Below, piece by piece: positions 1-64,000 of a stretch of 64,000 nucleotides of DNA. Origin of the DNA: a virus. The stretch lies in IMG/VR virus record IMGVR_UViG_3300037189_021352, positions 62,001 to 126,000 of that record; one strand, written 5' to 3'. The notes below the pieces were generated by a model. It saw only the letters and a program-made list of their open reading frames with translations, was not told where the DNA came from and made no database searches. Within the stretch, counting starts at the first letter, position 1. Every line of letters begins with the position of its first letter. The position numbers and the translations under genes were made by a program.

Positions 1-232
1 GAGGCTTGAAAGGTTTTAAACCCCAAGAATAAAATTTTTGAGAGATAGAATCAAAGATTGTTATCAAATTGATAGGATCTTTGGCTTGTTTGGGTTCTGG
101 AAATTCACCTTGCTGACTATAACAAGAGTTAAAATAGGATGTCCAACATTGTTTGTCTTCATCCCACACCTCATAGTCTTCAAACATGTTACTATTGCGA
201 AATTCTCCTAGTGTTATTGTTGATTCATCCAT
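1..232 (-). CDS. 43: DNA polymerase family B (gp43-like), downstream fragment, partial
   Basis: This is the continuation of the polymerase exonuclease domain in a different frame from the N-terminal fragment at 246-644. The frame is open from 259 and has an ATG at 232, but I think it belongs to the same protein. The translation includes GEFPEPKQAKDPINLITIF, followed by DSISQKFYSWG. This aligns by eye with the part of T4 gp43 after its exonuclease I motif (DKFPDPMKAEYEIDAIT). The gene runs off the left edge, so the polymerase domain and its DxD catalytic motifs are not visible. The role would be replicative synthesis with 3'-5' proofreading. Whether the break is a sequencing error, a real mutation or programmed frameshifting cannot be decided here. 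Confidence 0.75.
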   Translation of the reverse strand, partial: MDESTITLGEFRNSNMFEDYEVWDEDKQCWTSYFNSCYSQQGEFPEPKQAKDPINLITIFDSISQKFYSWGLKPFKP

Positions 233-245
233 ATATTGCGCAAGT

Positions 246-644
246 TTAAGATTTTTTTCTTATTTTAATTTTATGATCATCCTTATATCGCATGCCGTAT
301 GTTTCAATGTCCCAAAAGAATATCTTTAGAGGATTCTCTAATGCCTCAGGTTTATGTATTTCATCTCTAAAAGAAGAGAGAAGAAACTCCTGCTCGCAAC
401 TTAAATTGTGAAACAATCTCTTGATAGGAGTTTCGTTAACAAATTTGTTTCGTTCAAATTGATTTTTAAACTTAACTTTCTTTAAAGGTGTATTAAAGAT
501 AGATAATGCGTCTGCACCATAAGCGGATTCTACAAATAAATGCGGTTCGTAGCTAGATTCTAATTTGATTCTCTTTCCGTTTTTGTCCCATGTCCAGAGA
601 TGAATACATTGTTTAGCAGAATCATAAAAGACATTTCGATACAT
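246..644 (-). CDS. 43: DNA polymerase family B (gp43-like), N-terminal fragment
   Basis: 132 residues equivalent to the N-terminal domain and first exonuclease motif of a T4-type family B polymerase. The exonuclease I motif FFWDIETYG lies near residues 109-117, with the metal-binding Asp and Glu present. The reading frame stops 15 codons later, just after a run of seven A residues on the coding strand. The rest of the exonuclease domain continues in another frame (1-232). An intact family member is about 800-900 residues, so this is not a complete enzyme by itself. The ATG at 644 follows the stop of the upstream glycosyltransferase by two bases, so the two are probably co-transcribed. Confidence 0.8.
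   Translation of the reverse strand: MYRNVFYDSAKQCIHLWTWDKNGKRIKLESSYEPHLFVESAYGADALSIFNTPLKKVKFKNQFERNKFVNETPIKRLFHNLSCEQEFLLSSFRDEIHKPEALENPLKIFFWDIETYGMRYKDDHKIKIRKKS
252..258 (-). other. A7 homopolymer at the polymerase frame break
   Basis: A run of seven A on the coding (minus) strand lies between the two polymerase frames. Reading it as six A joins the frames and gives a continuous product through RKNLKLAQYMDES. In the downstream frame a stop codon lies directly upstream of the run, so the shift must occur within or just after it. This fits a homopolymer indel in the assembly, a genuine frameshift mutation, or +1/-2 recoding. Confidence 0.7.
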
Positions 645-646
645 GC

Positions 647-1963
647 TTATATTTTCTGATCTAAATTGAGGGAAATCAAGTTTGAACTTTTTAAATTTCG
701 TTCTTTAGATCCCCAATTTGTAAAATACATGGCCTCATATTCGTCTAAATGATCTTCTAACCACAATTTGTCCGTAAAATGATGAATATTTTTAGACAAT
801 TTCATGTAGCTATCAAAATCTGAAGTAATGTATTCTAATTGATTTATTAAATCTTTGCCGGATTTAAATTTTAACTCAGCTTCTTTATAGGTACACATGT
901 CTTGGAATACACCCGGCATACCAAATGCTCCAGATTCTACAATTTTAATGTTGCTCTTAGATCTGTTAAATACATTGTCCTGCAGTGGAGCAAAGGATGC
1001 TACACAATTTGCATCATATATAGCCTTGGGTAGGTCATATAAAGGAGACCATGGTAAAAATTCCATTTCACCATTATCTATAAAAGGTTTAACGGAAAGT
1101 GGAAAGGTACCTTTCCATACAAATTTAAATTTTTTACGAGCTTTAATGATTTCATCTACTACATGTGCAAAATCATCATTTAAACCGGTTCGATTTGCTA
1201 CATCTATATGTGTTCCAGAACCTGCATAGAGAATTCTTGGTCTCTTTTTATATTGATCATATAATTTTGCTATTCTATCTGGGTGATAGTAATGACCAAG
1301 CCATTGTTTAGGAGCATAATTAGGAATTACTGTCACTTTTTTGTTTCCAGTTTTATCAATATAATAATCTTTCATATATTGACAGGTGACAGTCATTTCA
1401 TCCATTAGTTCCATGATTTCTAAAATGGTATTTTCTACCTCTGAAGAAGCAAAGGCATCTTTACATCTATTATAATCTGGAATATCATTTCTAAAAACAA
1501 TATCATCTATTTCATAAACTAATTTATAACCTATTTGATTTTTATGTTTATGTAATTCTTGTATAAATGTTTTTTGAACCGGAGTGGCTTGTCTTTGCAT
1601 TCTTACACATTTAATATTTTGATAAAAACGCAAATCCAAAACCATGCTAGTTAATCCAGATATACATGCTTTTTGATAAGCATTTAAAGTAATTTCTGGC
1701 CAAATCATTCTCCAAAATCCACATCCACCATAATCTGCATAATAATTTAAAGCTCTTGGTAAAAGAGCTTCTTGCATCACAACTGGAGGAGCAGCTGGTA
1801 CGTGAACTGGTTTATAAGAAACATAAACTTTTTTTGGTAAAAATTCTTGATACGAACCTGGTGGTAAATGTGGGATAGATAATTCAGTAGGAGAATATTC
1901 ATAAACCACTTTATTACTCAAGTCTATCGAAGAATTGTCTGAGTTTTTTAATTTTAAAGCCAT
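647..1963 (-). CDS. Glycosyltransferase, GT-B fold (GT1/GT4-like)
   Basis: 438 residues. The C-terminal half looks like a GT4-type donor-binding domain: PRILYAGSGTHID (about 242-254), a helix-rich stretch, then DANCVASFAPLQDNVFNRSK and IKIVESGAFGMPGVF near 310-352. This is the usual E-x-x-A-x-G-x-P nucleotide-sugar site. The N-terminal part holds a DDIVFRNDIPDY element. It probably transfers a sugar from a nucleotide donor; donor and acceptor are unknown. It lies between queE and gene 43 on the same strand, away from the main glycan island, so it could act on DNA, a structural protein or a host glycan. No signal peptide or membrane segment is apparent, so it should be cytoplasmic. Confidence 0.75.
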   Translation of the reverse strand: MALKLKNSDNSSIDLSNKVVYEYSPTELSIPHLPPGSYQEFLPKKVYVSYKPVHVPAAPPVVMQEALLPRALNYYADYGGCGFWRMIWPEITLNAYQKACISGLTSMVLDLRFYQNIKCVRMQRQATPVQKTFIQELHKHKNQIGYKLVYEIDDIVFRNDIPDYNRCKDAFASSEVENTILEIMELMDEMTVTCQYMKDYYIDKTGNKKVTVIPNYAPKQWLGHYYHPDRIAKLYDQYKKRPRILYAGSGTHIDVANRTGLNDDFAHVVDEIIKARKKFKFVWKGTFPLSVKPFIDNGEMEFLPWSPLYDLPKAIYDANCVASFAPLQDNVFNRSKSNIKIVESGAFGMPGVFQDMCTYKEAELKFKSGKDLINQLEYITSDFDSYMKLSKNIHHFTDKLWLEDHLDEYEAMYFTNWGSKERNLKSSNLISLNLDQKI

Positions 1964-1994
1964 TGAAATAAATAGAAAATAAATTTAAAAAGCA

Positions 1995-2747
1995 CTATAC
2001 TCGAAGAGCTTTATCCCATACCATTAAATGCAATCGAGGTGACATTTTAAAACCATATTCCTTGCAAATCTCTGCTACTTCTTCTGCATTTTGTACATGT
2101 TCCTGTCTTGAACCTGCACACACCATGATCCATATCCTATTTCGATGAATCATGAGAGAGGGATGATTGATGTATTCCACAAATAATTCTTGTATGTCTT
2201 CTTTTGTTTTGACCACAAATTTAAAACAAGACCTGTTTTTTACATGAAACTTCAACGCTTCTGTATTATATCTTTTTTCTTTAGCATCACCGTTGCTTGA
2301 AAGTTTGGGTGAGGTTGTAAAAGTGGCGTGATATTTGTCTATCCAATCTTTTTCCGGCAGAATAGAACCATTGGTTTCAAAATCTATCCTCGGTAAAAAC
2401 CCGTATCGATCCCAAAATGCTTGCACAAAATTTAAAAGAGGTTTTTGCCTAAGCATCGGTTCACCTCCTGTAATTTTCCATATATCACCTCTGCGAAGTT
2501 TGTCTACTAGACTGTTTTCTTCATAAAATTTAAACATGTCCTCAAAACTGTATTTGTTTTTCTTAGACCAAGAGATATAAGAGTCACATCCCCAAGGTGA
2601 ATCAGGAGAAGCCCAACCTTTACATGTTAAATTGCATCCAAATAACCGCATGAACACACTTGGATGACCTATATACTCTCCTTCTCCTTCAATAGTATGA
2701 AATCCGGGACCATCATCACTGATTAATAAATAATTTTCTTCTGACAT
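1995..2747 (-). CDS. queE: QueE-like 7-carboxy-7-deazaguanine synthase (radical SAM)
   Basis: 250 residues, close to the size of known QueE proteins. QueE converts 6-carboxytetrahydropterin to 7-carboxy-7-deazaguanine (CDG) with a 4Fe-4S cluster and SAM, the step before QueC makes preQ0. Visible motifs are FHTIEGEG (16-23), RLFGCNLTC (34-42), ITGGEP (91-96, the SAM-binding GGE motif) and DFETNGS. The cluster cysteines appear to be C38, C42 and C54, giving CX3CX11C rather than the canonical CX3CX2C. The extra segment is GWASPDSPWG. This differs from canonical QueE but keeps three cysteines. A matching QueC lies at 22900. It sits 9 bases from gene 46 and is probably co-transcribed with it. Confidence 0.88.
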   Translation of the reverse strand: MSEENYLLISDDGPGFHTIEGEGEYIGHPSVFMRLFGCNLTCKGWASPDSPWGCDSYISWSKKNKYSFEDMFKFYEENSLVDKLRRGDIWKITGGEPMLRQKPLLNFVQAFWDRYGFLPRIDFETNGSILPEKDWIDKYHATFTTSPKLSSNGDAKEKRYNTEALKFHVKNRSCFKFVVKTKEDIQELFVEYINHPSLMIHRNRIWIMVCAGSRQEHVQNAEEVAEICKEYGFKMSPRLHLMVWDKALRV

Positions 2748-2756
2748 AATATTAGT

Positions 2757-4574
2757 TTATTGCAAAATTTTAGTAACGCCATCTTGTTTCTCTAAAAGAA
2801 TAATTTGATCTATTCCAGATCGGTCTGCTGCTTTGTTATGAGAGACAATGTATATACTTTCTTGATAAGTTTCTACTCTACTTTTTAAAATATTCAGGAT
2901 TTTATCCACTCCCTTTTCATCCAAGGCTGAATCAAACAATTCATCATACATACTCAAGGAAAAAGATGTACCGGCTTGCATGCGAAGAATGTCTTGAAAC
3001 ATAAAAAGAATAGCTAGATCTATACGCTTACGTTCTCCACCACTAAAATTAAAATAAGAACACTCTATTCCTCTTTCATTGTAAATAGTCTCTTCGAATG
3101 TCTCATTAAATTCACATTTGCAAGGAGCTTCTAGCGCCTGGAGATAAAAATTAAGTTTTGAATTAAGAACATTTAATAATTTTTTAATAATAAAGGTTTT
3201 TACTCCTTCTTCTGAAACTATAAATTTAGCCGATTCTAAGATGTTTATTCTTTTTTGAGTTTCTGTCAATTTATCTTCCAATTCTTTGTTTTTAATTTCT
3301 GCATTTTCTCTTAAATTTAAAAATTGATCAGGTTCTTTTTCTATTTCTTCTATATCTGATAGAATTTCTGTATTTCTGTTTTCTAATTGTTTAATTTCTT
3401 GAGAGACTAAATTTAAAGAATTTAATTCTTTTTCATGTTTTTTAATATCTGTTTTTAAAGAAGATATGGCATCACAGATAGTGTCACAATTAGATTTTTG
3501 AACGTTTAATTCTTTGGTGGTTAATTTTAAAAGTTCTTGATCTATTTTAACGTTGGAATCTAAATCTTGTATGAGCTGATTAATATGTATTTCATCAATA
3601 CCTTCTATGTCTTGTTTACATACTGGGCAAGTTTTAGTAGTCTGCTGAAGTTTTTTGATTTCTTCTTTATTGGATCTAATGGAAATATTTAAAGAGTTTA
3701 TTTTTAAATTAAAATCAAAAGTTTTTTCCGAACATTCTATGGATAGTTTTTCTAATTGTTCTATTTTAGATTCTTTCTTAGAAATGATTTTTGTTAAATT
3801 AACTCTTGCTTGTTCAACTCCTTCTGTGTCTGAATTTTTTTCATTTAGAGATTTAATGTTTAAAAGATTGTCTTCTATTTTTTCTTTTAAATTTTTAATT
3901 TTATTCTTTTTATTTTCATTCCACTTATCTGATTGTTTTTTATAAGCTTCTAAATTTTTTTGATTTTCCAAAAAATTAGAACTATCTTGTTCATTTTGTT
4001 TTTTAAAATCATTTAAGTCTGCTCGAACTTGAAGTAGCATATCTCCAAATATGCCTAAATGAAGAACTCCTTCTACAAATTTGCGTTTATCCACTTTTTT
4101 CTGTGCCATAAAAGGCAAGGTATTATTTGCGGTCATGATAACTGCATTTTGAAATACTTCTTCATTGGCTCCTATCAATTCTTTAACCAATTCATCTGTT
4201 TTAGGCATAGATGAACGAGTAATATCTTGCCCGTTACATAAAAGTTCCACTTTATTTGGTTCCACTTTTCTAGATAAAACATAACTATCTATTTTATCTT
4301 GATGACTAATATCAAAATAAACTTCCACACAACAATTTTTTCCGGTCTTGTTGTGGACTATCATGTCTCTTTTGAGTTCTCTTATAGTACTCCCAAATAA
4401 TCCCCAGTAAAGAGATTCTATTATTGTACTTTTCCCGACCCCATTGCGTCCACCCTTATCCCTATTTTCCCCGGTAATAAGAGTAATGCCACTGGTAAAA
4501 TTTAATTTTAATGTATCTTCCCCTACGGAAAGAAAATTGTTTATTTTTATCTCTTTAAAGATAACTTTTTTCAT
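2757..4574 (-). CDS. 46: Recombination endonuclease subunit gp46 (SbcC/Rad50-like)
   Basis: 605 residues; the T4 protein is about 560. It is the ATPase subunit that, with gp47, resects DNA ends for recombination-dependent replication. Walker A is GGRNGVGKST (41-50). Two long charged coiled-coil arms flank a zinc hook, CPVCKQ (C316 and C319). Near the C terminus come the ABC signature FSGGERKR and a Walker B/D-loop stretch, MYDELFDSALDE. These are the parts of a complete SMC-like ATPase. Its partner gp47 is 8.3 kb away at 12913-13971 with a glycan island in between. A perfect hairpin ends against the start codon and may control its expression. Confidence 0.95.
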   Translation of the reverse strand: MKKVIFKEIKINNFLSVGEDTLKLNFTSGITLITGENRDKGGRNGVGKSTIIESLYWGLFGSTIRELKRDMIVHNKTGKNCCVEVYFDISHQDKIDSYVLSRKVEPNKVELLCNGQDITRSSMPKTDELVKELIGANEEVFQNAVIMTANNTLPFMAQKKVDKRKFVEGVLHLGIFGDMLLQVRADLNDFKKQNEQDSSNFLENQKNLEAYKKQSDKWNENKKNKIKNLKEKIEDNLLNIKSLNEKNSDTEGVEQARVNLTKIISKKESKIEQLEKLSIECSEKTFDFNLKINSLNISIRSNKEEIKKLQQTTKTCPVCKQDIEGIDEIHINQLIQDLDSNVKIDQELLKLTTKELNVQKSNCDTICDAISSLKTDIKKHEKELNSLNLVSQEIKQLENRNTEILSDIEEIEKEPDQFLNLRENAEIKNKELEDKLTETQKRINILESAKFIVSEEGVKTFIIKKLLNVLNSKLNFYLQALEAPCKCEFNETFEETIYNERGIECSYFNFSGGERKRIDLAILFMFQDILRMQAGTSFSLSMYDELFDSALDEKGVDKILNILKSRVETYQESIYIVSHNKAADRSGIDQIILLEKQDGVTKILQ

Positions 4575-4610
4575 AAAAAATCTCTATGGATCCTGTCCAT
4601 AGAGATTATA
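4575..4610 (-). promoter_or_regulatory. Hairpin with U-tract abutting the gene 46 start codon
   Basis: On the minus strand a perfect 12-bp stem (4607-4596 paired with 4590-4579) with a 5-base loop (4595-4591) is followed by a run of T ending at the gene 46 ATG (4574). It has the form of an intrinsic terminator for the glycan island. Its 3' arm also contains the only AGAG-like ribosome-binding candidate for gene 46. It could therefore terminate transcription, sequester the ribosome-binding site as T4 does with some early transcripts, or both. Confidence 0.7.
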
Positions 4611-4638
4611 ATAGATTCAACAAACCTATCAACAAATG

Positions 4639-5628
4639 TTAAGTCATCTGCTCTTTAATCCACCAGTATACATTATATATTCCTTTGTGTAAAGGGTAAT
4701 TTGGCTTCCAATTTAACTTCTTAAAAATTAAATCATTGTCTGAATTTCTGCCACGAACTCCAAGAGGTCCACTAATATGTTTTTTAACTAAGGTTTTATT
4801 TTCCATAGAAGCTGCCACATCAACAAGTTGATTTATGGTAATCATCTCATCTGATCCAATATTTAATGGTTCGGTAAAATCTGATTCCATTAATCTTCTT
4901 ACTCCTTCTATACATTCATCTATATATAAAAATGATCTGGTCTGTTCCCCATCCCCCCAGATTTCAATTTCTTCTCCGTCTTTTGCAGTCAATACTTTAC
5001 GGCAAATAGCAGCCGGGGCTTTTTCTCTTCCACCTTGCCAGGTACCCATTGGACCGAAAATGTTATGAAATCTGGCTATGCGAACATTTAGTCCGTGATT
5101 TCGAGCATATGCCAAATAAAGACGCTCACTAAATAATTTTTCCCATCCGTATTCGCTATCAGGTGCAGCTGGATAAGCGGATTCTTCAGAACATTTAGGA
5201 TTATTAGGATCTTCTTGATTATATGCCGGATACATACAAGCACTGCTAGAATAAAAAACTTTTTTGACATTGAATTGTCGGCACAATTCTGCTATATTCA
5301 GGTTAATTTGAGCAGAATTATGCATAAGATTTGCATCATTATTTCCACTAAAAATAAATCCAGCACCACCCATGTCAGCAGCTAGTTGATATACTTCATC
5401 AAAAGAATTTTCCTTTTCTTCTAAACTATGTTGTCCGGGGGCTAACATTAACAAAGAACTTGCTTTATAATCCCTCAAATCTGTTATAAAAAATTCATCT
5501 GCCTTTGTGGATGAAAATTCTGGATACTTAAGATCTGCTCCCCTCACCCAATATCCTTCTGTTTTCAGACGATTGATTAAATGATTACCTATAAATCCAC
5601 CTGCACCTAAAACTAAAGCTTTTTTCAT
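4639..5628 (-). CDS. GDP-mannose 3,5-epimerase-like NAD-dependent sugar epimerase
   Basis: 329 residues, extended SDR family. The Rossmann glycine motif GAGGFIG lies at 8-14. The segment AADMGGAGFIFSGN (83-96), SSSACMYPA (127-135), YGWEK (160-164), RFHNIFGPMGTW and GGREKAPAA (199-207) together match plant-type GDP-mannose 3,5-epimerase, including the catalytic Cys (C131) and Lys (K203) equivalents as well as the SDR Tyr/Lys pair (Y160, K164). GDQTRSF and NIGSDE-type motifs follow. The known reaction turns GDP-D-mannose into GDP-L-galactose or GDP-L-gulose. It is the last gene of the glycan island and would supply an activated sugar to the neighbouring transferases. GDP-mannose would have to come from the host or from genes outside the window. 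Confidence 0.85.
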   Translation of the reverse strand: MKKALVLGAGGFIGNHLINRLKTEGYWVRGADLKYPEFSSTKADEFFITDLRDYKASSLLMLAPGQHSLEEKENSFDEVYQLAADMGGAGFIFSGNNDANLMHNSAQINLNIAELCRQFNVKKVFYSSSACMYPAYNQEDPNNPKCSEESAYPAAPDSEYGWEKLFSERLYLAYARNHGLNVRIARFHNIFGPMGTWQGGREKAPAAICRKVLTAKDGEEIEIWGDGEQTRSFLYIDECIEGVRRLMESDFTEPLNIGSDEMITINQLVDVAASMENKTLVKKHISGPLGVRGRNSDNDLIFKKLNWKPNYPLHKGIYNVYWWIKEQMT

Positions 5629-5631
5629 AAT

Positions 5632-6177
5632 TTATTTTTTAATAACTAATAAACCCCTTTCACATCTTTCATTTGACAAACTACTTTTATTAAATATCAA
5701 ATGTTGGATGTTCTGATTTTTAACATACTCTATAATAGAATATAAATTTTTATAATCCACATTGGTTACATCATGATATATTAAAATTCCATCTTTTTTT
5801 AAAAGATTCAAAGTTTTATCAACCCATTTATCTGTGTTTTGATGATCCGCGTCTGAAACTATAAAATCATATTTTTCTTTACAATTAGAAACAAAATCAT
5901 ATTCATTAGAATTTATGAAGTTTATTGAAGTAATTTGTTTTATGTGTTCAAGGTTTTCTGGAGGATTGTGGTTCCAGTCTATAAAATTGTCTACGCAAGT
6001 TAAATCTAATTTTATTTGATTATATTCATACCCGGAAATAATTTTTCTGGTAGAAGCTCCACTACCTATACCAATTTCTAAACTTTTTTGAGGTTTATTG
6101 CAAATAATTAAAGAATAAATTAATTCTAAGTGATTATTGTCCATCATCACCCAATCTGAAGTATTATATAGTTTCAT
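5632..6177 (-). CDS. Class I SAM-dependent methyltransferase-like protein
   Basis: 181 residues with a Rossmann-type methyltransferase layout: SLEIGIGSGASTRK (motif I), CVDNFIDW (motif II acidic residue), YDFIVSDADHQ (motif IV) and LLKKDGILIYHDV (motif V/VI). It resembles the Methyltransf_24 group, which often methylates sugars or small molecules in glycan clusters. Its start overlaps the end of the GT8-like gene by 14 bases, and three bases separate it from the epimerase, so it is part of one transcription unit. The substrate is unknown; methylation of a sugar made by the island is an inference from context. Confidence 0.75.
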   Translation of the reverse strand: MKLYNTSDWVMMDNNHLELIYSLIICNKPQKSLEIGIGSGASTRKIISGYEYNQIKLDLTCVDNFIDWNHNPPENLEHIKQITSINFINSNEYDFVSNCKEKYDFIVSDADHQNTDKWVDKTLNLLKKDGILIYHDVTNVDYKNLYSIIEYVKNQNIQHLIFNKSSLSNERCERGLLVIKK

Positions 6178-6850
6178 AAAAATGTTTGTAGTCTGCTTCT
6201 ATAATTGAAATTTTATTTTCTTGCCCGGCATAATGAATTATATTGGCTTCATAACGTTTATTTTCCGGATCCGGTAAACCCATATGTATTTTGTTATAAG
6301 AAATATCCATTTCTTTATAGGGAATTTTACTTTTTACCACCAAATAATTTAAATAAGTTTGATCCCCAAATGAAAGAATGTTGTCTATATTTGGTATATT
6401 TTTATAATCTTCAAAATATTTTTTATGTAAATGAGAAACCAGAAAAACACCTGCATTAAAATATTTGTATTTGTTGAGATGGTTTAAAGGCCATGTTTCA
6501 CAGTGTGGTAATAAGGGCTCCACAAAATCTTGTCTGCACATTTTATCAAGATTTCTATTTTCTTCAAAAGCATAAAAATAATTCTTATCATTATATTCTT
6601 CAAATATATTTTGAGCATGTGGGGTCACCAAAACATCTATATCTGTATAGCACACTTGTTCATAATCATTTAACAAATGTACAAAATTAAATTTTTCAAA
6701 GAAAATATTGGGTCCGTTTACTGTACGTTCTAATATTAGATGAAAATCTATGTCATATTTTTGACAGTATTTTTTTAAAGAAAGAACACTTTTATTATAA
6801 TCTTTATCTGCACCATCTATACCCAGAGTCATTATGGCATGTTTTTTCAT
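6164..6850 (-). CDS. GT8-like glycosyltransferase
   Basis: 228 residues, GT-A fold. The YTDIDVLV segment (about 68-75) carries the DxD metal/nucleotide-sugar motif. KYFNAGVFLV follows, then FGDQTYLNYL, a conserved GT8 acceptor-side motif, and IIHYAG near the C terminus, where GT8 enzymes place a metal-binding His. It should be a retaining transferase using a nucleotide sugar. Donor and acceptor are unknown. No signal peptide or transmembrane segment is seen, so it should act in the cytoplasm. It overlaps the next gene by 14 bases and follows a methyltransferase gene by three bases. Confidence 0.75.
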   Translation of the reverse strand: MKKHAIMTLGIDGADKDYNKSVLSLKKYCQKYDIDFHLILERTVNGPNIFFEKFNFVHLLNDYEQVCYTDIDVLVTPHAQNIFEEYNDKNYFYAFEENRNLDKMCRQDFVEPLLPHCETWPLNHLNKYKYFNAGVFLVSHLHKKYFEDYKNIPNIDNILSFGDQTYLNYLVVKSKIPYKEMDISYNKIHMGLPDPENKRYEANIIHYAGQENKISIIEADYKHFYETI

Positions 6851-6853
6851 GAA

Positions 6854-7360
6854 TTATTTTTTAGAAGCTACACAAATAAAGGAATAATTTAAATCTTTTT
6901 CACTTACAAAAATAGTTTCTTTATCTAAAAATTTATTATCTTGTAAATATTTTTTTAAAATATTGGGTTCAAAACAATGAATATGTTTACGATTATTCCA
7001 AGGCCTCCAATATTCTTGGTCAAAATGTGGAAGATATAAAAACAAAACTCCACCAGATTTTAATTTTGAAACCCAATAATCCAAAGCATTTACCCAATGT
7101 GGTAAGTGTTCTAGGCAGTGACTTGAAAAAATATAATCTATTTCACCTTGCGGCAAAAAATATGCATCATACCTTTTGTCTAAAAGAGGATCTATGGGTA
7201 TGGAACCTGGAAAAGACCATTCCACACGATTACATCCAATATCATATCCTTTTCCTTTACAAAAATGTTTAGCAAATGGAAAGGCAAATTGAGAAGCAAA
7301 CCCCTCAGACTGAAATTTAGGATATAATTTTTGATTAAATTCTATTGTGTCAATTTTCAT
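6854..7360 (-). CDS. SAM-dependent methyltransferase-like protein (Methyltransf_11 type)
   Basis: 168 residues. A GKGYDIGCNRVEWSF segment stands for motif I, IDPLLDKRYDAY for the region after strand 2, and DYIFSSHCLEHLPHW for the motif IV region typical of Methyltransf_11 proteins. SGGVLFLYLPHFD follows as motif VI. Motif I lacks the usual second glycine, so activity is not certain. It is shorter than average (usual domain about 200-240 residues). It overlaps the upstream methyltransferase-like gene by 11 bases. A sugar or lipid-like acceptor within the glycan island is a reasonable inference. Confidence 0.65.
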   Translation of the reverse strand: MKIDTIEFNQKLYPKFQSEGFASQFAFPFAKHFCKGKGYDIGCNRVEWSFPGSIPIDPLLDKRYDAYFLPQGEIDYIFSSHCLEHLPHWVNALDYWVSKLKSGGVLFLYLPHFDQEYWRPWNNRKHIHCFEPNILKKYLQDNKFLDKETIFVSEKDLNYSFICVASKK

Positions 7361-7961
7361 AAATCACAGCAACTCTTCTGCCATATTGAGTATATTCAAT
7401 GTTGTAATTTTTATTGATATCTAAAAGAGCTGTCTCCATTTCAATTTGAGTAGGCCATCCGGGTGTTCCAGCATCAAACGTATCATCTATTATAATAACA
7501 TGATCTTTTCTGTTGGAAAAATTTTTAATAGATTTAAGCTCCTCTATCACCGGTGACTCACTAGTGTGTGCGTCTAATAAAATAAAAAATTGTTCATTAG
7601 GATTTTGAGATAGAATATTTTTTAAAAAAATTGGAGAATCTCCTTCATAAAAGTTAATATTTGGATGATTTTGTTTTAAAATTTTATAATTCTCTAACAA
7701 ATTTATGTCTCTATTGTATATGTTACCTTTAACATATTTTTCAACTGTAAAAACTTCTTTAAATTGTATTGCTAAAAATTCTGATGTCCAACCTTCATAT
7801 GTACCAGTTTCTATAGCTTTATTAATATTTAATAAACTTGGAATTTTGTCTTTAAATAAAAAAAGAATTTGCACAAAAGGGTTGGCCACATCCACACACC
7901 ATGGATGAGGAATTGTTCGATGCCATCGCGGATCTTCGGGATCTGATTTGATATATTTCAT
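7350..7961 (-). CDS. Methyltransferase-like protein (class I Rossmann)
   Basis: 203 residues. AIETGTYEGWTSEFLA (motif I-like), VFTVEK (acidic end of strand 2), FFILLDAHT (motif IV) and HVIIIDDTF suggest a class I SAM methyltransferase of the Methyltransf_24 or cephalosporin-hydroxylase-like type. The LDAH segment could bind a metal, as in catechol-type O-methyltransferases. The substrate is unknown. The N terminus (PRWHRTIPHPWCVDV) has no motif I recognise. It overlaps its downstream neighbour by 11 bases and is separated by four from the GT9-like gene, so it belongs to the same unit. Confidence 0.6.
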   Translation of the reverse strand: MKYIKSDPEDPRWHRTIPHPWCVDVANPFVQILFLFKDKIPSLLNINKAIETGTYEGWTSEFLAIQFKEVFTVEKYVKGNIYNRDINLLENYKILKQNHPNINFYEGDSPIFLKNILSQNPNEQFFILLDAHTSESPVIEELKSIKNFSNRKDHVIIIDDTFDAGTPGWPTQIEMETALLDINKNYNIEYTQYGRRVAVIYEN

Positions 7962-7965
7962 AAAG

Positions 7966-8670
7966 TTAATTCATTTTTGTAAAAGATTTGTTAAAAATAT
8001 AATCTATTTCTGTCCAATCTCCAGGACGACGAGACGTAATTTCTATAATTTTTGTCTTTAAATTTAATTTTTCTATAAAAAAATTAATACAGGTATCCAT
8101 AGAATAAATGCCTGTAGCATTTTCCAAAACTTTACACCAATCAAAAATAGAATATCCTTTTATAAATTGCATTTCTACACATTTCACATCTTTTGGATAT
8201 TGTATATCCCATTCTAGGATATTTGGCGGTGATGCAAATTTTTTATTTACAAAAATATATTCTTCATCCTCTTTTAAATTTAAAATGTTATAAAACAAAA
8301 AATCTTCTTTGCTTTTATTGCGCTCAAATGTAAAAAAATTTAACCAGTCTTTAAATGTTAAATTAATTAAATTGTATTTTGATTCTAATATTTTTTTATG
8401 TAAAAGATGACTGGCGTTTTCTAATGGCAAGAACAATATTTCATCATTATCTATAATTCCGGTATTTTGGTAATAATTTTTACCAGGAAAATCTAATTCT
8501 TTATTAACAAACCAAATACCATTTTTTATATAATTGCTAATATCTGAGTATTCCTCTATAACCGGCCAAATAACCGGAGTATTATATTTTTCTATTATTT
8601 TCACGCCAATTTTTTGACAAAAAATAATATCACCCAATCCAGCTGGTTGTTTAATTAAACAAAATTTCAT
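7966..8670 (-). CDS. Putative glycosyltransferase, GT9-like
   Basis: 234 residues from the ATG at 8670; a TTG three codons upstream is also in frame. The N terminus KQPAGLGDIIFCQKIG resembles the glycine-rich start of GT9/heptosyltransferase-like proteins. The segment ATGIYSMDTCINFFIEKL resembles the GT9 donor motif, in which an S-x-D-T-x-x-x-H is followed by a helix. The usual His of that motif is not visible here. The protein is shorter than typical GT9 enzymes (300-350), so it may be divergent. Its neighbours are a tandem-domain GT2 protein and a methyltransferase-like protein. Function is inferred mostly from those motifs and context. Confidence 0.5.
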   Translation of the reverse strand: MKFCLIKQPAGLGDIIFCQKIGVKIIEKYNTPVIWPVIEEYSDISNYIKNGIWFVNKELDFPGKNYYQNTGIIDNDEILFLPLENASHLLHKKILESKYNLINLTFKDWLNFFTFERNKSKEDFLFYNILNLKEDEEYIFVNKKFASPPNILEWDIQYPKDVKCVEMQFIKGYSIFDWCKVLENATGIYSMDTCINFFIEKLNLKTKIIEITSRRPGDWTEIDYIFNKSFTKMN

Positions 8671-8675
8671 TTTAA

Positions 8676-9905
8676 TCAAACATTTTTTACAGTTCTGAAT
8701 TCATAGGTATATATAGGAGCCTCTATATAAACTTCTGTTGTCAATAGTGGTAACAATCTCTCTGAATAATCTCTATCTTCTCCTACACTAATATCCGGAT
8801 ATCCTATCTTTAAAGCCAATTCTCTCTTAACTGGATTCAGGTGATTGGGGTTTCTGTAATAAAATCTCCAAGAAGGATCTTCACTCGGTTCATCATACCA
8901 ATTTTTATATTTTAAAGAATGATAAGTTTTACCGGAAAGTCCACCATCTGTTTTCATTATAAGATGCATACCAACAACATCTGGATTAGACTCTATGGCT
9001 CCTAATATAGCAGATATGTAATTTTCAGAAACTTGATCATCATCATCTACAAAACATACATAATCTCCTACAGCATTTTCTAAAAGTTTTTGCCGCTTTT
9101 TACCTATGCTTAGTTCACCCTTATCTATATCACACAACACTTCCACTTCTTTTCTGGCTTGTGGGCGTAGGATACTAATAAGTCTGTCTAAAAAAGTTCG
9201 GCGTCTTTCCAAGGAACATATTAATATGGAAAGTTTTTTGATGCCAAAATTCTTCTTTTCTCTGGTTACAAAAATTTGTTTATCGTAAGTTGTATTTTGA
9301 AAATTTAAAACATGTATAATGTCATTTTTTCCATAACCCCAATGAGGATGCTGATGTTCTATAATAACTGTATCAATGTATGTTTGTTTTTTTAAAATAT
9401 TACCAACTGTTGTAAATTCATTATCAGCCCATTCAGATTTATATTCAGGATAATAGATGTAATTAAATCTTTGATAGTATTTTTTGCCTAAAATACTTAA
9501 AGTGTTTAATTCATTCTTTTTATGTCCATCATTATAAAATAAAATTCCATCTGTGTCAGGATAGTATTTTTGCATATCCTCTCGAATAATTTCATCATAA
9601 CCTTGAATTTGTGGAATCATGTCATCACTAGCTAATAAAATGATGTCATAGTGATAATCTATTTTATCCAGGTCTCTATTGACTGCATCTATTTTAGATT
9701 TAGAATCACCGAAAATGAATGTCAAATTGTTATAAGTTTTAAGTTTGTCTACAACTGATTGATTATTCATGGTCTGGTCTACAGTGTCTAGCGTAACCAA
9801 ACAATGCATCTTTTCCGTGTTAGATGCCATACTATAATATAAATCTAATGTATTGAAAAATTTTTCAGGGCGATTAAAAGTGGGAAATTTTAATAAAATG
9901 TTCAT
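8676..9905 (-). CDS. Two-domain GT2-like glycosyltransferase
   Basis: 409 residues with two GT-A-like halves. The first starts LLKFPTFNRPEKF and has an acidic site IILLASDDMIPQ near residues 89-100. The second starts KLSILICSLERRRTF at about residue 224, and YVCFVDDDDQVSENYI is its DxD site. NPDVVGMHLI and KIGYPDISVGEDRDYSERL follow; the GED segment is a common GT2 acceptor/base region. The second half looks catalytically complete, while the first is more divergent. It abuts the next gene (stop at 9906). Donor and acceptor are unknown. Two transferases in one chain suggest two consecutive sugar additions, or one active and one binding domain. Confidence 0.75.
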   Translation of the reverse strand: MNILLKFPTFNRPEKFFNTLDLYYSMASNTEKMHCLVTLDTVDQTMNNQSVVDKLKTYNNLTFIFGDSKSKIDAVNRDLDKIDYHYDIILLASDDMIPQIQGYDEIIREDMQKYYPDTDGILFYNDGHKKNELNTLSILGKKYYQRFNYIYYPEYKSEWADNEFTTVGNILKKQTYIDTVIIEHQHPHWGYGKNDIIHVLNFQNTTYDKQIFVTREKKNFGIKKLSILICSLERRRTFLDRLISILRPQARKEVEVLCDIDKGELSIGKKRQKLLENAVGDYVCFVDDDDQVSENYISAILGAIESNPDVVGMHLIMKTDGGLSGKTYHSLKYKNWYDEPSEDPSWRFYYRNPNHLNPVKRELALKIGYPDISVGEDRDYSERLLPLLTTEVYIEAPIYTYEFRTVKNV

Positions 9906-11381
9906 TTAAAATATAATTTTTAGATGTCTATAATCTTGATTATTAGATACCTCTATAATTTCTAAATTAGGAAGGGAATTCACTCCATCTTTTTTATGAT
10001 AATCTCTGGATAGTTGGTTATTTAAGAATGCTCTAAACCGTGCTCCATTTTTTTCATGCAATTCATTCTCAGATTGACTAGAAAGACGGTGAGGATGAGG
10101 CTCACTAAAAAATTTTCCAAATGGATGCTTATAAGGTGTTAGATTTTCTCTAACACATCTTTCATACAAGTCATCATCTTCCTTACCCCAACCAAAATAT
10201 TCATTACTATATCCATTAACTTGTAAAAAATGTTCACGAGTAAAAAGAATTACACCGCCCATGATTTTATCCGGAATATTGATGTAATTAAATTGACTGC
10301 AGTGACTACTAATATGAGAAGGCCTTTCCGGAAAACTGTAATCAGAAACTTCTGGTATTAAATCAACATCATGAAAGCACATATAGTCTCCGGAAGATTT
10401 TAAAAAACCTATATTATTAAGAAGACCTTTATTGAATGGTTTGTCGTTATTTTGTTCTATTAATAAAATTTCATATTGTTCTACCTGTTTAGAAACATAT
10501 ACATGAAGGGCTGGTATGATTTTCTTTAAAGCTGACTCTCTATTTCTATATGGAATAATGATAGATAATTTTTTATTATGATTAATTATTTTTTTCTTGC
10601 TATAAAGGCTTTGAAGATCTATTAATTTTAACAACAGACTTCTAAGATCTACGTTTTCTATAGTATTAGTAAATTTGCCCCATTTTTTAGTAAAAAATTC
10701 TGCTGATTTATTCCAATTTTCTAGATATTTTTCTTTATTGGTTATAGTTGAATTTTCACTGCTTCCGTTTATATCTGAAAGATATTTTTCACTATCCAAT
10801 AAATCTGGAAAATACCAAAAAGGAGGTGCTACATTTTTTTGAATTAAATTATAAGCAAAATCTATGTGTTCAAAAGCATTGATGTAATTTTCATCAAATT
10901 CACCCAATTTAGAAATTAAATTGGCGTGTATATACATAAATGCACCTTGTGGATTGTGGTAAAATCCAATTTTAGTCCCGTCTGGTTGTTCCAAAACAAA
11001 TTTTAAAGTGTTTTGATTATTAGCTATTTTTTCAAAACACAAATGATGTATTCCCGTAGAACTAGCTGCTTTAATATATGCTTCAAAAACATTTGGATCT
11101 TTAATAAGAATGTCATCTTCTATAAGAAATAAATGTTTGCAACCTTTATTAATAAGATATTTTAAGAGTAAATTTTTGCTTTTAGCTACACCTTTTTGCG
11201 TGTTATTTAAAATGATATGATCTATGTCTAACTGTGGCAAAGCATAACTCAGCTCTCCGTCATTAACAACTGCAAGTGTTCCTATTTTATTTCTAGGAAC
11301 ACTTGCCAAGACCTGCTGATAATATTCTGGTCTATTATAGGTCAATATACCTACACCTATTTCAGATGGTGAGATTTCCAT
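9906..11381 (-). CDS. Bifunctional glycosyltransferase: GT2-like plus GT7 (beta-1,4-galactosyltransferase-like)
   Basis: 491 residues. Residues 1-240 form a GT2-like domain: IGVGILTYNRPEYY at 8-21 and LFLIEDDILI with an EDD at 88-90. Residues 272-460 resemble beta-1,4-galactosyltransferases: IIPYRNRE (274-281), FHDVDLIPE with DVD (about 337-341), GGVILFTREHFLQVNGYSNE, then GWGKEDDDLYER (397-408), which corresponds to the family's GWGGEDDD signature. In that family the enzyme moves galactose or N-acetylgalactosamine from a UDP donor to a GlcNAc-type acceptor. The N-terminal domain is a paralogue of the two genes just upstream. The start overlaps the upstream gene by 25 bases, suggesting translational coupling. 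Confidence 0.85.
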   Translation of the reverse strand: MEISPSEIGVGILTYNRPEYYQQVLASVPRNKIGTLAVVNDGELSYALPQLDIDHIILNNTQKGVAKSKNLLLKYLINKGCKHLFLIEDDILIKDPNVFEAYIKAASSTGIHHLCFEKIANNQNTLKFVLEQPDGTKIGFYHNPQGAFMYIHANLISKLGEFDENYINAFEHIDFAYNLIQKNVAPPFWYFPDLLDSEKYLSDINGSSENSTITNKEKYLENWNKSAEFFTKKWGKFTNTIENVDLRSLLLKLIDLQSLYSKKKIINHNKKLSIIIPYRNRESALKKIIPALHVYVSKQVEQYEILLIEQNNDKPFNKGLLNNIGFLKSSGDYMCFHDVDLIPEVSDYSFPERPSHISSHCSQFNYINIPDKIMGGVILFTREHFLQVNGYSNEYFGWGKEDDDLYERCVRENLTPYKHPFGKFFSEPHPHRLSSQSENELHEKNGARFRAFLNNQLSRDYHKKDGVNSLPNLEIIEVSNNQDYRHLKIIF

Positions 11382-12187
11382 ATTTGTTTTAAAGAGTCTA
11401 ACATATCTTTTTCAGAAGTAAAGGTTTCAGGAGGTCCATAGTTTGTGACTATAGAAAATTTGTTCTTTTTTATAAAAATATCTAAATTTTTTTTAAAATT
11501 TTCCATAAAATCTTGCTCAGATCTTATTTTACTTTGTTTGTGATCAGAAACTATGTCTTTAATGTAATTGGATGATCCTTTGACATCTGCAAACCATCTG
11601 AAAGGAGGGTGATACCCTTTCTTACTAATTTGCAGAGTATGATCTACGTGTTCCAGAGCATTGAAAAAAGATTCATCCATAAATCCTACATTTTCCAGTA
11701 CCTCTTTATGAAAATAACTTAATGCTCCAAGAATATTGGGATAGAGATCTATAACAGTGCCGTCGGGATAATTAACACTTTTACGGATAATAACATTTCC
11801 ATTGTGATCAAGATTATGGTTTCCGTGTAATCCGAAATTAAAATGTTTAATGCCTGTAGATTTGCTAGCGTTAATATAAAAATTAAAAACATCTTCATTT
11901 ACAATTTCTACATCATCTTCTAATAGAAAAATATGTTCATAACCCTTGTCTAGAAAAAACTTCAAAGCTAAATTTTTGGCCTTACCTACCCCAATTTTAC
12001 CAGGAGTTTTAATATATTTGTTAAAAAAAGATGATATTGGAGTATTTTCCACTCCATCATCTATTATAACTGTGCAAATATTAAAATGTTTGTTAATGAC
12101 TTTCTTTAAAGAAGCTTCACAAATTTTAAAAAAATTGGGTCTATCGCAGGTAATAATAGCAACACCTATATTATAATTCTCTAGCAT
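11357..12187 (-). CDS. GT2-like glycosyltransferase
   Basis: 276 residues from the ATG at 12187, chosen because it puts IGVAIITCDRPNFF six residues from the start, as in its paralogues. An in-frame upstream ATG at 12238 would add 17 residues inside the neighbouring gene. IFLLEDDVEIVNEDVF carries the acidic site. KSTGIKHFNFG, NALEHVDHTL and GYHPPFRWFADV match the order SSTGIHHLCFE, NAFEHIDFAY and APPFWYFPDL of the gene at 9906. It has a single domain and lacks the GT7 half. It is probably a nucleotide-sugar transferase of the island; specificity cannot be read from sequence. Confidence 0.75.
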   Translation of the reverse strand: MLENYNIGVAIITCDRPNFFKICEASLKKVINKHFNICTVIIDDGVENTPISSFFNKYIKTPGKIGVGKAKNLALKFFLDKGYEHIFLLEDDVEIVNEDVFNFYINASKSTGIKHFNFGLHGNHNLDHNGNVIIRKSVNYPDGTVIDLYPNILGALSYFHKEVLENVGFMDESFFNALEHVDHTLQISKKGYHPPFRWFADVKGSSNYIKDIVSDHKQSKIRSEQDFMENFKKNLDIFIKKNKFSIVTNYGPPETFTSEKDMLDSLKQIWKSHHLK

Positions 12188-12911
12188 ATTTTTTTTGTAT
12201 TTCTTCCATAGCCAAGAACATTTGATTGGCTGAAACACCTACTGGATCATTTTGACCCGGTATATATTGGTGTTTGTTATAAAACAAACCAAAGCTCAAC
12301 TCAGCACTGCGTTGTTCTGTGGTGTTGACTTTATTCAATTTAACAACAGCTTTATAAAGCCCTTGATTCATGCAGGGATTGAAATGGTTAGGAGGATATA
12401 TACCATCTTTGCGCAGTCTTAAGATATAATCTAATGTATCCAATTGATTGTTACTGTAAAAATGTTCATTAAAATAACCATATCTTTTTATCAAGTTGGA
12501 ATATAAAAAAATAACATCAGCATTTAGCTCTGGTGTTATTTCCAAAGAAAGTTGTTTCTCTTCATCATCTACAACTAGAGTATCAGAACCGGGACCAGTC
12601 ATCATCCAAACTCCAAAATTAGACGCTTTTTTTAAAGTGTTATCAAAAAAATCTACATCTGTAATAGCATAATTTGAATTTATTAAAAATAAAAATTTTT
12701 TTTCTAATAATCTAAAATAAGCAATTAATCGATTTTTTAAAGCCGCAAAAGAAACTTCTCTGTCAAATCTTTCACCCTTAATCGGTAATTTGTTATTAGT
12801 ATTAGATACTATATAAACATTTTCTTTTAATTGTTCTGGTATAGAATTAAAACAATTATTTAATTCAATTTGTCCGTAAACATCTATAATTCCTATTCCA
12901 ATTTTATTCAT
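12171..12911 (-). CDS. Divergent GT2-like protein, probable degenerate paralogue
   Basis: 246 residues. The layout follows the two transferases downstream: an IGIGIID start at 4-10, a KFLFLINSNYAITDVDFF segment where the others have an EDD site, KKASNFGVWMMTG, NADVIFLYSNLIKRYGYFNEHFY and KDGIYPPNHF. The acidic DDD/EDD donor site is replaced by NSN, so sugar transfer is doubtful. It may be a structural or regulatory partner, or a decayed copy. Its end overlaps the start of the next gene by 17 bases, and two bases separate it from gene 47. No other family was recognised. Confidence 0.55.
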   Translation of the reverse strand: MNKIGIGIIDVYGQIELNNCFNSIPEQLKENVYIVSNTNNKLPIKGERFDREVSFAALKNRLIAYFRLLEKKFLFLINSNYAITDVDFFDNTLKKASNFGVWMMTGPGSDTLVVDDEEKQLSLEITPELNADVIFLYSNLIKRYGYFNEHFYSNNQLDTLDYILRLRKDGIYPPNHFNPCMNQGLYKAVVKLNKVNTTEQRSAELSFGLFYNKHQYIPGQNDPVGVSANQMFLAMEEIQKKYAREL

Positions 12912-12912
12912 A

Positions 12913-13971
12913 TTAATTTTGTAATTTTAAATATAGATCATTTAAATAATCAAATATTTCTTTTTTATGTTCTATATCCATTGCCTCTATAAAATCTAGA
13001 ATGTTTTTAGATATGTCTATAGAGTCATATGTATTTTCTGATATGTTTATAGAAAGATCTTTATCTGGTACTTTATAGTCCAATCTAAAAAATTTAGGAT
13101 TAAGATTTTGTAATTTAGAAGATATTAAACTAATTTCTTCTGGTGGTAAATTAACATCTATTAAAAGACATACTAAATTATTAGGAACATTATTTCTTAT
13201 AAAAGAAGAAGGTAATTCTTTAGATAAAATTTTAGATAAAGAAATTTTAACATGTTTAGGTGAAACATTATTTAAAATAAAATCAAAATTATCTTTTTCT
13301 AAATCAAAAATATAAATACCTCTTTCCTCATCCATATCTCCAAAATTTTGTTGATATGGACTGCCTAGATATAATATTTCACCATTTTCATAATGTCGAT
13401 GTGTTCTTTTGTGAAAATGGCCAGTTATAATATATTTGGCTTTGTTTAAAAGTTCAGCAGAAGTCATACCATGGTCACAGGTGGCATGATTATTCATTTT
13501 AAAGCTTTTAATTTCAAAATGTCCCACACAGTAATCCATATTATCTGGTATATCTTTAATATCTATTCCCCACGGAATCATACACAATTTTTTAGTAGAA
13601 TTAACTATTTCAAATATACGAGGTTCTTTATCTATGATTGTAATATTATTCCATCCATCAAATAAAGATATAGAATTAATATCACTTCTTTCCTTATAAT
13701 AACAATCATGATTTCCGGTGGAAATGTAAATTTTAAAATTACTGAAAATATCAAAGAATTGTTTAGCTGTGCTTAAAGTATTGACTGAAATTTCATTTCT
13801 ATTATGAAATATATCACCTGGAATTAAAATTTCATTTATACCTCTTTGAGTATAAATTTCAGCAGCCCATTTTGCAAAATTTAAAATGTTAGAGTGCCAC
13901 GTTTCACTGTTTTGTCCCAGACCTATATGTATGTCTGAAAAAATTCCTATTCGTGGCCCTTTAATTTTCAT
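12913..13971 (-). CDS. 47: Recombination endonuclease subunit gp47 (SbcD/Mre11-like)
   Basis: 352 residues; T4 gp47 is 339. It is the nuclease subunit that works with gp46 in end resection. All metallophosphoesterase motifs are visible in order: FSDIHIG (11-17), PGDIFHNR (about 50-57), STGNHD (about 84-89), VGHFE, and ITGHFHKRTHRH. A GSPYQQNFGD segment follows in the position of the capping region. The C-terminal third should contact gp46. It is the first gene after gp55 in this strand's order and the last core gene before the glycan island, which in effect is inserted between the two subunits of one enzyme. Confidence 0.95.
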   Translation of the reverse strand: MKIKGPRIGIFSDIHIGLGQNSETWHSNILNFAKWAAEIYTQRGINEILIPGDIFHNRNEISVNTLSTAKQFFDIFSNFKIYISTGNHDCYYKERSDINSISLFDGWNNITIIDKEPRIFEIVNSTKKLCMIPWGIDIKDIPDNMDYCVGHFEIKSFKMNNHATCDHGMTSAELLNKAKYIITGHFHKRTHRHYENGEILYLGSPYQQNFGDMDEERGIYIFDLEKDNFDFILNNVSPKHVKISLSKILSKELPSSFIRNNVPNNLVCLLIDVNLPPEEISLISSKLQNLNPKFFRLDYKVPDKDLSINISENTYDSIDISKNILDFIEAMDIEHKKEIFDYLNDLYLKLQN

Positions 13972-13974
13972 TTC

Positions 13975-14634
13975 TTAATAATTGTTATTTTGCGAAATTC
14001 TTAATTGATTGTTTTTTACAACAGTTTTATAATTTTCTGAAAAAAGCATCAATTCATTTTGATATTTTTCATGAGTATCTCTTAAGTGTTTCTCTTTTTT
14101 AATTCTATTACGGAAAGCATTAAAAGCAATGCGTGTAAAGTAAGAAAATGGATTAGAACCTTTGGCATGATCATATTTTTTAGAGGTCAATGCTTTAAAC
14201 ATGCGTATAACCCCGTCACCCACCATTTCTTCTCTATAGGTATAGTTAATAAAATTTGGAGCATAACTTAATTTATTGGCAATCTTACTAACCATTTGAG
14301 CCAAACTATCAGACATATTTCCGGTTTTATAATACTCAATAATTTCATTATCAAATTCTACCGGATTGACATAAAATTTTTCTTTATCTGTCGGTTTTTT
14401 CTTTTTAATTAATGGTTTAATAATTTTTTCTTCCTTTTCTTCCTCATCTTCCTCTAAATCATCATTAAAATCATCTAACTCATCATTTTCTTCATTTTCT
14501 TCATTTTCATCTTCGTAAGATTTTGGAATTTCATACCCAAGAAACTCTGCTTCTTCCTGTGTATAAATTATTTCTGTAATATCTTCATTTACTAATGAAA
14601 CTTTTCTACGTGACTTCCTTCTCGGTGTATTCAT
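13975..14634 (-). CDS. 55: Late-transcription sigma factor gp55-like
   Basis: 219 residues; T4 gp55 is 185. The C-terminal half matches gp55 by eye: FYVNPVEFDNEIIEYY, then MVSKIANKLSYAPNFINY, REEMVGDGVIRMFKAL, FSYFTRIAFNAFRNRIKKEKH. This corresponds to sigma region 2, which reads the late promoter TATAAATA. The first 80 residues are unlike T4: a basic start, then a very acidic stretch (about 40-70, mostly Glu/Asp), then basic KPLIKKKKPTDKEK. The extension may bind a coactivator or mimic nucleic acid. The start overlaps the end of uvsW by 29 bases. Many ATAAATA boxes in the window fit its predicted target. Confidence 0.88.
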   Translation of the reverse strand: MNTPRRKSRRKVSLVNEDITEIIYTQEEAEFLGYEIPKSYEDENEENEENDELDDFNDDLEEDEEEKEEKIIKPLIKKKKPTDKEKFYVNPVEFDNEIIEYYKTGNMSDSLAQMVSKIANKLSYAPNFINYTYREEMVGDGVIRMFKALTSKKYDHAKGSNPFSYFTRIAFNAFRNRIKKEKHLRDTHEKYQNELMLFSENYKTVVKNNQLRISQNNNY

Positions 14635-16021
14635 ATTTTTCTAATTTGTATATTTTTTTTCTCTCATCAACATGCTTTTTGCCGTATTTGGTATTATCTG
14701 CTATGTCAAAAATAATTGCTTCAGTTTTTGTGTGATGCAATCTTAATACTCGACCTATAGATTGCATGATTTTAATTTTGGCCTTCCCAGCTGAAGCAAA
14801 AATAATATTGTGTAAATTAGGTATATTAATACCTGTGCTAAATATTTTAGAAATTGCAACTACTATTACATCTCTCCGAGTGTCCATGAGAGATCTTATT
14901 TTTTCTCTATCTTCCATTTCTGTGATGCCTTGAATAAAATAAACCGGTCGATCCGTGTCTTTTAAATAATTTAATAAAATATGTCCGTGCTCTATTCTAT
15001 CAATCATAATAAGGGTATTTTCAGTTAATTTTTTTGCCAAATTAGTTATAATTTCATTTCGACGAATGTTGTTTTGTAAAAATTCTATTTCCTGTCGATA
15101 TGCCAAAGACGGTTGAGAAAAATCTAAATCAAATGTAGGCAAAGTAAGGTGTTTTATTTTTAAAATAAAAATTTTAAATTTAGAGACATACGATTGTTCT
15201 TTTAATGTATGTGTTTTTTGTTCATAGGTAATTGGACCAATTTTACCTATTATATTCCACTGATCAATTTTTGAAGGTGGCATGGTACCAGTGAACCCAA
15301 ATTTAAAAGATGTGTTAATAAATTTTAATATTTCATTTATTTTATTACCTCTTTTTAAAGAATGAACTTCATCTACTAATAGAAGACCAAAATTGTCTAA
15401 AACTGAAAGATCTGTTTTTTCTGACATTAAAATTTGAGTACCAACCACCACAATATCAGATTCTGGATTATATTCATTATTCCCAGACCATTTTGAAACA
15501 TTAGTTAAACCATATTCTAAAAAATCATTAGCTGTTTGTTCCACTAATTGGATAGAAGGTACCAACACTAAAGTTTTAATTTTAGACATTTTGTCAAAAA
15601 AACTCTTTATTAAACCAGCCATAATTAAAGTCTTACCACCTGCAGTTGGAATAACTGTTACACCTCTACCTTGTTTTAAGGCTGCGTGTATGCTCCGTTC
15701 TTGATAATCTCTGTAAGTTTTGTTTTTAAATGTAGATACACTTGGATTGGCAAATCCTGGATTGAATAATTCTTTTATTTGTAGAGAAATATTATAAGAA
15801 TAATGATTTAATTCTAAATAATTTAAAATCTCACCTAAGAGACCTGTATCAAATTTACCCTGTTGAGTGATAGAGTATAATCTAGACGGAGTAAAATGTG
15901 AAGAACCCCTTCGATAGGAAGGATTGGATATAGAAAAATTCTCTCTAATCAAAGAGAGAATTTCTTTTTCACTTTCTATCAAAATTTGACGGTTTTTATT
16001 AACCAAAGAAAACTGTATCAT
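14606..16021 (-). CDS. uvsW: UvsW-like RNA-DNA/DNA helicase
   Basis: 471 residues, SF2 helicase; T4 UvsW is about 500. Walker A PTAGGKT (125-131), LVLVPSIQLVEQ (motif Ia), VVVGTQIL (Ib), LLVDEVHSL with DEVH at 217-220, FGFTGTMPP (III), then domain 2 with LIMIDRIEHGHILLNYL, ISKIFSTGINIPNLHNIIF and QSIGRVLRLHHTK (VI). In T4 this enzyme unwinds R-loops and branched DNA and switches replication to the recombination mode. Its stop/start junction with uvsY is TAATG, so the two are translationally coupled, as expected from their joint role. Confidence 0.93.
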   Translation of the reverse strand: MIQFSLVNKNRQILIESEKEILSLIRENFSISNPSYRRGSSHFTPSRLYSITQQGKFDTGLLGEILNYLELNHYSYNISLQIKELFNPGFANPSVSTFKNKTYRDYQERSIHAALKQGRGVTVIPTAGGKTLIMAGLIKSFFDKMSKIKTLVLVPSIQLVEQTANDFLEYGLTNVSKWSGNNEYNPESDIVVVGTQILMSEKTDLSVLDNFGLLLVDEVHSLKRGNKINEILKFINTSFKFGFTGTMPPSKIDQWNIIGKIGPITYEQKTHTLKEQSYVSKFKIFILKIKHLTLPTFDLDFSQPSLAYRQEIEFLQNNIRRNEIITNLAKKLTENTLIMIDRIEHGHILLNYLKDTDRPVYFIQGITEMEDREKIRSLMDTRRDVIVVAISKIFSTGINIPNLHNIIFASAGKAKIKIMQSIGRVLRLHHTKTEAIIFDIADNTKYGKKHVDERKKIYKLEKYEYTEKEVT

Positions 16022-16419
16022 TAAGTCGTCTCCAATTTGTTTATTTCTATGATGTTTTTAATATCATAAGTCATAGATCTAAACACGGTTTCTACTTTTT
16101 CTAGATATTCTATTAGAAGTTTAGTTTCTTCTATATCTTCATTAAGTTTCATTAAGGCATCTGAATTGTCTATTTTCTTTTCTAAAGATGCCTTAGGGAT
16201 ACCAGGAGGTAATCCTTGTTCTTCTAAAGAAGAAAGAACTGCTATTTTAGCCATTTTTTTCTTTCTTTCTAAATTATTAAGATATCTCTTCTGTTCTATC
16301 AATCGAAATACCCATTTATGTTTAATAGAAGGCAAAGTCAATTGTTTTTGAGAAAGATTTAACTCATCTATTTGAGTGTCTTCTTTGAGTTCTTGACTAA
16401 GTTTATCAAAATCTAACAT
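16021..16419 (-). CDS. uvsY: UvsY-like recombination mediator
   Basis: 132 residues from the ATG at 16419; T4 UvsY is 137. The N terminus MLDFDKLSQELKEDTQID lines up with T4 MRLEDLQEELKKDVFID. The rest is helical and charged (HKWVFRLIEQKRYLNNLERK, KMAKIAVLSS), as in UvsY. An upstream in-frame ATG at 16470 would add 17 residues, but these overlap the divergent promoter region and the start of the next gene, so I reject it. The protein loads the UvsX recombinase on single-stranded DNA. Location next to uvsW supports the call. Confidence 0.8.
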   Translation of the reverse strand: MLDFDKLSQELKEDTQIDELNLSQKQLTLPSIKHKWVFRLIEQKRYLNNLERKKKMAKIAVLSSLEEQGLPPGIPKASLEKKIDNSDALMKLNEDIEETKLLIEYLEKVETVFRSMTYDIKNIIEINKLETT

Positions 16420-16424
16420 AAATA
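16418..16424 (+). promoter_or_regulatory. Candidate late promoter (ATAAATA) for 16450
   Basis: ATAAATA, matching the core of the T4 late promoter TATAAATA, 25 bases before the ATG at 16450. It overlaps the uvsY start codon on the other strand, at the switch point between the two divergent gene blocks. Confidence 0.45.
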
Positions 16425-16449
16425 TTATTGATTTTATTAATATTCTAGT

Positions 16450-16668
16450 ATGTCCACAAAATTTCAACAATTATTTTTACAACTTATGGAGGACAACTCT
16501 GCAGCACTGGGGGGTGTTTTTGGACCCAATGATGCTTATGCCTCACCTGAAAATTTAGACACCAAGTTTTCTATGGCCATAACCGGAAAATCTAGTGTTA
16601 AAGGTCCGAAAAATAAAAAAAAGAAAAAATTTCCGTTGATAAGAAGAAATTTGAATAGATCTTTATAA
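16450..16668 (+). CDS. Small basic protein, possible processed head protein
   Basis: 72 residues, function unknown. The N terminus (TKFQQLFLQLMED) is an amphipathic helix ending in L-M-E (12-14), which fits the L/I-x-E cleavage rule of T4 prohead protease. The middle is glycine/alanine-rich (AALGGVFGPNDAY). The C terminus is strongly basic (KGPKNKKKKKFPLIRR), as in DNA-binding head proteins. It is the first gene of the plus-strand block, carries an upstream ATAAATA box and overlaps the next gene by one base (TAATG). A packaged DNA-associated protein is an inference. Confidence 0.6.
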   Translation: MSTKFQQLFLQLMEDNSAALGGVFGPNDAYASPENLDTKFSMAITGKSSVKGPKNKKKKKFPLIRRNLNRSL

Positions 16669-17096
16669 TGGCCACGGAAGAAAAATATGGTCATTGGATT
16701 TTAAATGACGAAATACAAATAAATGAAACTACTTTTGGGTTTATTTATGAAATTACTAATATTATAGAAAATAAAATATATATTGGTAAAAAACAGTGTA
16801 ATTCTAGAGTAAAAAGAAAACCCTTAAAAGGTAAAAAACGTAATAGAATAAGTTTTAAACAATCTGATTGGAAGACTTATACTAGCTCTTCAGAAAATGT
16901 TAATAATGATATAATTCGTCTGGGCAAAGAAAATTTTACATTTAAAATTATTAAAATTTGTTCTTGTAAATGGGAATTAGCTTACTATGAGGCTAAAATT
17001 CAATTTGAACGCAATGTTTTATTTGACAAAAATTATTACAACGGTATTATTAATCTTAGAATAGGATCTCCTCCTAAAAATCTTACTTTAACATGA
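16668..17096 (+). CDS. GIY-YIG nuclease-like protein
   Basis: 142 residues. The start FGFIYEITNIIENKIYIGKK corresponds to the GIY-YIG signature, here relaxed to FIYEI and IYIGK. DWKTYTSSS and LGKENFTFKII follow, where these nucleases have an Arg/Tyr-containing helix. AYYEAKIQFERNVLF supplies the conserved Glu region. Phage members include Seg-type homing nucleases and DNA-processing nucleases. The gene is coupled to its neighbours (TAATG before, ATGA after), which favours a resident gene over a free-standing homing insertion. Very AT-rich codon use. Confidence 0.7.
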   Translation: MATEEKYGHWILNDEIQINETTFGFIYEITNIIENKIYIGKKQCNSRVKRKPLKGKKRNRISFKQSDWKTYTSSSENVNNDIIRLGKENFTFKIIKICSCKWELAYYEAKIQFERNVLFDKNYYNGIINLRIGSPPKNLTLT

Positions 17097-17563
17097 AAAT
17101 AAAAGATTCTTTGGTTCTTTATCTTCCACAAAGAATTATAATTTTTCCGTTACATTTGTATTTAAATGTTTTAATGTCTAGAGTATTAAACAGATTACAT
17201 GAATGGGATCTTATTAAAGATAAAAAAATTTCAGGCAAAGAAAAATATTTTAATTTCTTTTTAGAAAAAGAAATATTAGACATTTTATTAGAAATAAAAC
17301 TAGTATATAAAAATTTAAATCTTAAAGTTTTTATTTTTTTAAAAGATAGTAATTTTTCAGAAACAAATTTATTATATATAGATTCAAAGAATCAAATTTT
17401 AAAAAAAATAATTTTAAAATTTAAAAAAATTTGTGGAAAATATTTTATATACAATCCAAATATTAATTTTAATTTTATACAAACAGAAAAAACTTTTAAA
17501 AATCTTAAATGTGGTGAACCCACAGGTGAAGAATTGGAATTTTTAATTAAATTAAAAGACTAA
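17093..17563 (+). CDS. Hypothetical protein, very AT-rich
   Basis: 156 residues, not recognised. It is rich in Lys, Ile, Leu, Asn and Phe (LLEIKLVYKNLNLKVFIFLK), with long A/T homopolymer runs in the DNA, more extreme than neighbouring genes. No transmembrane segment is convincing: the hydrophobic stretch LYLPQRIIIFPLHLYLNVLM near 10-29 could be amphipathic or membrane-associated. The start overlaps the stop of the nuclease gene by four bases (ATGA), so it should be translated with it. The C terminus ECG-like segment (LKCGEPTGEELEFL) is the best-looking folded part. Confidence 0.6.
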   Translation: MKIKDSLVLYLPQRIIIFPLHLYLNVLMSRVLNRLHEWDLIKDKKISGKEKYFNFFLEKEILDILLEIKLVYKNLNLKVFIFLKDSNFSETNLLYIDSKNQILKKIILKFKKICGKYFIYNPNINFNFIQTEKTFKNLKCGEPTGEELEFLIKLKD

Positions 17564-17564
17564 C

Positions 17565-18452
17565 ATGTCAGAAAAATATATAGTGTTTCACATAGACGGG
17601 GGAGTGGGTAAAAGTGTTTTAGCAACTGCTGTTTGTTCTTCTATCAAAAAAGCTCATCCGGAAAGAAAGATTATTGTCATAACAGCTTGGCCAGAAGTTT
17701 TTTTACACAATCCAGAAATTTATAGAGTATACAAAGCCGGAAATTTTGCTTATTTTTATGAAGATTTTATTAAAGACAAAGATTCTTTAATTTTCAGACT
17801 AGAACCCTATCACAGTAGTGATTTTATACACCAGAGTAAGTCTTTGATAGAAATATGGTGTGATTTATTTCAAATTCCTTGTATTTCTTTACAGCCTAAA
17901 CTTTTTTTAACTCAAAGAGAAATAATAAATGCTCAGAGTACTTTGAATACTAAGGATCCTATATTAATGATTCACCCATTTGGAGGTGGTGATAATGCTG
18001 AAAATTCTTACTCTTGGGCCAGAGATCTGCCACCAGTCTTGGCTCAGAATTTAGTTAATAAATTGCATAAAAATTTTGGTAAAGTATTACAAATTCGAAG
18101 AGATAAACAAATTGTGTTAGATAATACTGTAGGTGTATCAGATAGCCTGCGTAATATTTTTTGTTATGTACATTTATCTACAAGAGTAATAGCCATAGAC
18201 TCCATGATTCAACATATAGCAGCAGCCCTAAACAAGCCAGCTGCAGTCGGTTGGATAGCAAATTCACCTAAAGTATTTGGACATGAATTACATACCAATA
18301 TTCCACCTAGCCAACGTCCAGCTTTTAGACATTCTATAGATTCTTACTTAGAAGAACTGGATTGGACCGGAAAGAGACATTACGAATGTCCGTATGATGA
18401 TATTAATAATATCTTTAAAGAAGAAGAATTTTTAAAATACTGTGAATTATGA
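17565..18452 (+). CDS. GT9-like glycosyltransferase
   Basis: 295 residues. The N terminus IVFHIDGGVGKSVLATAV resembles a P-loop but is also the usual start of phage GT9/heptosyltransferase-like proteins, where the glycine loop contacts the nucleotide sugar. ILMIHPFGGG (about 130-139) and VIAIDSMIQHIAAALNKPA (about 208-226) match the GT9 donor site, including the S/D and His. A GT-B transferase acting on an unknown acceptor is most likely. A MinD/ParA-type ATPase is less likely because the rest has no switch motifs. It overlaps the next gene by four bases. Confidence 0.75.
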   Translation: MSEKYIVFHIDGGVGKSVLATAVCSSIKKAHPERKIIVITAWPEVFLHNPEIYRVYKAGNFAYFYEDFIKDKDSLIFRLEPYHSSDFIHQSKSLIEIWCDLFQIPCISLQPKLFLTQREIINAQSTLNTKDPILMIHPFGGGDNAENSYSWARDLPPVLAQNLVNKLHKNFGKVLQIRRDKQIVLDNTVGVSDSLRNIFCYVHLSTRVIAIDSMIQHIAAALNKPAAVGWIANSPKVFGHELHTNIPPSQRPAFRHSIDSYLEELDWTGKRHYECPYDDINNIFKEEEFLKYCEL

Positions 18453-18727
18453 ATGAAGACAATTTAAAACCAGATTCAGTTGAAACTATTATTAGTATAG
18501 GTCGTATTTTCTCAGAAAAAGATGACATGTGGATGCCGTGTCTTAAAGATGAAGCCTCTCACGACATAGATCCGGTGTGGGTTGCTGCAGTGATGTATCT
18601 AGTGTTAGATCGTTATGTTGGTTGTATACCAGATGAGAAGCAAATAGAATTTTATGAAACTACTTTAAAGATATTTGAAGCCATGAAAGAAAATGGAGCC
18701 AAGTTTATTTTAAAGGTCAATAAATAA
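18449..18727 (+). CDS. Hypothetical protein
   Basis: 92 residues, not recognised. It is acidic and appears all-helical, with DPVWVAAVMYLVLDRYVG as a hydrophobic helix and IEFYETTLKIFEAMKENG following. It has one Cys in WMPCLKDE. It starts within the stop of the GT9-like gene (ATGA). It is followed by an ATAAATA box and the next gene, so it is probably the last gene of that transcription unit. Confidence 0.65.
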   Translation: MNEDNLKPDSVETIISIGRIFSEKDDMWMPCLKDEASHDIDPVWVAAVMYLVLDRYVGCIPDEKQIEFYETTLKIFEAMKENGAKFILKVNK

Positions 18728-18728
18728 C

Positions 18729-18735
18729 ATAAATA
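18729..18735 (+). promoter_or_regulatory. Candidate late promoter (ATAAATA) for 18741
   Basis: ATAAATA followed by TC. It ends 5 bases before the ATG at 18741. If used as in T4, transcription would start at or very near the start codon, giving a nearly leaderless message. Confidence 0.45.
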
Positions 18736-18740
18736 TCTTC

Positions 18741-19445
18741 ATGGCCGCTTCTTTATTTCTACAAAATCTTATTAATGAACAAATTAATTTGTCAAAAAAC
18801 AAATTAAAATCTAAATTTAATCTTACCTTAGAAAGTATTTTATCAGAAGATGAAGTAGTACCCGGAACAATTTCTTCACCACCAAATGCATCTGCTGGTG
18901 GACCACCAGCCACACCACAAGCAAATCCAGTTACTCCAGAACCGGAAACAGACCTCCCGCCAATTAATGCAGATATAGAAATAAAATTATCTAGATTAGC
19001 AGCCTTAGCTCTACTGACGGATATACACAGAGTTTTGGATAAACATGAAGAATTAAGATCTGATGAAATTGTATTGTCTAAACTAAAAGATAGTGGAATT
19101 TCTGGCAAAGAGGATTGTTTAAAGGCTTTGCAGAAAATTTTAAAATTTGTTAAATTGGGTGATAATGAAGTGGGCTTTGATATAGATCAAGATTTTGTAA
19201 AGAAATTTGATCCTTCTTCAGAAGATGCTATAACTAATTTAATTCTTAAAGTATTGTTTATATCTAAAGATAAAATTCTTCAAAATAATGATTCTTTGAG
19301 AAGTGTGGTTGATGATATAGGTTCTTTGCAATCACAAATTAAACCTATAGAAAAATCAGACCCAGTGGCAGCTACAGATCTTGCTAAACAAATAGTTCAA
19401 AAAATAAATAATGATATTCTTCCGTCAGCAGACTTGACTATATAA
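18741..19445 (+). CDS. Hypothetical protein, candidate packaged head protein
   Basis: 234 residues, not recognised. The N terminus MAASLFLQNLINEQ is an amphipathic helix with I-N-E at 11-13, a candidate prohead-protease site. A Pro/Ala/Gly/Thr-rich linker follows (about 47-74), then a helical C-terminal domain (IEIKLSRLAALALLTDIHRV, LKALQKILKFVKLGD). This layout, with a short targeting helix, flexible linker and compact domain, is seen in phage internal head proteins. An ATAAATA box lies directly upstream. Function is an inference; no enzymatic motif is visible. Confidence 0.65.
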   Translation: MAASLFLQNLINEQINLSKNKLKSKFNLTLESILSEDEVVPGTISSPPNASAGGPPATPQANPVTPEPETDLPPINADIEIKLSRLAALALLTDIHRVLDKHEELRSDEIVLSKLKDSGISGKEDCLKALQKILKFVKLGDNEVGFDIDQDFVKKFDPSSEDAITNLILKVLFISKDKILQNNDSLRSVVDDIGSLQSQIKPIEKSDPVAATDLAKQIVQKINNDILPSADLTI

Positions 19446-19466
19446 AACATAAGACTAATATAGGTT

Positions 19467-19724
19467 ATGTCTGATACAGAATTTACACAAGAAGAAATTC
19501 AATTAATTATTGAATCGTTATTGTATTGTGCTTCTTCTGAAATCAATCATACAAAATATCACGAAGATATAACTAGGGTTATAGAACTTGCTGTGAAATT
19601 GCGCCTCAAACATCAGGACATTCCGTTAGATAATGTTTATTATTTCGATGGTAAAGTATTTACTTGTCCTTATGTAGATGAAATAAACAAATTCTTTCCG
19701 GAAATAAGATATACTGATTTATGA
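19467..19724 (+). CDS. Hypothetical protein
   Basis: 85 residues, not recognised. It appears mostly helical: EEIQLIIESLLYCASSEI, then VIELAVKLRLKHQD. The C terminus (VYYFDGKVFTCPYVDEINKF) looks like a small beta element. It has two Cys but no zinc pattern. Its stop overlaps the start of the P-loop kinase gene by four bases (ATGA), so the two are translationally coupled and may act together. Confidence 0.65.
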   Translation: MSDTEFTQEEIQLIIESLLYCASSEINHTKYHEDITRVIELAVKLRLKHQDIPLDNVYYFDGKVFTCPYVDEINKFFPEIRYTDL

Positions 19725-20353
19725 AAATTGCTGTAGTAGGAACTCAATGTATAGGTAAGTCTACTTTTATTAAAGACTTTCTCAAAAAATGGCCGATGTA
19801 TACCACGCCGGAAAAAACTTATAGAGATGCAGTTAAGGAAAAAAATATTTCCATTAATCGTGAAGGTACAGAAGAATCTCAGCAAATTATTTTAGATTTC
19901 TTGGTGGATCAAGCTTTGTCTTGTTCTAAATCTGAAAATGTTATATTTGATAGATGTGTATTAGATAATTTGGCTTATTCTTCTTGGTTGAATTTAAACA
20001 ATAAGGTTTCTGACAAATTTCTAGATCAGTCTAGAATTTTAGTAAGAGAAACTTTAAAGATGTTTGATATTATTTTCTTTCTTCCTATTACCAAGGTATC
20101 TCCAGTTGCTATAGTGGAAGATGGTGTGAGGGATATAGATCCTACTTACAGAGAAGAAATAGATAACATTTTCAAGGTCTTTGTTAAGTCTTATCAATCC
20201 GGAGATGGAAGAGTATTTCCTAAGGGTGATAGCCCTCCAATTATAGAAATATACGGGAGTCCGGAACAGCGCATTGCCTTGACCTCTATGTATATTACTG
20301 AAGAAGGCAAACCATACGGAGAAGAACAAAGTCTCATAACAGACATTTATTAG
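19721..20353 (+). CDS. AAA_28/NadR-type P-loop ATPase or kinase
   Basis: 210 residues. Walker A is GTQCIGKST (7-15). VIFDRCVLDNLAYSSW is the kinase DR-x-x-x-D region. DIIFFLPI and DGVRDIDPTYREEID match the lid/substrate part of AAA_28 proteins. The family includes NadR ribosylnicotinamide kinase-like and other small-molecule kinases; the substrate is not readable. A second member with the same lid motif (DGVRKVDIEYQQEVD) is at 37544, so the genome holds at least two paralogues. It overlaps the previous gene by four bases. Confidence 0.75.
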   Translation: MKIAVVGTQCIGKSTFIKDFLKKWPMYTTPEKTYRDAVKEKNISINREGTEESQQIILDFLVDQALSCSKSENVIFDRCVLDNLAYSSWLNLNNKVSDKFLDQSRILVRETLKMFDIIFFLPITKVSPVAIVEDGVRDIDPTYREEIDNIFKVFVKSYQSGDGRVFPKGDSPPIIEIYGSPEQRIALTSMYITEEGKPYGEEQSLITDIY

Positions 20354-20354
20354 A

Positions 20355-20361
20355 ATAAATA
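20355..20361 (+). promoter_or_regulatory. Candidate late promoter (ATAAATA) for 20368
   Basis: ATAAATA directly after the stop of the P-loop kinase gene, ending 6 bases before the ATG at 20368. Confidence 0.45.
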
Positions 20362-20367
20362 AATGAT

Positions 20368-21345
20368 ATGAGTTTATTTGAAGACCTTTATCAACAACAA
20401 TTAGAAGAAATGGCCCGTTCTACAGATGTGGCTGATTTTGGCGGCGTGCCAGAAGATTTTCCAAGCAAAGCCATTCCTAATAGAGGCACAGCCAATCGTT
20501 TTGGTAGACATCAAAATTCAGATGTTCAGCCATTCTTTCAAGCAGTTGTACAAGATTTTCTTTCTAGAGAAAATAAAAAAATTACATATGCAGAAGTTTC
20601 TACGGCTATTAAAAATATTTTGTTAAAAGGTAAAGATCGCGGCGGTATGGGAATGGGACCTACCTTTGCGGATAAATGGACTCAACATTTGTCTGATGTA
20701 TTGTTTAAATTACTAAAAAGTGTTAATGCAGCATCTAAAGCACCTAGCAGTAGTCCAGCAGAAGAAGATTCAGAAGACAAATCTCCAATTAATGTAGCTC
20801 CGGAAGTTCCAACATCTTCTGAAAAAGAAATTTCACCGGAAGAATCTGAAAAAGAAGCTGATCAAGATATTTCAGATAATGAAGCAGAAGAAGAGCCAGC
20901 AGAAGTTTCTAAACCAGAATCTGCTGAAGATGATCTAGAAGCCACAGCCGGATTAGATTTGAATCCAGAAGAGGAAGCTTTATTAGATGTTATTAAAAAT
21001 CTTGGTGGTAATGAAGTTACTAACAAACAAATTATAGCAGATCCATCCACTCCCTTTAAATTAAGAGATGATCCTTCTAAATTAAGGGAGGTACTAGGTA
21101 AAATGGCTAGAGAACACGGAGTTATTAGCCGAGGAGATACTGGATGGAATATTAAAGAAAAAGAATCTTCAGAAAATGGAGCTGTGTTTGATAGAGATGA
21201 AGATGGAGAAGATTATGGGGCCAAAGACACCATATCTCAATATGCTTCAAATTATGGTGAAAGACCTGAATTTGGATCTCAATTTGAAAGTTTTGACATT
21301 ATGAAAACTTTCGTAGATTCTTTTAAATCTAAAAGTCTTGAGTAA
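20368..21345 (+). CDS. Acidic linker protein with winged-helix-like C-terminal domain, candidate head protein
   Basis: 325 residues, not recognised. Residues 1-15 (MSLFEDLYQQQLEEM) form an amphipathic helix with L-E-E at 12-14, a possible prohead-protease site. Residues 45-125 look folded. A long Glu/Ser/Pro-rich segment follows (about 130-195). The C-terminal region EEEALLDVIKNLGGNE, LREVLGKMAREHGVISR has the spacing of a winged helix. It may be a DNA-associated internal head protein or a transcription-related factor. It has its own ATAAATA box and precedes primase. Confidence 0.6.
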   Translation: MSLFEDLYQQQLEEMARSTDVADFGGVPEDFPSKAIPNRGTANRFGRHQNSDVQPFFQAVVQDFLSRENKKITYAEVSTAIKNILLKGKDRGGMGMGPTFADKWTQHLSDVLFKLLKSVNAASKAPSSSPAEEDSEDKSPINVAPEVPTSSEKEISPEESEKEADQDISDNEAEEEPAEVSKPESAEDDLEATAGLDLNPEEEALLDVIKNLGGNEVTNKQIIADPSTPFKLRDDPSKLREVLGKMAREHGVISRGDTGWNIKEKESSENGAVFDRDEDGEDYGAKDTISQYASNYGERPEFGSQFESFDIMKTFVDSFKSKSLE

Positions 21346-21353
21346 CCCTTAAA

Positions 21354-21370
21354 TACTAGTTATACTAGTA
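21354..21370 (+). promoter_or_regulatory. Hairpin immediately upstream of gene 61
   Basis: A 7-bp perfect stem (21354-21360 with 21364-21370) and a 3-base loop, ending two bases before the primase ATG at 21373. No Shine-Dalgarno sequence is visible outside it. There is no T tract, so it is more likely a translation-control structure than a terminator, or it could be an operator because each arm contains ACTAGT. Confidence 0.5.
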
Positions 21371-21372
21371 AC

Positions 21373-22332
21373 ATGAGGCAGTTACCTGGAAGTTATGTTT
21401 TAAGTAAGTTTTATACACTAGCAGGGGAGCCTACTTTTCGTAAATTTGACGGAAATTATAATGCCTCTTGTCCTATTTGTCGTGAAGGTAAGAGCTGGTT
21501 GAAGAAAAAAAGACTTTATTTTTATCCGTCAACCAGCTCTTTTTATTGTTTTAATTGTAACAAATCTTGGAATGCCCTTAATTGGATAAGAGAATCCTCT
21601 AATCTTACGAAGGAAGAAATAGAATTAGAGGCATTTAGTGGTAGTTTATCTATTGATATCACAGATCATAATAAACAAGTCAAAAGTATGCGTAAGGAAA
21701 AACCTAATCTGCCACACGATTCGTTGAATTTAAATGATTTGCAGCAACGCAAGTACTACCAGCCTTCTACTTATTTTCAATTGGCCTTGGAGTATTTGGA
21801 AAAGAGAAGATTAAATACAGCTATTAATAAATCAGACAATTTTTATATAAGCTTGACAGATCATTTTCATAAAAATCGTCTTTGTATTCCTTATTATGAT
21901 AGAAATAAACAAGTAGTATTTTACCAAACCAGAAGTTTAGATGGTCAAGAACCTCGATATTTGAATAAAATTGGATATGATAAGACTGTTTTTGGTTTGG
22001 AAAGAATAAATCATCAATTAGATTATATTTTTCTTTTTGAAGGTCCTATGGATGCCATGTTTGTTAAAAACGGAGTTAGTTTGGCGGGGTTATCTTTAAC
22101 CAATATTCAAGAAAAACAACTAGCTGAATTTCCTTTTCATGAAAAAATATGGATTCTAGACAATCCTAAAGCAGATCAGGCAGCTAGGGAAAAGATTTTT
22201 ACATTAATAAATGCAAAACAAAAGGTATTCCGCTGGCCTCTGGATAAACCCTATAAAGATTTCAATGAATGGGCTGTAAAAGAGGAAATAGACGAAATAC
22301 CTTTAGATTTTATTTTAAATTCTTTATATTAA
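21373..22332 (+). CDS. 61: DNA primase gp61-like
   Basis: 319 residues; T4 gp61 is 342. It makes RNA primers for lagging-strand synthesis with the replicative helicase. An N-terminal zinc ribbon is formed by C33/C36 (ASCPIC) and C59/C62 (FYCFNC). The toprim core is visible as FLFEGPMDAMF (Glu and the first acidic group) and KIWILDNPKADQAAREK (the DxD equivalent, here DNPKAD). NRLCIPYYDRNKQVVFYQTR is the N-terminal part of the catalytic domain. Its stop overlaps the stop of the opposite-strand gene (TTAA). A hairpin lies just before the start. Confidence 0.9.
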   Translation: MRQLPGSYVLSKFYTLAGEPTFRKFDGNYNASCPICREGKSWLKKKRLYFYPSTSSFYCFNCNKSWNALNWIRESSNLTKEEIELEAFSGSLSIDITDHNKQVKSMRKEKPNLPHDSLNLNDLQQRKYYQPSTYFQLALEYLEKRRLNTAINKSDNFYISLTDHFHKNRLCIPYYDRNKQVVFYQTRSLDGQEPRYLNKIGYDKTVFGLERINHQLDYIFLFEGPMDAMFVKNGVSLAGLSLTNIQEKQLAEFPFHEKIWILDNPKADQAAREKIFTLINAKQKVFRWPLDKPYKDFNEWAVKEEIDEIPLDFILNSLY

Positions 22333-22877
22333 GACATCTTAGTTATGTCTGCATCTCTTTGTTTTTTAGGAGCCAGGTTAATAAATCCGTTTAATATTTC
22401 TCTTAATTTAGCCACTTCACCAGCAACACGAGTAATACCATCTGAAGTTTTACGAGTAATACCTCTCATTAAAGAACCTGGCCTATCCACTGCGGCTAGA
22501 GTTTTAGCCAAAGATTGACTTTGGGTGTCATTAATGAATTCTGTAAACTCTTCTAATTTTGCAGCCCATTTACCCATTTCAGAAATAGCATTGGCTGTAA
22601 TATTAGGATCTACTCCTTGCGTATCAAAATTGTCTTTAGGTGTTTCATCTTCTAAAGAACCTTGAAAATCTGTTTGATTTTGGTCTGGGGTAAAATCTTC
22701 TGGTGCTTTGGGCTCTATTCCTTCTTCTGCCTCTTTGACTAAGTGGGTAATAAAACTTCTAACAAAAGGAATGTAAGATTCATCACAACTACAAGATTGT
22801 TTGCTGGCTTTTAAGATTCTAGACACTTCTTTAGAAGATTTAGATTTATTTTTCTTAGTTTTCATTGAATTCTTCAT
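22329..22877 (-). CDS. Hypothetical protein, opposite strand
   Basis: 182 residues, not recognised. The N terminus is very basic (KTKKNKSKSSKEVSR), followed by CSCDESYIPFVRSFITHLVK, an acidic/Pro-rich linker, and a helical C-terminal half (GKWAAKLEEFTEFIND, VAGEVAKLREILNGFIN). It is the only minus-strand gene in this block. Its stop is interlocked with the primase stop as TTAA. Its start is 22 bases from the divergent queC start, and the 22-base gap includes an ATAAAT-like box reading toward this gene. It could be a regulator or head protein; no function is claimed. Confidence 0.65.
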   Translation of the reverse strand: MKNSMKTKKNKSKSSKEVSRILKASKQSCSCDESYIPFVRSFITHLVKEAEEGIEPKAPEDFTPDQNQTDFQGSLEDETPKDNFDTQGVDPNITANAISEMGKWAAKLEEFTEFINDTQSQSLAKTLAAVDRPGSLMRGITRKTSDGITRVAGEVAKLREILNGFINLAPKKQRDADITKMS

Positions 22878-22899
22878 GGATTTATAGTATATTTACCTT

Positions 22900-23643
22900 A
22901 TGGATAGTGCAAACAACGACAAGATTTGTGTAGTTTTATATAGTGGAGGCATGGATAGTACTGTAGTTTTGCATCATGCTTTAGCAAACTATAACAAGGT
23001 TTATGCCCTAGCTTTTGATTATGGACAGAGGAACATAAGAGAATTGACCGGAGCTGAAAATTACATCACAAATTATATTTTAAAATCTTCTTATGCAGAG
23101 AAATTAAAGTATTCTCGTATGCCCTTACCGGTAAAATTTTTAAATTTTAATTCTGCATTAACAGATGAGAATATAGAAGTGCCTAAAATGAAAGAGGTTA
23201 TTGGTGATCCACAAAATGTAGCGTATGTTCCAAATAGAAATATGATTTTTTTGTCCCTAGCGGTGGGCATGGCGGAAAGTGTCGGCGCGCCTGATGTTTT
23301 ATATGGAGCAGCCAAGGCTGACGACACTTCAGGTTTTTGGGATTGTACACCAGATTTTAGAAATTATCTTAACACTATTCTTTCTCTTAATCGTAGAAAT
23401 CGTATAGAGATTAAAACTCCTTTAATAGACAAAACAAAAAAAGAAATTATCGAATATGGTTTAGAATTGGGTGTAGAGTTTGGTTGGACAAGAACCTGTT
23501 ATACAGAACATGAAAATTCTTGCGGAGAATGTCCAAGTTGTTCGGCTCGAATTGCCGGTTGGTTACATACAGGTAAGATAGACCCATTGAAATATTCTAG
23601 AGAAATTGATTGGCAAAAATATAATTGTCAATCAATATACTAA
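22900..23643 (+). CDS. queC: QueC-like 7-cyano-7-deazaguanine synthase
   Basis: 247 residues. It converts CDG and ammonia to preQ0 using ATP. The PP-loop is SGGMDST (15-21). AFDYGQRNIREL (38-49) and AYVPNRN (108-114) are typical QueC motifs. The zinc site is C200, C208, C211 and C214 (CGECPSC). The protein looks complete. It lies immediately before a class II glutamine amidotransferase with only the stop and one codon between them, in the same frame. Together with QueE at 1995 this gives two steps of 7-deazaguanine synthesis; QueD and GTP cyclohydrolase are not in the window and may come from the host or elsewhere. Confidence 0.93.
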   Translation: MDSANNDKICVVLYSGGMDSTVVLHHALANYNKVYALAFDYGQRNIRELTGAENYITNYILKSSYAEKLKYSRMPLPVKFLNFNSALTDENIEVPKMKEVIGDPQNVAYVPNRNMIFLSLAVGMAESVGAPDVLYGAAKADDTSGFWDCTPDFRNYLNTILSLNRRNRIEIKTPLIDKTKKEIIEYGLELGVEFGWTRTCYTEHENSCGECPSCSARIAGWLHTGKIDPLKYSREIDWQKYNCQSIY

Positions 23644-23646
23644 TAT

Positions 23647-24279
23647 ATGTGTGGCATAGCAGCAGCTCCAACGTTTGAAAAGGCTTTTAATTTATACAGA
23701 TTAAATTTACATCGAGGCAGTTATTCTTCTGGCTTAATGTCTGTAGATACTAAGACAGGTGCTTATTTTATATATAAACAACAAAAAGCATTTGAAGAAA
23801 TAGAATCTTTGCTTTGGAAGATAGAACAAAGTAGAAATAATTTTGATTACTTTCTTTTTCATTCAAGAGCCCCCACCAACAGCACAGAAACACTATGGAC
23901 TGCAGAAACTACTCATCCTTTTGCATATGATAATTGTCATGTAGCCCACAATGGTATTATTACAAATTTTCAAGAACTTAATAAAGATTTGAATTTTAAT
24001 GTAGACACACAAATAATACCATACAATCTAATAAAGACATACAATATACAAGAAACATATTCCAACTTGCAAGGATTGCTTACTAGTTGGATAGTTTGGG
24101 GTAAAGATGTACATGTAATTAAAGCTGGTAGCTCTTTATGGATGGACAAAGATTCTTTTTCTTCTTCAAAATTTGAAGGTGCTCACTACATAGAGGAAGA
24201 CGGTGTAATATTTAATTATATTAATAATAAATTTGAAAAAAGTGGAACATTTCCTTATACAAGTACATATTTTATATGA
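23647..24279 (+). CDS. Stand-alone class II glutamine amidotransferase (Gat), probable Gat-QueC partner
   Basis: 210 residues, only the glutaminase domain. The nucleophile is C2 after Met removal (MCGIAAAP). HRGSYSSG (22-29), FHSRAPTNS (71-79, Arg for glutamine) and CHVAHNGIITN with the HNG at 101-103 (oxyanion hole) match N-terminal-nucleophile amidotransferases. No synthetase domain follows, unlike GlmS, PurF or AsnB. In Crenarchaeota and in phage 9g a Gat domain fused to QueC makes archaeosine from preQ0. Here the two are separate neighbouring genes in reverse order, which suggests ammonia delivery for a preQ0 or G+-type modification. The next gene overlaps its stop by four bases. Confidence 0.8.
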   Translation: MCGIAAAPTFEKAFNLYRLNLHRGSYSSGLMSVDTKTGAYFIYKQQKAFEEIESLLWKIEQSRNNFDYFLFHSRAPTNSTETLWTAETTHPFAYDNCHVAHNGIITNFQELNKDLNFNVDTQIIPYNLIKTYNIQETYSNLQGLLTSWIVWGKDVHVIKAGSSLWMDKDSFSSSKFEGAHYIEEDGVIFNYINNKFEKSGTFPYTSTYFI

Positions 24280-24962
24280 AAAAAATAACAGCAGTAATTG
24301 CCACACAGGCAAAATCTATTCAAGAATTTGAAAAACGACCCATTTTTAAATCTTTACAACGACATCATGATTCTAAAGATTTATTTTCAGCTGGTAAATT
24401 TGATTTTGTCTTAGTTAAAGACAATAAAGAGGGGTTGCCTAAAGTGTATAATAAATTTTTGCAAGATTCTAAATATCAAAAAGACATTCTTTTATTTGTT
24501 CATGATGACGTTGAATTAGAAGATTTGTTTTTGATAGAAAAATTGCAAAATTCACCCTACGAGGTTACCGGTTTGGCTGGTACTAAAAAAGCAAATTTAA
24601 ATAAACCACCCGGCTGGCATTTAATGAGCACAAAAGAAGACTGGGTAGGTGAAGTAGCCCATGCTGATTCCTCTGGAGTTTGGACGACAGTTTTTGGTCC
24701 AACTAATTCCAGGGCTTTATTAATAGACGGACTTTTTATAGCAGTAGATGTTAAAGCTATAAATGAAAAAAATGTTTCATTTAATGAAAAATTTGAATTT
24801 CATCATTATGATTTATCTTTTTGTTTAGATTGTAACAAAGCCAAGGTAAAAATAGGAGTTTTGCCTATTAGAGTCATACATCACGGTTTGGGCGACAGTA
24901 TGCTTTCAGAAGAATGGAAAGTTAGTGCTGAAATCTTTAAACAAACCTACGGTACAAATTAA
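24276..24962 (+). CDS. StrF-like glycosyltransferase (GT2-like, Glyco_tranf_2_5)
   Basis: 228 residues. Features of the StrF-type GT-A group are ILLFVHDDVELED (acidic donor site near 70-82), VTGLAGTKKAN, VWTTVFGP, LLIDGLFIAVDV, then FHHYDLSFCLDCNKAKVK and IRVIHHGLGD (the last His region is conserved). It should transfer a sugar from a nucleotide donor. It overlaps the amidotransferase gene by four bases (ATGA) and lies between it and the DUF366 gene, so it is part of the deazaguanine transcription unit. It might glycosylate a modified base or another target; that is an inference. Confidence 0.7.
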   Translation: MKKITAVIATQAKSIQEFEKRPIFKSLQRHHDSKDLFSAGKFDFVLVKDNKEGLPKVYNKFLQDSKYQKDILLFVHDDVELEDLFLIEKLQNSPYEVTGLAGTKKANLNKPPGWHLMSTKEDWVGEVAHADSSGVWTTVFGPTNSRALLIDGLFIAVDVKAINEKNVSFNEKFEFHHYDLSFCLDCNKAKVKIGVLPIRVIHHGLGDSMLSEEWKVSAEIFKQTYGTN

Positions 24963-24984
24963 AAATTACATTTACAATAAACAC

Positions 24985-25578
24985 ATGAGTAGATCAAAAA
25001 TATACAAAGATGAAGATTATGATGGATCTTTGATTCACGGACGATTTGGGTATAAAATTTTTCGTAAGAATTATAATCCATTAGGGGTGATTCATATTAC
25101 CAGGGGCAATATGGATGTTAAAGACAATTTAATTGATTTAGAAGATAAATTAACAAATGATTTCATTTACTCCGAAGATGCTTTGAGTATTTGTTGGGAG
25201 ATTCCTAACATGAATCCGACAGGAGCTGTATTCTTTCAAAGACTTTTTATGCAAGAAATTGCTAATCTTTTTAGAACAGATCAATTCGGAATTTACGATC
25301 TTTATGTTGACGGAGATGATTTAATGTTGCGTAAAAAAGGCATGGGTGAAAATAACAGAGAAGAATTCGGTAAGGCCAGTGTCAGTATCACTAAGGTAAC
25401 AGACAATATTGCACTGGGTCATATTGGTATCAACATCTCCGCAGGATCAAGAGCTCCTAGTTTTGCTTTTTCACTATATTTGACAGATGAAAAAGTAGAT
25501 GAATTGGCCAGTGTAATTGAAGAAATTTTCTATGATATTCTTCAAGATTGTTTTATAGCTACTACCAAGGTGATTTAA
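24985..25578 (+). CDS. DUF366 family protein
   Basis: 197 residues from the ATG at 24985, chosen because MSRSKIYKDEDYDGSLI aligns with the family's YDGS start. An upstream frame from 24925 overlaps the transferase gene. It follows archaeal DUF366 (for example the Pyrococcus PH1223 protein) in YDGSLIHGRFGYKIF, HITRGNMDVKDNLIDLED, the DALSICWEI region and SITKVTDNIALGHIGINIS. The family's function is not known to me. The position two genes after the Gat-QueC pair, coupled by TAATG to the next gene, suggests a role near 7-deazaguanine metabolism. This is an inference from context only. Confidence 0.75.
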   Translation: MSRSKIYKDEDYDGSLIHGRFGYKIFRKNYNPLGVIHITRGNMDVKDNLIDLEDKLTNDFIYSEDALSICWEIPNMNPTGAVFFQRLFMQEIANLFRTDQFGIYDLYVDGDDLMLRKKGMGENNREEFGKASVSITKVTDNIALGHIGINISAGSRAPSFAFSLYLTDEKVDELASVIEEIFYDILQDCFIATTKVI

Positions 25579-25967
25579 TGATTAAGAAAAAATATAATGA
25601 TGATTTATTTGTGTATCTTGATTGGCTTCTTAAAAAACCAATCAAGGATTTACAATTGCAAAATGTGCCGTCTACTTTTATCACCAATAGATGGTTGTCT
25701 ATGACAAATGTAGATATAACAAATATTGTTAATACAACATTTAATAGATGGCTTTTGTCTAAAAATTTTAGTTCAGACAATTCATTGGCTTCTAAATTTT
25801 ATCGGATAGTAATTCCTAAATTTAATAAAAGAATATCTTATATTAAAAAACCAACTCTAGAAAATTCCAAGGATATTGAAGATGTTTCTTATCTTGCAAA
25901 AAATTTAGAAATGTCTCAAAAAGAAATAGAAATGTATAATCAAACCCTTGATTATTTAAACCTTTAA
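25578..25967 (+). CDS. 62: Probable sliding-clamp loader small subunit gp62-like
   Basis: 129 residues from the ATG at 25578 (TAATG overlap with the DUF366 gene). It resembles the short gp62 proteins of T4-like cyanophages more than T4's own 187-residue version: FVYLDWLLKK, STFITNRWLSM, YRIVIPKFNKRISYIKK, then EMSQKEIEMYNQTLDY. In those proteins an NR-x-LS-like element and a K-rich stretch occur in the same order. It would assemble with gp44 (40196) to load the gp45 clamp. In T4 genes 44 and 62 are adjacent; here they are 14 kb apart. Moderate confidence from motif order alone. Confidence 0.55.
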   Translation: MIKKKYNDDLFVYLDWLLKKPIKDLQLQNVPSTFITNRWLSMTNVDITNIVNTTFNRWLLSKNFSSDNSLASKFYRIVIPKFNKRISYIKKPTLENSKDIEDVSYLAKNLEMSQKEIEMYNQTLDYLNL

Positions 25968-25981
25968 TTTAATTATTTTTT

Positions 25982-26365
25982 ATGATAGATAGACCTGTAA
26001 ATTTAGAAGATCGAATTGGAGGCAAAATAGAAATAGAACATTATCAGGGCAATGATTTTGAATTAGAAGATTGGGTATTAGATAAGGTATTAGATAATAT
26101 TTTAATGGTTCAGTATGTGGACATTAATGAGGCCGGCACAGAAATTAAAAGAGGTAGTTTATGGATACCTATCGGAGCAGTTCAACATACTTGGAGGGTT
26201 GCTAAAGTTATTAAAGCCGGACCGGATTGTAAAACTGTAAAAGAAGGAAATTATATTGTTTTTCCTAATGATAGAGGTTTAAAAGTGGCAAATCTTAACG
26301 GATTAAAAAATGTAGCTTTCTTGAATGAAGACCGTATTTTTGGGGTCTGTAATCCAAAGATATAA
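25982..26365 (+). CDS. GroES-like co-chaperonin (gp31-type)
   Basis: 127 residues. The C-terminal part follows the GroES pattern by eye: VLDNILMVQYVDINEAGTEI, RGSLWIPIGA, WRVAKVIKAGPDCKTVKEG, NYIVFPNDRGLKV, then AFLNEDRIFGVC, corresponding to the GroES barrel with its mobile loop (about 47-60). T4 gp31 replaces GroES on host GroEL to fold gp23. A 35-residue N-terminal extension (IDRPVNLEDRIGGKIEIEHY) is not typical. It is placed among replication genes, not near gene 23. Function is likely but not proven. Confidence 0.6.
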   Translation: MIDRPVNLEDRIGGKIEIEHYQGNDFELEDWVLDKVLDNILMVQYVDINEAGTEIKRGSLWIPIGAVQHTWRVAKVIKAGPDCKTVKEGNYIVFPNDRGLKVANLNGLKNVAFLNEDRIFGVCNPKI

Positions 26366-26369
26366 TTAA

Positions 26370-26753
26370 GTGAATTTATCTTCTAATGGTTTATCTAGTT
26401 TATTGGAAGCTAATGTAGTGGAATTAAAATTTATAAGAAGACATCCGATTCAAGGCAAACCTATAACCAGACGAATGTTGGCCTCTTTAAACTCTGCAAT
26501 ATTAGATTCAGATCTAGGAAGGACTGTTTTAAATTTTAAACCACCTACCAGAGCACCATCTTACAATCCTAGTAATTATAATTTAATAACTGTATTTGAT
26601 ATTTTTATGCAAGATTGGAGATCTATACCAGCAGATAAAGTAGAAGTAATAAGAGTTCTTCCTTCAGATCCAGTAACAGATTTTTGGGAATATTTTTTTA
26701 CTTCTTTAGCAAAAATGACACCAGCTCAAAAAGCTGCCTTTATGGATCAATAA
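26370..26753 (+). CDS. Conserved T4-like hypothetical protein
   Basis: 127 residues, starting with GTG at 26370. I do not recognise a named function. The pattern resembles a hypothetical protein of T4-like cyanophages: VELKFIRRHPIQGKPITRRM, LNFKPPTRAP, YNLITVFDIFMQDWRSIP, then FWEYFFTSLAKMTPAQKAAF. It is probably a small SH3/Sm-like beta-barrel with a helical tail. Its stop overlaps the next start (TAATG). Four bases separate it from the GroES-like gene, so the group is one operon. Confidence 0.6.
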   Translation: MNLSSNGLSSLLEANVVELKFIRRHPIQGKPITRRMLASLNSAILDSDLGRTVLNFKPPTRAPSYNPSNYNLITVFDIFMQDWRSIPADKVEVIRVLPSDPVTDFWEYFFTSLAKMTPAQKAAFMDQ

Positions 26754-27109
26754 TGAATATTAACAACACACCACTCGAAGAAGCTTGTAAATTTCTTTTG
26801 CAAAAAAATATATCTTTAGAAGTTAATAATAAAATTTTTAAATCTGGAAAATTATTACTTTTTTATCAAAAAAATTTTTATTTAACTTTTGTTTTAAATT
26901 CCAACAAAAAAGATAAAGATAAAGTAGAAATACCAATACCCTTTGAAACAGAAACTCATTTTGAAGACAATTTAATTTATTTTGATTATCGAATAAAAAC
27001 ATTAAGCAAACTGGCACCGGACATGGAAAATTATTTAAAAATATATCCATCAAAAGTAGCCAGTAATAAGTATTGGGATACTATATTAACTATCAATGCA
27101 AGTAATTAA
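26753..27109 (+). CDS. Hypothetical protein
   Basis: 118 residues from the ATG at 26753, chosen for its TAATG overlap with the upstream stop; an upstream frame from 26684 lies inside the previous gene. Not recognised. It appears mixed alpha/beta with a Lys/Asp-rich turn (NSNKKDKDKVEIPIPFE) and a C-terminal KLAPDMENYLKIYPSKV. It overlaps the next gene by 14 bases, so translation is probably coupled. Confidence 0.6.
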   Translation: MNINNTPLEEACKFLLQKNISLEVNNKIFKSGKLLLFYQKNFYLTFVLNSNKKDKDKVEIPIPFETETHFEDNLIYFDYRIKTLSKLAPDMENYLKIYPSKVASNKYWDTILTINASN

Positions 27110-27356
27110 AACAGTTTTAATTTATAGTGTATATTCTGGTTCTTTTTATGAATTACCAGAATCAGACGTTCTTCTATTAGATATTGGACATTTACCTTTA
27201 ATTAAGAAACCTAATAAATGCAATAAATGTTATCATAGAGGTTTTGTTGGAAGAGATTCTTTAAATTTAACATATTCCCCTTGTTTGTGCGTGCAAAAAG
27301 TCTTAAATTTTGATATTCTTAAGAAGCTTGAAAACAAACATTCCAGACTTTCTTGA
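27096..27356 (+). CDS. Small zinc-ribbon-like protein
   Basis: 86 residues, function unknown. A cysteine group is present: CNKCYHRGFVGRD, then YSPCLCV, giving CxxC and CxC pairs about 20 residues apart. This fits a zinc ribbon of the kind seen in small phage proteins with the motif KCxxRGFxGRD. The N-terminal half is beta-rich (VLIYSVYSGSFYELPE). It overlaps the helicase frame by up to 47 bases and may be co-translated with it. Confidence 0.6.
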   Translation: MQVIKTVLIYSVYSGSFYELPESDVLLLDIGHLPLIKKPNKCNKCYHRGFVGRDSLNLTYSPCLCVQKVLNFDILKKLENKHSRLS

Positions 27357-29004
27357 TTTTTTTCCAACAAGTAAAGGTGAATCACCTAGATTGCAACAGA
27401 TACAAGGGTTAAATGCTATTCGTAAAGCATTTCAATCTGGTAAAAAATATGTTATAGCCAGACTACCAACAGGTTCTGGTAAATCCCATATAGCTACAGC
27501 CATAGCTAGATCATCAAAAAGTATAGATTCAGAACGTAGGATTCTTTTAGAAAATTATGAAGCTTTTCGTAAAGATAAAAGTGGTAATTGGATAAATGAT
27601 ACTATTTTTAAAGAAAAAGAATCTTTTGGGGCATTTATATTAACCATTACTAGATCTTTACAGGACCAGTACACAGATTTATTTCCAGAACAATTAGCAG
27701 TTAAGGGTCAAAGTAATTATCAATGTGATGTTGATAAAAATTTAACAATAGATTTTGCACCCTGTATTTTTACTCCAGATTTAAAACAAGAATGTTTTAA
27801 AGCAGATAGATGTCCTTATCACAAAGCTCGTAAAAACGCTATAGCATCTCAAGATCCAATTTTAAATTATCGAGTATTTTTCAATTTGCCTCCTTTTTTA
27901 CAACGAAGGGAATATATTATTTGTGATGAAGCAAAAGAACTAGAAAAAGAATTAGTAGGTCAATATTCTATTACAATTAATTATGCTCAATTACTTTCAG
28001 AAGAGATATCATTTAAAAAAATAGTTTCAGATGATAATGAAGAAGCATTCTTGTGGCTACAAGACATTTTTTTACAATTAAAAAATCAAACAGCTGATTT
28101 AAAACACAAGTTATCTTTAATGAATAACAAGGGAAGTGTTTTAGAAGGTATTCTATTTAAGACAGCCCAACGACTCGGAAAATTAAACAATTTATACAAT
28201 TCAGTTTGGGATATAGTTGAGATTTGGCACGAGTGTGAATTTTTAGTAGAAAGCAAAGATTCTAAATCAGTGACATTTGTACCCTTTAATGTCAAACCAA
28301 TAGCTCAACGTATTTTTAATCAAGCAGATAAAGTTTTATTAACTTCTGCAACTATTAGTGATCCAGAGGAATATGCTCGTAGCCTAGGAATTAAAAAAGA
28401 TGAATATGCAGTTGTAGATATTTCATCAGTTTTTGATCCTTTAAAATCACCAATTTATTGTTCATCAAAATATAGTTTGTCATTTAAAACACTAGAAGCC
28501 AATCTTCCTAAGGTAGTAAACATGGTGGCAGAAATATGTGACATGCATAAAGGACAAAAGGGATTAATTCATACACACACTAATCAAATTACAGAATTTG
28601 TAAAGAAAAAATTAGGCAAAAATCAAAGATTTTTATTCAGAGAAGTTGGTATTTCCAATCAAGACATTATAGATGAACATCGTATTCGAAAAGAAGAAGA
28701 TACAATTTTGGTCAGTCCATCTTTGGACACCGGAGTAAGTTTAGATGATGATCTTGGTAGGTTTCAAATTATTATTAAGGCACCTTATTTGCCGTTAGGT
28801 TCTAAAAGAATTAAGAAAATCTTTGATAAAAGTCCGCGTTATTATAGCATGTCTATGTTAGACACTTTAATTCAAATGTGTGGAAGATGCACAAGATCTA
28901 AAGATGATTATTCCGTAACTTATATTTTAGATGGAGCAGCAGTCAAGGCAATCACTACCAATAAAACTCATTTGCCTAAATATTTCTTAGATAGATTCAT
29001 GTAA
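27310..29004 (+). CDS. DinG/Rad3-family DNA helicase with Fe-S cysteines
   Basis: 564 residues if started at TTG 27310; TTG 27328 is also possible and no ATG is available. Walker A is PTGSGKS (53-59). Four cysteines that may hold a 4Fe-4S cluster are C139, C152, C162 and C168. Motif II is ICDEAKEL, with DEAK (206-209) instead of the family's usual DEAH. Domain 2 has VLLTSATISDP, GLIHTHTN, PSLDTGVSLDDDLG and MCGRCTRSKDD (motif VI). It should be a 5'-3' helicase acting in repair or recombination. The weak start codon suggests low expression or coupling to the overlapping upstream gene. Confidence 0.85.
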   Translation: MIFLRSLKTNIPDFLDFFPTSKGESPRLQQIQGLNAIRKAFQSGKKYVIARLPTGSGKSHIATAIARSSKSIDSERRILLENYEAFRKDKSGNWINDTIFKEKESFGAFILTITRSLQDQYTDLFPEQLAVKGQSNYQCDVDKNLTIDFAPCIFTPDLKQECFKADRCPYHKARKNAIASQDPILNYRVFFNLPPFLQRREYIICDEAKELEKELVGQYSITINYAQLLSEEISFKKIVSDDNEEAFLWLQDIFLQLKNQTADLKHKLSLMNNKGSVLEGILFKTAQRLGKLNNLYNSVWDIVEIWHECEFLVESKDSKSVTFVPFNVKPIAQRIFNQADKVLLTSATISDPEEYARSLGIKKDEYAVVDISSVFDPLKSPIYCSSKYSLSFKTLEANLPKVVNMVAEICDMHKGQKGLIHTHTNQITEFVKKKLGKNQRFLFREVGISNQDIIDEHRIRKEEDTILVSPSLDTGVSLDDDLGRFQIIIKAPYLPLGSKRIKKIFDKSPRYYSMSMLDTLIQMCGRCTRSKDDYSVTYILDGAAVKAITTNKTHLPKYFLDRFM

Positions 29005-29015
29005 GTAATACTCTA

Positions 29016-30188
29016 ATGAGAAAATATACATATCACGGTGAAATAATGACTATGGTTGAAAGTTTTACAGCAGCTTTCAATGACATTATTGTTAAAGGAT
29101 ATGATAAATCTCGAATAGTTATTCCAGATAGTGATAAAAAAGTACGATTTGTTTATGCACCTAAGCAGAGAGTTTATGAATCCTTAAACACTCCCGGACC
29201 GGGTGGAATATCTGTACCCGTAGTTTCTATCAGTCAAGGAAGTATAACCAGAGACAAAACTAGGGTTTTTAATAAAAATCAAGGATTTCAAATACCTTAC
29301 CACTCCACCGGCGAATCAGATGAAATCATTAAAAATATATCTCAACCGGTTCCTATCAATTTGACAATTAATATGTCAATTATGACAAAGTATCAGGAAC
29401 ATATGGATCAAATTATTAGCAATTTTGTTCCTTACTGTGACCCTTATGTAATTATTTCTTGGAAATTTCCAGTTTTACCTGATTCCACAATTCCTTATGA
29501 AATAAGATCAGAAGTTTTATGGGATGGCATGATAAAAACCACTTACCCAACAGAGTTACAACCAAATGCTCCGTTCAGACTTACCGCAGATACCTCTTTT
29601 ACTATCAAGGGTTGGTTGTTCAAAAACAATGAGGAAGCTTATAATAAAATTTATTACATTAATAGTGATTTTTCACCAGTAGATCAAACATTTTTATTAG
29701 AACAATTACAAACAGAAACAACACATATATCAGCTGCACCACATATTAAAAGTGCTTCACCTTATCGGTTATCATTTTGGACAGAAAACTTGCCTTATTC
29801 ATCTTTAAATATTTTTGATATAGATTTATATGGCAAATATTTTTTTGATATACAGGGTTTGTATTTAAGTGCCTCAAATAATGAGATGTTGCAAGGTATG
29901 CAACTGCATGATTTCTTTAGTTTGAGACCAAAATTGTCAGCAAATAATCCACCTTTTTATGCTTTAGAGCTATCAGGATTTAAAGTTGAATCAGATCATT
30001 ATATAAAATTTGAAATACCGCAAATACCATTAACTAGTGGAACATTTGATATTATAGCAGTCAATGAAGCGGGTTATGGTAAATTAACAACTGGTAGTTT
30101 AAGACAATCTATTAGTTCGTGGTCTGGGTGGACCTTAGAACAACCTCCTTATTCCTCCGGAATTTTTGTGACTCTTTTTGAAGCTTAA
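29016..30188 (+). CDS. 15: Tail completion/proximal sheath stabiliser gp15-like
   Basis: 390 residues; T4 gp15 is 272, so about 120 extra residues lie at the C-terminal side. YTYHGEIMTMVESFTAAFND (4-23) fits the gp15 start of T4-like cyanophages (YFYHETIRNVVVAFGTLFNN). FVYAPKQRVYE and PVPINLTINMSIMTKYQEHM with the QIISNFVPYCDPYV helix match the core gp15 signature. A DTSFTIKGWLFK strand closes the core. I keep the ATG at 29016 because the aligned N terminus needs it, although an ATG at 29046 has a better Shine-Dalgarno. The role is capping the tail tube and sheath. The C-terminal part looks like an added beta-sandwich. Confidence 0.78.
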   Translation: MRKYTYHGEIMTMVESFTAAFNDIIVKGYDKSRIVIPDSDKKVRFVYAPKQRVYESLNTPGPGGISVPVVSISQGSITRDKTRVFNKNQGFQIPYHSTGESDEIIKNISQPVPINLTINMSIMTKYQEHMDQIISNFVPYCDPYVIISWKFPVLPDSTIPYEIRSEVLWDGMIKTTYPTELQPNAPFRLTADTSFTIKGWLFKNNEEAYNKIYYINSDFSPVDQTFLLEQLQTETTHISAAPHIKSASPYRLSFWTENLPYSSLNIFDIDLYGKYFFDIQGLYLSASNNEMLQGMQLHDFFSLRPKLSANNPPFYALELSGFKVESDHYIKFEIPQIPLTSGTFDIIAVNEAGYGKLTTGSLRQSISSWSGWTLEQPPYSSGIFVTLFEA

Positions 30189-30195
30189 AAATTTA

Positions 30196-30217
30196 ACAAA
30201 TAATGTTGTTTATTTGT
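30196..30217 (+). other. AT-rich inverted repeat between gp15 and portal genes
   Basis: An 8-bp stem (30196-30203 with 30210-30217) and a 6-base loop in the 55-base gap before the portal gene. It is AT-only except for one G-C pair and has no T tract after it, so it is unlikely to be a strong terminator. It could be an RNA processing or translation signal. Confidence 0.35.
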
Positions 30218-30243
30218 ATATTACAGTAATTATATAAGTACAT

Positions 30244-32115
30244 ATGGCCGACCTTCTCGCTACACCTGATAGAAATTCTAGTTCTAATCGCAATTTTATA
30301 TCCAGCATTTTGCAAAGATTGCCTTATGTTTCTACAGAAATAGAAGCAGATACAAATAATCCAAAGTATGAATTATTTGACAGACTTTCTAAAAGAACAG
30401 AATTCAGATTACTGAAACAATCTGTAATTACGGGTGGAGCAATGCAAAGTGAGTATGGTTCGGGTTCTGGTGGCCACGGTTCCATAACATCTCACAGTCC
30501 TTATCACAAATATTTATATGCAAATATAGACACAGACAAGATAAGAAGAATATCTGAATATAGGCGCATGGCTTCATTTGCAGAAGTAGCTGATTGCCTA
30601 GATGAAATTTGTGATGAATTCATCGTTAAAGACGAAAATGGTCATATTTTACATTTAAATTTTTCTAATTTTTGTGATTTATCTTCTGAAGAAAAAATTG
30701 AATTAAAAAAAGAATATGAAAAGTTTGTCAATATTTATGATTTAGAACATAAAGGATGGGGGTATTGCAGACAATTATTAGTAGAAGGGGAAATTTTCTT
30801 TGAAAATATTACATATAAAGATAAACATGAGTATGGAATTATTGGAGTATTATCCATACCCGGAGAATTAATTAATCCCTGTTATGATAACATACAGAAT
30901 AATGTTATAGAAAATTTTACGTTTCAAAAACCAATTAATTTACAACAACAAGCAACACAGCCTCTTTCTCAGCAGCAAGCTAATAAAAATCCGGTCAATG
31001 CCTTGCAACAACAAATAGTAACTCTTCAGGCTAATCAGGTTACCTACATGAATTCTGGTTTGTGGAATGAAGACCACAGCATAAGAATTCCTTTTATAGA
31101 AAATTGCAGAAGATCTTATAAAATGTTATCTCTTTGTGAAGATGCTATTATTATATATCGTCTTGTAAGAGCACCAGAACGATTAAAATTTACCATAGAT
31201 GTAGGCAATATGCCTCCTTACAAGGCAGAAGCCTATATGAAGGGATTAATGCAACAATATTATTCTAAGCAGGTTTATGATGGTGGTGTTAATTCTACAG
31301 GACCAGTCAGCAATTCTTACAATCCTCAATCTATGTTAGATAGTTACTGGTTTGCTCGCAAGCCAGGTGAGGTCGGATCAGATGTTCAGGTCTTGCAAGG
31401 AGGAGACAACCTTGGCAAATTAGATGATCTGATGTATTTTGTAGGTAAATTGTATAAGAGTTTAAAAGTACCTATGTCTCGTTTAAATCCTAATGAGACC
31501 TTTAAAGACGGGTCTGAAATTCTTAAAGAAGAATTGAGATTTGCTAAGTTTATAATTCGCTTACAGAATCAAGTAGCGGCTGGTATTAAAAACGCTTTTA
31601 TCAGTCATTTAAAAATTAAAGGTTGGTGGAAAGAATACAAACTTCATGAGTCTTATATAAATTTAGAATTTAATGCCCCTTCTAATTTCTTTGCTATTCG
31701 CCAACAACAAATGGCAGAATTGAAACAGAAGAACTTTTCAGATATGTCTCAAAATGAAGGCATATCAAATATCTTTGCTCAACGTCATTATCTCGGATAT
31801 AGTGATGCCAAAATTAGTGAGAATATGGAATGGCAACGCAAAGAAGCAGGCTTTAAATGGGAATTAGCTCAAATAGCTAATGCTGGTCCCAACTGGAGAG
31901 AACAAATTGAAGCCGCTCAGCAAGCATCTTTGGAAAATCAAGGAGGAGCTCAATCCGGGTTTGAAGGTGGTGGAGGAGCTGGAGCGTCAGCTATTCCAGA
32001 ATTTGGCAATGTTAGTGGAGCCAATACTCCAGAAACACCTACCAGTGAAGTACCAGCTCCCGCAGGAGAAGCAACACCTACATCATTAGAGACTCCACCT
32101 GGACCAGCTACTTAG
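30244..32115 (+). CDS. 20: Portal protein gp20
   Basis: 623 residues; T4 gp20 is 524. It forms the 12-subunit portal at the capsid vertex used for DNA packaging and tail attachment. T4-type portal segments are IRRISEYRRMASFAEVADCL (about 101-120), GWGYCRQLLVEGEIFFENI, SIPGELINPCYDN, YMNSGLW, DAIIIYRLVRAPERLKFTID, YKAEAYMKGLMQQY, PMSRLNPNETFKDGSEI and EILKEELRFAKFIIRLQ. The C terminus carries a Gly/Ala/Pro/Thr-rich tail (GGGGAGASAIPEFG onward). It follows a 55-base gap after gp15, and the gp13-like gene begins 13 bases after it. Confidence 0.93.
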   Translation: MADLLATPDRNSSSNRNFISSILQRLPYVSTEIEADTNNPKYELFDRLSKRTEFRLLKQSVITGGAMQSEYGSGSGGHGSITSHSPYHKYLYANIDTDKIRRISEYRRMASFAEVADCLDEICDEFIVKDENGHILHLNFSNFCDLSSEEKIELKKEYEKFVNIYDLEHKGWGYCRQLLVEGEIFFENITYKDKHEYGIIGVLSIPGELINPCYDNIQNNVIENFTFQKPINLQQQATQPLSQQQANKNPVNALQQQIVTLQANQVTYMNSGLWNEDHSIRIPFIENCRRSYKMLSLCEDAIIIYRLVRAPERLKFTIDVGNMPPYKAEAYMKGLMQQYYSKQVYDGGVNSTGPVSNSYNPQSMLDSYWFARKPGEVGSDVQVLQGGDNLGKLDDLMYFVGKLYKSLKVPMSRLNPNETFKDGSEILKEELRFAKFIIRLQNQVAAGIKNAFISHLKIKGWWKEYKLHESYINLEFNAPSNFFAIRQQQMAELKQKNFSDMSQNEGISNIFAQRHYLGYSDAKISENMEWQRKEAGFKWELAQIANAGPNWREQIEAAQQASLENQGGAQSGFEGGGGAGASAIPEFGNVSGANTPETPTSEVPAPAGEATPTSLETPPGPAT

Positions 32116-32128
32116 GATAAGTAGTTAC

Positions 32129-33271
32129 ATGCCTGTTGTACCTCCCAATTTTGGAAGCACTACTTTTAACAATATAATTACAAGTTATGATTTGCTCTCC
32201 CAGCGTATTAAACATATGCTCGGAGAACCTTTGGTTCAAGTAGAAATAAGTGATGCACAAATGTACACGTGCATAGATACAGCCTGTGAATTTTTTACTA
32301 AATTTGCCGGCACTACAGAAGAATTTTTAATATTTCGTTCAGATTTATACATTCCAGGTAAAGGTCTTCCTATTGGAAGGATAATAAACACTACACCAGA
32401 ATTGGGCAATAATCAAATAACAGAAATAATCTCAAGTCCCGGAATCACGGAATATAATGAAACTATAGGAGATGGGATTTCTAAGGCTTTTTTAATTAAT
32501 CATAATCTTAATTCATCAGAAGTGATTGTGGAACTTTATGATGCAAATACCGGACAACAAGTGTATGCATCCGTAACTACAGTATCACTAAATGCGGTGG
32601 CTATTTCTTTTGGATTTGTTATTCCAGTTAATTCTTATAATGTAATAGTTATAAACGGCGTCACCTCTGGTGAAACCTCAACTACAACTGCTTCTGTAAC
32701 TAGCACAAGCAGTGCAGGTTGGGATTTTGATATGAACAATTACCGAAAAGTTGCAGATGTGTATTCTTTCGCAGAGGGAAATAATTCTGGTATTAATACA
32801 TTATTTTCCGTAGAACATACCATAGCACAACAAGCTTATTTTGGACATTTATTAGGTAATGTTGGCTATGATTTAATTACTTGGCAAGCCTTAAAAGGGT
32901 GGTTGGATTTAAGAGATAAAGTATTGGCTTTGACTCCTTATTTGAGATTTGATCCTCACACTCAAATGCTTCGTATCATTCCCGAGCCAAGCCAAACTAA
33001 TACTCCTTATTATGGTTTAGTGGGTTGTCATTTGCAAAGACCTATTAAAGATATTGTAAGTCAATTGTGGGTTTATAGATATACCATGGCTTTAGTCAAA
33101 TTAGCAACCGCTCATGCTAGAGGAAAATATAGTGGTACTAATTTATTCGGGGGACAAGTAGTTTCCTATCAAGACCTAATGTCTCAGGGATTATCTGAAA
33201 GAGATAAACTAGAAGATGAATTAATGAATAAACACGTTGATTCAATGCCTACTAGATTTTTTATAGGGTAA
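32129..33271 (+). CDS. 13: Neck protein gp13-like with inserted beta domain
   Basis: 380 residues; T4 gp13 is 309. The N-terminal segment RIKHMLGEPLVQVEISDAQM, then CIDTACEFFTKFAGTTEEFL, and the C-terminal PYLRFDPHTQMLRI, CHLQRPIKDIVSQLWVYRYT, ALVKLATAHARGKYSG match gp13-type neck proteins. Between them, around 110-200, lies an extra beta-rich stretch (GDGISKAFLINHNLNSSEVI and ending SYNVIVINGV), then a Ser/Thr linker. Similar strand patterns occur in the fibre gene of this window. gp13 with gp14 seals the filled head. Position between portal and gp4 supports the call. Confidence 0.65.
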   Translation: MPVVPPNFGSTTFNNIITSYDLLSQRIKHMLGEPLVQVEISDAQMYTCIDTACEFFTKFAGTTEEFLIFRSDLYIPGKGLPIGRIINTTPELGNNQITEIISSPGITEYNETIGDGISKAFLINHNLNSSEVIVELYDANTGQQVYASVTTVSLNAVAISFGFVIPVNSYNVIVINGVTSGETSTTTASVTSTSSAGWDFDMNNYRKVADVYSFAEGNNSGINTLFSVEHTIAQQAYFGHLLGNVGYDLITWQALKGWLDLRDKVLALTPYLRFDPHTQMLRIIPEPSQTNTPYYGLVGCHLQRPIKDIVSQLWVYRYTMALVKLATAHARGKYSGTNLFGGQVVSYQDLMSQGLSERDKLEDELMNKHVDSMPTRFFIG

Positions 33272-33272
33272 T

Positions 33273-33740
33273 ATGCGCAAGCATTTAAATAAAAATTCTA
33301 AATATAACCAAGGCAAATTTCTTCCTCGAAATATAAACAAATACAAAGGTTCTTTACCCATTATATATAGATCTGGGTTGGAATTGAAGGCTTTTAGATG
33401 GATGGATAATAACCCAAATATTATTAGCTGGGGGTCTGAATCAGTGATAATACCATATTTTTCTCCATTAGATATGGAGAAAAAAATACATAGGTATTTT
33501 GTAGATTTAGTGGCTCATTTAAAAAACAAAGAAGGTGTCATTAAAAAATTATTAATAGAAGTTAAACCACATAAACAAACTTCTGCACCAACTTATAGTC
33601 CACGAAAAGGAAAAAAAACTGTGCTGTATGAACAAACACAGTTTTTAATTAATTCTGCTAAATGGGAGGCTGCTAAAGCCTGGTGTGATAAAAATAATTA
33701 CACTTTTATCATTCTCACCGAAAAACACCTAAAAGATTAA
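33273..33740 (+). CDS. 4: Head completion nuclease gp4-like
   Basis: 155 residues; T4 gp4 is 150. It acts at head completion and has a nuclease-like fold related to TnsA. Signatures are YRSGLELKAFRWMDNNPN (E in the first helix), ISWGSESVIIPYFSPLD, RYFVDLVAHL (Asp of the metal site) and LLIEVKPHKQT (E-x-K). AKWEAAKAWCDKNNYTF follows. These are the expected E...D...ExK catalytic elements. Its stop is interlocked with an opposite-strand gene (TTAA). One base separates it from the gp13-like gene. Confidence 0.88.
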   Translation: MRKHLNKNSKYNQGKFLPRNINKYKGSLPIIYRSGLELKAFRWMDNNPNIISWGSESVIIPYFSPLDMEKKIHRYFVDLVAHLKNKEGVIKKLLIEVKPHKQTSAPTYSPRKGKKTVLYEQTQFLINSAKWEAAKAWCDKNNYTFIILTEKHLKD

Positions 33741-33985
33741 GCATACGCTAATAGTGAATTTGGTTTTTCTTTATTAATAATGCCGTGAGCGTTATAAAGA
33801 GTTAATTTTGGTTTAGCCGCAGTTTCTGCATTTTGTTGAATAGTACCTAGGTCATCTACTGGTAAATCATTTTTAGGTAAATGATCATTCTGGGTCCTCA
33901 TGGATGCTAATAGAGGTTGTATAATTTCTGGTTGATTGATAGATGATATGGGTTGCATTGGATTAAAATTATACAATTTTTGCAT
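33737..33985 (-). CDS. Small hypothetical protein, opposite strand
   Basis: 82 residues, not recognised. It is Pro/Gln/Asn-rich (MQKLYNFNPMQPISSINQPE), without a clear domain. I accept it because the frame has a GAG-type ribosome site 6-8 bases before the ATG (33985) and a full ATAAATA box reading toward it, and because its stop forms TTAA with that of gene 4 as other single minus-strand genes here do. It may be a small structural or regulatory protein made late. Confidence 0.6.
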   Translation of the reverse strand: MQKLYNFNPMQPISSINQPEIIQPLLASMRTQNDHLPKNDLPVDDLGTIQQNAETAAKPKLTLYNAHGIINKEKPNSLLAYA

Positions 33986-33998
33986 AAAAATTCTCGTT

Positions 33999-34005
33999 TA
34001 TTTAT
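33999..34005 (-). promoter_or_regulatory. Candidate late promoter (ATAAATA) for 33737-33985
   Basis: ATAAATA on the minus strand, 13 bases upstream of the ATG at 33985, followed by an ACGAGAA-like ribosome site. Confidence 0.5.
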
Positions 34006-34045
34006 CTATAAAAAAATGTTTTTCTTGATATGACCGACTTTAACC

Positions 34046-34052
34046 ATAAATA
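34046..34052 (+). promoter_or_regulatory. Candidate late promoter (ATAAATA) for gene 21
   Basis: CATAAATATC, 17 bases before the gene 21 ATG (34070). It is almost identical to the box at 18729. It lies back to back with the minus-strand box at 33999, so the 84-base gap may hold two divergent late promoters. Confidence 0.55.
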
Positions 34053-34069
34053 TCTTTTATAATTCTTAT

Positions 34070-34744
34070 ATGAGTAATAACACATACCGTTTATTGGTTG
34101 AAGAGCCTACTTACGAAGTAAAATATTTAATAGAAGAAAAAAATCGTAATACTCCCTCCAATATGTTTATTCATGGCCCCTTTCTTATGGCCAATGAAGC
34201 TAACAAAAACAAAAGAATTTATCCTTTGGAAGAAATGGTCAAAGAAGTAAATCGTTATACTTCTGAAATGATTAATAATCATAGAGCCACTGGAGAATTA
34301 AATCATCCTCAAACCCCGGATATTAATTTAGAAAGAGTCTGTCATATGGTTACAGAGATGAAGCAAAATGGTAACATTTTTGAAGGCAAATCCAAGATTC
34401 TTTCTAATCCAATGGGTCAATTGGTAAGATCTTTAATTTTAGACGGAGTTAAACTAGGAGTTTCAAGCAGAGCCTTGGGTAAATTGGAACCTGGAAACAA
34501 TGGAATTAATAAAGTTTCAGATTTTAAATTGGTTGCTGTAGATGTTGTAGCAGATCCCTCAGTTCCTACAGCATTTGTAAACGGTATTTTAGAATCTAAA
34601 CAATGGATTTTAGCAGAAGACGGAAATTTTGAACCTCTTTATGATAATTTTGAAAAGAAAATTTCATCTCTTCCACTTAAAAATCAAAAACAATTTTTAA
34701 AAGAACAAATTTTAGCATTTATTAATGCTCTTAAATCTGTTTAA
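34070..34744 (+). CDS. 21: Prohead core protease gp21
   Basis: 224 residues; T4 gp21 is 212. It is the herpes-type serine protease that matures the prohead by cleaving after L/I-x-E. MFIHGPFLMANEANKNKRIY, GELNHPQTPDINLERVCHM (catalytic His region), GKSKILSNPMG and LGVSSRALG (Ser-containing motif) match the family. LVAVDVVADPSVP is the C-terminal conserved strand. The N terminus carries L-V-E (9-11), a possible self-processing site. It lies upstream of core, scaffold and capsid genes, in T4 order. Confidence 0.93.
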   Translation: MSNNTYRLLVEEPTYEVKYLIEEKNRNTPSNMFIHGPFLMANEANKNKRIYPLEEMVKEVNRYTSEMINNHRATGELNHPQTPDINLERVCHMVTEMKQNGNIFEGKSKILSNPMGQLVRSLILDGVKLGVSSRALGKLEPGNNGINKVSDFKLVAVDVVADPSVPTAFVNGILESKQWILAEDGNFEPLYDNFEKKISSLPLKNQKQFLKEQILAFINALKSV

Positions 34745-34757
34745 AGACCTAGTCTAG

Positions 34758-34764
34758 ATAAATA
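34758..34764 (+). promoter_or_regulatory. Candidate late promoter (ATAAATA) for 34777
   Basis: ATAAATATC, 12 bases before the ATG at 34777. The same ATAAATATC form appears before genes at 18741 and 34070. Confidence 0.5.
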
Positions 34765-34776
34765 TCAATATATTTT

Positions 34777-35010
34777 ATGAATTCTACAAATCCATTAATT
34801 TCCAAATTTATAGCGCAACTTTGTGAAAAGCAATTTGCATATGCTAACACTACTTTAGCAACTATTATAGAAGCTAAATTAAAAGAAAAAATTAAAAAAG
34901 AAGCTAAAAAGCTTTCTGGCAAATCTAAATCTATGTCAAAAGCAGATAAAAAGAAAGAATTTCTAGCTCGTATGGCTAAAGGTAAAAAAAAATCCAAAGG
35001 GGCCAAATAA
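34777..35010 (+). CDS. Small basic prohead core protein (gp67/gp68-like position)
   Basis: 77 residues, very Lys-rich in the second half (KLKEKIKKEAKKLSGKSKSM then KKKEFLARMAKGKKKSK). The N terminus PLISKFIAQLCEKQF is an amphipathic helix with L-C-E at 15-17, a candidate gp21 cleavage site. T4 places small core proteins gp67 and gp68 beside gene 21. This gene, between 21 and 22, holds the equivalent position, but sequence similarity to gp67/68 is not clear, and gp67 is acidic. It may be an internal DNA-binding head protein. Confidence 0.6.
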   Translation: MNSTNPLISKFIAQLCEKQFAYANTTLATIIEAKLKEKIKKEAKKLSGKSKSMSKADKKKEFLARMAKGKKKSKGAK

Positions 35011-35014
35011 AGGA

Positions 35015-35021
35015 ATAAATA
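35015..35021 (+). promoter_or_regulatory. Candidate late promoter (ATAAATA) for gene 22
   Basis: AATAAATAAAT, 15 bases before the gene 22 ATG (35037). Confidence 0.5.
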
Positions 35022-35036
35022 AATTATAACAATTGT

Positions 35037-35927
35037 ATGAACATAACCACTATTCTTGAGAATATTGATAAAGAAGTCTTAAACGAAGAGTCCGCAAGAG
35101 CAATTGCAGAGGCTTTTGAATCTGCTGTTAATGAAAAAGTATCTGCTCGTGTTGGTCTTGAAGTTGAAAAGGCTTTGAGTGAACAGGATGAAGACCATGC
35201 TAAAAAACTCAAAACTTTAGTAGAGGCTATTGATTCTGATCATACTTCTAAATTAGAAAAAGTAGTTGAAGCTGTTAATGCTAATCATACAGAAAAATTA
35301 CAAAAAATTGTTTCTTATTATCGCAAAGCAATTAATGAAAAAGCTGGTGCTTTTAGTAATAAAATTGTAGAAGAAATGAGCAATTATCTGGATTTATATT
35401 TAGACAAATTGATCCCGAGAGAACAGTTGAGTGAAGCAGTTGCTAATACAGCTGCTAAACAACAATTAGACCAGATCAAAAAAATTATTTCTTTGGATCC
35501 TTCCCAGCTTAATGAAAATTTCAAAAAAATTGTAATTCAGGGCAAATCTAAAATTGATCATCTCCAAGCCCAGCTTAATGAAGCTTATGAACAAAATGTT
35601 GCATTGAGCAAGACAGCACAAGCCGCTAAAGCTGCTCTTTTAATTGAACAAAAAACAAAGGGCATGGTTGGTTCTAAAAAACAATTCATTTCTAAAATTT
35701 TAGGAGATAAGTCAGTTGAATATATTAATGAAAATTTCAATTATGTAGTTAATATGTTTGAAAGAGAAGAAAGAACTTCTTCTAATGATTTAGTCTCAGA
35801 AGCATCTAAAGTAGCTGTCTCTAAAGATGCTAAAGTAGTTTACCCTCAGGTGATGACCGAATCTGTCAGTACACCAACCAACACCCAAGTAGCTGATTAC
35901 TTGACTGGTTTAAAAAGAGTTCGGTAA
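35037..35927 (+). CDS. 22: Prohead scaffold (core) protein gp22-like
   Basis: 296 residues; T4 gp22 is 269. It is the main assembly core of the prohead, digested by gp21 in maturation. It is almost entirely helical and charged: HAKKLKTLVEAIDSDHTSKL and KLEKVVEAVNANHTEKLQKI form an internal repeat. EEMSNYLDLYLDKLIP and MVGSKKQFISKILGDK, then INENFNYVVNMFEREE, are typical of the gp22 core region. Several L/I-x-E sites are present (I-L-E 6-8, L-N-E 15-17). It lies directly before gene 23, as in T4. Confidence 0.88.
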   Translation: MNITTILENIDKEVLNEESARAIAEAFESAVNEKVSARVGLEVEKALSEQDEDHAKKLKTLVEAIDSDHTSKLEKVVEAVNANHTEKLQKIVSYYRKAINEKAGAFSNKIVEEMSNYLDLYLDKLIPREQLSEAVANTAAKQQLDQIKKIISLDPSQLNENFKKIVIQGKSKIDHLQAQLNEAYEQNVALSKTAQAAKAALLIEQKTKGMVGSKKQFISKILGDKSVEYINENFNYVVNMFEREERTSSNDLVSEASKVAVSKDAKVVYPQVMTESVSTPTNTQVADYLTGLKRVR

Positions 35928-35937
35928 TTTTAAGTTG

Positions 35938-35959
35938 GAGAAATACACGGCGTATTCTC
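35938..35959 (+). other. Hairpin between scaffold and capsid genes
   Basis: An 8-bp stem with one bulged A (35938-35946 with 35952-35959), loop ACGGC. It has no T tract. It may be an RNA processing or stability element for the abundant gene 23 message. Confidence 0.4.
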
Positions 35960-35971
35960 GAAATATATACA

Positions 35972-35978
35972 GTAAATA
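35972..35978 (+). promoter_or_regulatory. Candidate late promoter variant (GTAAATA) for gene 23
   Basis: GTAAATA, 16 bases before the gene 23 ATG (35995). It is one mismatch from ATAAATA. No better match lies in the gap, although an AAATAAA is also present nearer the start. Confidence 0.4.
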
Positions 35979-35994
35979 GAAAACAAATAAACAT

Positions 35995-37449
35995 ATGAGT
36001 AATGTAAGTTCCGCACCCGGATATATTGACGCAAACCGCGCAACCCAACTTCTCGAGAAGTGGGCACCTATGCTTGATTTTTCAAGTGATAAGGTTTCCC
36101 CTATTGAGGGTGAACATCAACGTTTGGCAACCGCCATGTTGATGGAAAACCAAGAGCGCTGGTGTCTCAATGAAGCTGGTAACATCGCTGGAAGCGGTGG
36201 AGTCTTTGGCTCTGCTGGTCCTGGTGGTACCTTTGGTGGTCAATTTGGTAACACAGATGGCTACGCTCAAGGAGATTCCCGCATGCCTAAGGTTTTGATT
36301 CCCATGGTTCGTCGTACGTTCCCAGAATTGATTACCAACGAAATCGTTGGAGTTCAACCTATGAGTGGTCCTGTCGGATTGGCTTTCGCCTTACGCTATC
36401 GTTACGAAGCTGATAGTTTGGGTTCTACTGGATTAGACGGATATACAAACGGATCCACCACCTTTGGTGCTGGTATTCAACGTAGTGCTATTGACGGGCA
36501 AGAATTGGGTTACCAATATCTTGACACTCGCTTCACTGGCACATCTGCAGCTTCCCTCTCCGGCAACACCGATTTTTCGATTGCCGCAGAAGACCAAGGT
36601 GTTGCAGCTATCCTCAGTCAGTATGAACTTACTGGTAATATTCCTCAAATCACTGTCGAATTCTCCAAGACAGCAGTTGAAGCCGGCACACGCCGTTTAG
36701 CAGCTCGTTGGTCTGTTGAGTTGGAGCAAGATTTGAAGAACATGAACGGATTGGATATCGATTCTGAATTGACAAATGCGATGAGCTATGAAATTCAGGC
36801 AGAAATCGACCGTGAAATGATTATCAGAATGCTTCAGATTTCTCTCAACGCTGGTAAAGGCACTGGATATAGCTTCTGGTACGCAGCTTCCGCTGATGCC
36901 CGTTGGTTAGGAGAACGCAACCGCGACTTCTACGCCAAGGTTATCGTTGAAGCAAACCGTATCGCAATTCGTAACCGCCGTGGTAGCGCTAATTTCATTA
37001 TCGCCACTCCGAAAGTTTGTGCGATCATGGAAATGTTACCTGAGTTTCAATGGATGCCTGTAAACGGTAACGTGAATACTCAACCCACTGGCATTGCCAA
37101 GGTTGGTACTCTCGGTGGTCGTTTCACCATCTACAGAGATACTCGTACGGAAGCTCAGAATCTCACCACTCGTGGTGGGACAACCAATCCTGCGAATGCA
37201 TTAGAGTATGCCTTGTTAGGTTACAAAGGTACCGAGTATTACGATACAGGTATCGTCTACTGTCCATATATTCCTGTCATGATTCAACGTACAGTTGGAG
37301 CAAACGACTTTAGCCCACGTGTTGGGTTGATGACTCGTTACGGCGTCGTAGATTACATCTTCGGTGCTTCCCTCTACTATCACACAATCATCGTCAAGGG
37401 CTTGGGCTCAGACAATGTAAACGGCAACGGTGGTAAGCTCTACATGTAA
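35995..37449 (+). CDS. 23: Major capsid protein gp23
   Basis: 484 residues; T4 gp23 is 521. It has an HK97 fold and forms the capsid hexamers. T4-type segments are KWAPMLDF, MLMENQERWCLNEAGN (50-62), SRMPKVLIPMVRRTFPELI (96-114), GVQPMSGPVGLAFALRYRYE and WSVELEQDLKNMNGLDIDSE. A likely gp21 cut follows LNE at residue 60, comparable to T4 gp23 after residue 65. Codon use differs from the rest of the window: many CGT/CGC, GGT and C-ending codons and higher GC, as expected for the most highly expressed gene. A strong terminator follows. Confidence 0.96.
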   Translation: MSNVSSAPGYIDANRATQLLEKWAPMLDFSSDKVSPIEGEHQRLATAMLMENQERWCLNEAGNIAGSGGVFGSAGPGGTFGGQFGNTDGYAQGDSRMPKVLIPMVRRTFPELITNEIVGVQPMSGPVGLAFALRYRYEADSLGSTGLDGYTNGSTTFGAGIQRSAIDGQELGYQYLDTRFTGTSAASLSGNTDFSIAAEDQGVAAILSQYELTGNIPQITVEFSKTAVEAGTRRLAARWSVELEQDLKNMNGLDIDSELTNAMSYEIQAEIDREMIIRMLQISLNAGKGTGYSFWYAASADARWLGERNRDFYAKVIVEANRIAIRNRRGSANFIIATPKVCAIMEMLPEFQWMPVNGNVNTQPTGIAKVGTLGGRFTIYRDTRTEAQNLTTRGGTTNPANALEYALLGYKGTEYYDTGIVYCPYIPVMIQRTVGANDFSPRVGLMTRYGVVDYIFGASLYYHTIIVKGLGSDNVNGNGGKLYM

Positions 37450-37466
37450 TCCATAGTGAACCTCTT

Positions 37467-37504
37467 AAAACACTCCCACTCAAAAGGTGGGAGTGTTTTT
37501 TTTG
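37467..37504 (+). terminator. Rho-independent terminator after gene 23
   Basis: A perfect 9-bp GC-rich stem (37471-37479 with 37487-37495), extendable by four A-T pairs, a 7-base loop and a run of nine T after the stem. It is the strongest intrinsic terminator seen in the window, 18 bases after the capsid stop. Confidence 0.92.
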
Positions 37505-37526
37505 CTTTGATTTCCCTTTTCTGTGA

Positions 37527-37532
37527 TATAAT
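37527..37532 (+). promoter_or_regulatory. Candidate extended -10 promoter for 37544
   Basis: TATAAT preceded by TGA, an extended -10 (TGnTATAAT). A TTGATT at 37507-37512 is a poor -35 with only a 14-base spacer. It reads the gene directly after the capsid terminator. It suggests host-type sigma-70 recognition, unlike the late boxes elsewhere. Confidence 0.5.
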
Positions 37533-37543
37533 ATCAATTTGAT

Positions 37544-38077
37544 ATGAAAAGATATGCTCTATGTGGCGCACATGGTACTGGTAAAACCACAGTTTTGCAG
37601 GATATTGCAGATTATTTGATAGACGAAACAGAGATAAAACCAATCTTTAATACAAGTAATGCTCGTAATTTGTTTAAAATGGGTATAAAAGTTAATGATA
37701 AAGGTGATGATTTTGTTCAATATGTAGTACAGGCAAGCCATGTTAGTCGATTTGCAGAACCTAATTGGTTTGCAGATCGTTGTGTGGTAGATGGATTTGC
37801 TTATATGGAAGCAGCATCAAGGAGACAATTGGTATCCAGGGATTGTTGGAATACAGTTTATACATTAATGGATACATTTGCTCCGTTATACACTCAAATT
37901 TTTTATGTTCCTATAGAATTTGAAATGGAAAATGATGGGGTACGAAAAGTTGATATAGAATATCAACAAGAAGTAGATCGATATATGTCAAAAGCGTTGA
38001 AGAATTATAATAATGTTACAATTGTAAAAGGAAATCGTGCGGAACGTAAAGAACTTGTATTAAAATACATTGCATGA
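37544..38077 (+). CDS. AAA_28/NadR-type P-loop ATPase or kinase
   Basis: 177 residues. Walker A is GAHGTGKTT (8-16). WFADRCVVDGFAYMEAASRR is the DR-x-x-x-D kinase segment. QIFYVPIEFEMENDGVRKVD and IEYQQEVDRYMSKAL form the lid/substrate region shared with the paralogue at 19721. The substrate is unknown; kinases for nucleosides, nicotinamide riboside or similar small molecules are all possible. It lies between the capsid gene and a Pyr_excise-family gene, with a likely own promoter and a four-base overlap (ATGA) with the next gene. Confidence 0.75.
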   Translation: MKRYALCGAHGTGKTTVLQDIADYLIDETEIKPIFNTSNARNLFKMGIKVNDKGDDFVQYVVQASHVSRFAEPNWFADRCVVDGFAYMEAASRRQLVSRDCWNTVYTLMDTFAPLYTQIFYVPIEFEMENDGVRKVDIEYQQEVDRYMSKALKNYNNVTIVKGNRAERKELVLKYIA

Positions 38078-38607
38078 ATTTGTTTATCCTAGACCTAGAT
38101 CCTAAAATTGCAGCTCAATATTACCAGGATCTTCATATTAATAAGATTATTATAGAAGGAACACAGTTACTAGCAGCAGCTTATCCTCTTGATAGACTGG
38201 CACAAGATGATTGTCCTCGCACTCAAAAAGGTACAGTACGTAAACATGGACATTATAACCATCCAATGACTAAATGGGTACGGACAAATATGACTAATTT
38301 TGTATGGACATTAAATCATTTAGATGGTTTATATCAAGAAAGATTATATAGATTTGAAAAGGAACACTTCAGTAAAGATTTTATAGATTGGGCTTGGAGT
38401 AATCCACCAGATCTGCCACACGGAGATATGACTGAACACCCGCAATGCTTTGCTGTATCTTTTCCACAATGTATTGTGCCGGGTAATCCTGTAAAGGGTT
38501 ATCAAAATTACTACAATGCTGGTAAAACAGAATTTAAATTTGGATCCAAGATTGTGAAAGCCAAATGGACCAAGAGAGACGTACCTTATTTCTTTGTTAA
38601 TAAGTAA
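38074..38607 (+). CDS. Pyr_excise (DenV-like) family protein
   Basis: 177 residues. NLFILDLDPKIAAQYYQDLH (2-21), IIIEGTQLLAAAYPL, YNHPMTKWVRTNMTNFVWTL and NPVKGYQNYYN match the pyrimidine-dimer DNA glycosylase/endonuclease V family (PF03013). T4 DenV, 138 residues, excises UV dimers using its N-terminal amine and a conserved Glu. Here the N-terminal residue after Met is Asn rather than Thr, so activity on dimers is uncertain. Many phages and bacteria carry this longer form with unknown substrate. It is translationally coupled to the P-loop kinase gene before it. Confidence 0.7.
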   Translation: MNLFILDLDPKIAAQYYQDLHINKIIIEGTQLLAAAYPLDRLAQDDCPRTQKGTVRKHGHYNHPMTKWVRTNMTNFVWTLNHLDGLYQERLYRFEKEHFSKDFIDWAWSNPPDLPHGDMTEHPQCFAVSFPQCIVPGNPVKGYQNYYNAGKTEFKFGSKIVKAKWTKRDVPYFFVNK

Positions 38608-38611
38608 TTTT

Positions 38612-39079
38612 ATGAATTTTAAATCATTTTATACTGAAGCAGTTAATAAATTTAACACAGAATGGCAGGTTACTAGAGAAGAAGCTAAGAAAATTAAAGA
38701 GGTGGATAAAAAAATAGCTCATGTAAAATCTTTTTTAATTGCAAATCCCTCATCAGCTAACTTTGGCAGAGTGGCTAACTGGACTCGAATGACAAAATTG
38801 GGCTATAAAAACACATCACCGGAAAGTGCTCAAAAATTTGAAGATTTTCTAGACTACCTGGAATTCAATAAATCTAAATTTTCAGCAGAAGATAAAGATA
38901 TAGATTTAAAAAATCTTCCAGAAGCAAAATTTATAGCAGTGTATAAAGATTTGGTTCATAGAAAGAATAATCTTCATCATGGTGGAAAAAGACCAGTTTC
39001 TATGAGCCAATATTTGGCTAAAATGAAAGAAGTAGCAAGAGAAAGAAAGATTTCTTTGCCCCCAGATCCACAAGATTAA
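38612..39079 (+). CDS. Hypothetical protein with head-targeting-like N terminus
   Basis: 155 residues from the ATG at 38612; an upstream TTG at 38594 is in frame but inside the previous gene. The N terminus FKSFYTEAVNKF resembles the capsid-targeting start of T4 internal proteins (for example TYQEFIAEA in IPIII), with an acidic E-A pair after an aromatic-rich helix. The rest is helical and Lys-rich (EEAKKIKEVDKKIAHVKSFL and HRKNNLHHGGKRPVSMSQYL). It could be packaged in the head and injected. No enzyme motif is recognised. Its stop forms TTAA with the minus-strand gp16-like gene. Confidence 0.6.
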   Translation: MNFKSFYTEAVNKFNTEWQVTREEAKKIKEVDKKIAHVKSFLIANPSSANFGRVANWTRMTKLGYKNTSPESAQKFEDFLDYLEFNKSKFSAEDKDIDLKNLPEAKFIAVYKDLVHRKNNLHHGGKRPVSMSQYLAKMKEVARERKISLPPDPQD

Positions 39080-39546
39080 TTGTCTTCCAATAGATCTACT
39101 TGATTTTTGCGAGGTTTAGCATCTACAAACTTGTTTATTACCTCGTCCCTGGTGGCTATAAGAATATTGTTTGCAGCAGGTAGCCTGGAAACAATCTCCT
39201 TTTTACCAGCAATATCCATTTTCTTCAATTCTACAGCAGTGGTAGATTGCTTATGTTGTAAATTGATGCTATTAAGAGAGTCTATAGCCTTAGTTGTAGC
39301 ACTCATTAACGAGGCCATAGCAGCTATTTCTTTAGGATCTGCTCCCATAGAAATATTATTAGATAATATGGTTATAGCATCTAGACCAGCTTGAATAACC
39401 TCTGCGGTTTTTTGATAAACATATCCACTTACATTTTCGTCTGTTACAATTATTTCTGGGGTTGCTGGAGTGGGAGAATGATCAGCTGGCAAAGAAGTTG
39501 CTTTTAGTTCACTGATAATACTGTCTATTTCAGAGTTAGATTCCAT
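39076..39546 (-). CDS. 16: Probable small terminase subunit gp16-like
   Basis: 156 residues; T4 gp16 is 164. The central helical pair YQKTAEVIQAGLDAITIL, then MGADPKEIAAMASLMSATTK and IDSLNSINLQHK, matches the gp16 oligomerisation region (helix-turn with an M-A-S/T-L-M core) by eye. N- and C-terminal parts are acidic and flexible. The protein recognises DNA and regulates the large terminase. In T4 gene 16 precedes 17; here it is a lone minus-strand gene and gene 17 is not in the window. A CTAAATA box (39577-39571) reads toward it. Confidence 0.6.
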   Translation of the reverse strand: MESNSEIDSIISELKATSLPADHSPTPATPEIIVTDENVSGYVYQKTAEVIQAGLDAITILSNNISMGADPKEIAAMASLMSATTKAIDSLNSINLQHKQSTTAVELKKMDIAGKKEIVSRLPAANNILIATRDEVINKFVDAKPRKNQVDLLEDN

Positions 39547-39570
39547 TGCTTTTAAGATAGGATGATATAA

Positions 39571-39577
39571 TATTTAG
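39571..39577 (-). promoter_or_regulatory. Candidate late promoter variant (CTAAATA) for the gp16-like gene
   Basis: CTAAATATT on the minus strand, 24 bases before the ATG at 39546, in the divergent gap before 39582. Confidence 0.4.
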
Positions 39578-39581
39578 GTAT

Positions 39582-39740
39582 ATGAGTATAAAAGTATCGG
39601 TAGAAAATTACGGAACCTTCTTTATTGATTCCAGTAAAGTAACAGAACTAATTGCTTGGCTTATGTCAAATTATCACAATCCAGCTCTTGGCGAAGTCAA
39701 TAATCATCAATCTCACGGCAATCAAATCATTAATGGTTGA
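39582..39740 (+). CDS. Small hypothetical protein, 52 residues
   Basis: ATG at 39582 to TGA at 39738-39740. The product, starting MSIKVSVENYGTFFIDSSKV and continuing TELIAWLMSN then a His/Asn-rich end, looks like a small beta-hairpin plus one helix. It is not recognised. It fills the gap between the gp16-like gene and dUTPase, is on the plus strand, and its stop is one base from the dUTPase ATG, which supports it as a real coupled gene. Confidence 0.6.
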   Translation: MSIKVSVENYGTFFIDSSKVTELIAWLMSNYHNPALGEVNNHQSHGNQIING

Positions 39741-39741
39741 T

Positions 39742-40194
39742 ATGGAACAACCAAATTTTCTCAAAGCTCCTAAAATTTCTTTTAAGAAAACCCATCCCGA
39801 CGCTCAGCTTCCGTTCAGGAAGAGAGCAAATGATACAGGATTTGATTTGTTTTCTGTAGAAGATGTTATTATTCCAGCTAAAGGAGACGCCAATATTCCA
39901 ACTGGAATTACAGTGGCTAAAGTTCCTATGTCTGTGTGGTTTTTAATCCTTCCACGTTCAGGAATGGGATTTAAGTACGGAATTCAACCACATTTAGGTG
40001 TTATAGATAATCCATATAGAGGAGATTTAGCAGTAAAACTTTATAATTTTTCAGATCAAGACTATAAGGTTTCTAAAGGAGATAGAATAGCCCAAATAGC
40101 CTATTTTCCTCTTATTGTTTTAGAATCGGAATGGACAGAAGAAGTGGAAGATACAGATCGAGGAGACAAGGGATTTGGTAACTCCGGAAAATAA
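39742..40194 (+). CDS. dut: dUTPase (trimeric dUTP pyrophosphatase)
   Basis: 150 residues from the ATG at 39742; an ATG three codons upstream (39733) is also in frame. It hydrolyses dUTP to dUMP and pyrophosphate, lowering uracil in DNA and feeding dTMP synthesis. All five motifs are visible: ANDTGFDLFS (1), LPRSGMGFKYG (2), GVIDNPYRGDLAVKLYN (3), KGDRIAQIAYFP (4) and DRGDKGFGNSGK (5, closing the active site). The length is typical. It precedes the clamp-loader gene by one base. Confidence 0.92.
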   Translation: MEQPNFLKAPKISFKKTHPDAQLPFRKRANDTGFDLFSVEDVIIPAKGDANIPTGITVAKVPMSVWFLILPRSGMGFKYGIQPHLGVIDNPYRGDLAVKLYNFSDQDYKVSKGDRIAQIAYFPLIVLESEWTEEVEDTDRGDKGFGNSGK

Positions 40195-40195
40195 T

Positions 40196-41137
40196 ATGAG
40201 CCATACTAATCATTATAACAAATTATGGGTTGAAAAGTATCGGCCGAAGACATTATCAGATGTAGTTCTTTCACCGGAAGTTAAAGAACATTTTGAAAAT
40301 CTCAATGAAGATACTCCACATCTTTTATTTTATGGTTCTCCTGGTACGGGTAAAAGTACCATGGCCAAGATCATTGTTAATGATATTCTCAAATGCCAAT
40401 ATCTGTATATCAATGCTTCAGACGAAAATGGAGTAGATACTATTCGCAATAAGGTCATTAGCTTTGCTCAAACATGCTCTATTGATGGTAAAAAGAAAGT
40501 AGTTATTCTAGAAGAAGCAGATGGGTTAACCGGAGACAGTCTTCGCATTCTTCGAAATGTAATGGAAGATTTTGAAAGTTCTACTCGTTTTATTCTTACA
40601 GCCAATTATTTTAATAAGGTTATAGAACCTATCAGGTCTAGGTGTTTATTATTTAAGTTACAACCAGATTTAAAAGAAATTGTAATTAGATGTATTCATA
40701 TTCTACAAACAGAAAAAATATTAGTAGAAGAAGATCAGAAAATGGTTCTCTTGGGACACATAGAAAAGAATTATCCAGATCTCCGGCGCATCATTAATGA
40801 TTTACAAAAGTTTTCTATGTCGGGAAAACTTCTTATTAAAGAACAAAAACAAATTACAGATATAGTCAATTATGTTTATGATGCTTTGATATCTAAGACC
40901 TCAAGCTTAGAAATAAGATCCAAGATTATAGAAAATGAAAGAACCTTTAACGGGGATTATCAATCTTTAATGAAAGAATTGTTTGAAATCTTTTATTCTT
41001 CGAAATTAATAAAAGATTTAACAAAGAAAATGATTTTATGTGATATAGGAGAATACATGTTCAGAGATTGTACGGTCCTTGATCATGAAATTAATTTCTA
41101 TATGTGTATAGTTTCGTTGGAAAACCATTTAAAATAG
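40196..41137 (+). CDS. 44: Sliding-clamp loader large subunit gp44
   Basis: 313 residues from the ATG at 40196; T4 gp44 is 319. It is the AAA+ ATPase that loads the gp45 clamp. Motifs are LWVEKYRPKTLSDVV (10-24), Walker A YGSPGTGKST (46-55), Walker B VVILEEADGLT with EEAD (106-109), STRFILTANYF (sensor 1) and IEPIRSRCLLFKL with the SRC motif of clamp loaders. It is next to dUTPase and ends abutting an opposite-strand gene. Its probable partner gp62 is at 25578. Confidence 0.95.
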   Translation: MSHTNHYNKLWVEKYRPKTLSDVVLSPEVKEHFENLNEDTPHLLFYGSPGTGKSTMAKIIVNDILKCQYLYINASDENGVDTIRNKVISFAQTCSIDGKKKVVILEEADGLTGDSLRILRNVMEDFESSTRFILTANYFNKVIEPIRSRCLLFKLQPDLKEIVIRCIHILQTEKILVEEDQKMVLLGHIEKNYPDLRRIINDLQKFSMSGKLLIKEQKQITDIVNYVYDALISKTSSLEIRSKIIENERTFNGDYQSLMKELFEIFYSSKLIKDLTKKMILCDIGEYMFRDCTVLDHEINFYMCIVSLENHLK

Positions 41138-41707
41138 TTATTTGACCTTTTTATAGACAGCATCAGAAGCTCCTTTAGAATGCTTCAAGACTGTGTTTTT
41201 AGTTGGTAAATGATTGTCTGTGGGTTGATTATCTATCTTAGATTCCATGCGAAAAACCTTAGCAGAAGCATCACCCATAGGTCTTTCATATTTGTTAGGC
41301 ACACTTTCTAGAGGCGGAAGATTAATGCCATAATCTTTTACTTCCACTAAGTCAAAATCTCCCGGCACTGTAAAGTCATTAAATTCTGTGGGCCATTCTA
41401 CTTTACGTGGATCTGTCCTTAATAAAAGATAACAATTTCCCGCTCCTTCGTTATCATTGGCATCTTTAACATTTTGTCTAGCTCCACTAGCCACCACTCT
41501 TTTAATAAAAAATAATACTTCATTGTCTATTAACTCTTTTAAAAATTTAACAAATGATGGTTCACCAGAATAATGCTTTTTAAAATATTTGTCTTTTAAA
41601 AAGGAAGGTTTAATAATAATTGGAGTACCTTCCCTAAAACCTCCATTTGAAAAGTGGGAAAAAGCTGCTTCAAATAACGTTTCAAATTTGTTAAATTTTT
41701 GTTTCAT
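41138..41707 (-). CDS. Conserved hypothetical protein, opposite strand
   Basis: 189 residues. I recognise the pattern as a conserved unknown of T4-like phages but cannot name it. FNKFETLFEAAFSHFSNGGF (5-24), IIIKPSFLKDKYFKKHY, LFFIKRVVASGARQNV and VPGDFDLVEVKDYGINLPPL are the most structured parts. L-F-E at 11-13 follows a helical start, so processing by gp21 is possible. Its stop directly abuts the clamp-loader stop. It starts 37 bases from the divergent gene 25, and the gap contains a near-palindromic late box. Confidence 0.65.
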   Translation of the reverse strand: MKQKFNKFETLFEAAFSHFSNGGFREGTPIIIKPSFLKDKYFKKHYSGEPSFVKFLKELIDNEVLFFIKRVVASGARQNVKDANDNEGAGNCYLLLRTDPRKVEWPTEFNDFTVPGDFDLVEVKDYGINLPPLESVPNKYERPMGDASAKVFRMESKIDNQPTDNHLPTKNTVLKHSKGASDAVYKKVK

Positions 41708-41726
41708 ATAATATAGAGGTTATGCA

Positions 41727-41737
41727 ATAAATATTTA
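41727..41737. promoter_or_regulatory. Candidate divergent late promoter at gene 25
   Basis: ATAAATATTTA reads ATAAATA toward gene 25 (plus, ending 11 bases before the ATG at 41745) and GTAAATA/TAAATAT toward the minus-strand gene at 41707. It is a near palindrome, so it may serve both genes. Confidence 0.5.
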
Positions 41738-41744
41738 CCACATT

Positions 41745-42260
41745 ATGGCAGCTATTTATTTAGATAATTTAGTTAAACCTCAAAAAGTTCAATCTCAAAT
41801 CACAAATATAGCTGTAGAACCAGAATCTTTGCAATATACTTACAGAGATTTGCATTTAGATTTGAGTCTTTTTAAAAATATAGGAGACGGCTTTAAAGTT
41901 GTAAATACAAAAGATATACAGGCAGATTATGATATCATTGCTATACGCAATTCTATTTACAACATTTTTACAACCAGACCCGGTGAAAAGATATTATCTC
42001 CAGATTTTGGTTGTTCTTTAGATCAATTTTTATTTCAACCTTTATCTGAAGTCAGGGCTCAAATTTTAGGCAATAAAATTTTAGAAAATATCACAAAATT
42101 TGAACCCAGAATAATTGTTAATAAAATTTTAATTAACACTAATTATATGGAGTATACCTATGAAATTAATGTTGATTATCAAATCCTGGATAGTGGATTA
42201 GTAGACAATTTGCAAATGAATTTCAATACTACCTCTTACACATCTATTCAAATTCTATAA
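41745..42260 (+). CDS. 25: Baseplate wedge protein gp25
   Basis: 171 residues; T4 gp25 is 132, so the N terminus is longer. It is the sheath initiator of the contractile-tail baseplate (GPW/gp25 family). AIRNSIYNIFTTRPGEKILS and DFGCSLDQFLFQPLSE are the family signature, with the R-P-G-E-x-x turn. It is followed by gene 6 as in the usual baseplate gene order. A late promoter candidate lies directly upstream. Confidence 0.93.
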   Translation: MAAIYLDNLVKPQKVQSQITNIAVEPESLQYTYRDLHLDLSLFKNIGDGFKVVNTKDIQADYDIIAIRNSIYNIFTTRPGEKILSPDFGCSLDQFLFQPLSEVRAQILGNKILENITKFEPRIIVNKILINTNYMEYTYEINVDYQILDSGLVDNLQMNFNTTSYTSIQIL

Positions 42261-42263
42261 AAT

Positions 42264-44066
42264 ATGGCTAACTTCATTACCCCAACATCTTTAACTCCAT
42301 ATATAGCATTTGATCCGTCTGAACTTAGAAACAAAATTATAGACCGGCTCAATCAAGCAGAAGTATTTACAGATCAAAATTATCAAGGATCTAATTTGTC
42401 TGCTATCATAGACATAATAGGATACGTTTTTAGCACTTTACAATTTTATAACAGCAAAGTGTCTTCAGAAAGTATGTTTTCTGAAGCTCAAATATATGAA
42501 AATATGAATCGTATAGTTAAACTCATTAACTATAAACCCATAGGAAGATTAACTCAAAATTTACCATTTAATTTAACCGCAACTAATGATTTAGGCCCAG
42601 CTGCCTATGTAATACCTCGTTTTAGTTATATAATTACAGGTGGAACTACTTTTACTTTAACACAAGATTTAGCATTTTCAAAATTAACTAGCTTATCAGA
42701 AGATATAGCAGATATTAATAATAATTATTTATTATATCAGGGTACAATGGAGGAATATCCTCTACACACAGCTGTTGGAATAGATAATGAAGTAGTATTT
42801 TTAAATTTAGACAAAAATATTCAAGTAGATCATTTTAATATTTTTGTATATGTAAAATCTACATCGTCTTCCGCTTGGAGGGAATATACCCGAGTAGAAG
42901 ATAGATCTACCTATACAGCAAAAGATAATATTTTTGAAATTAGATTCAATGCAAACAAATATTATGAAATTACATTTGGTGATGGTGTAAACGGAACTTC
43001 TTTAACTCCCGGTGATCAAGTTGCTATTTATTATTTAAATATAAATCCTCTAGCTTTAAATGTCGGAGCAAATGCTTTAGATCACAGTAATTTAATACCG
43101 TTTAATTCCATACAATTCCAATCAATTATTAAAGATACTGCAAATGTTTTTGGCAATTATATTTCTTCAGATCTGTTTAATTATATTCAGTTATCAAATA
43201 CTTTTCCCTCGTCTAACTATAGCCCAGAAGAAAATGTAGATTCTATTCGAAACAATTCTCCTAAAATTTTCAGATCTCAACATAGATTAGTTTCTTTACA
43301 GGATTATGAATATTTTATTAAAACTAATTTTAATAATTTAATTTCTACATCTTCTATAGTTAACAATGATGATTATTTAAGGGGTCATTTAAGATATTTG
43401 TATAATATCGGATTAAATAACCCTCAATCAAAAACTTTAGTATTATTCAATCAAATTAAATTTGCTAATAGTTGTAATTTTAACAATATCTACATATATA
43501 GTGTACCTGTAAGAGATCAATTATATCTATCTTCTCCTCAAAAAGAATACATAATAAATAAAATTAATTCTTTAAAAACTCTCACTTCTCAAACTATGTT
43601 TATGGATCCGGAGTATATGTACTTTGATTTTTATACTAAAAGATCAGACGGAACATTTGATACAACAGACATAAACAATTCTAAATTAATTATATACAAA
43701 AATCCTAATGTAAGAAGATCTAATTCAGCTATTTTATACGATGTAATTCAAGTATTTTTACAAACTTTTAACAAAAATACCACATCTTTGGGTCAAGATA
43801 TTAATACTCATCAATTATCAACAGACATCTTGTCTATAGACGGAATCAAGTCTTTACAAACTTATAGAAGTGATATAAACAGTGGCGTAAATGAAATATC
43901 ATTTTTAGTATGGAATTCTAAATACCCAAACGATGATGTTAATGTATACACTCAAACTGTTCATTTAGATTATTTTCAATTTCCACTTTTTAATAATATT
44001 TCAGATTTAGCAAATCGCATAGAAATAATAGATTTATCTAATTCTATTAAAATACCTGAATTTTAA
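42264..44066 (+). CDS. 6: Baseplate wedge protein gp6 (baseplate J-like)
   Basis: 600 residues; T4 gp6 is 660. Signatures are YIAFDPSELRNKIIDRLNQA (start), DIIGYVFSTLQFYNSKVSSE, SMFSEAQIYENMNRIVKLIN and YKPIGRLTQNLP, then DNIFEIRFNANKYYEITFGD (the FGDG strand) and PKIFRSQHRLVSLQDYEYFI (the VTxxDYE motif). The C-terminal half is beta-rich with the DINTHQLSTDILSIDGIKSL segment. It dimerises and triggers sheath contraction. It follows gp25 by three bases. Confidence 0.92.
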   Translation: MANFITPTSLTPYIAFDPSELRNKIIDRLNQAEVFTDQNYQGSNLSAIIDIIGYVFSTLQFYNSKVSSESMFSEAQIYENMNRIVKLINYKPIGRLTQNLPFNLTATNDLGPAAYVIPRFSYIITGGTTFTLTQDLAFSKLTSLSEDIADINNNYLLYQGTMEEYPLHTAVGIDNEVVFLNLDKNIQVDHFNIFVYVKSTSSSAWREYTRVEDRSTYTAKDNIFEIRFNANKYYEITFGDGVNGTSLTPGDQVAIYYLNINPLALNVGANALDHSNLIPFNSIQFQSIIKDTANVFGNYISSDLFNYIQLSNTFPSSNYSPEENVDSIRNNSPKIFRSQHRLVSLQDYEYFIKTNFNNLISTSSIVNNDDYLRGHLRYLYNIGLNNPQSKTLVLFNQIKFANSCNFNNIYIYSVPVRDQLYLSSPQKEYIINKINSLKTLTSQTMFMDPEYMYFDFYTKRSDGTFDTTDINNSKLIIYKNPNVRRSNSAILYDVIQVFLQTFNKNTTSLGQDINTHQLSTDILSIDGIKSLQTYRSDINSGVNEISFLVWNSKYPNDDVNVYTQTVHLDYFQFPLFNNISDLANRIEIIDLSNSIKIPEF

Positions 44067-44068
44067 AT

Positions 44069-47000
44069 ATGAGCATTCCTATACTTTCATCCAACACTGA
44101 TTCTGGAAAAATGGGTGTTACTAAATTTATATTTGATTCTGGTATAACAGATAATTCATATAAAATTGTTTGGTATTTTGGTGATGGTGGGTCTTATAAA
44201 GGTAATACATCCCAACACATTTACTATTCACCAGGAACTTATACAGTTACGATGCTTGCTTATCCAACATCTGGCAGTCCTCTTATTCAGAAAAAGAACA
44301 TAGTAATAACTCTGCATTTTAATAATTCTATTAATTTTAATTTTATTCCACCACCAACCTTTGCCGGACATTACAATAGATATCCATTTAGGGTTAACAT
44401 AACTGCACCAGACATTCATGATCATTATGTTAATCTGGGGTGTCAATTTTCTAGATCAGATTCTCCTCAGGAAGTACCAAATAAATGGTCTTTTTTAAGA
44501 CCACAATGGAGGTTTTTTGATATTAATGGCAATTTGATACAAAAAATTAAAACTAAAGATACTATTATTAAAATAAATGATCTAGGTGATATAGATCCTA
44601 ATGGTACTTTTGTTGCCGGAGTTACAGGATATGCAGATTTTTATTTTTCAGATGATATATACAATGCAGATTTGGCTCAAAATGGTTTGCCTTATACAAC
44701 CATTATAGCCACTTTAGATACATTAAATTCTAAAGATTTTACTTTACAATCTGATGCTTTAAATCAGCTTCCTAGTTATGCAAATAGTCTAGCATCTGCT
44801 ACATGTCCTCATATATTCCTCTGGAGAACTCCAGATTATTTAAAAGTATCAGAAAACGGTATCCGACCATATGCAAACCCTCGATGGTCCGATAGCAATA
44901 TTCCTATAATAGTAACCGCTAATATACATAATGAATTTCCAGATCCGTTTTTAGATGGTAATGGTGTAAAGATCATAAATCCAGACTCATTTTTTGTTCA
45001 CAATTTTCCACTTAATAATTTAGATTCAATTTATGTAAATTTACAAATTACTGGTTATGATATTAATTTTTCACCCACTCCATCATTTTATTGGACAGAT
45101 GAATCAAATTATAAAATACCAGGATATTATAAAGGTTCTTTTAATTTTCCAGAACCAAGTGCTTCTAATGTTCAAGTAGACGCCTCTTTAACATTTGCGA
45201 TTCCTATCACTTCTTATAACTACTATAATCCCTTTATATGGGTTTCTAGCTTATCTTCTAATCAAATATATGTAACGTCTTATCAAAAATTTAAAGAACT
45301 AGATTCTATTTCAATTAATAAAGTTCCGTATACTAAGAGTATATCCTTTACTAATTCTTATTCAGCAAATGAATATACAATAGCTGCTGGACATTTACCT
45401 GATTATCATGCATGGGTATCAGACCGAAATCTTAAGCAAATTTATCACGTTTCATCTTTAGGACAAATATTAACTACAGTTAATATACCTTCTTTAATAA
45501 AAAATTCTTGTGGAGTATCTTTGACTGGCAATCAGGCGGAACCAGTTTCTTTAATCATGGACGGAAATAAAAATGTTTGGTTTTCCTTAAAAAATAGCTT
45601 GTCTACTGTTAAATTAGATCCTTATGGCAATTTTTTATTAGCAACTTGTCCTCCAATTTACGATCCTACAGTTTCCTCTGGAGGCACTCCTACACACATG
45701 GAGACTAATTCTCTCAATGATGTATATGTAAGTTATTCCAGCCTTGCAAGTGGATTTTTGGTGAGATATTCCTCAGATGGTTCTGTAATAAATGTTTCCG
45801 GTAGCATATATAACAGAAATCTGGCCCCTAAACAAATCGTTAGTGCTTCCTCAGATAGCAATGGCGGAGATACTTGGCAGTGTATCTATTCAAACAACTC
45901 TAAAGATTATATTATACAAAAAAAATCTTGGGACAATAATTTATTATTTTATGATTCCAACAGTGCCATTTATGCCGCTTCTTATGGTCCCTTTTTAAAT
46001 GTAAATCATTTAACTTTAGACAAAGATTATAATCTCTGGTTTACTTTTAATAACCAAAGTCTTGGAAAAATAACAAATTCTACATATGCATTATCTACTA
46101 TAGAAGTATTCAATGAATATTCTTCTTTATTTACACCCAATTCATCTTCTGTTAAAGGTTTAGTAACAGATTTTAGTGGAAAAATATTTGTTATTAATTC
46201 CACTGAGAGTCAGGTTTATGTGATTGATGGTGAACAAATGACTATAACAGATTCTTTTTATGTTAAGAATTTATCGACTTTTTCTGGTGATTGTAACGGA
46301 TTTAATTGGATCAACAAATATAGATCATCTGCTCCAGAGTTTTTTGATCAAGAAATTTATCAAACTATATCTGGATCTTCAAATTATTTAAATTTTTATA
46401 CAGATAAAGCCCAGGAATATGGTTTATTTAAAATAAATGAAAATTATGATTTGGCTCAAACTCTTAAAGATCATGCATTTACACCCAAATTAATAGAAAG
46501 TTCTGTTTTATTTAATGAATTTTTCCCGGCAATTTTTGGTAAAAAACCGTTTAATACAAATGATTTAGGAGTTGAATTATATGAAAAAATATCTAATTTT
46601 TCTCTTAATCACAATGATATAGATACTTGCGGATTAGATCAATTATACAACAATGCTCAAATGGTTGATTTGATAACAGATGATTTTCGTTTAAATTATC
46701 CACCAGAATTGTTAAGATTAATGCATTTAGCCAGCATTAATCAAACTAGATTATGGGGTGGTCAATTAAAAGGAGGATTACAATTTAGTTCTAAAGATCA
46801 AAATGGTTTCTTTAATAGAGGATCTCTTATTTCTTCTTTTTCTTATAGAGTAACTGGTGGAATTCCTTTGGTATTAAAAAATAAAACACTTTATGATCCT
46901 TGTAAATTAATATATACCGGAAGAATAAACGGTTATAGATATTATAGTTTAGATACCCTGGCTCAATACCTTAAATTGCCCACAGCTTGGAGGAATCAGT

Positions 47001-47188
47001 ATGAATTTTATTCATATATTCCTTCCGTTTCTGGTGATTATTTAGGAGGTATTATAGATTGGAACAATCCTCAAACAACAATAAATTTTGAAAATCCAAC
47101 CATAGAATATTGGTCTGGTAAAGAAGGTGTCCTGGAAACATCTTTTGCATATGAATTATACAAGGGTTTAAATCTCTTGAACAGTTAA
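44069..47188 (+). CDS. Large baseplate protein (gp7 position) with PKD and beta-propeller-like regions
   Basis: 1,039 residues; T4 gp7 is 1,032, but I see no clear sequence likeness to gp7. An N-terminal PKD-type fold covers about 1-85 (VWYFGDGGSYKGNTSQHIYY, PGTYTVTMLAYPT). A middle region around 380-740 holds repeated short segments such as HAWVSDRNLKQIYHVSS, KNVWFSLKNSLSTVKLDP, YNLWFTFNNQSLGKIT and GKIFVINSTESQVYVIDGEQ, which look like blades of an NHL/SMP-30-type propeller. A globular C-terminal region ends in SGKEGVLETSFAYELYKGLN. By position it is a baseplate wedge component next to gp6. Confidence 0.7.
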   Translation: MSIPILSSNTDSGKMGVTKFIFDSGITDNSYKIVWYFGDGGSYKGNTSQHIYYSPGTYTVTMLAYPTSGSPLIQKKNIVITLHFNNSINFNFIPPPTFAGHYNRYPFRVNITAPDIHDHYVNLGCQFSRSDSPQEVPNKWSFLRPQWRFFDINGNLIQKIKTKDTIIKINDLGDIDPNGTFVAGVTGYADFYFSDDIYNADLAQNGLPYTTIIATLDTLNSKDFTLQSDALNQLPSYANSLASATCPHIFLWRTPDYLKVSENGIRPYANPRWSDSNIPIIVTANIHNEFPDPFLDGNGVKIINPDSFFVHNFPLNNLDSIYVNLQITGYDINFSPTPSFYWTDESNYKIPGYYKGSFNFPEPSASNVQVDASLTFAIPITSYNYYNPFIWVSSLSSNQIYVTSYQKFKELDSISINKVPYTKSISFTNSYSANEYTIAAGHLPDYHAWVSDRNLKQIYHVSSLGQILTTVNIPSLIKNSCGVSLTGNQAEPVSLIMDGNKNVWFSLKNSLSTVKLDPYGNFLLATCPPIYDPTVSSGGTPTHMETNSLNDVYVSYSSLASGFLVRYSSDGSVINVSGSIYNRNLAPKQIVSASSDSNGGDTWQCIYSNNSKDYIIQKKSWDNNLLFYDSNSAIYAASYGPFLNVNHLTLDKDYNLWFTFNNQSLGKITNSTYALSTIEVFNEYSSLFTPNSSSVKGLVTDFSGKIFVINSTESQVYVIDGEQMTITDSFYVKNLSTFSGDCNGFNWINKYRSSAPEFFDQEIYQTISGSSNYLNFYTDKAQEYGLFKINENYDLAQTLKDHAFTPKLIESSVLFNEFFPAIFGKKPFNTNDLGVELYEKISNFSLNHNDIDTCGLDQLYNNAQMVDLITDDFRLNYPPELLRLMHLASINQTRLWGGQLKGGLQFSSKDQNGFFNRGSLISSFSYRVTGGIPLVLKNKTLYDPCKLIYTGRINGYRYYSLDTLAQYLKLPTAWRNQYEFYSYIPSVSGDYLGGIIDWNNPQTTINFENPTIEYWSGKEGVLETSFAYELYKGLNLLNS

Positions 47189-47197
47189 CATATCTGC

Positions 47198-47203
47198 TAA
47201 ATA
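47198..47203 (+). promoter_or_regulatory. Candidate late promoter variant (TAAATA) for 47210
   Basis: CTAAATATT directly upstream of the ATG at 47210, the same variant as before the gp16-like gene. Confidence 0.35.
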
Positions 47204-47209
47204 TTACAC

Positions 47210-50200
47210 ATGGCTAGCAGTATACAAGCTTTTAATATACAAACTTTAGGTTCTTGGCCTACAGAAACCTATCAAATAAGCCCACTGGATCAATATATAG
47301 ATCCCAATGCCGGGTTTTTGCCGGCTGAAAACATGTTTCGCTACTTAAATGTAGCCATGAATGAAACTGACTCTTTACATACTGTTAATTATTATGGTAT
47401 AAATTACAAATTTTCTGATCCACCAATCAGTCAATATGTTATAGATACATCTCGTAATTCTTCTTTGGTATGGGATTTATCTTCTCATCGAAAAGCATAC
47501 AATTTCGGACCTCAAATTAATTACTTGTATATATTGTCCAATCCAGGTGTAGATAGTTTGTATCAAAAATACTATGCTACTCTCACATATCCCTCTAGAT
47601 TATTTTTAAAACCTTTAAATTTACGGAAAAATGCCTCTTCTTGGACCCTTACTACCAGTTCTGTTTTAGTATCTGCCCAATCTTTCTTTTTTTCTGGTTC
47701 ATCTCATGAAATAGCTTCTTATTTGCAGCACATTTCTTATTTAAATTCTCCACCAACATTTATTCCTTTACCTAATGATATAAAAAACAATTTTGTATTT
47801 GAATTATCTAGTTGTCGCATGCAGGTAAACACACCACTGGTGATGTTTACAGATACCTTTAACCCAGCAAAAGCTAGTCGAACTTTAGATCGATTGGGAG
47901 GAGTTATACGCCCGGACTCAACTTTTATTACTTATAATATAAATTATTACAATAAACAAAATAATAAGATTACATCACTATCTCAAGTGACACCTGACGT
48001 AGATCATTTAGCTCCGCATGGATTCAAAACATCATATATCCTTAATCAATCTGAGTTATCTAGTAGTAGTTTGCAAAAATATCAATTATTACAATATAAA
48101 CCATTTGATAATGTCACTGATAATTTGGCATCACCATTTTTATGTATATTAAGTGCGGTTTTTAATCTTACATCTACTAATTTACAATATTTTAATTTAC
48201 AATTTGCAAGAGACAATTACACCCTCTACACGGCAAGCACAGGTACTCCGGGCAGCATAATAGGAGCTTCCTACATAGTAGACAGCGATAGAATGCTCTT
48301 TTCCACAGAAACCAGTCAAAGTACTCTTTCTTCTTTTCAAATAAACGGAATTTCTAAAAATCTAGGCATTCCTGTAAATTATGCATATCTAACAAACAAT
48401 TCTTCTTGGACTACAAAATATCCGCCTCATTATTATAGTTATAAAAATTCTTTATATTCTCCACTTAACGGATTTTCTAATAATAAATCTGATACTTGCA
48501 ATCTTACTTTTTATTTACAAACTTCTGTTGTAAATTTACAAACAACTAGTGCTCTTTTATCATCTTTTATATCTTCAGATCACAACATTTTGTCTTATAA
48601 TCTTCCCGACAATAATGTAAATGAATATATTAAATATGAATTAATTTCTGATAATAGTTTAATCAGAAACACTCAATCTTTAAGTGCTATTAATTTTTAT
48701 TACGGCTCTTCAACTTTTAGTTCTCCTTATAACATAATTTCATCTCCATGGGTGTCAGTTACAAGTGGGTGTCAATTATATATAGATTATCCAGGAGCAC
48801 CATACGGACAAACTTCTTTAACAATACGTTCAACTCTAAGTTCTGCGGCTGGATACCTAGCATCTAGACAAGTAGCTGAAGTTTCTTTAGCACCTGGAAT
48901 ATTTCAAAGTGCTGTAGGGCATCCTATTTTCTTAGATAGAGTCGACCAAGGCCCAGATTATTTTGATGTTTCTTGCTCTATGTTAACAGCCTCTCCTGGA
49001 TGGCCTACTAAAGATTTGCGAGATAGCTATATTTCCTGGAGTTTTACGCCTCAAGATTTAAATGCTCAACTTTTGTCTATAAATTCAGCTGGATCTGTTC
49101 TATTAAATCTATCAGCCAATCAGCCTTATCGTTTTTCAGATTTTACAAATTCTGTAAGGTTGTCAGGTATTGGGTTTTCCACAGCAGTTATATACCTTTC
49201 GTCTCAAAAATATAATCAAGTTACTTCTCTTACTTCCATTTCTAGTTTATATGATCCTTTTTATTTAAAACAATTTGTTATAAATCCTCAAATTCCTTTA
49301 GCCAATGAAAATAAAACTAGAACTATAACTCTTTTTGCTCAATTACCATTTGCTAATCAACTTTATGACATACCTTTAGGCACTTCTGTGTTTTGGGAGT
49401 GGGATTATTTAACAAACACAGCTCCTACCAGGGGTCCTATAAACGTTTATTATGGTCCTTTAAAGACTCCATACACATATGGTCAGGAAATGGATATAAC
49501 ATCTTTAAGTTCAATTTATATTGAAATTACTCCTCAAGAAAATGATAATATTCCAATATTAAATCATGCAAGATTTCGTTTAAGTAGTAAAATTAGAAAC
49601 CCTCAAATATCTAGTATATATGAAGTAGTGGTTGATGATTTTCCAGCTCGCTCCATTTTTAATTCAGATTTTAAAATTGGATATACAAATTACCAACAAA
49701 CAGAAGGTATTATATTAGATACAGGTTTAAACAATTTTACAGTAACCCGCCCAAATGACGGCACCAATGTTTTTTCCCTTTCTAGTTATGCTAATTCTCA
49801 CATTAGTCCAAACACAACTTATGTATGGACCATTTCAGACGATGCAAACACTCTCTCTTCTCAAAAAATTTTATATTCTAATCATGTTATAAATTATGAT
49901 ATTAACCCTAGAGCCTCTGTTACTACTATAACTCTCAGTGCTCTCTCGGCTGTATTGACCCCGTGGTTTAATTTAAATATTACAGGCAACACAGAATTTT
50001 CTAACACAAATCCGGTCCATAGTGTAGAAACATCTGTTACAGTATTTACACCAACCACGGCAGATTTTTACAAACCTTTAGAATTTATTATATATCCAGA
50101 ATATGCTTGGTTAGGTGGGAGAAATTTAACTATATTAAATCAATCAAACTATACTTTATCTAAAGCACCTTCTGCATATCAGCATAAAAAATCTAATAGC

Positions 50201-52996
50201 CAGACATATTGGATAAGTGCTAATAAATTTTTTAATCAATATGATTATTGTATTGGTTCTAATTATCTATTTTTGTCTTCTTTAAGCAGTAATATAGGAA
50301 TAATAGATATTCCATACTCCACAGAAATGTTTGATATTTCCGGATTAACAATTTCTTTGTCCGGGTTTAGTGATCTATATCCACCAAATCATACCATTTC
50401 TTATTTTAAACCTGATAAAGATTTTTTAAAGTCTTTTAATTTTTATATAACAGCTGCAACCAGTGTTTTATCTGGCAATTCTTATCTAAATTCTTTTAAA
50501 TCTAATCCGTTTATAGTTCCTTACAATACAGATATAGATTTTACCTTTTCTTTAGCCAAGACTTCTCTGGATTTAAATTATAACAGAACAATTACCATTA
50601 CTCAGCATTTTTCCGCTAAACCTTACAATTCTCCAGTAAGACCCCTAACTGAATTTGGTACAGTTACTTATTTACTTTCTACTAATTTTTGGTCCAAAGA
50701 AATCACTCTTCCGTCTATAGACGGCACTTTCAACGCTCTTTATTTAAAAACCGGTGACCCCTATGAGGAAGGATATGTAAGTGATTCTCAAACAAATTAT
50801 CTAGCATTTAAACCACTTTTTAGTAAAATGTTTTATCAAATACCCTCGTCTACTTTTGATAATTATTCTATAACTGATTATGAAGGTCAAAGAGATTTGT
50901 GGAATAAAGATACACAAATAACTTATTTTCCAACATCAAATACTGGTCCGTATAAATGGCAAACTTTAGTTACTCACGTTACGGGTTTAAAACCATTAAT
51001 TTTTGTGTCAGACTATATAGCTCTTACTGGACAAGAAATATATATACAATATTCCATGCCAGATGAGCTAAAAGAACATTATCATAATGTAGCTTATTAT
51101 GCTACAGATTTTGGTGAAACTGGCTCGACTTATATTTTACCAACCACTAGTCTACCTTATCAATTAAGCAAATATCAATATTCTTCTACTGGATCTTTTT
51201 TTATACAATACTCTGCATTTTATACAGATGGAGCTCTCAAAACCGGAGAACTTTTAGATCCTATCACAATCAAACCTTATTGGACTCAATATGATCAAAG
51301 TGTTATAAGAACCATAGATGAAAATTCTTTAATTTTTCCTTATTCTTTAGAACAAACCACTATTCAACCTAATGAGTGGGGAGATGTTGATATCTTTAAT
51401 ACTTCAGTTTCTCGCTTATATAACAATTTGCAATATTTGCAAGATAACATACAAACAATTAATTCTGATACACCCACATTACTTTATGGTTGGTTAGGTG
51501 GAAATGTTTATACTAAATCTCAAGGCATTCGTTGGTTTGTTCGAAATTTTGATCCAAAATATTATCTTTTTCCTAATTATGCCTCAACCACCAATAGTGT
51601 ATCTGCATTCTATAATATAGAAGACATAGCTATTAATAATGATTACATATATGTATTAGATAATTATAAACTTAGATGTTTTTATAATAAATCTTACAAA
51701 CCTATAGAGACTTTTTTTGATTTATCTTCTTCTTGGAATTTGGAAATGGTTGCTCCTAATAGTTTAGATATAGATTTAGAGACTTCTGATTTATTTATTG
51801 TAGACCCTCCTCGCAATAAAATTGTTCGTTTGAATGTAGATCTACAAACTCCAGCCATTAATTTTTCAGTTAATGTTGGTGGATTTGGATCTCGATTAGA
51901 TTCCAGCAAATTTAACGCACCTTCTCAGGTAGTTGTAGCCAATAATAGTGTTTTTGTTTTAGATTATAATAATAAATGTGTTAAAGAATATACCAAGGAT
52001 CTTAATTGGATGCACACCTATTATCATCCAGATTTTGAAACTAATTCTCCCATTAGTATAGCCAGTAATCAAACTGGCTTAGTTTATATAGCCACGTCAA
52101 CTTTTAAAATTTATATTTTTTCTGATGCAAATCCATCTACTCCAGTAGTTAATTTTACATTAACAGAAATGCAAAATTTAAATATAAAAATTGTTAAAAT
52201 AATTTTAGATAAATTTGGCGGATTTTTATATGTTAACGGTATCAAGAAAACATTTAAATATACCTCCACACCTATAAAAACAAATAACAATTCTTATGTA
52301 GGAGTTTTTATAGGCATAATGAATTTAAATTTTTCATCTTCTTCCATTAAAAACGGATCTAATCAAAATTTATTTTTATCAACTAAAAACGCGATTATTA
52401 GAGTACAAGACATAGTTGCTTTATTTAAAATTGGCAAAGGCTTGCCTTATTCAAATTGGACGCAAGAGCAATTATTGTTAAACAAACAAGAATTTGCTTC
52501 TGATTTAAACTATAATAAATGTTTGCAGCGTTTAGTACAAAATGTTAAAACTTTTAGAAATAATTTAAATGCTAAATTTGTTAAATCTCTTAAAAAAACT
52601 GCTGTAGGAGATGTATCTTATTTTGCCATGGCTCCTATTTCTGTATCAGATCTACCTGTATTTGAAGATGATGTAGAAAATGAATTGGTTAATATTGGAG
52701 TCAATGAATTACATATACCTCAGGTTTTTAATAGAGAAATATCTAAAATTTACAGATCTTTAGATTTATTAAGAAATTTTTTAAATATATCTCAAATATC
52801 AGAACCAACTACACAGACTATACAAGAAAGTTTTTGTTGGTCTTGGAAGGCTACTTCTTGTTATAATTTAACCTTGCCTTCTATTAAAGTATTAGATGTA
52901 AATCCTATTACTTATACAGAATTAAAAGCAGACTTTCCTGTAGATTATGCACCCTCTAAATATTGGAAAGATGCTCAATCTAATTGCTGTTCTTAA
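47210..52996 (+). CDS. Very large baseplate/tail protein with propeller-like C-terminal part
   Basis: 1,928 residues, not recognised as a named family. The first 1,400 or so residues are Ser/Tyr/Asn/Thr-rich beta structure without repeats I can align. Around 1,460-1,640 come NHL-like blades: YVLDNYKLRCFYNKSYKPIE, DLFIVDPPRNKIVRLNVD, SVFVLDYNNKCVKEYTKDL and GLVYIATSTFKIYIFSD. A helical region with Cys and Trp follows and ends SNCCS. It sits after the gp7-position gene and before two small genes and the fibre, so it may form the outer baseplate wedge or a receptor-binding arm. Confidence 0.65.
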   Translation: MASSIQAFNIQTLGSWPTETYQISPLDQYIDPNAGFLPAENMFRYLNVAMNETDSLHTVNYYGINYKFSDPPISQYVIDTSRNSSLVWDLSSHRKAYNFGPQINYLYILSNPGVDSLYQKYYATLTYPSRLFLKPLNLRKNASSWTLTTSSVLVSAQSFFFSGSSHEIASYLQHISYLNSPPTFIPLPNDIKNNFVFELSSCRMQVNTPLVMFTDTFNPAKASRTLDRLGGVIRPDSTFITYNINYYNKQNNKITSLSQVTPDVDHLAPHGFKTSYILNQSELSSSSLQKYQLLQYKPFDNVTDNLASPFLCILSAVFNLTSTNLQYFNLQFARDNYTLYTASTGTPGSIIGASYIVDSDRMLFSTETSQSTLSSFQINGISKNLGIPVNYAYLTNNSSWTTKYPPHYYSYKNSLYSPLNGFSNNKSDTCNLTFYLQTSVVNLQTTSALLSSFISSDHNILSYNLPDNNVNEYIKYELISDNSLIRNTQSLSAINFYYGSSTFSSPYNIISSPWVSVTSGCQLYIDYPGAPYGQTSLTIRSTLSSAAGYLASRQVAEVSLAPGIFQSAVGHPIFLDRVDQGPDYFDVSCSMLTASPGWPTKDLRDSYISWSFTPQDLNAQLLSINSAGSVLLNLSANQPYRFSDFTNSVRLSGIGFSTAVIYLSSQKYNQVTSLTSISSLYDPFYLKQFVINPQIPLANENKTRTITLFAQLPFANQLYDIPLGTSVFWEWDYLTNTAPTRGPINVYYGPLKTPYTYGQEMDITSLSSIYIEITPQENDNIPILNHARFRLSSKIRNPQISSIYEVVVDDFPARSIFNSDFKIGYTNYQQTEGIILDTGLNNFTVTRPNDGTNVFSLSSYANSHISPNTTYVWTISDDANTLSSQKILYSNHVINYDINPRASVTTITLSALSAVLTPWFNLNITGNTEFSNTNPVHSVETSVTVFTPTTADFYKPLEFIIYPEYAWLGGRNLTILNQSNYTLSKAPSAYQHKKSNSQTYWISANKFFNQYDYCIGSNYLFLSSLSSNIGIIDIPYSTEMFDISGLTISLSGFSDLYPPNHTISYFKPDKDFLKSFNFYITAATSVLSGNSYLNSFKSNPFIVPYNTDIDFTFSLAKTSLDLNYNRTITITQHFSAKPYNSPVRPLTEFGTVTYLLSTNFWSKEITLPSIDGTFNALYLKTGDPYEEGYVSDSQTNYLAFKPLFSKMFYQIPSSTFDNYSITDYEGQRDLWNKDTQITYFPTSNTGPYKWQTLVTHVTGLKPLIFVSDYIALTGQEIYIQYSMPDELKEHYHNVAYYATDFGETGSTYILPTTSLPYQLSKYQYSSTGSFFIQYSAFYTDGALKTGELLDPITIKPYWTQYDQSVIRTIDENSLIFPYSLEQTTIQPNEWGDVDIFNTSVSRLYNNLQYLQDNIQTINSDTPTLLYGWLGGNVYTKSQGIRWFVRNFDPKYYLFPNYASTTNSVSAFYNIEDIAINNDYIYVLDNYKLRCFYNKSYKPIETFFDLSSSWNLEMVAPNSLDIDLETSDLFIVDPPRNKIVRLNVDLQTPAINFSVNVGGFGSRLDSSKFNAPSQVVVANNSVFVLDYNNKCVKEYTKDLNWMHTYYHPDFETNSPISIASNQTGLVYIATSTFKIYIFSDANPSTPVVNFTLTEMQNLNIKIVKIILDKFGGFLYVNGIKKTFKYTSTPIKTNNNSYVGVFIGIMNLNFSSSSIKNGSNQNLFLSTKNAIIRVQDIVALFKIGKGLPYSNWTQEQLLLNKQEFASDLNYNKCLQRLVQNVKTFRNNLNAKFVKSLKKTAVGDVSYFAMAPISVSDLPVFEDDVENELVNIGVNELHIPQVFNREISKIYRSLDLLRNFLNISQISEPTTQTIQESFCWSWKATSCYNLTLPSIKVLDVNPITYTELKADFPVDYAPSKYWKDAQSNCCS

Positions 52997-53004
52997 TTAT
53001 TAGC

Positions 53005-53012
53005 TATAAATA
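53005..53012 (+). promoter_or_regulatory. Candidate late promoter (exact TATAAATA) for 53019
   Basis: TATAAATA, an exact match to the T4 late consensus, six bases before the ATG at 53019. It is the best match among the boxes in the window. Confidence 0.6.
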
Positions 53013-53018
53013 AATACA

Positions 53019-53639
53019 ATGTTTCACTATTCTACTATAATTTTAGATCCAGATAATAGAGAAATTGTATTAAATGGTATATCACCATTTTCTTTGTCTA
53101 TAGATCCACAAAATACAGATCGAGGACTTAAAACTTATAAAATAGTATATGATTTTGATGACGATTCAGCTATAATTACCAAACTTTTAGCAGCAATGCC
53201 TTCAGCTAAAAATGATTATTTAAAATACCCGTATGAAATTTTAGATCCACGTAATCAAATTTTGACTCATTCTTTAATTTTACGACAAGAAATATCCAGA
53301 ACTTTTAATATAAATATTAAAGTCTATTCTATTTTAAATCCAATAATAGGATCTGGAGAAGTTCCTAATTATACAGAATATAAAATTACTTTAAATTTAG
53401 AAGCTCCTATATTAGATACGGCATCTATTGCCACGAGTGGTAATTATTTTGAAGAAATGCACTTAGTTAACACTAGAATGTTTGGAGCAGATAATACTAT
53501 TCTTTATAATTTTGAAAGTGAAAATCCTCATTATCTTTTACCAACTTTAGTTAAATGGCATAATTTATATAGTGATTTAAATCCTCCTCCATTTTTATTT
53601 GATCCTGAATATTCGCCCCGCGGTATGTACCCACGATAA
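53019..53639 (+). CDS. Hypothetical structural protein
   Basis: 206 residues, not recognised. It appears beta-rich with KIVYDFDDDSAIITKLLAAM, then KYPYEILDPRNQILTHSLIL, SRTFNINIKVYSIL and YTEYKITLNLEAPIL. These resemble an Ig/PKD-like sandwich with a DDDSA turn as in other PKD domains. The C terminus is rich in Pro and aromatic residues (DLNPPPFLFDPEYSPRG). Its stop is one base before the next start, and it carries an exact late promoter match. A minor baseplate or fibre-attachment role is possible. Confidence 0.65.
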   Translation: MFHYSTIILDPDNREIVLNGISPFSLSIDPQNTDRGLKTYKIVYDFDDDSAIITKLLAAMPSAKNDYLKYPYEILDPRNQILTHSLILRQEISRTFNINIKVYSILNPIIGSGEVPNYTEYKITLNLEAPILDTASIATSGNYFEEMHLVNTRMFGADNTILYNFESENPHYLLPTLVKWHNLYSDLNPPPFLFDPEYSPRGMYPR

Positions 53640-53640
53640 T

Positions 53641-54582
53641 ATGTTAGAATTTCAAAACCATAATATACCCGGTGAACTTTGGTTAAGATCTCCAAATGGA
53701 GACAAACAACTCGCATCAATGTTATTAAATAATATTTATGCCAAATATGAAACACTAAATCCTTCTGTTACTTCCAATTTATATGGAGTTGTATACGGCA
53801 ATGATCAAGCTATATATGATACTTTTTATGGTGAATTGACATCTAATCAAATTACAAGATTTGATTCTTTTTATGATTCAATTTTTATAGAAACAAAATC
53901 TGGATGTATTTTTGAAAAAATTTATACAGAAGATAATTTAATCAAACCGTTTACTGTTTCTGACAATTTTACAGCCAAACACAATGTTCATCCGGGATTT
54001 TTGTCTTATGATTCATATGTTGATTACTGGTTTGATGAAAGTAATAATAGAGTGTTTTATGTTTATTTGTCTAATCTGAAGGAAAATAAAGATTTTCCAG
54101 ACAGATTTGCATTTGCAGTGATTGTTAATATTTTTGATTGTAACACTGGTTTAATAAGAACTGTAATGTTATGGAAAGTAGTATTAAATTTAATAGCCAA
54201 AGATGGATGGGATCCTTTTAATTTTATTATAGAACCACCAAAACTTACATTTAATTCCACCACCAGGACTTTTAATGTTTCTTTTTTATTAAAAAACGAA
54301 AATAAACAATTTGGCTTAATAAGTGTTAATTTTAAACAATCAGACACTCTCCAGAACGGATTGTATGAAATTAAAGAAGTAAACGGCCATCTTCCATTTT
54401 TTACCATAGATCCCTCCAGATGTGAAGCCTATCCTTTTGATCCACACGGGCTTTCTTTATATCGAGTAGTAACGGTGGCATCTAATAAAAATGATCCAGC
54501 TTACAATTTGAAATTTGTTTTATTGGATTATTGGAATGAATATGATGAAATATTTGAAGCAAAATATCTGGATATAGAATAA
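53641..54582 (+). CDS. Hypothetical structural protein
   Basis: 313 residues from the ATG at 53641, chosen because an upstream frame from 53599 lies inside the previous gene. Not recognised. It appears beta-rich with few charged helices: GELWLRSPNGDKQLASML (start), NRVFYVYLSNLKEN, RFAFAVIVNIFDCNTGLI, TRTFNVSFLLKNENKQFGLI and LKFVLLDYWNEYDEIFE. It lies between two structural genes, directly before the giant fibre. Could be a fibre-baseplate connector; no enzyme motif is visible. Confidence 0.65.
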   Translation: MLEFQNHNIPGELWLRSPNGDKQLASMLLNNIYAKYETLNPSVTSNLYGVVYGNDQAIYDTFYGELTSNQITRFDSFYDSIFIETKSGCIFEKIYTEDNLIKPFTVSDNFTAKHNVHPGFLSYDSYVDYWFDESNNRVFYVYLSNLKENKDFPDRFAFAVIVNIFDCNTGLIRTVMLWKVVLNLIAKDGWDPFNFIIEPPKLTFNSTTRTFNVSFLLKNENKQFGLISVNFKQSDTLQNGLYEIKEVNGHLPFFTIDPSRCEAYPFDPHGLSLYRVVTVASNKNDPAYNLKFVLLDYWNEYDEIFEAKYLDIE

Positions 54583-54585
54583 ATA
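54579..54585 (+). promoter_or_regulatory. Candidate late promoter (ATAAATA) for the giant fibre
   Basis: AATAAATAAT, six bases before the ATG at 54592. It overlaps the stop codon of the previous gene. Confidence 0.45.
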
Positions 54586-54591
54586 ATAAAA

Positions 54592-57500
54592 ATGAATTCT
54601 TTATCTGCTAATGGTGAAATAAAAATAACAGACCTCAGCCCGGCCAGAGATTTAAGGGCCAGTGATTTATTCATAGCAGCCACTCATCTTGATGGTTCTG
54701 CGGATATAACTACACAATCTGTTTCTTCTTGTGTACTTTTAAAGTATATTTTAGCCAACGGAGCATATAATTTTGCACCAGATCTTTCTAGCATCGGCGC
54801 TCATACTTGTAATCCTTCATTATATGGTAGTTTTGTATGTGATGTTAACTCTAAACATTTTACTATAATTCCTTCTCATCCATTACCTATATGTGAACCT
54901 TCTTTTGAAGCTCCTAATTTAGGCACAGATTCTTATTATTCTAACATTGGCGGTGGTGTGGGAAATATTGTTTGGGGTTTAGAGACAACCATTGGTGGTG
55001 GATGTCGTAATGTGGTAATGGATAGTAATTCTGTTATTGCTGGGGGGAAAAATAATTTTATTAATTGTTGCGGCTCCACAATTGCTGGGGGTGAAGACAA
55101 TACCAGTTGTGATATCTACACATCCATAGGTGGTGGAAATAATAACTTAATTAATCAAGTAGGTGGAACTATTGCCGGTGGAGAATACAATTATATTACT
55201 CAACCAGCAGGAGAAGATACAAATTATCAAGGAGCTGCTATAGTAGGAGGTTCTTGTAATGCCTTATCTGGATGTTTTGCTTTTATAGGTGGTGGATATC
55301 ATAATTCGGTACAACAAAACCACTCTTCTATAGTTGCAGGAAATTGTAATTTAATTTCTTCTTCTTTCAGCACAATTGGTGGTGGGCAAAATAATATTAT
55401 ATCTGGAAATTGTGGAGTTATAGGAGGAGGTTCTTTCAATCAATTAATATGTAACGGATCTATTATTGCTGGTGGAGATCATAATAGCACCGCTGGAGAT
55501 TATTCAACAATTGGTGGTGGGAACTATAATTCTGTACAAAATTGCTTTTCTCAAATTGGCAATGGTGAACATAATTGCATAACCGGAGTTAAGTCTGTTA
55601 TAAATTCTGGTACAGAAAATTATATAGCAGGTGATTATGGTTTTGTAGGAAATGGTTTTTGCAATACTGCTAATTCTAATTTTAACATTATAACTAATGG
55701 AATGTATAATAATTCTGTTAGTGCTCATGCTACTATCATTAACGGTATTTGTAACAATACAATAGGAGACAAAGCCACCATTATTAACGGATGTCTTAAT
55801 TCCGCAACATCAGATTACACTTTAATAGGTAATGGATGTAATAATGCATCCTCTGGCACAAATTCAACAGTTATTAATGGTATTTGCAACTCTTCTTCTG
55901 GTTGCAATAGCTTAATAGGTTCTGGTTGTAATAATCTAGCATCGGGATTTGAATCTCTTGTACTCAACGGAAATAATAATTCTTCTCACGGAATTAATAG
56001 TTCTATAATTAATGGATTTTCTAATTCTTTAAGTGGCAATTTAGCATCTATTATTAACGGTAGTAATAACTCTGCTATTGGCAATTGTAGTTTGATAGGC
56101 GGCGGTGCTTATAATAATACAAACGGGGTTTATTCTATTGTTGTTAATGGTTGCTGTAATATAGCATCTGCAAATCATGCTTCTGTAAATAATGGTTATT
56201 GTAATATTGCCAGCGGAGTCAATGCCACTGTTGTTAATGGTACATGTAATACTTCCTCCGGTAATTATAGTTTAATAATTCAAGGTTCGTGTAACTCTTC
56301 TCAAGGAATTAATTCAACTATAATAAACGGGTATTGTAATACTGCTGTTGGAAATAATAGTTTTATAATCGCTGGCTGTTGTAACCTTGCTCTTGGTAGC
56401 AATTCTTCTGTTTTTACGGGCTGTAAAAATATATCTATATGCTCCAGCGGTTCTATAATATCTGGTTTTAGCAATACGGTATCTGCTATTCAGGCTACAA
56501 TAGTTTCTGGCTCTAACAATTTAGCCACTGGTTACAACAGCTTAATAGTTTCTGGATGTAATAATAGTACTGGTAACACTTCTTCAATTATTCTTGGTGG
56601 GTGTTTTAATACCTCTAACGGAGCCAATAGCTTAATAACTGCAGGTTGTAGCAATGTTACACTTGGAACAAATTCCACAATTATCAACGGTGTCTGTAAT
56701 GCTTCACAAAGCAATTACAATTTGATAGCCAGTGGATGTTGTAATACAGTTACGAACAATTATTCTATTGTCCTAGGAGGGTCTAATAATTGTGTAAATG
56801 GTGCATCTAGTTCTATTATAAACGGAACTGCTAACTTTTCTCCCGGATCCGGTAGTTTAATAGGATCTGGTAATTGTAACTCTTCTTGTGGAGCAAATTC
56901 TTCTGTTTTAAATGGAAATTGTAATACTTCTTCTGGCAATTGCAGCACTGTAATAACTGGTTATTGTAATACTGCTTCTAATAATAATTCAGTTATTGTG
57001 GCTGGATGTTGTAATAATATAACAAGTGAGTATAGTATTATTAATAATGGCAAATGTAATTCTATTTCCGGCAATTATTCTGTTATAGCTGGCGGTTCAA
57101 ATAATATTGCTGCTGGAGTTTGTAGTATTGTATCTGGCGGCTATGGAAATTGTGCTTTAAATCCAATTTCTTTAATAGTTGGTGGTTATTGTAATGTTTC
57201 TTCGGCAAATGGTAGTTCTATAATAGGTGGCAACTGCAATATCTCTTCTGGAACAAATTCTGCCATTATAAACGGTTGTTATAACAATGTTTCCGGAAAA
57301 TGTAGTATAATCGGCAGTGGTTGTTGTAATCTAGTAACCAATGATTATTCTATTATAATTTCCGGGCGTAATAATTTTTCTTGTGGTAGCAATGATTTGA
57401 TAGGAACTGGATTTTTTAATTCTTTATCCGGTTCAAATTCTACTATAATCAACGGTGGATATAATTCAATTAATGGAAATTTTGCTTTAATAGCTGCTGG

Positions 57501-60500
57501 TTGCTATAATATAGCTGACGGAAACTATTCTTCTATTATTAATGGTTGCAACAACATTTCTTCTGGAACAAATAGTACAGTAATCAATGGTCAAAACAAC
57601 TCTATTAGTGGGTCTGATTCTTCAATTATTAACGGTTGCTATAATTCTAGCTCCGGCAATTGTTCTTTAATAGGATCCGGAACAAACAATAATACTTCTG
57701 GCAACTTTTCAGTGATAATAGATGGTTATTGTAACGTTTCATCCGGAAATAATAGTGTAATAGTCAATGGATGCAACAATATAGCATCTTCAGATTTTGC
57801 TAGTGTTTTTAACGGTATTAAAAATACAGCCAACGGAGCTAGTAGTTTAGTGGCCAGTGGGTGTAATAATATTGCTTCAGGAAACAATGCTGTTATTTTT
57901 AGTGGATCCAATAATTTAGCATCCAATAATAACGGTCTTGTAATATCTGGGTTATATAATGCTTCTTCCGGTATTAACTCAACCATTATAGCCGGAGCCT
58001 TTAACAGTGCTTGCGGAAATTATGGATTAATAGTAAATGGGTGTCAGAATGTTGCTTGTGGAGACTATTCTTTAATATTAAATGGATGTTTTAATACCTC
58101 TTCCTCTAATAATGGTATAATAGCCGGGGGATATCTTAATACATCTTCTGGAAATTATTCCACAATATTAAATGGTAATAATAATTGTGCTTCAGGTAAT
58201 CGCAGTTTAATAGCTTCCGGAACCTATAATGTTGCTAGTAATAATAATTCAGTTGTTTTTAGTGGTAATAATAATAGATCTAGTGCTTTTAACAGTACTA
58301 TAATAGGTGGAGTTTGTAATTCAGCCTCTGCTAACAACGCTTCTATTATCAATGGTAGTTGTAACAATGTATCTGCAGAATGTGGTTCTGTAATTTCTGG
58401 TAGCTGTAACAATGTATCCGGAGTTTATGGGTCTATAATTAATGGAAGATGTAATTCTATTAACTCTGATAATTCCTTTATAGCAGGTGGAACCTGTAAT
58501 CAAAGCAATTTTCAACCCAATACTTTTATTTTAGGGTCTTGTATTACAGCCACTCGACCTGATTTCACTTATGTAAATAACTTAACATCTAAGAATGAAA
58601 TTTATGCTGCAAATAATGTATGTAGTACAAATATTTGTGCTACACAATATATTCATTCTAGCATGGATATGTGTGCCTCAAATGTGTCTTACGGAAATAT
58701 AGTATGTGGTACATCTTTTGTATGTTCACCTCAGTCTTTTTCTTCTATATGCTCTGTAACACCATTTTTAAGTGCTCAAAATGCTTGTGTATCCGATACA
58801 GTACATACTTCAATAGTTTGTTCAGATACATGCGTAGATGCTTGTTATCTTGTATCTAATAATATTCTTAGTAATCAATCTATCACTAATACCGGTATTT
58901 TAACCAATATAGGCACTCTTTCCAGTATTGGTTCTATTTGTAATTCTGGAAATATTAACAACATCGGTTCCGTTTGTAATGTTGGTATTTTGTGTAATAT
59001 AGGCACTATTTGCAACTCATCTGGTTCTATAAATAGTGATAATGACATTACAGTAAGTAGTACTGGTAGATTTTTAAGTGCTGGACACGACCTCATAGAA
59101 TTATTCAATGCCTATACAGCTGGTCCAGGTTTTTATAAAACCCCAGCTGTAAATGAATTTGTGGGTGATGGTACAACTGTTATTTTCAGTTCGCCAGACT
59201 TTGCTAGCGTTAACCCAAACAATTATATCATTTCTATTGGTGGATTGACTCAGAGACCTAATATAGATTTTACTTGCAATTATTATTATAAAGGGTCAGT
59301 TATCTTTAATGTTCCCCCTCCAGCCGGAGAAATTGTCACTATTTATTCTAATCAAAGCAGTGAAACTGGAAGAGAAATGATTGGATTTTTTAATCCGCAA
59401 TATACAACAATTACTTCTTCTAATACTGCTCAATATTTATTACCCGGCTCTGTATATAATGGCGATGATGCTAACGGATACGTAGTAGCAGTTTCTGGTT
59501 TGGTTCAGAGACCGTATACAGATTTCACGGTTACTAGTGCTTTTAACGGACAATATGGATTTGTAGGCGGTGTATTAACTCTTTCTAATACACCAGCTTC
59601 TAATATACCTATAGTGGTTTATTCCTATAAATTTACTGGATTATCTATTTATAATTCCATCATGCAGTATCTTTCTAGTACTAATTATGGGGTTCCAGTT
59701 TCATCTATAGTAGTTCCTAGTTTAACCGCCACTGTTGGTATAACCGCTCCGTGGATTAATACTCCAATTATATCATACAACACAGGCACAACTGTAAGAG
59801 GAGATTTAACTATTACAGGCGGGTTGACCACTTTAGGCGGAATTACTTTCTTAGGCTCTCAGGTTTCAAACACTACAGCTTTAAGTGTCGTGAATAACGG
59901 ACCCGGAACTGCTTTATTCATTTCACAATTTAACACGGCATCTCCTATTGCATCTTTTTATGATTCTCAAGCGAATAAAGAAGTCTTGAGAATAGGTTCT
60001 ACCGGAGCTATTAGAAATGTCGGAATCTATACATCTACTCCTAATAAAACTTTAACAGTCACGGGAGATATAAGTGCCTCTGGATATTTATATGCCGGAA
60101 AAAGTCTTATTACCGGCCTAGGCACTTCTGTAGAAGACTCTGCTATTGAATTGGGAACGGATAGAACTGGTGACGGTAATGCTTATATAGACTTACACAC
60201 TTCTGTAGGAACAGATTATAATGCTCGTTTTATTAGATTATCTGGAATAAATGGTGCGGCATCTCTTACAAACATCGGCACCGGAAATCTTTCAATAACC
60301 CAGGAAGGAATTGCTCCTATAATCTTTAATACTTCCGATACTGAAAGAATGCGCATTGGATCTGGAGGTAATATTGGTATAGGAACCTCTAATCCGAGAA
60401 GTTTTGTTGAAATATTAAGTTCTCAAAATGCCTCCACTGGATTGTTAATAAACAATCAAAGCAATCAACCTCTAGCTGAGTCTAGTTTAAACATTGGTGC

Positions 60501-63498
60501 TTACGGAGGAACTTGGTCTATTGCAAACGGATCTTCTAGTAAAAATAATAACGCTCTTACTTTTTCTAAAGACGGAATTGAATACATTCGATTTAACGCT
60601 GACGGTAAAATTGGAATAGGAACTTTATCTCCCACCACAAAATTAGATATTATAGGATCTGGAAATCTTGTTAAATTTGCTGGATCTGGTAGTCAATATC
60701 AAGGCATCAGCATACAAGCCACTGATGCAAGTGCTTTAAGTGCCAGAACTGGATTTATAGACTTTAAAAACGAAAATAATATTCAAACAGCTTCAACAAT
60801 GTCTGATTTATTTGTTGACGGAAGTAGTTCTATTTCTTTTCAAACAACTTCTGCTGGGTCTAGATTTGCAGATAGGAGAATTGAACGTTTGCGTATAGAC
60901 GGAACTGGTAATATTGGAATAGGCTCTTCAAATCCTAGAAGTAGATTAGACATAGCAGGTGGAGTTATTGCTGGAGTGGCCAATATTAGAGGTCAAGCCA
61001 ATACCGGAACTTGGTCTATATGGGGTGGCCTGGGAACAGATAATTCACAAGATGGTGGTTATGTTTCTGTATACGGAAGTTCCCATGTTACAAATCCGGG
61101 ACAATTAATTTTAGGCAGCTCTTCTGTGGGAAGTGTGGTCAATATTCTTTCTAGTGGTAATGTAGGAATTTCTGTAACAAATCCTTTATATAAATTAGAT
61201 GTATCTGGCAGCATTAAGAGCAGTGAAGAAATCATTGTAGCAAATACAACCTCTAGCAACCAATTACGTCTAGTTCAAGGCAATTTTGGCTCAATAATAC
61301 GAAATGACGGATCTGATTTTTATTTATTAACAACAAATTTATCAGATCAATACGGAAGTGCTAATAATTTAAGACCCTTTGCATATCATCTTGCCACAGG
61401 TGATGTTGCAATGAACCATAATGTATCTATTGGAGGAGCTTTAAATGTTGCTAATGATTTAAAAAATACCAATTCATCTTCTTCCTTAAATATGTATGTC
61501 GGTTCTGCTTTTAATAGTGGCGGAGCAGCCATAAGCTTAAAGGGAATCAATGCAGCGTATAATAGCGGTGGATTAGAATTCTATACCGGTTCGGATACAA
61601 CTGGTACAGAAAAAATGAGAATTCTATCCTCTGGACAGGTTGGTATAGGATCTACTACCCCAGCGGCTCAATTGTCTATTATAGGATCTGGTCAAGCTAC
61701 TAATATTTTAAGTACCATTGGTAACTTAGGAGGTACATTAATTTTAGGAGACAGTGGAGCCAACATCTATAATGGAGGTGCTTTAGTATTCTCCGCAAAT
61801 AGTCAACAATGGAGATTTGCAGCTATCAAAAGTTTGGTTACAGACGGAACCGGTAATTCGGTTGGAGATATGTCCCTTCAGACCAGACGAAATTCTTCAG
61901 ATGTATCTTTAACTGAAAACATCAGAATTGTTGGATCAACCGGTAACATTGGAATAGGAGTAGGCTCTCCGGCTAGCAAATTACACATAGACGGAACTAT
62001 TACGTTAAATGCTTTACAGGGCATACACGGAGCAAATGATTCATCTAATCTTTATATAGCTGGTGGAAGACTCCAGAATAAAGGAGCCACCATTACTCTT
62101 TACGGATCTGGAGGAAATATTCCAGGGTCTATGGTTTTTCAAACCGGATCTGGAATTACAAATTATGAACGGATGAGAATTGATGCCAGTGGCAATGTTG
62201 GCATAAATACCACCAATCCCACCAAGACATTAACTGTAAACGGAGATGTCTTAGTACAATCTGGTACTTTAAGTGCTGGCAACATTAAACCACTCTCTAC
62301 ATTAACATATGACATAGGTCAAGCAGATAACAAATTTAATAATGTTTATGCTAACAACTATTACGGAACACTTAATGTTAATCAAATAGCTGGTGTATTG
62401 CCATATGCAAACGGCGGAACTAACGGATCAACCGCCTCAGATGGTATAAAAAATCTATTAGCTGGTTTAGGGTCCGGAACTTCCGGTTATGTTTTAAAGA
62501 CCGGAGGAGCTGGATCTTATTATTGGGCTCCGGAAACTGGAGCAACTGTGCAAGTAGGTACTCTCATAAATTCTACTCGTACATCTACAACTGCAATAGC
62601 TAATCAAACCCTTTTTTCAGCTCCCACTTACACCACTGGCTCTAATCAATTGAGAGTATACGTCAACGGAGTGCGACAAACCACTAATGATTATACAGAA
62701 ACTAACTCCACTTCCTTTGCCTTAAACATAGCCACAAATGCTGGAGATTATGTATTAGCTGAAGTTGATGGTTATTATACATATCCTAATGTAGCATCTG
62801 CAGTTGTTTTTGCTTCTGGAGGTAATATATCTTCAATTACAGTTCAAAATGCCATTTCTGAAATTGATACTAAAAAAATAGCTAAAACTGGAGATTCTAT
62901 GTCTGGTAATTTGACCATGTCAAATGCCTCTATAAATTTAGCAGCTGGCACCAATTCCTTTGCTCCTTTAAAATTTGTTAGCGGAGTATTACAAACATCT
63001 GCAACAGCCGGTTCTGTAGAATTTGATGGTAGTAAACTTTACATTACCACTTCAACTCCTCTCAGAATGGCTTTAGCTACTGAAAATTTTATTAATACTA
63101 ATTATGCTCCTAAAAATATTCCAATTTTTACAGGCCCTGTAACAATTTCTACAGGAGGTCTTGCAGTTTCTGGAAATATTACCGCTACTGGTGACATTAT
63201 AGCAGCTTATTCTTCTGATAAAAGATTTAAATCCAATGTATCTCCAATAACAAATAGTTTAGAAAAAATATCTAAAATTTCTGGTGTTAGTTTTGAATGG
63301 AATAATGAACAAGATGTTTATAGTGGTAAAGATATAGGTGTTATTGCTCAGGAAATTGAAGAAGTTCTACCAGAAATAGTTATTACCAGAGATAACGGTT
63401 ATAAGGCAGTTAAGTATGAAAAAATTATAGCTCTATTAATTGAAGGTATTAAAGAATTAAAAAAAGAAGTTGATGATTTAAAAAAAAATAATATATGA
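54592..63498 (+). CDS. Giant tail fibre with 15-residue repeats and S74 chaperone domain
   Basis: 2,968 residues. An N-terminal attachment region (1-116) starts MNSLSANGEIKITDLSPARD. About 79 tandem 15-residue units follow (117-1309), then a Cys-rich stretch (to about 1,480). Two beta domains contain GLTQRPNIDFT and GLVQRPYTDFT. A long shaft has repeated IGIGTSNP, VGIGSTTP and IGIGVGSP turns and YERMRIDASG-type phrases. The C-terminal peptidase S74 domain has SSDKRF (2874-2879), KSNVSPITNSLEKI, DIGVIAQEIEEVLP and YKAVKYEKIIALLIEGIKEL. That domain trimerises the fibre and then cuts itself off at Ser. The protein should form a long trimeric receptor-binding fibre. Confidence 0.92.
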   Translation: MNSLSANGEIKITDLSPARDLRASDLFIAATHLDGSADITTQSVSSCVLLKYILANGAYNFAPDLSSIGAHTCNPSLYGSFVCDVNSKHFTIIPSHPLPICEPSFEAPNLGTDSYYSNIGGGVGNIVWGLETTIGGGCRNVVMDSNSVIAGGKNNFINCCGSTIAGGEDNTSCDIYTSIGGGNNNLINQVGGTIAGGEYNYITQPAGEDTNYQGAAIVGGSCNALSGCFAFIGGGYHNSVQQNHSSIVAGNCNLISSSFSTIGGGQNNIISGNCGVIGGGSFNQLICNGSIIAGGDHNSTAGDYSTIGGGNYNSVQNCFSQIGNGEHNCITGVKSVINSGTENYIAGDYGFVGNGFCNTANSNFNIITNGMYNNSVSAHATIINGICNNTIGDKATIINGCLNSATSDYTLIGNGCNNASSGTNSTVINGICNSSSGCNSLIGSGCNNLASGFESLVLNGNNNSSHGINSSIINGFSNSLSGNLASIINGSNNSAIGNCSLIGGGAYNNTNGVYSIVVNGCCNIASANHASVNNGYCNIASGVNATVVNGTCNTSSGNYSLIIQGSCNSSQGINSTIINGYCNTAVGNNSFIIAGCCNLALGSNSSVFTGCKNISICSSGSIISGFSNTVSAIQATIVSGSNNLATGYNSLIVSGCNNSTGNTSSIILGGCFNTSNGANSLITAGCSNVTLGTNSTIINGVCNASQSNYNLIASGCCNTVTNNYSIVLGGSNNCVNGASSSIINGTANFSPGSGSLIGSGNCNSSCGANSSVLNGNCNTSSGNCSTVITGYCNTASNNNSVIVAGCCNNITSEYSIINNGKCNSISGNYSVIAGGSNNIAAGVCSIVSGGYGNCALNPISLIVGGYCNVSSANGSSIIGGNCNISSGTNSAIINGCYNNVSGKCSIIGSGCCNLVTNDYSIIISGRNNFSCGSNDLIGTGFFNSLSGSNSTIINGGYNSINGNFALIAAGCYNIADGNYSSIINGCNNISSGTNSTVINGQNNSISGSDSSIINGCYNSSSGNCSLIGSGTNNNTSGNFSVIIDGYCNVSSGNNSVIVNGCNNIASSDFASVFNGIKNTANGASSLVASGCNNIASGNNAVIFSGSNNLASNNNGLVISGLYNASSGINSTIIAGAFNSACGNYGLIVNGCQNVACGDYSLILNGCFNTSSSNNGIIAGGYLNTSSGNYSTILNGNNNCASGNRSLIASGTYNVASNNNSVVFSGNNNRSSAFNSTIIGGVCNSASANNASIINGSCNNVSAECGSVISGSCNNVSGVYGSIINGRCNSINSDNSFIAGGTCNQSNFQPNTFILGSCITATRPDFTYVNNLTSKNEIYAANNVCSTNICATQYIHSSMDMCASNVSYGNIVCGTSFVCSPQSFSSICSVTPFLSAQNACVSDTVHTSIVCSDTCVDACYLVSNNILSNQSITNTGILTNIGTLSSIGSICNSGNINNIGSVCNVGILCNIGTICNSSGSINSDNDITVSSTGRFLSAGHDLIELFNAYTAGPGFYKTPAVNEFVGDGTTVIFSSPDFASVNPNNYIISIGGLTQRPNIDFTCNYYYKGSVIFNVPPPAGEIVTIYSNQSSETGREMIGFFNPQYTTITSSNTAQYLLPGSVYNGDDANGYVVAVSGLVQRPYTDFTVTSAFNGQYGFVGGVLTLSNTPASNIPIVVYSYKFTGLSIYNSIMQYLSSTNYGVPVSSIVVPSLTATVGITAPWINTPIISYNTGTTVRGDLTITGGLTTLGGITFLGSQVSNTTALSVVNNGPGTALFISQFNTASPIASFYDSQANKEVLRIGSTGAIRNVGIYTSTPNKTLTVTGDISASGYLYAGKSLITGLGTSVEDSAIELGTDRTGDGNAYIDLHTSVGTDYNARFIRLSGINGAASLTNIGTGNLSITQEGIAPIIFNTSDTERMRIGSGGNIGIGTSNPRSFVEILSSQNASTGLLINNQSNQPLAESSLNIGAYGGTWSIANGSSSKNNNALTFSKDGIEYIRFNADGKIGIGTLSPTTKLDIIGSGNLVKFAGSGSQYQGISIQATDASALSARTGFIDFKNENNIQTASTMSDLFVDGSSSISFQTTSAGSRFADRRIERLRIDGTGNIGIGSSNPRSRLDIAGGVIAGVANIRGQANTGTWSIWGGLGTDNSQDGGYVSVYGSSHVTNPGQLILGSSSVGSVVNILSSGNVGISVTNPLYKLDVSGSIKSSEEIIVANTTSSNQLRLVQGNFGSIIRNDGSDFYLLTTNLSDQYGSANNLRPFAYHLATGDVAMNHNVSIGGALNVANDLKNTNSSSSLNMYVGSAFNSGGAAISLKGINAAYNSGGLEFYTGSDTTGTEKMRILSSGQVGIGSTTPAAQLSIIGSGQATNILSTIGNLGGTLILGDSGANIYNGGALVFSANSQQWRFAAIKSLVTDGTGNSVGDMSLQTRRNSSDVSLTENIRIVGSTGNIGIGVGSPASKLHIDGTITLNALQGIHGANDSSNLYIAGGRLQNKGATITLYGSGGNIPGSMVFQTGSGITNYERMRIDASGNVGINTTNPTKTLTVNGDVLVQSGTLSAGNIKPLSTLTYDIGQADNKFNNVYANNYYGTLNVNQIAGVLPYANGGTNGSTASDGIKNLLAGLGSGTSGYVLKTGGAGSYYWAPETGATVQVGTLINSTRTSTTAIANQTLFSAPTYTTGSNQLRVYVNGVRQTTNDYTETNSTSFALNIATNAGDYVLAEVDGYYTYPNVASAVVFASGGNISSITVQNAISEIDTKKIAKTGDSMSGNLTMSNASINLAAGTNSFAPLKFVSGVLQTSATAGSVEFDGSKLYITTSTPLRMALATENFINTNYAPKNIPIFTGPVTISTGGLAVSGNITATGDIIAAYSSDKRFKSNVSPITNSLEKISKISGVSFEWNNEQDVYSGKDIGVIAQEIEEVLPEIVITRDNGYKAVKYEKIIALLIEGIKELKKEVDDLKKNNI
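54940..58517 (+). repeat. About 79 tandem 45-bp units coding 15-residue repeats
   Basis: Each unit codes S-x-I-x-x-G-x-x-N-x-x-x-G-x-x, for example SLIGSGCNNLASGFE and STIINGYCNTAVGNN. G at position 6 and N at position 9 are almost invariant. A Cys occupies position 7 or 8 in just over half of the units by my count (about 43 of 79). One unit near 55200 has an extra eight residues, and two units near 56560 differ by one residue in length. Units differ in sequence, so the array is old and not a simple recent expansion. Confidence 0.9.
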
Positions 63499-64000
63499 CA
63501 AAGGTTAAAGTATCTACTCTTGATTTAACAAATTTATCCAATTTAACAGCTGCAACCAGCGGTGCGACCTTTACCGGAAATTGGTCCACAGCACTGGGTG
63601 CAACTTTAATTTCAACTTCTTGTTCTGGTAATGCTGCTACAGCCACCAATGCTGCTACAGCTACCAATGCCGCTAATGCCGCTAATGCCGCTAATGCCAC
63701 TAATGCAGTTAATTTACGTGATGCTACTAATACTTCCTATATATCTGCATCTATTACCGGAGCAGCTAATAGTATTGTTCAAACTGATGCCGGTGGAAAC
63801 ATAGTAGCAGCTGGAGATATTACAGCATTTTCAGATATTAACTTTAAAGAAAATATTTCTACAATAGAAAATGCTTTAGATAAAACCCTTCAATTAAGAG
63901 GAGTTTACTACAATCGAGCAAATGATTCAGAAAAAAAACAAAAAATTGGGGTCATAGCTCAAGAAATAGAAAAAATACTTCCAGAAGTAGTGTGCTACAA
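63495..64000 (+). CDS. Second tail fibre with S74 domain, partial at right edge
   Basis: At least 168 residues, cut by the window end. ATG at 63495 overlaps the giant-fibre stop (ATGA). It starts MTKVKVSTLDLTNLSNLTAA. A short shaft contains GNAATATNAATATNAANAAN, coded by tandem 9-base repeats. An S74 region then appears, with AFSDINFKENIS (Ser-Asp plus KENI), LQLRGVYYNRAND and KIGVIAQEIEKILPEVV. The mature fibre part is only about 100 residues, much shorter than its neighbour. It could be a fibre tip, an alternative receptor-binding protein or a partner in the same trimer. Confidence 0.88.
   Translation, partial: MTKVKVSTLDLTNLSNLTAATSGATFTGNWSTALGATLISTSCSGNAATATNAATATNAANAANAANATNAVNLRDATNTSYISASITGAANSIVQTDAGGNIVAAGDITAFSDINFKENISTIENALDKTLQLRGVYYNRANDSEKKQKIGVIAQEIEKILPEVVCY
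63630..63710 (+). repeat. Tandem 9/18-bp repeats in the second fibre gene
   Basis: Two near-identical 18-base units followed by four or five 9-base units of the form AATGCCGCT. They code the N-A-A-[TN] shaft. All are multiples of three, so slippage would change shaft length without breaking the frame. Confidence 0.8.

Follow-up and report, generated by a model that had tools for sequence, protein, structure and literature searches.

What does a free-standing glutamine amidotransferase contribute when its gene directly follows that of QueC, the 7-cyano-7-deazaguanine (preQ0) synthase? The question is raised by a stretch of 64,000 nucleotides (hereafter, the window) that comprises positions 62001–126000 of the linear, 128,659-base (128.7 kb) IMG/VR virus record IMGVR_UViG_3300037189_021352. 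On the plus strand of the window, queC (22900–23643, 247 aa) precedes a gene (23647–24279, 210 aa) for a stand-alone class II (Ntn) amidotransferase, denoted here Gat and presumed to be the partner of QueC. The junction reads TAC-TAA-TAT-ATG-TGT, so that the two genes share a frame and are separated by one codon after the TAA, precisely as described in an earlier note on this DNA.

The first gene encodes a QueC, as indicated by matches to the Pfam QueC profile (E-value 1.8e-53), to phrog_1550 (2.2e-59) and to NCBIfam TIGR00364, where the score of 164.6 bits passes the curated equivalog cut-off of 150.3, as well as by the intact PP-loop SGGMDS and four intact zinc cysteines (TCYTEHENSCGECPSC). 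The preQ0 synthase motifs and the zinc site are common to the window protein and canonical QueC of the E. coli and phage CAjan type; the canonical enzymes, however, use free ammonia and have no amidotransferase partner, whereas the window QueC has Gat for a neighbor. Among the QueCs of relatives, there is a clade that lacks the CxxCxxC zinc cysteines and mostly contains instead a conserved stretch like TCYSNREDGLADATTPSSSLR (L032, L045, L048, L053, L055, L056, L062, L063, L066, L068, L075-L077, L079 and L091); most of these genes are located about 1.1–2.3 kb or more upstream of Gat.

Judging from matches to GlmS-type profiles (1e-6 to 1e-13), along with phrog_4736 (2.6e-13) and PRK00331 (7.7e-7), and from the catalytic residues, Gat is clearly a class II amidotransferase; the match to Pfam GATase_6 (2e-4, 21.7 bits) stays below the curated cut-off of 27. 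A cysteine directly follows the initiator methionine, and the glutamine-site residues (C2, R23, H72/R74/T77, N102-G103, D120) are present. The catalytic elements that the earlier note listed as complete recur among the relatives: C2, R23-G24, H72, P76-T77, H90, N102-G103 and D120 are invariant in 60 of the 60 distinct sequences. The exception is position 74, which corresponds to the glutamine-binding arginine of related enzymes and is R in 17 sequences, including the window Gat, and Q in 43. In one relative (L015), the Gat gene at 4307 begins with ATT-TGT after an AGGAGG-like sequence, so that either ATT serves as the start codon or the sequence contains an error.

This phage is not alone in having the arrangement. 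Gat is encoded in 51 GenBank phage records (duplicates included), among them KVP40, nt-1 and pf16, where it is mostly annotated as "hypothetical protein", and QueC is directly followed by Gat in KVP40 (KVP40.0124/0125), nt-1 (exsB/ORF392), F86, pf16, 6E35.1a and 2.275.O; in these phages, the pair is found among genes for FolE, QueD, QueF and DpdA2. A profile scan of IMG/VR yielded 275 relatives of Gat. In the fetched stretches around the best 80 of these 275, QueC is encoded on the same strand in 66, at a distance of 50 bp or less in 24; in the remaining 14, no QueC was seen in the vicinity of Gat, several of the stretches concerned being short or ending with the contig. The association thus extends far beyond chance neighborhood. 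A scan of genome contigs produced only five matches, two with QueC alongside Gat in draft-genome contigs that are possibly viral. For QueC, Gat and the glycosyltransferase encoded next to them (see below), dN is well below dS, that is, QueC and Gat are a real gene pair that evolves under purifying selection. A scan for regulatory signals showed promoter-like sites at roughly the frequency expected from shuffled sequences and revealed no terminator-like site.

The common frame of the two genes is a different matter. Among 23 distinct adjacent pairs, the genes overlap by one base at one extreme and are 36 bases apart at the other; only 3 pairs share the frame, which is therefore a chance feature of this genome. 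Class II amidotransferases need their catalytic cysteine at a free N-terminus, with the consequence that a fusion must have Gat first, that separate queC and gat genes can come in either order, and that readthrough at this junction would yield a dead amidotransferase with a buried cysteine. The readthrough fusion envisaged by the earlier note is accordingly rejected, given that the frame is not conserved and the cysteine has to be N-terminal.

Nor is the interpretation of the pair as a split, reversed Gat-QueC supported. The Gat-QueC fusions of phages 9g, JenP2 and Vid5 and of Crenarchaeota consist of the same two components, a class II amidotransferase and a QueC domain, and the fusion-carrying phages share with the window phage the DpdA-dependent 7-deazaguanine modification of DNA, which is predicted for the latter; the fusions differ, however, in being single polypeptides with Gat first, the definition of a Gat-QueC archaeosine synthase, whereas the window has two genes with QueC first. 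Both domains of the fusions also belong to a branch separate from that of the window pair. In trees in which the fusions were represented by four from phages, the stand-alone Gats and their QueCs did not group with the fusion proteins, and forcing the window Gat into a group with these four was rejected (AU test, p = 0.005), so that descent from these phage fusions is rejected. An organizational analogy, and only an analogy, is the two-gene archaeal GMP synthase, where the ATP-pyrophosphatase and the amidotransferase likewise come from separate neighboring genes, although that amidotransferase is of class I and the substrate is different (PMC13329287).

Irrespective of descent, the pair might still perform the reaction of the fusion, converting preQ0 to the formamidine G+, so that the phage DNA would carry dG+; the earlier note named this product alongside preQ0, and we consider the route rather unlikely. 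Together with DpdA, the 9g fusion makes dG+, and it does so also in E. coli with a mutated queC; nt-1, which has the same pair as the window phage, contains traces of dG+ (both PMC6884629); the lack of a detected QueF in the record, which is possibly incomplete, would fit as well. The separate grouping in the trees argues against this route, as does the motif of the window QueC, which is of the canonical type (DDTSGFWDCTPDF) and differs from that of the fusions (NLEEAGAYPDNEPEF).

The co-occurrence with QueF in many phages also speaks against it. QueF is a preQ0 reductase and so consumes preQ0, and it is encoded together with Gat in pf16, 6E35.1a, G006, G007, G013 and G023, which points to a role of Gat in preQ0 supply. 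In a Schizotequatrovirus with QueF, the base measured in the DNA was dPreQ1, at about 15% (PMC12028318); MW824377, which we take as the record of that phage, carries Gat, and phage 6E351A of that study is, by its name, presumably 6E35.1a of GenBank. With QueC, Gat, QueF and dPreQ1 in one such relative, Gat most likely feeds ammonia to QueC, and archaeosine is not required. In nt-1, where the QueC-Gat pair comes without QueF, the DNA contains mostly dPreQ0, alongside which dADG and dG+ occur in trace amounts, the dG+ being ascribed by the authors to ArcS; Gat is not mentioned in the part of that paper available to us (PMC6884629). The window pair, then, is probably not an archaeosine synthase.

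Much of the rest of the pathway is encoded in this record. QueE is encoded on the minus strand of the window (1995–2747; phrog_2076, QueE-like, 1.5e-48, below the NCBIfam QueE cut-offs); its cysteine spacing, CX3CX11C, reflects an insert before the third cysteine. Taken literally, the statement of the earlier note that the window encodes no transglycosylase is correct; a DpdA (271 aa, minus strand, record 59075–59890), however, is encoded about 2.1 kb before the first base of the window. A search of the rest of the genome, which the note had proposed, thus produced DpdA and also QueD (minus strand, record 56274–56750), whereas neither FolE nor QueF was found in the 128.7-kb record, which might be incomplete. 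DpdA, QueD and QueE are also encoded in all five searched records larger than 190 kb, two of which are near-copies. With QueC and these three genes in one record, the suggestion of a 7-deazaguanine modification pathway that includes QueC and a separate amidotransferase holds up, and the modification very probably concerns DNA.

The DpdA belongs to phrog_19058, a family of unknown function, and shows 42% identity to a protein of a Flavobacterium phage (immuto) that carries the annotation DNA guanine transglycosylase (DpdA); its identity to gp056 of Campylobacter phage CP220 is about 35%. This subfamily is divergent: the Pfam TGT family (PF01702) had no match in the record, a profile-profile comparison with DpdA2 showed no useful similarity, and a search of PDB sequences with the DpdA alignment gave no match, so that we turned to fold prediction. 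The predicted structure of a homologue (L111) that is 58% identical to the DpdA of the record (pLDDT 95) has its best PDB matches to TGT (9e-8) and to the DNA preQ0 insertase DpdA (7ui4, 2e-5), and through this homologue, the TGT fold can be assigned to the DpdA of the record. In the alignment of the family, the aspartates of two motifs, DxSxFEL and DTSxP, do not vary and presumably are equivalent to the catalytic aspartates of TGT. Compared with 7ui4, the DpdA of the record thus has the same fold and conserved aspartates in apparently matching motifs but is short (about 270 aa) and falls into a distinct subfamily, close to the immuto and CP220 proteins.

These observations bear on the possibility that the pathway serves the host tRNA, supplying queuosine precursors, instead of the phage DNA. 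For some phages that have preQ0 genes but no DpdA, a boost of host queuosine has indeed been proposed (PMC6884629); here, however, the fold of the DpdA homologue, which comes nearest to those of TGT and of the DNA preQ0 insertase, the presence of the family in all large relatives searched and the annotation of the Flavobacterium phage homologue as a DNA guanine transglycosylase make this explanation very unlikely. The short DpdA subfamily is widespread, with at least 572 matches in IMG/VR, and includes CP220 gp056 (L009, 10001–10777) and its relatives, all annotated as hypothetical, although the Campylobacter phages with dADG were grouped as lacking DpdA in PMC6884629. In G002 (L104) and L152, the DpdA region contains one internal stop codon within the matched stretch.

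The explanation that, in our assessment, best accounts for the whole of these data, with a probability of roughly 0.6, is that QueC and Gat together form a glutamine-dependent preQ0 synthase, either as its two subunits or as closely cooperating proteins, and that the base is inserted into the phage DNA by DpdA. Under this scheme, the first step (FolE) would probably be provided by the host, QueD and QueE would make the precursor, Gat would hydrolyze glutamine and pass the ammonia to QueC, and QueC would convert 7-carboxy-7-deazaguanine to preQ0 in two ATP-dependent steps. The TGT-fold DpdA would then place the base in the DNA, the likely product being dPreQ0 or a derivative, which might protect the DNA from restriction. 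Supply of glutamine-derived ammonia to QueC is most likely the role of Gat and the simplest reading of the pair; it is weakened by the fact that Gat is not required for this chemistry, given that QueC elsewhere uses free ammonia. We further count against it the dG+ traces in nt-1, the prevalence of Q at position 74, the loci without QueC, and the failure to find FolE and QueF in the record.

The third gene of the locus (24276–24962, plus strand), the ATG of which overlaps the stop codon of gat, encodes a GT-A-fold glycosyltransferase. It matches Pfam Glyco_tranf_2_5 (PF13712; 3.4e-8, 33.9 bits, above the curated cut-off of 27), and its AlphaFold2 (AF2) model (pLDDT 93.8) is closest to 2qgi, a UDP complex (8.3e-10), followed by GalNAc transferases. 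A homologue is found near Gat in 67 of the best 80 loci among the 275, in neighborhoods that otherwise differ. No match was detected among 50,697 GenBank phage records in a single-sequence search, and profile searches of cultured, QueC-encoding relatives did not find the gene. Hence two lineages can be delineated: one with QueC, Gat and the glycosyltransferase, represented only by uncultivated phages, and the other, including KVP40, pf16 and others, with QueC and Gat, mostly accompanied by QueF.

Given that the glycosyltransferase accompanies Gat about as often as QueC does (67 and 66 of these 80 loci, respectively), that some loci have Gat and the glycosyltransferase without QueC in reach, and that the gene order varies (two orders, with QueC-glycosyltransferase-Gat, for example, in L050 and L067), Gat might work mainly with the glycosyltransferase, the two of them making a sugar group that contains nitrogen or attaching it to the deazaguanine of the DNA. 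We regard this as quite improbable because Gat remains next to QueC in the KVP40/pf16 lineage, where the records contain no homologue of the glycosyltransferase, and because Gat lacks a sugar-isomerase domain. The variable order does indicate that the three genes stay together without a fixed arrangement.

With Gat assigned to preQ0 synthesis, the glycosyltransferase would probably modify the base further or act in the same pathway; it might glycosylate the modified base. That the phage DNA carries a glycosylated 7-deazaguanine produced by the module as a whole, with DpdA inserting the deazaguanine and the GT-A enzyme adding a sugar, is a tentative and still doubtful proposal, and no such base has been reported in the literature examined. 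Elsewhere in the window (647–1963 and 4639–12911), there is a run of genes that, as read from the translations, resemble glycosyltransferases, methyltransferases and NAD-epimerases and might provide a sugar supply. The gene downstream of the glycosyltransferase (25000–25578, plus strand) encodes a DUF366 protein (PF04017, 1.6e-16), a questionable member of the module that is conserved only in closer relatives (in 23 of the 85 loci scanned).

The papers examined (PMC6884629, PMC13329287, PMC12028318) describe Gat-QueC fusions as well as branches within the QueC family; a free-standing class II amidotransferase paired with QueC does not feature in them, although a prior report is possible. The three-gene set, seen in dozens of uncultivated, T4-like phages and only there, is, as far as we found, likewise undescribed as a unit. 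For a "hypothetical" protein of KVP40, nt-1 and related phages, the pair offers a testable role, namely, in a proposed form of preQ0 synthesis that is fed by glutamine, and it cautions that not every combination of QueC with an amidotransferase is an archaeosine synthase; the conserved glycosyltransferase in the cassette could lead to deazaguanine DNA that bears sugars.

By its major capsid protein, which is about 34% identical to those of cyanophage-type relatives, the phage falls among the T4-like marine phages. Phages of the KVP40/nt-1 type, which infect Vibrio, are similarly T4-like, have separate queC and gat genes that follow each other in this order on the same strand and overlap or almost touch, and possess preQ0 genes, a DpdA and a co-chaperonin gene downstream. 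In the window, the latter is a GroES-like gene at 25982–26365 (plus strand; Pfam Cpn10, 0.009, below the cut-off), a synteny marker, given that gp31 of KVP40 is likewise located shortly downstream of QueC-Gat. The KVP40/nt-1 type differs in having a DpdA of the DpdA2 type, mostly with QueF and without the glycosyltransferase, and a Gat, annotated as hypothetical, that is only about 27% identical to that of the window. DNA polymerase B of the window phage appears to be split into a 780-aa part (record 59890–62232) and a 132-aa part (window 246–644) with a 13-base gap, which is either natural or a sequence error. At the other end of the window (54592–63498), a 2968-aa tail-fiber-like protein contains long runs of NGxxNxxSGxNS-type repeats.
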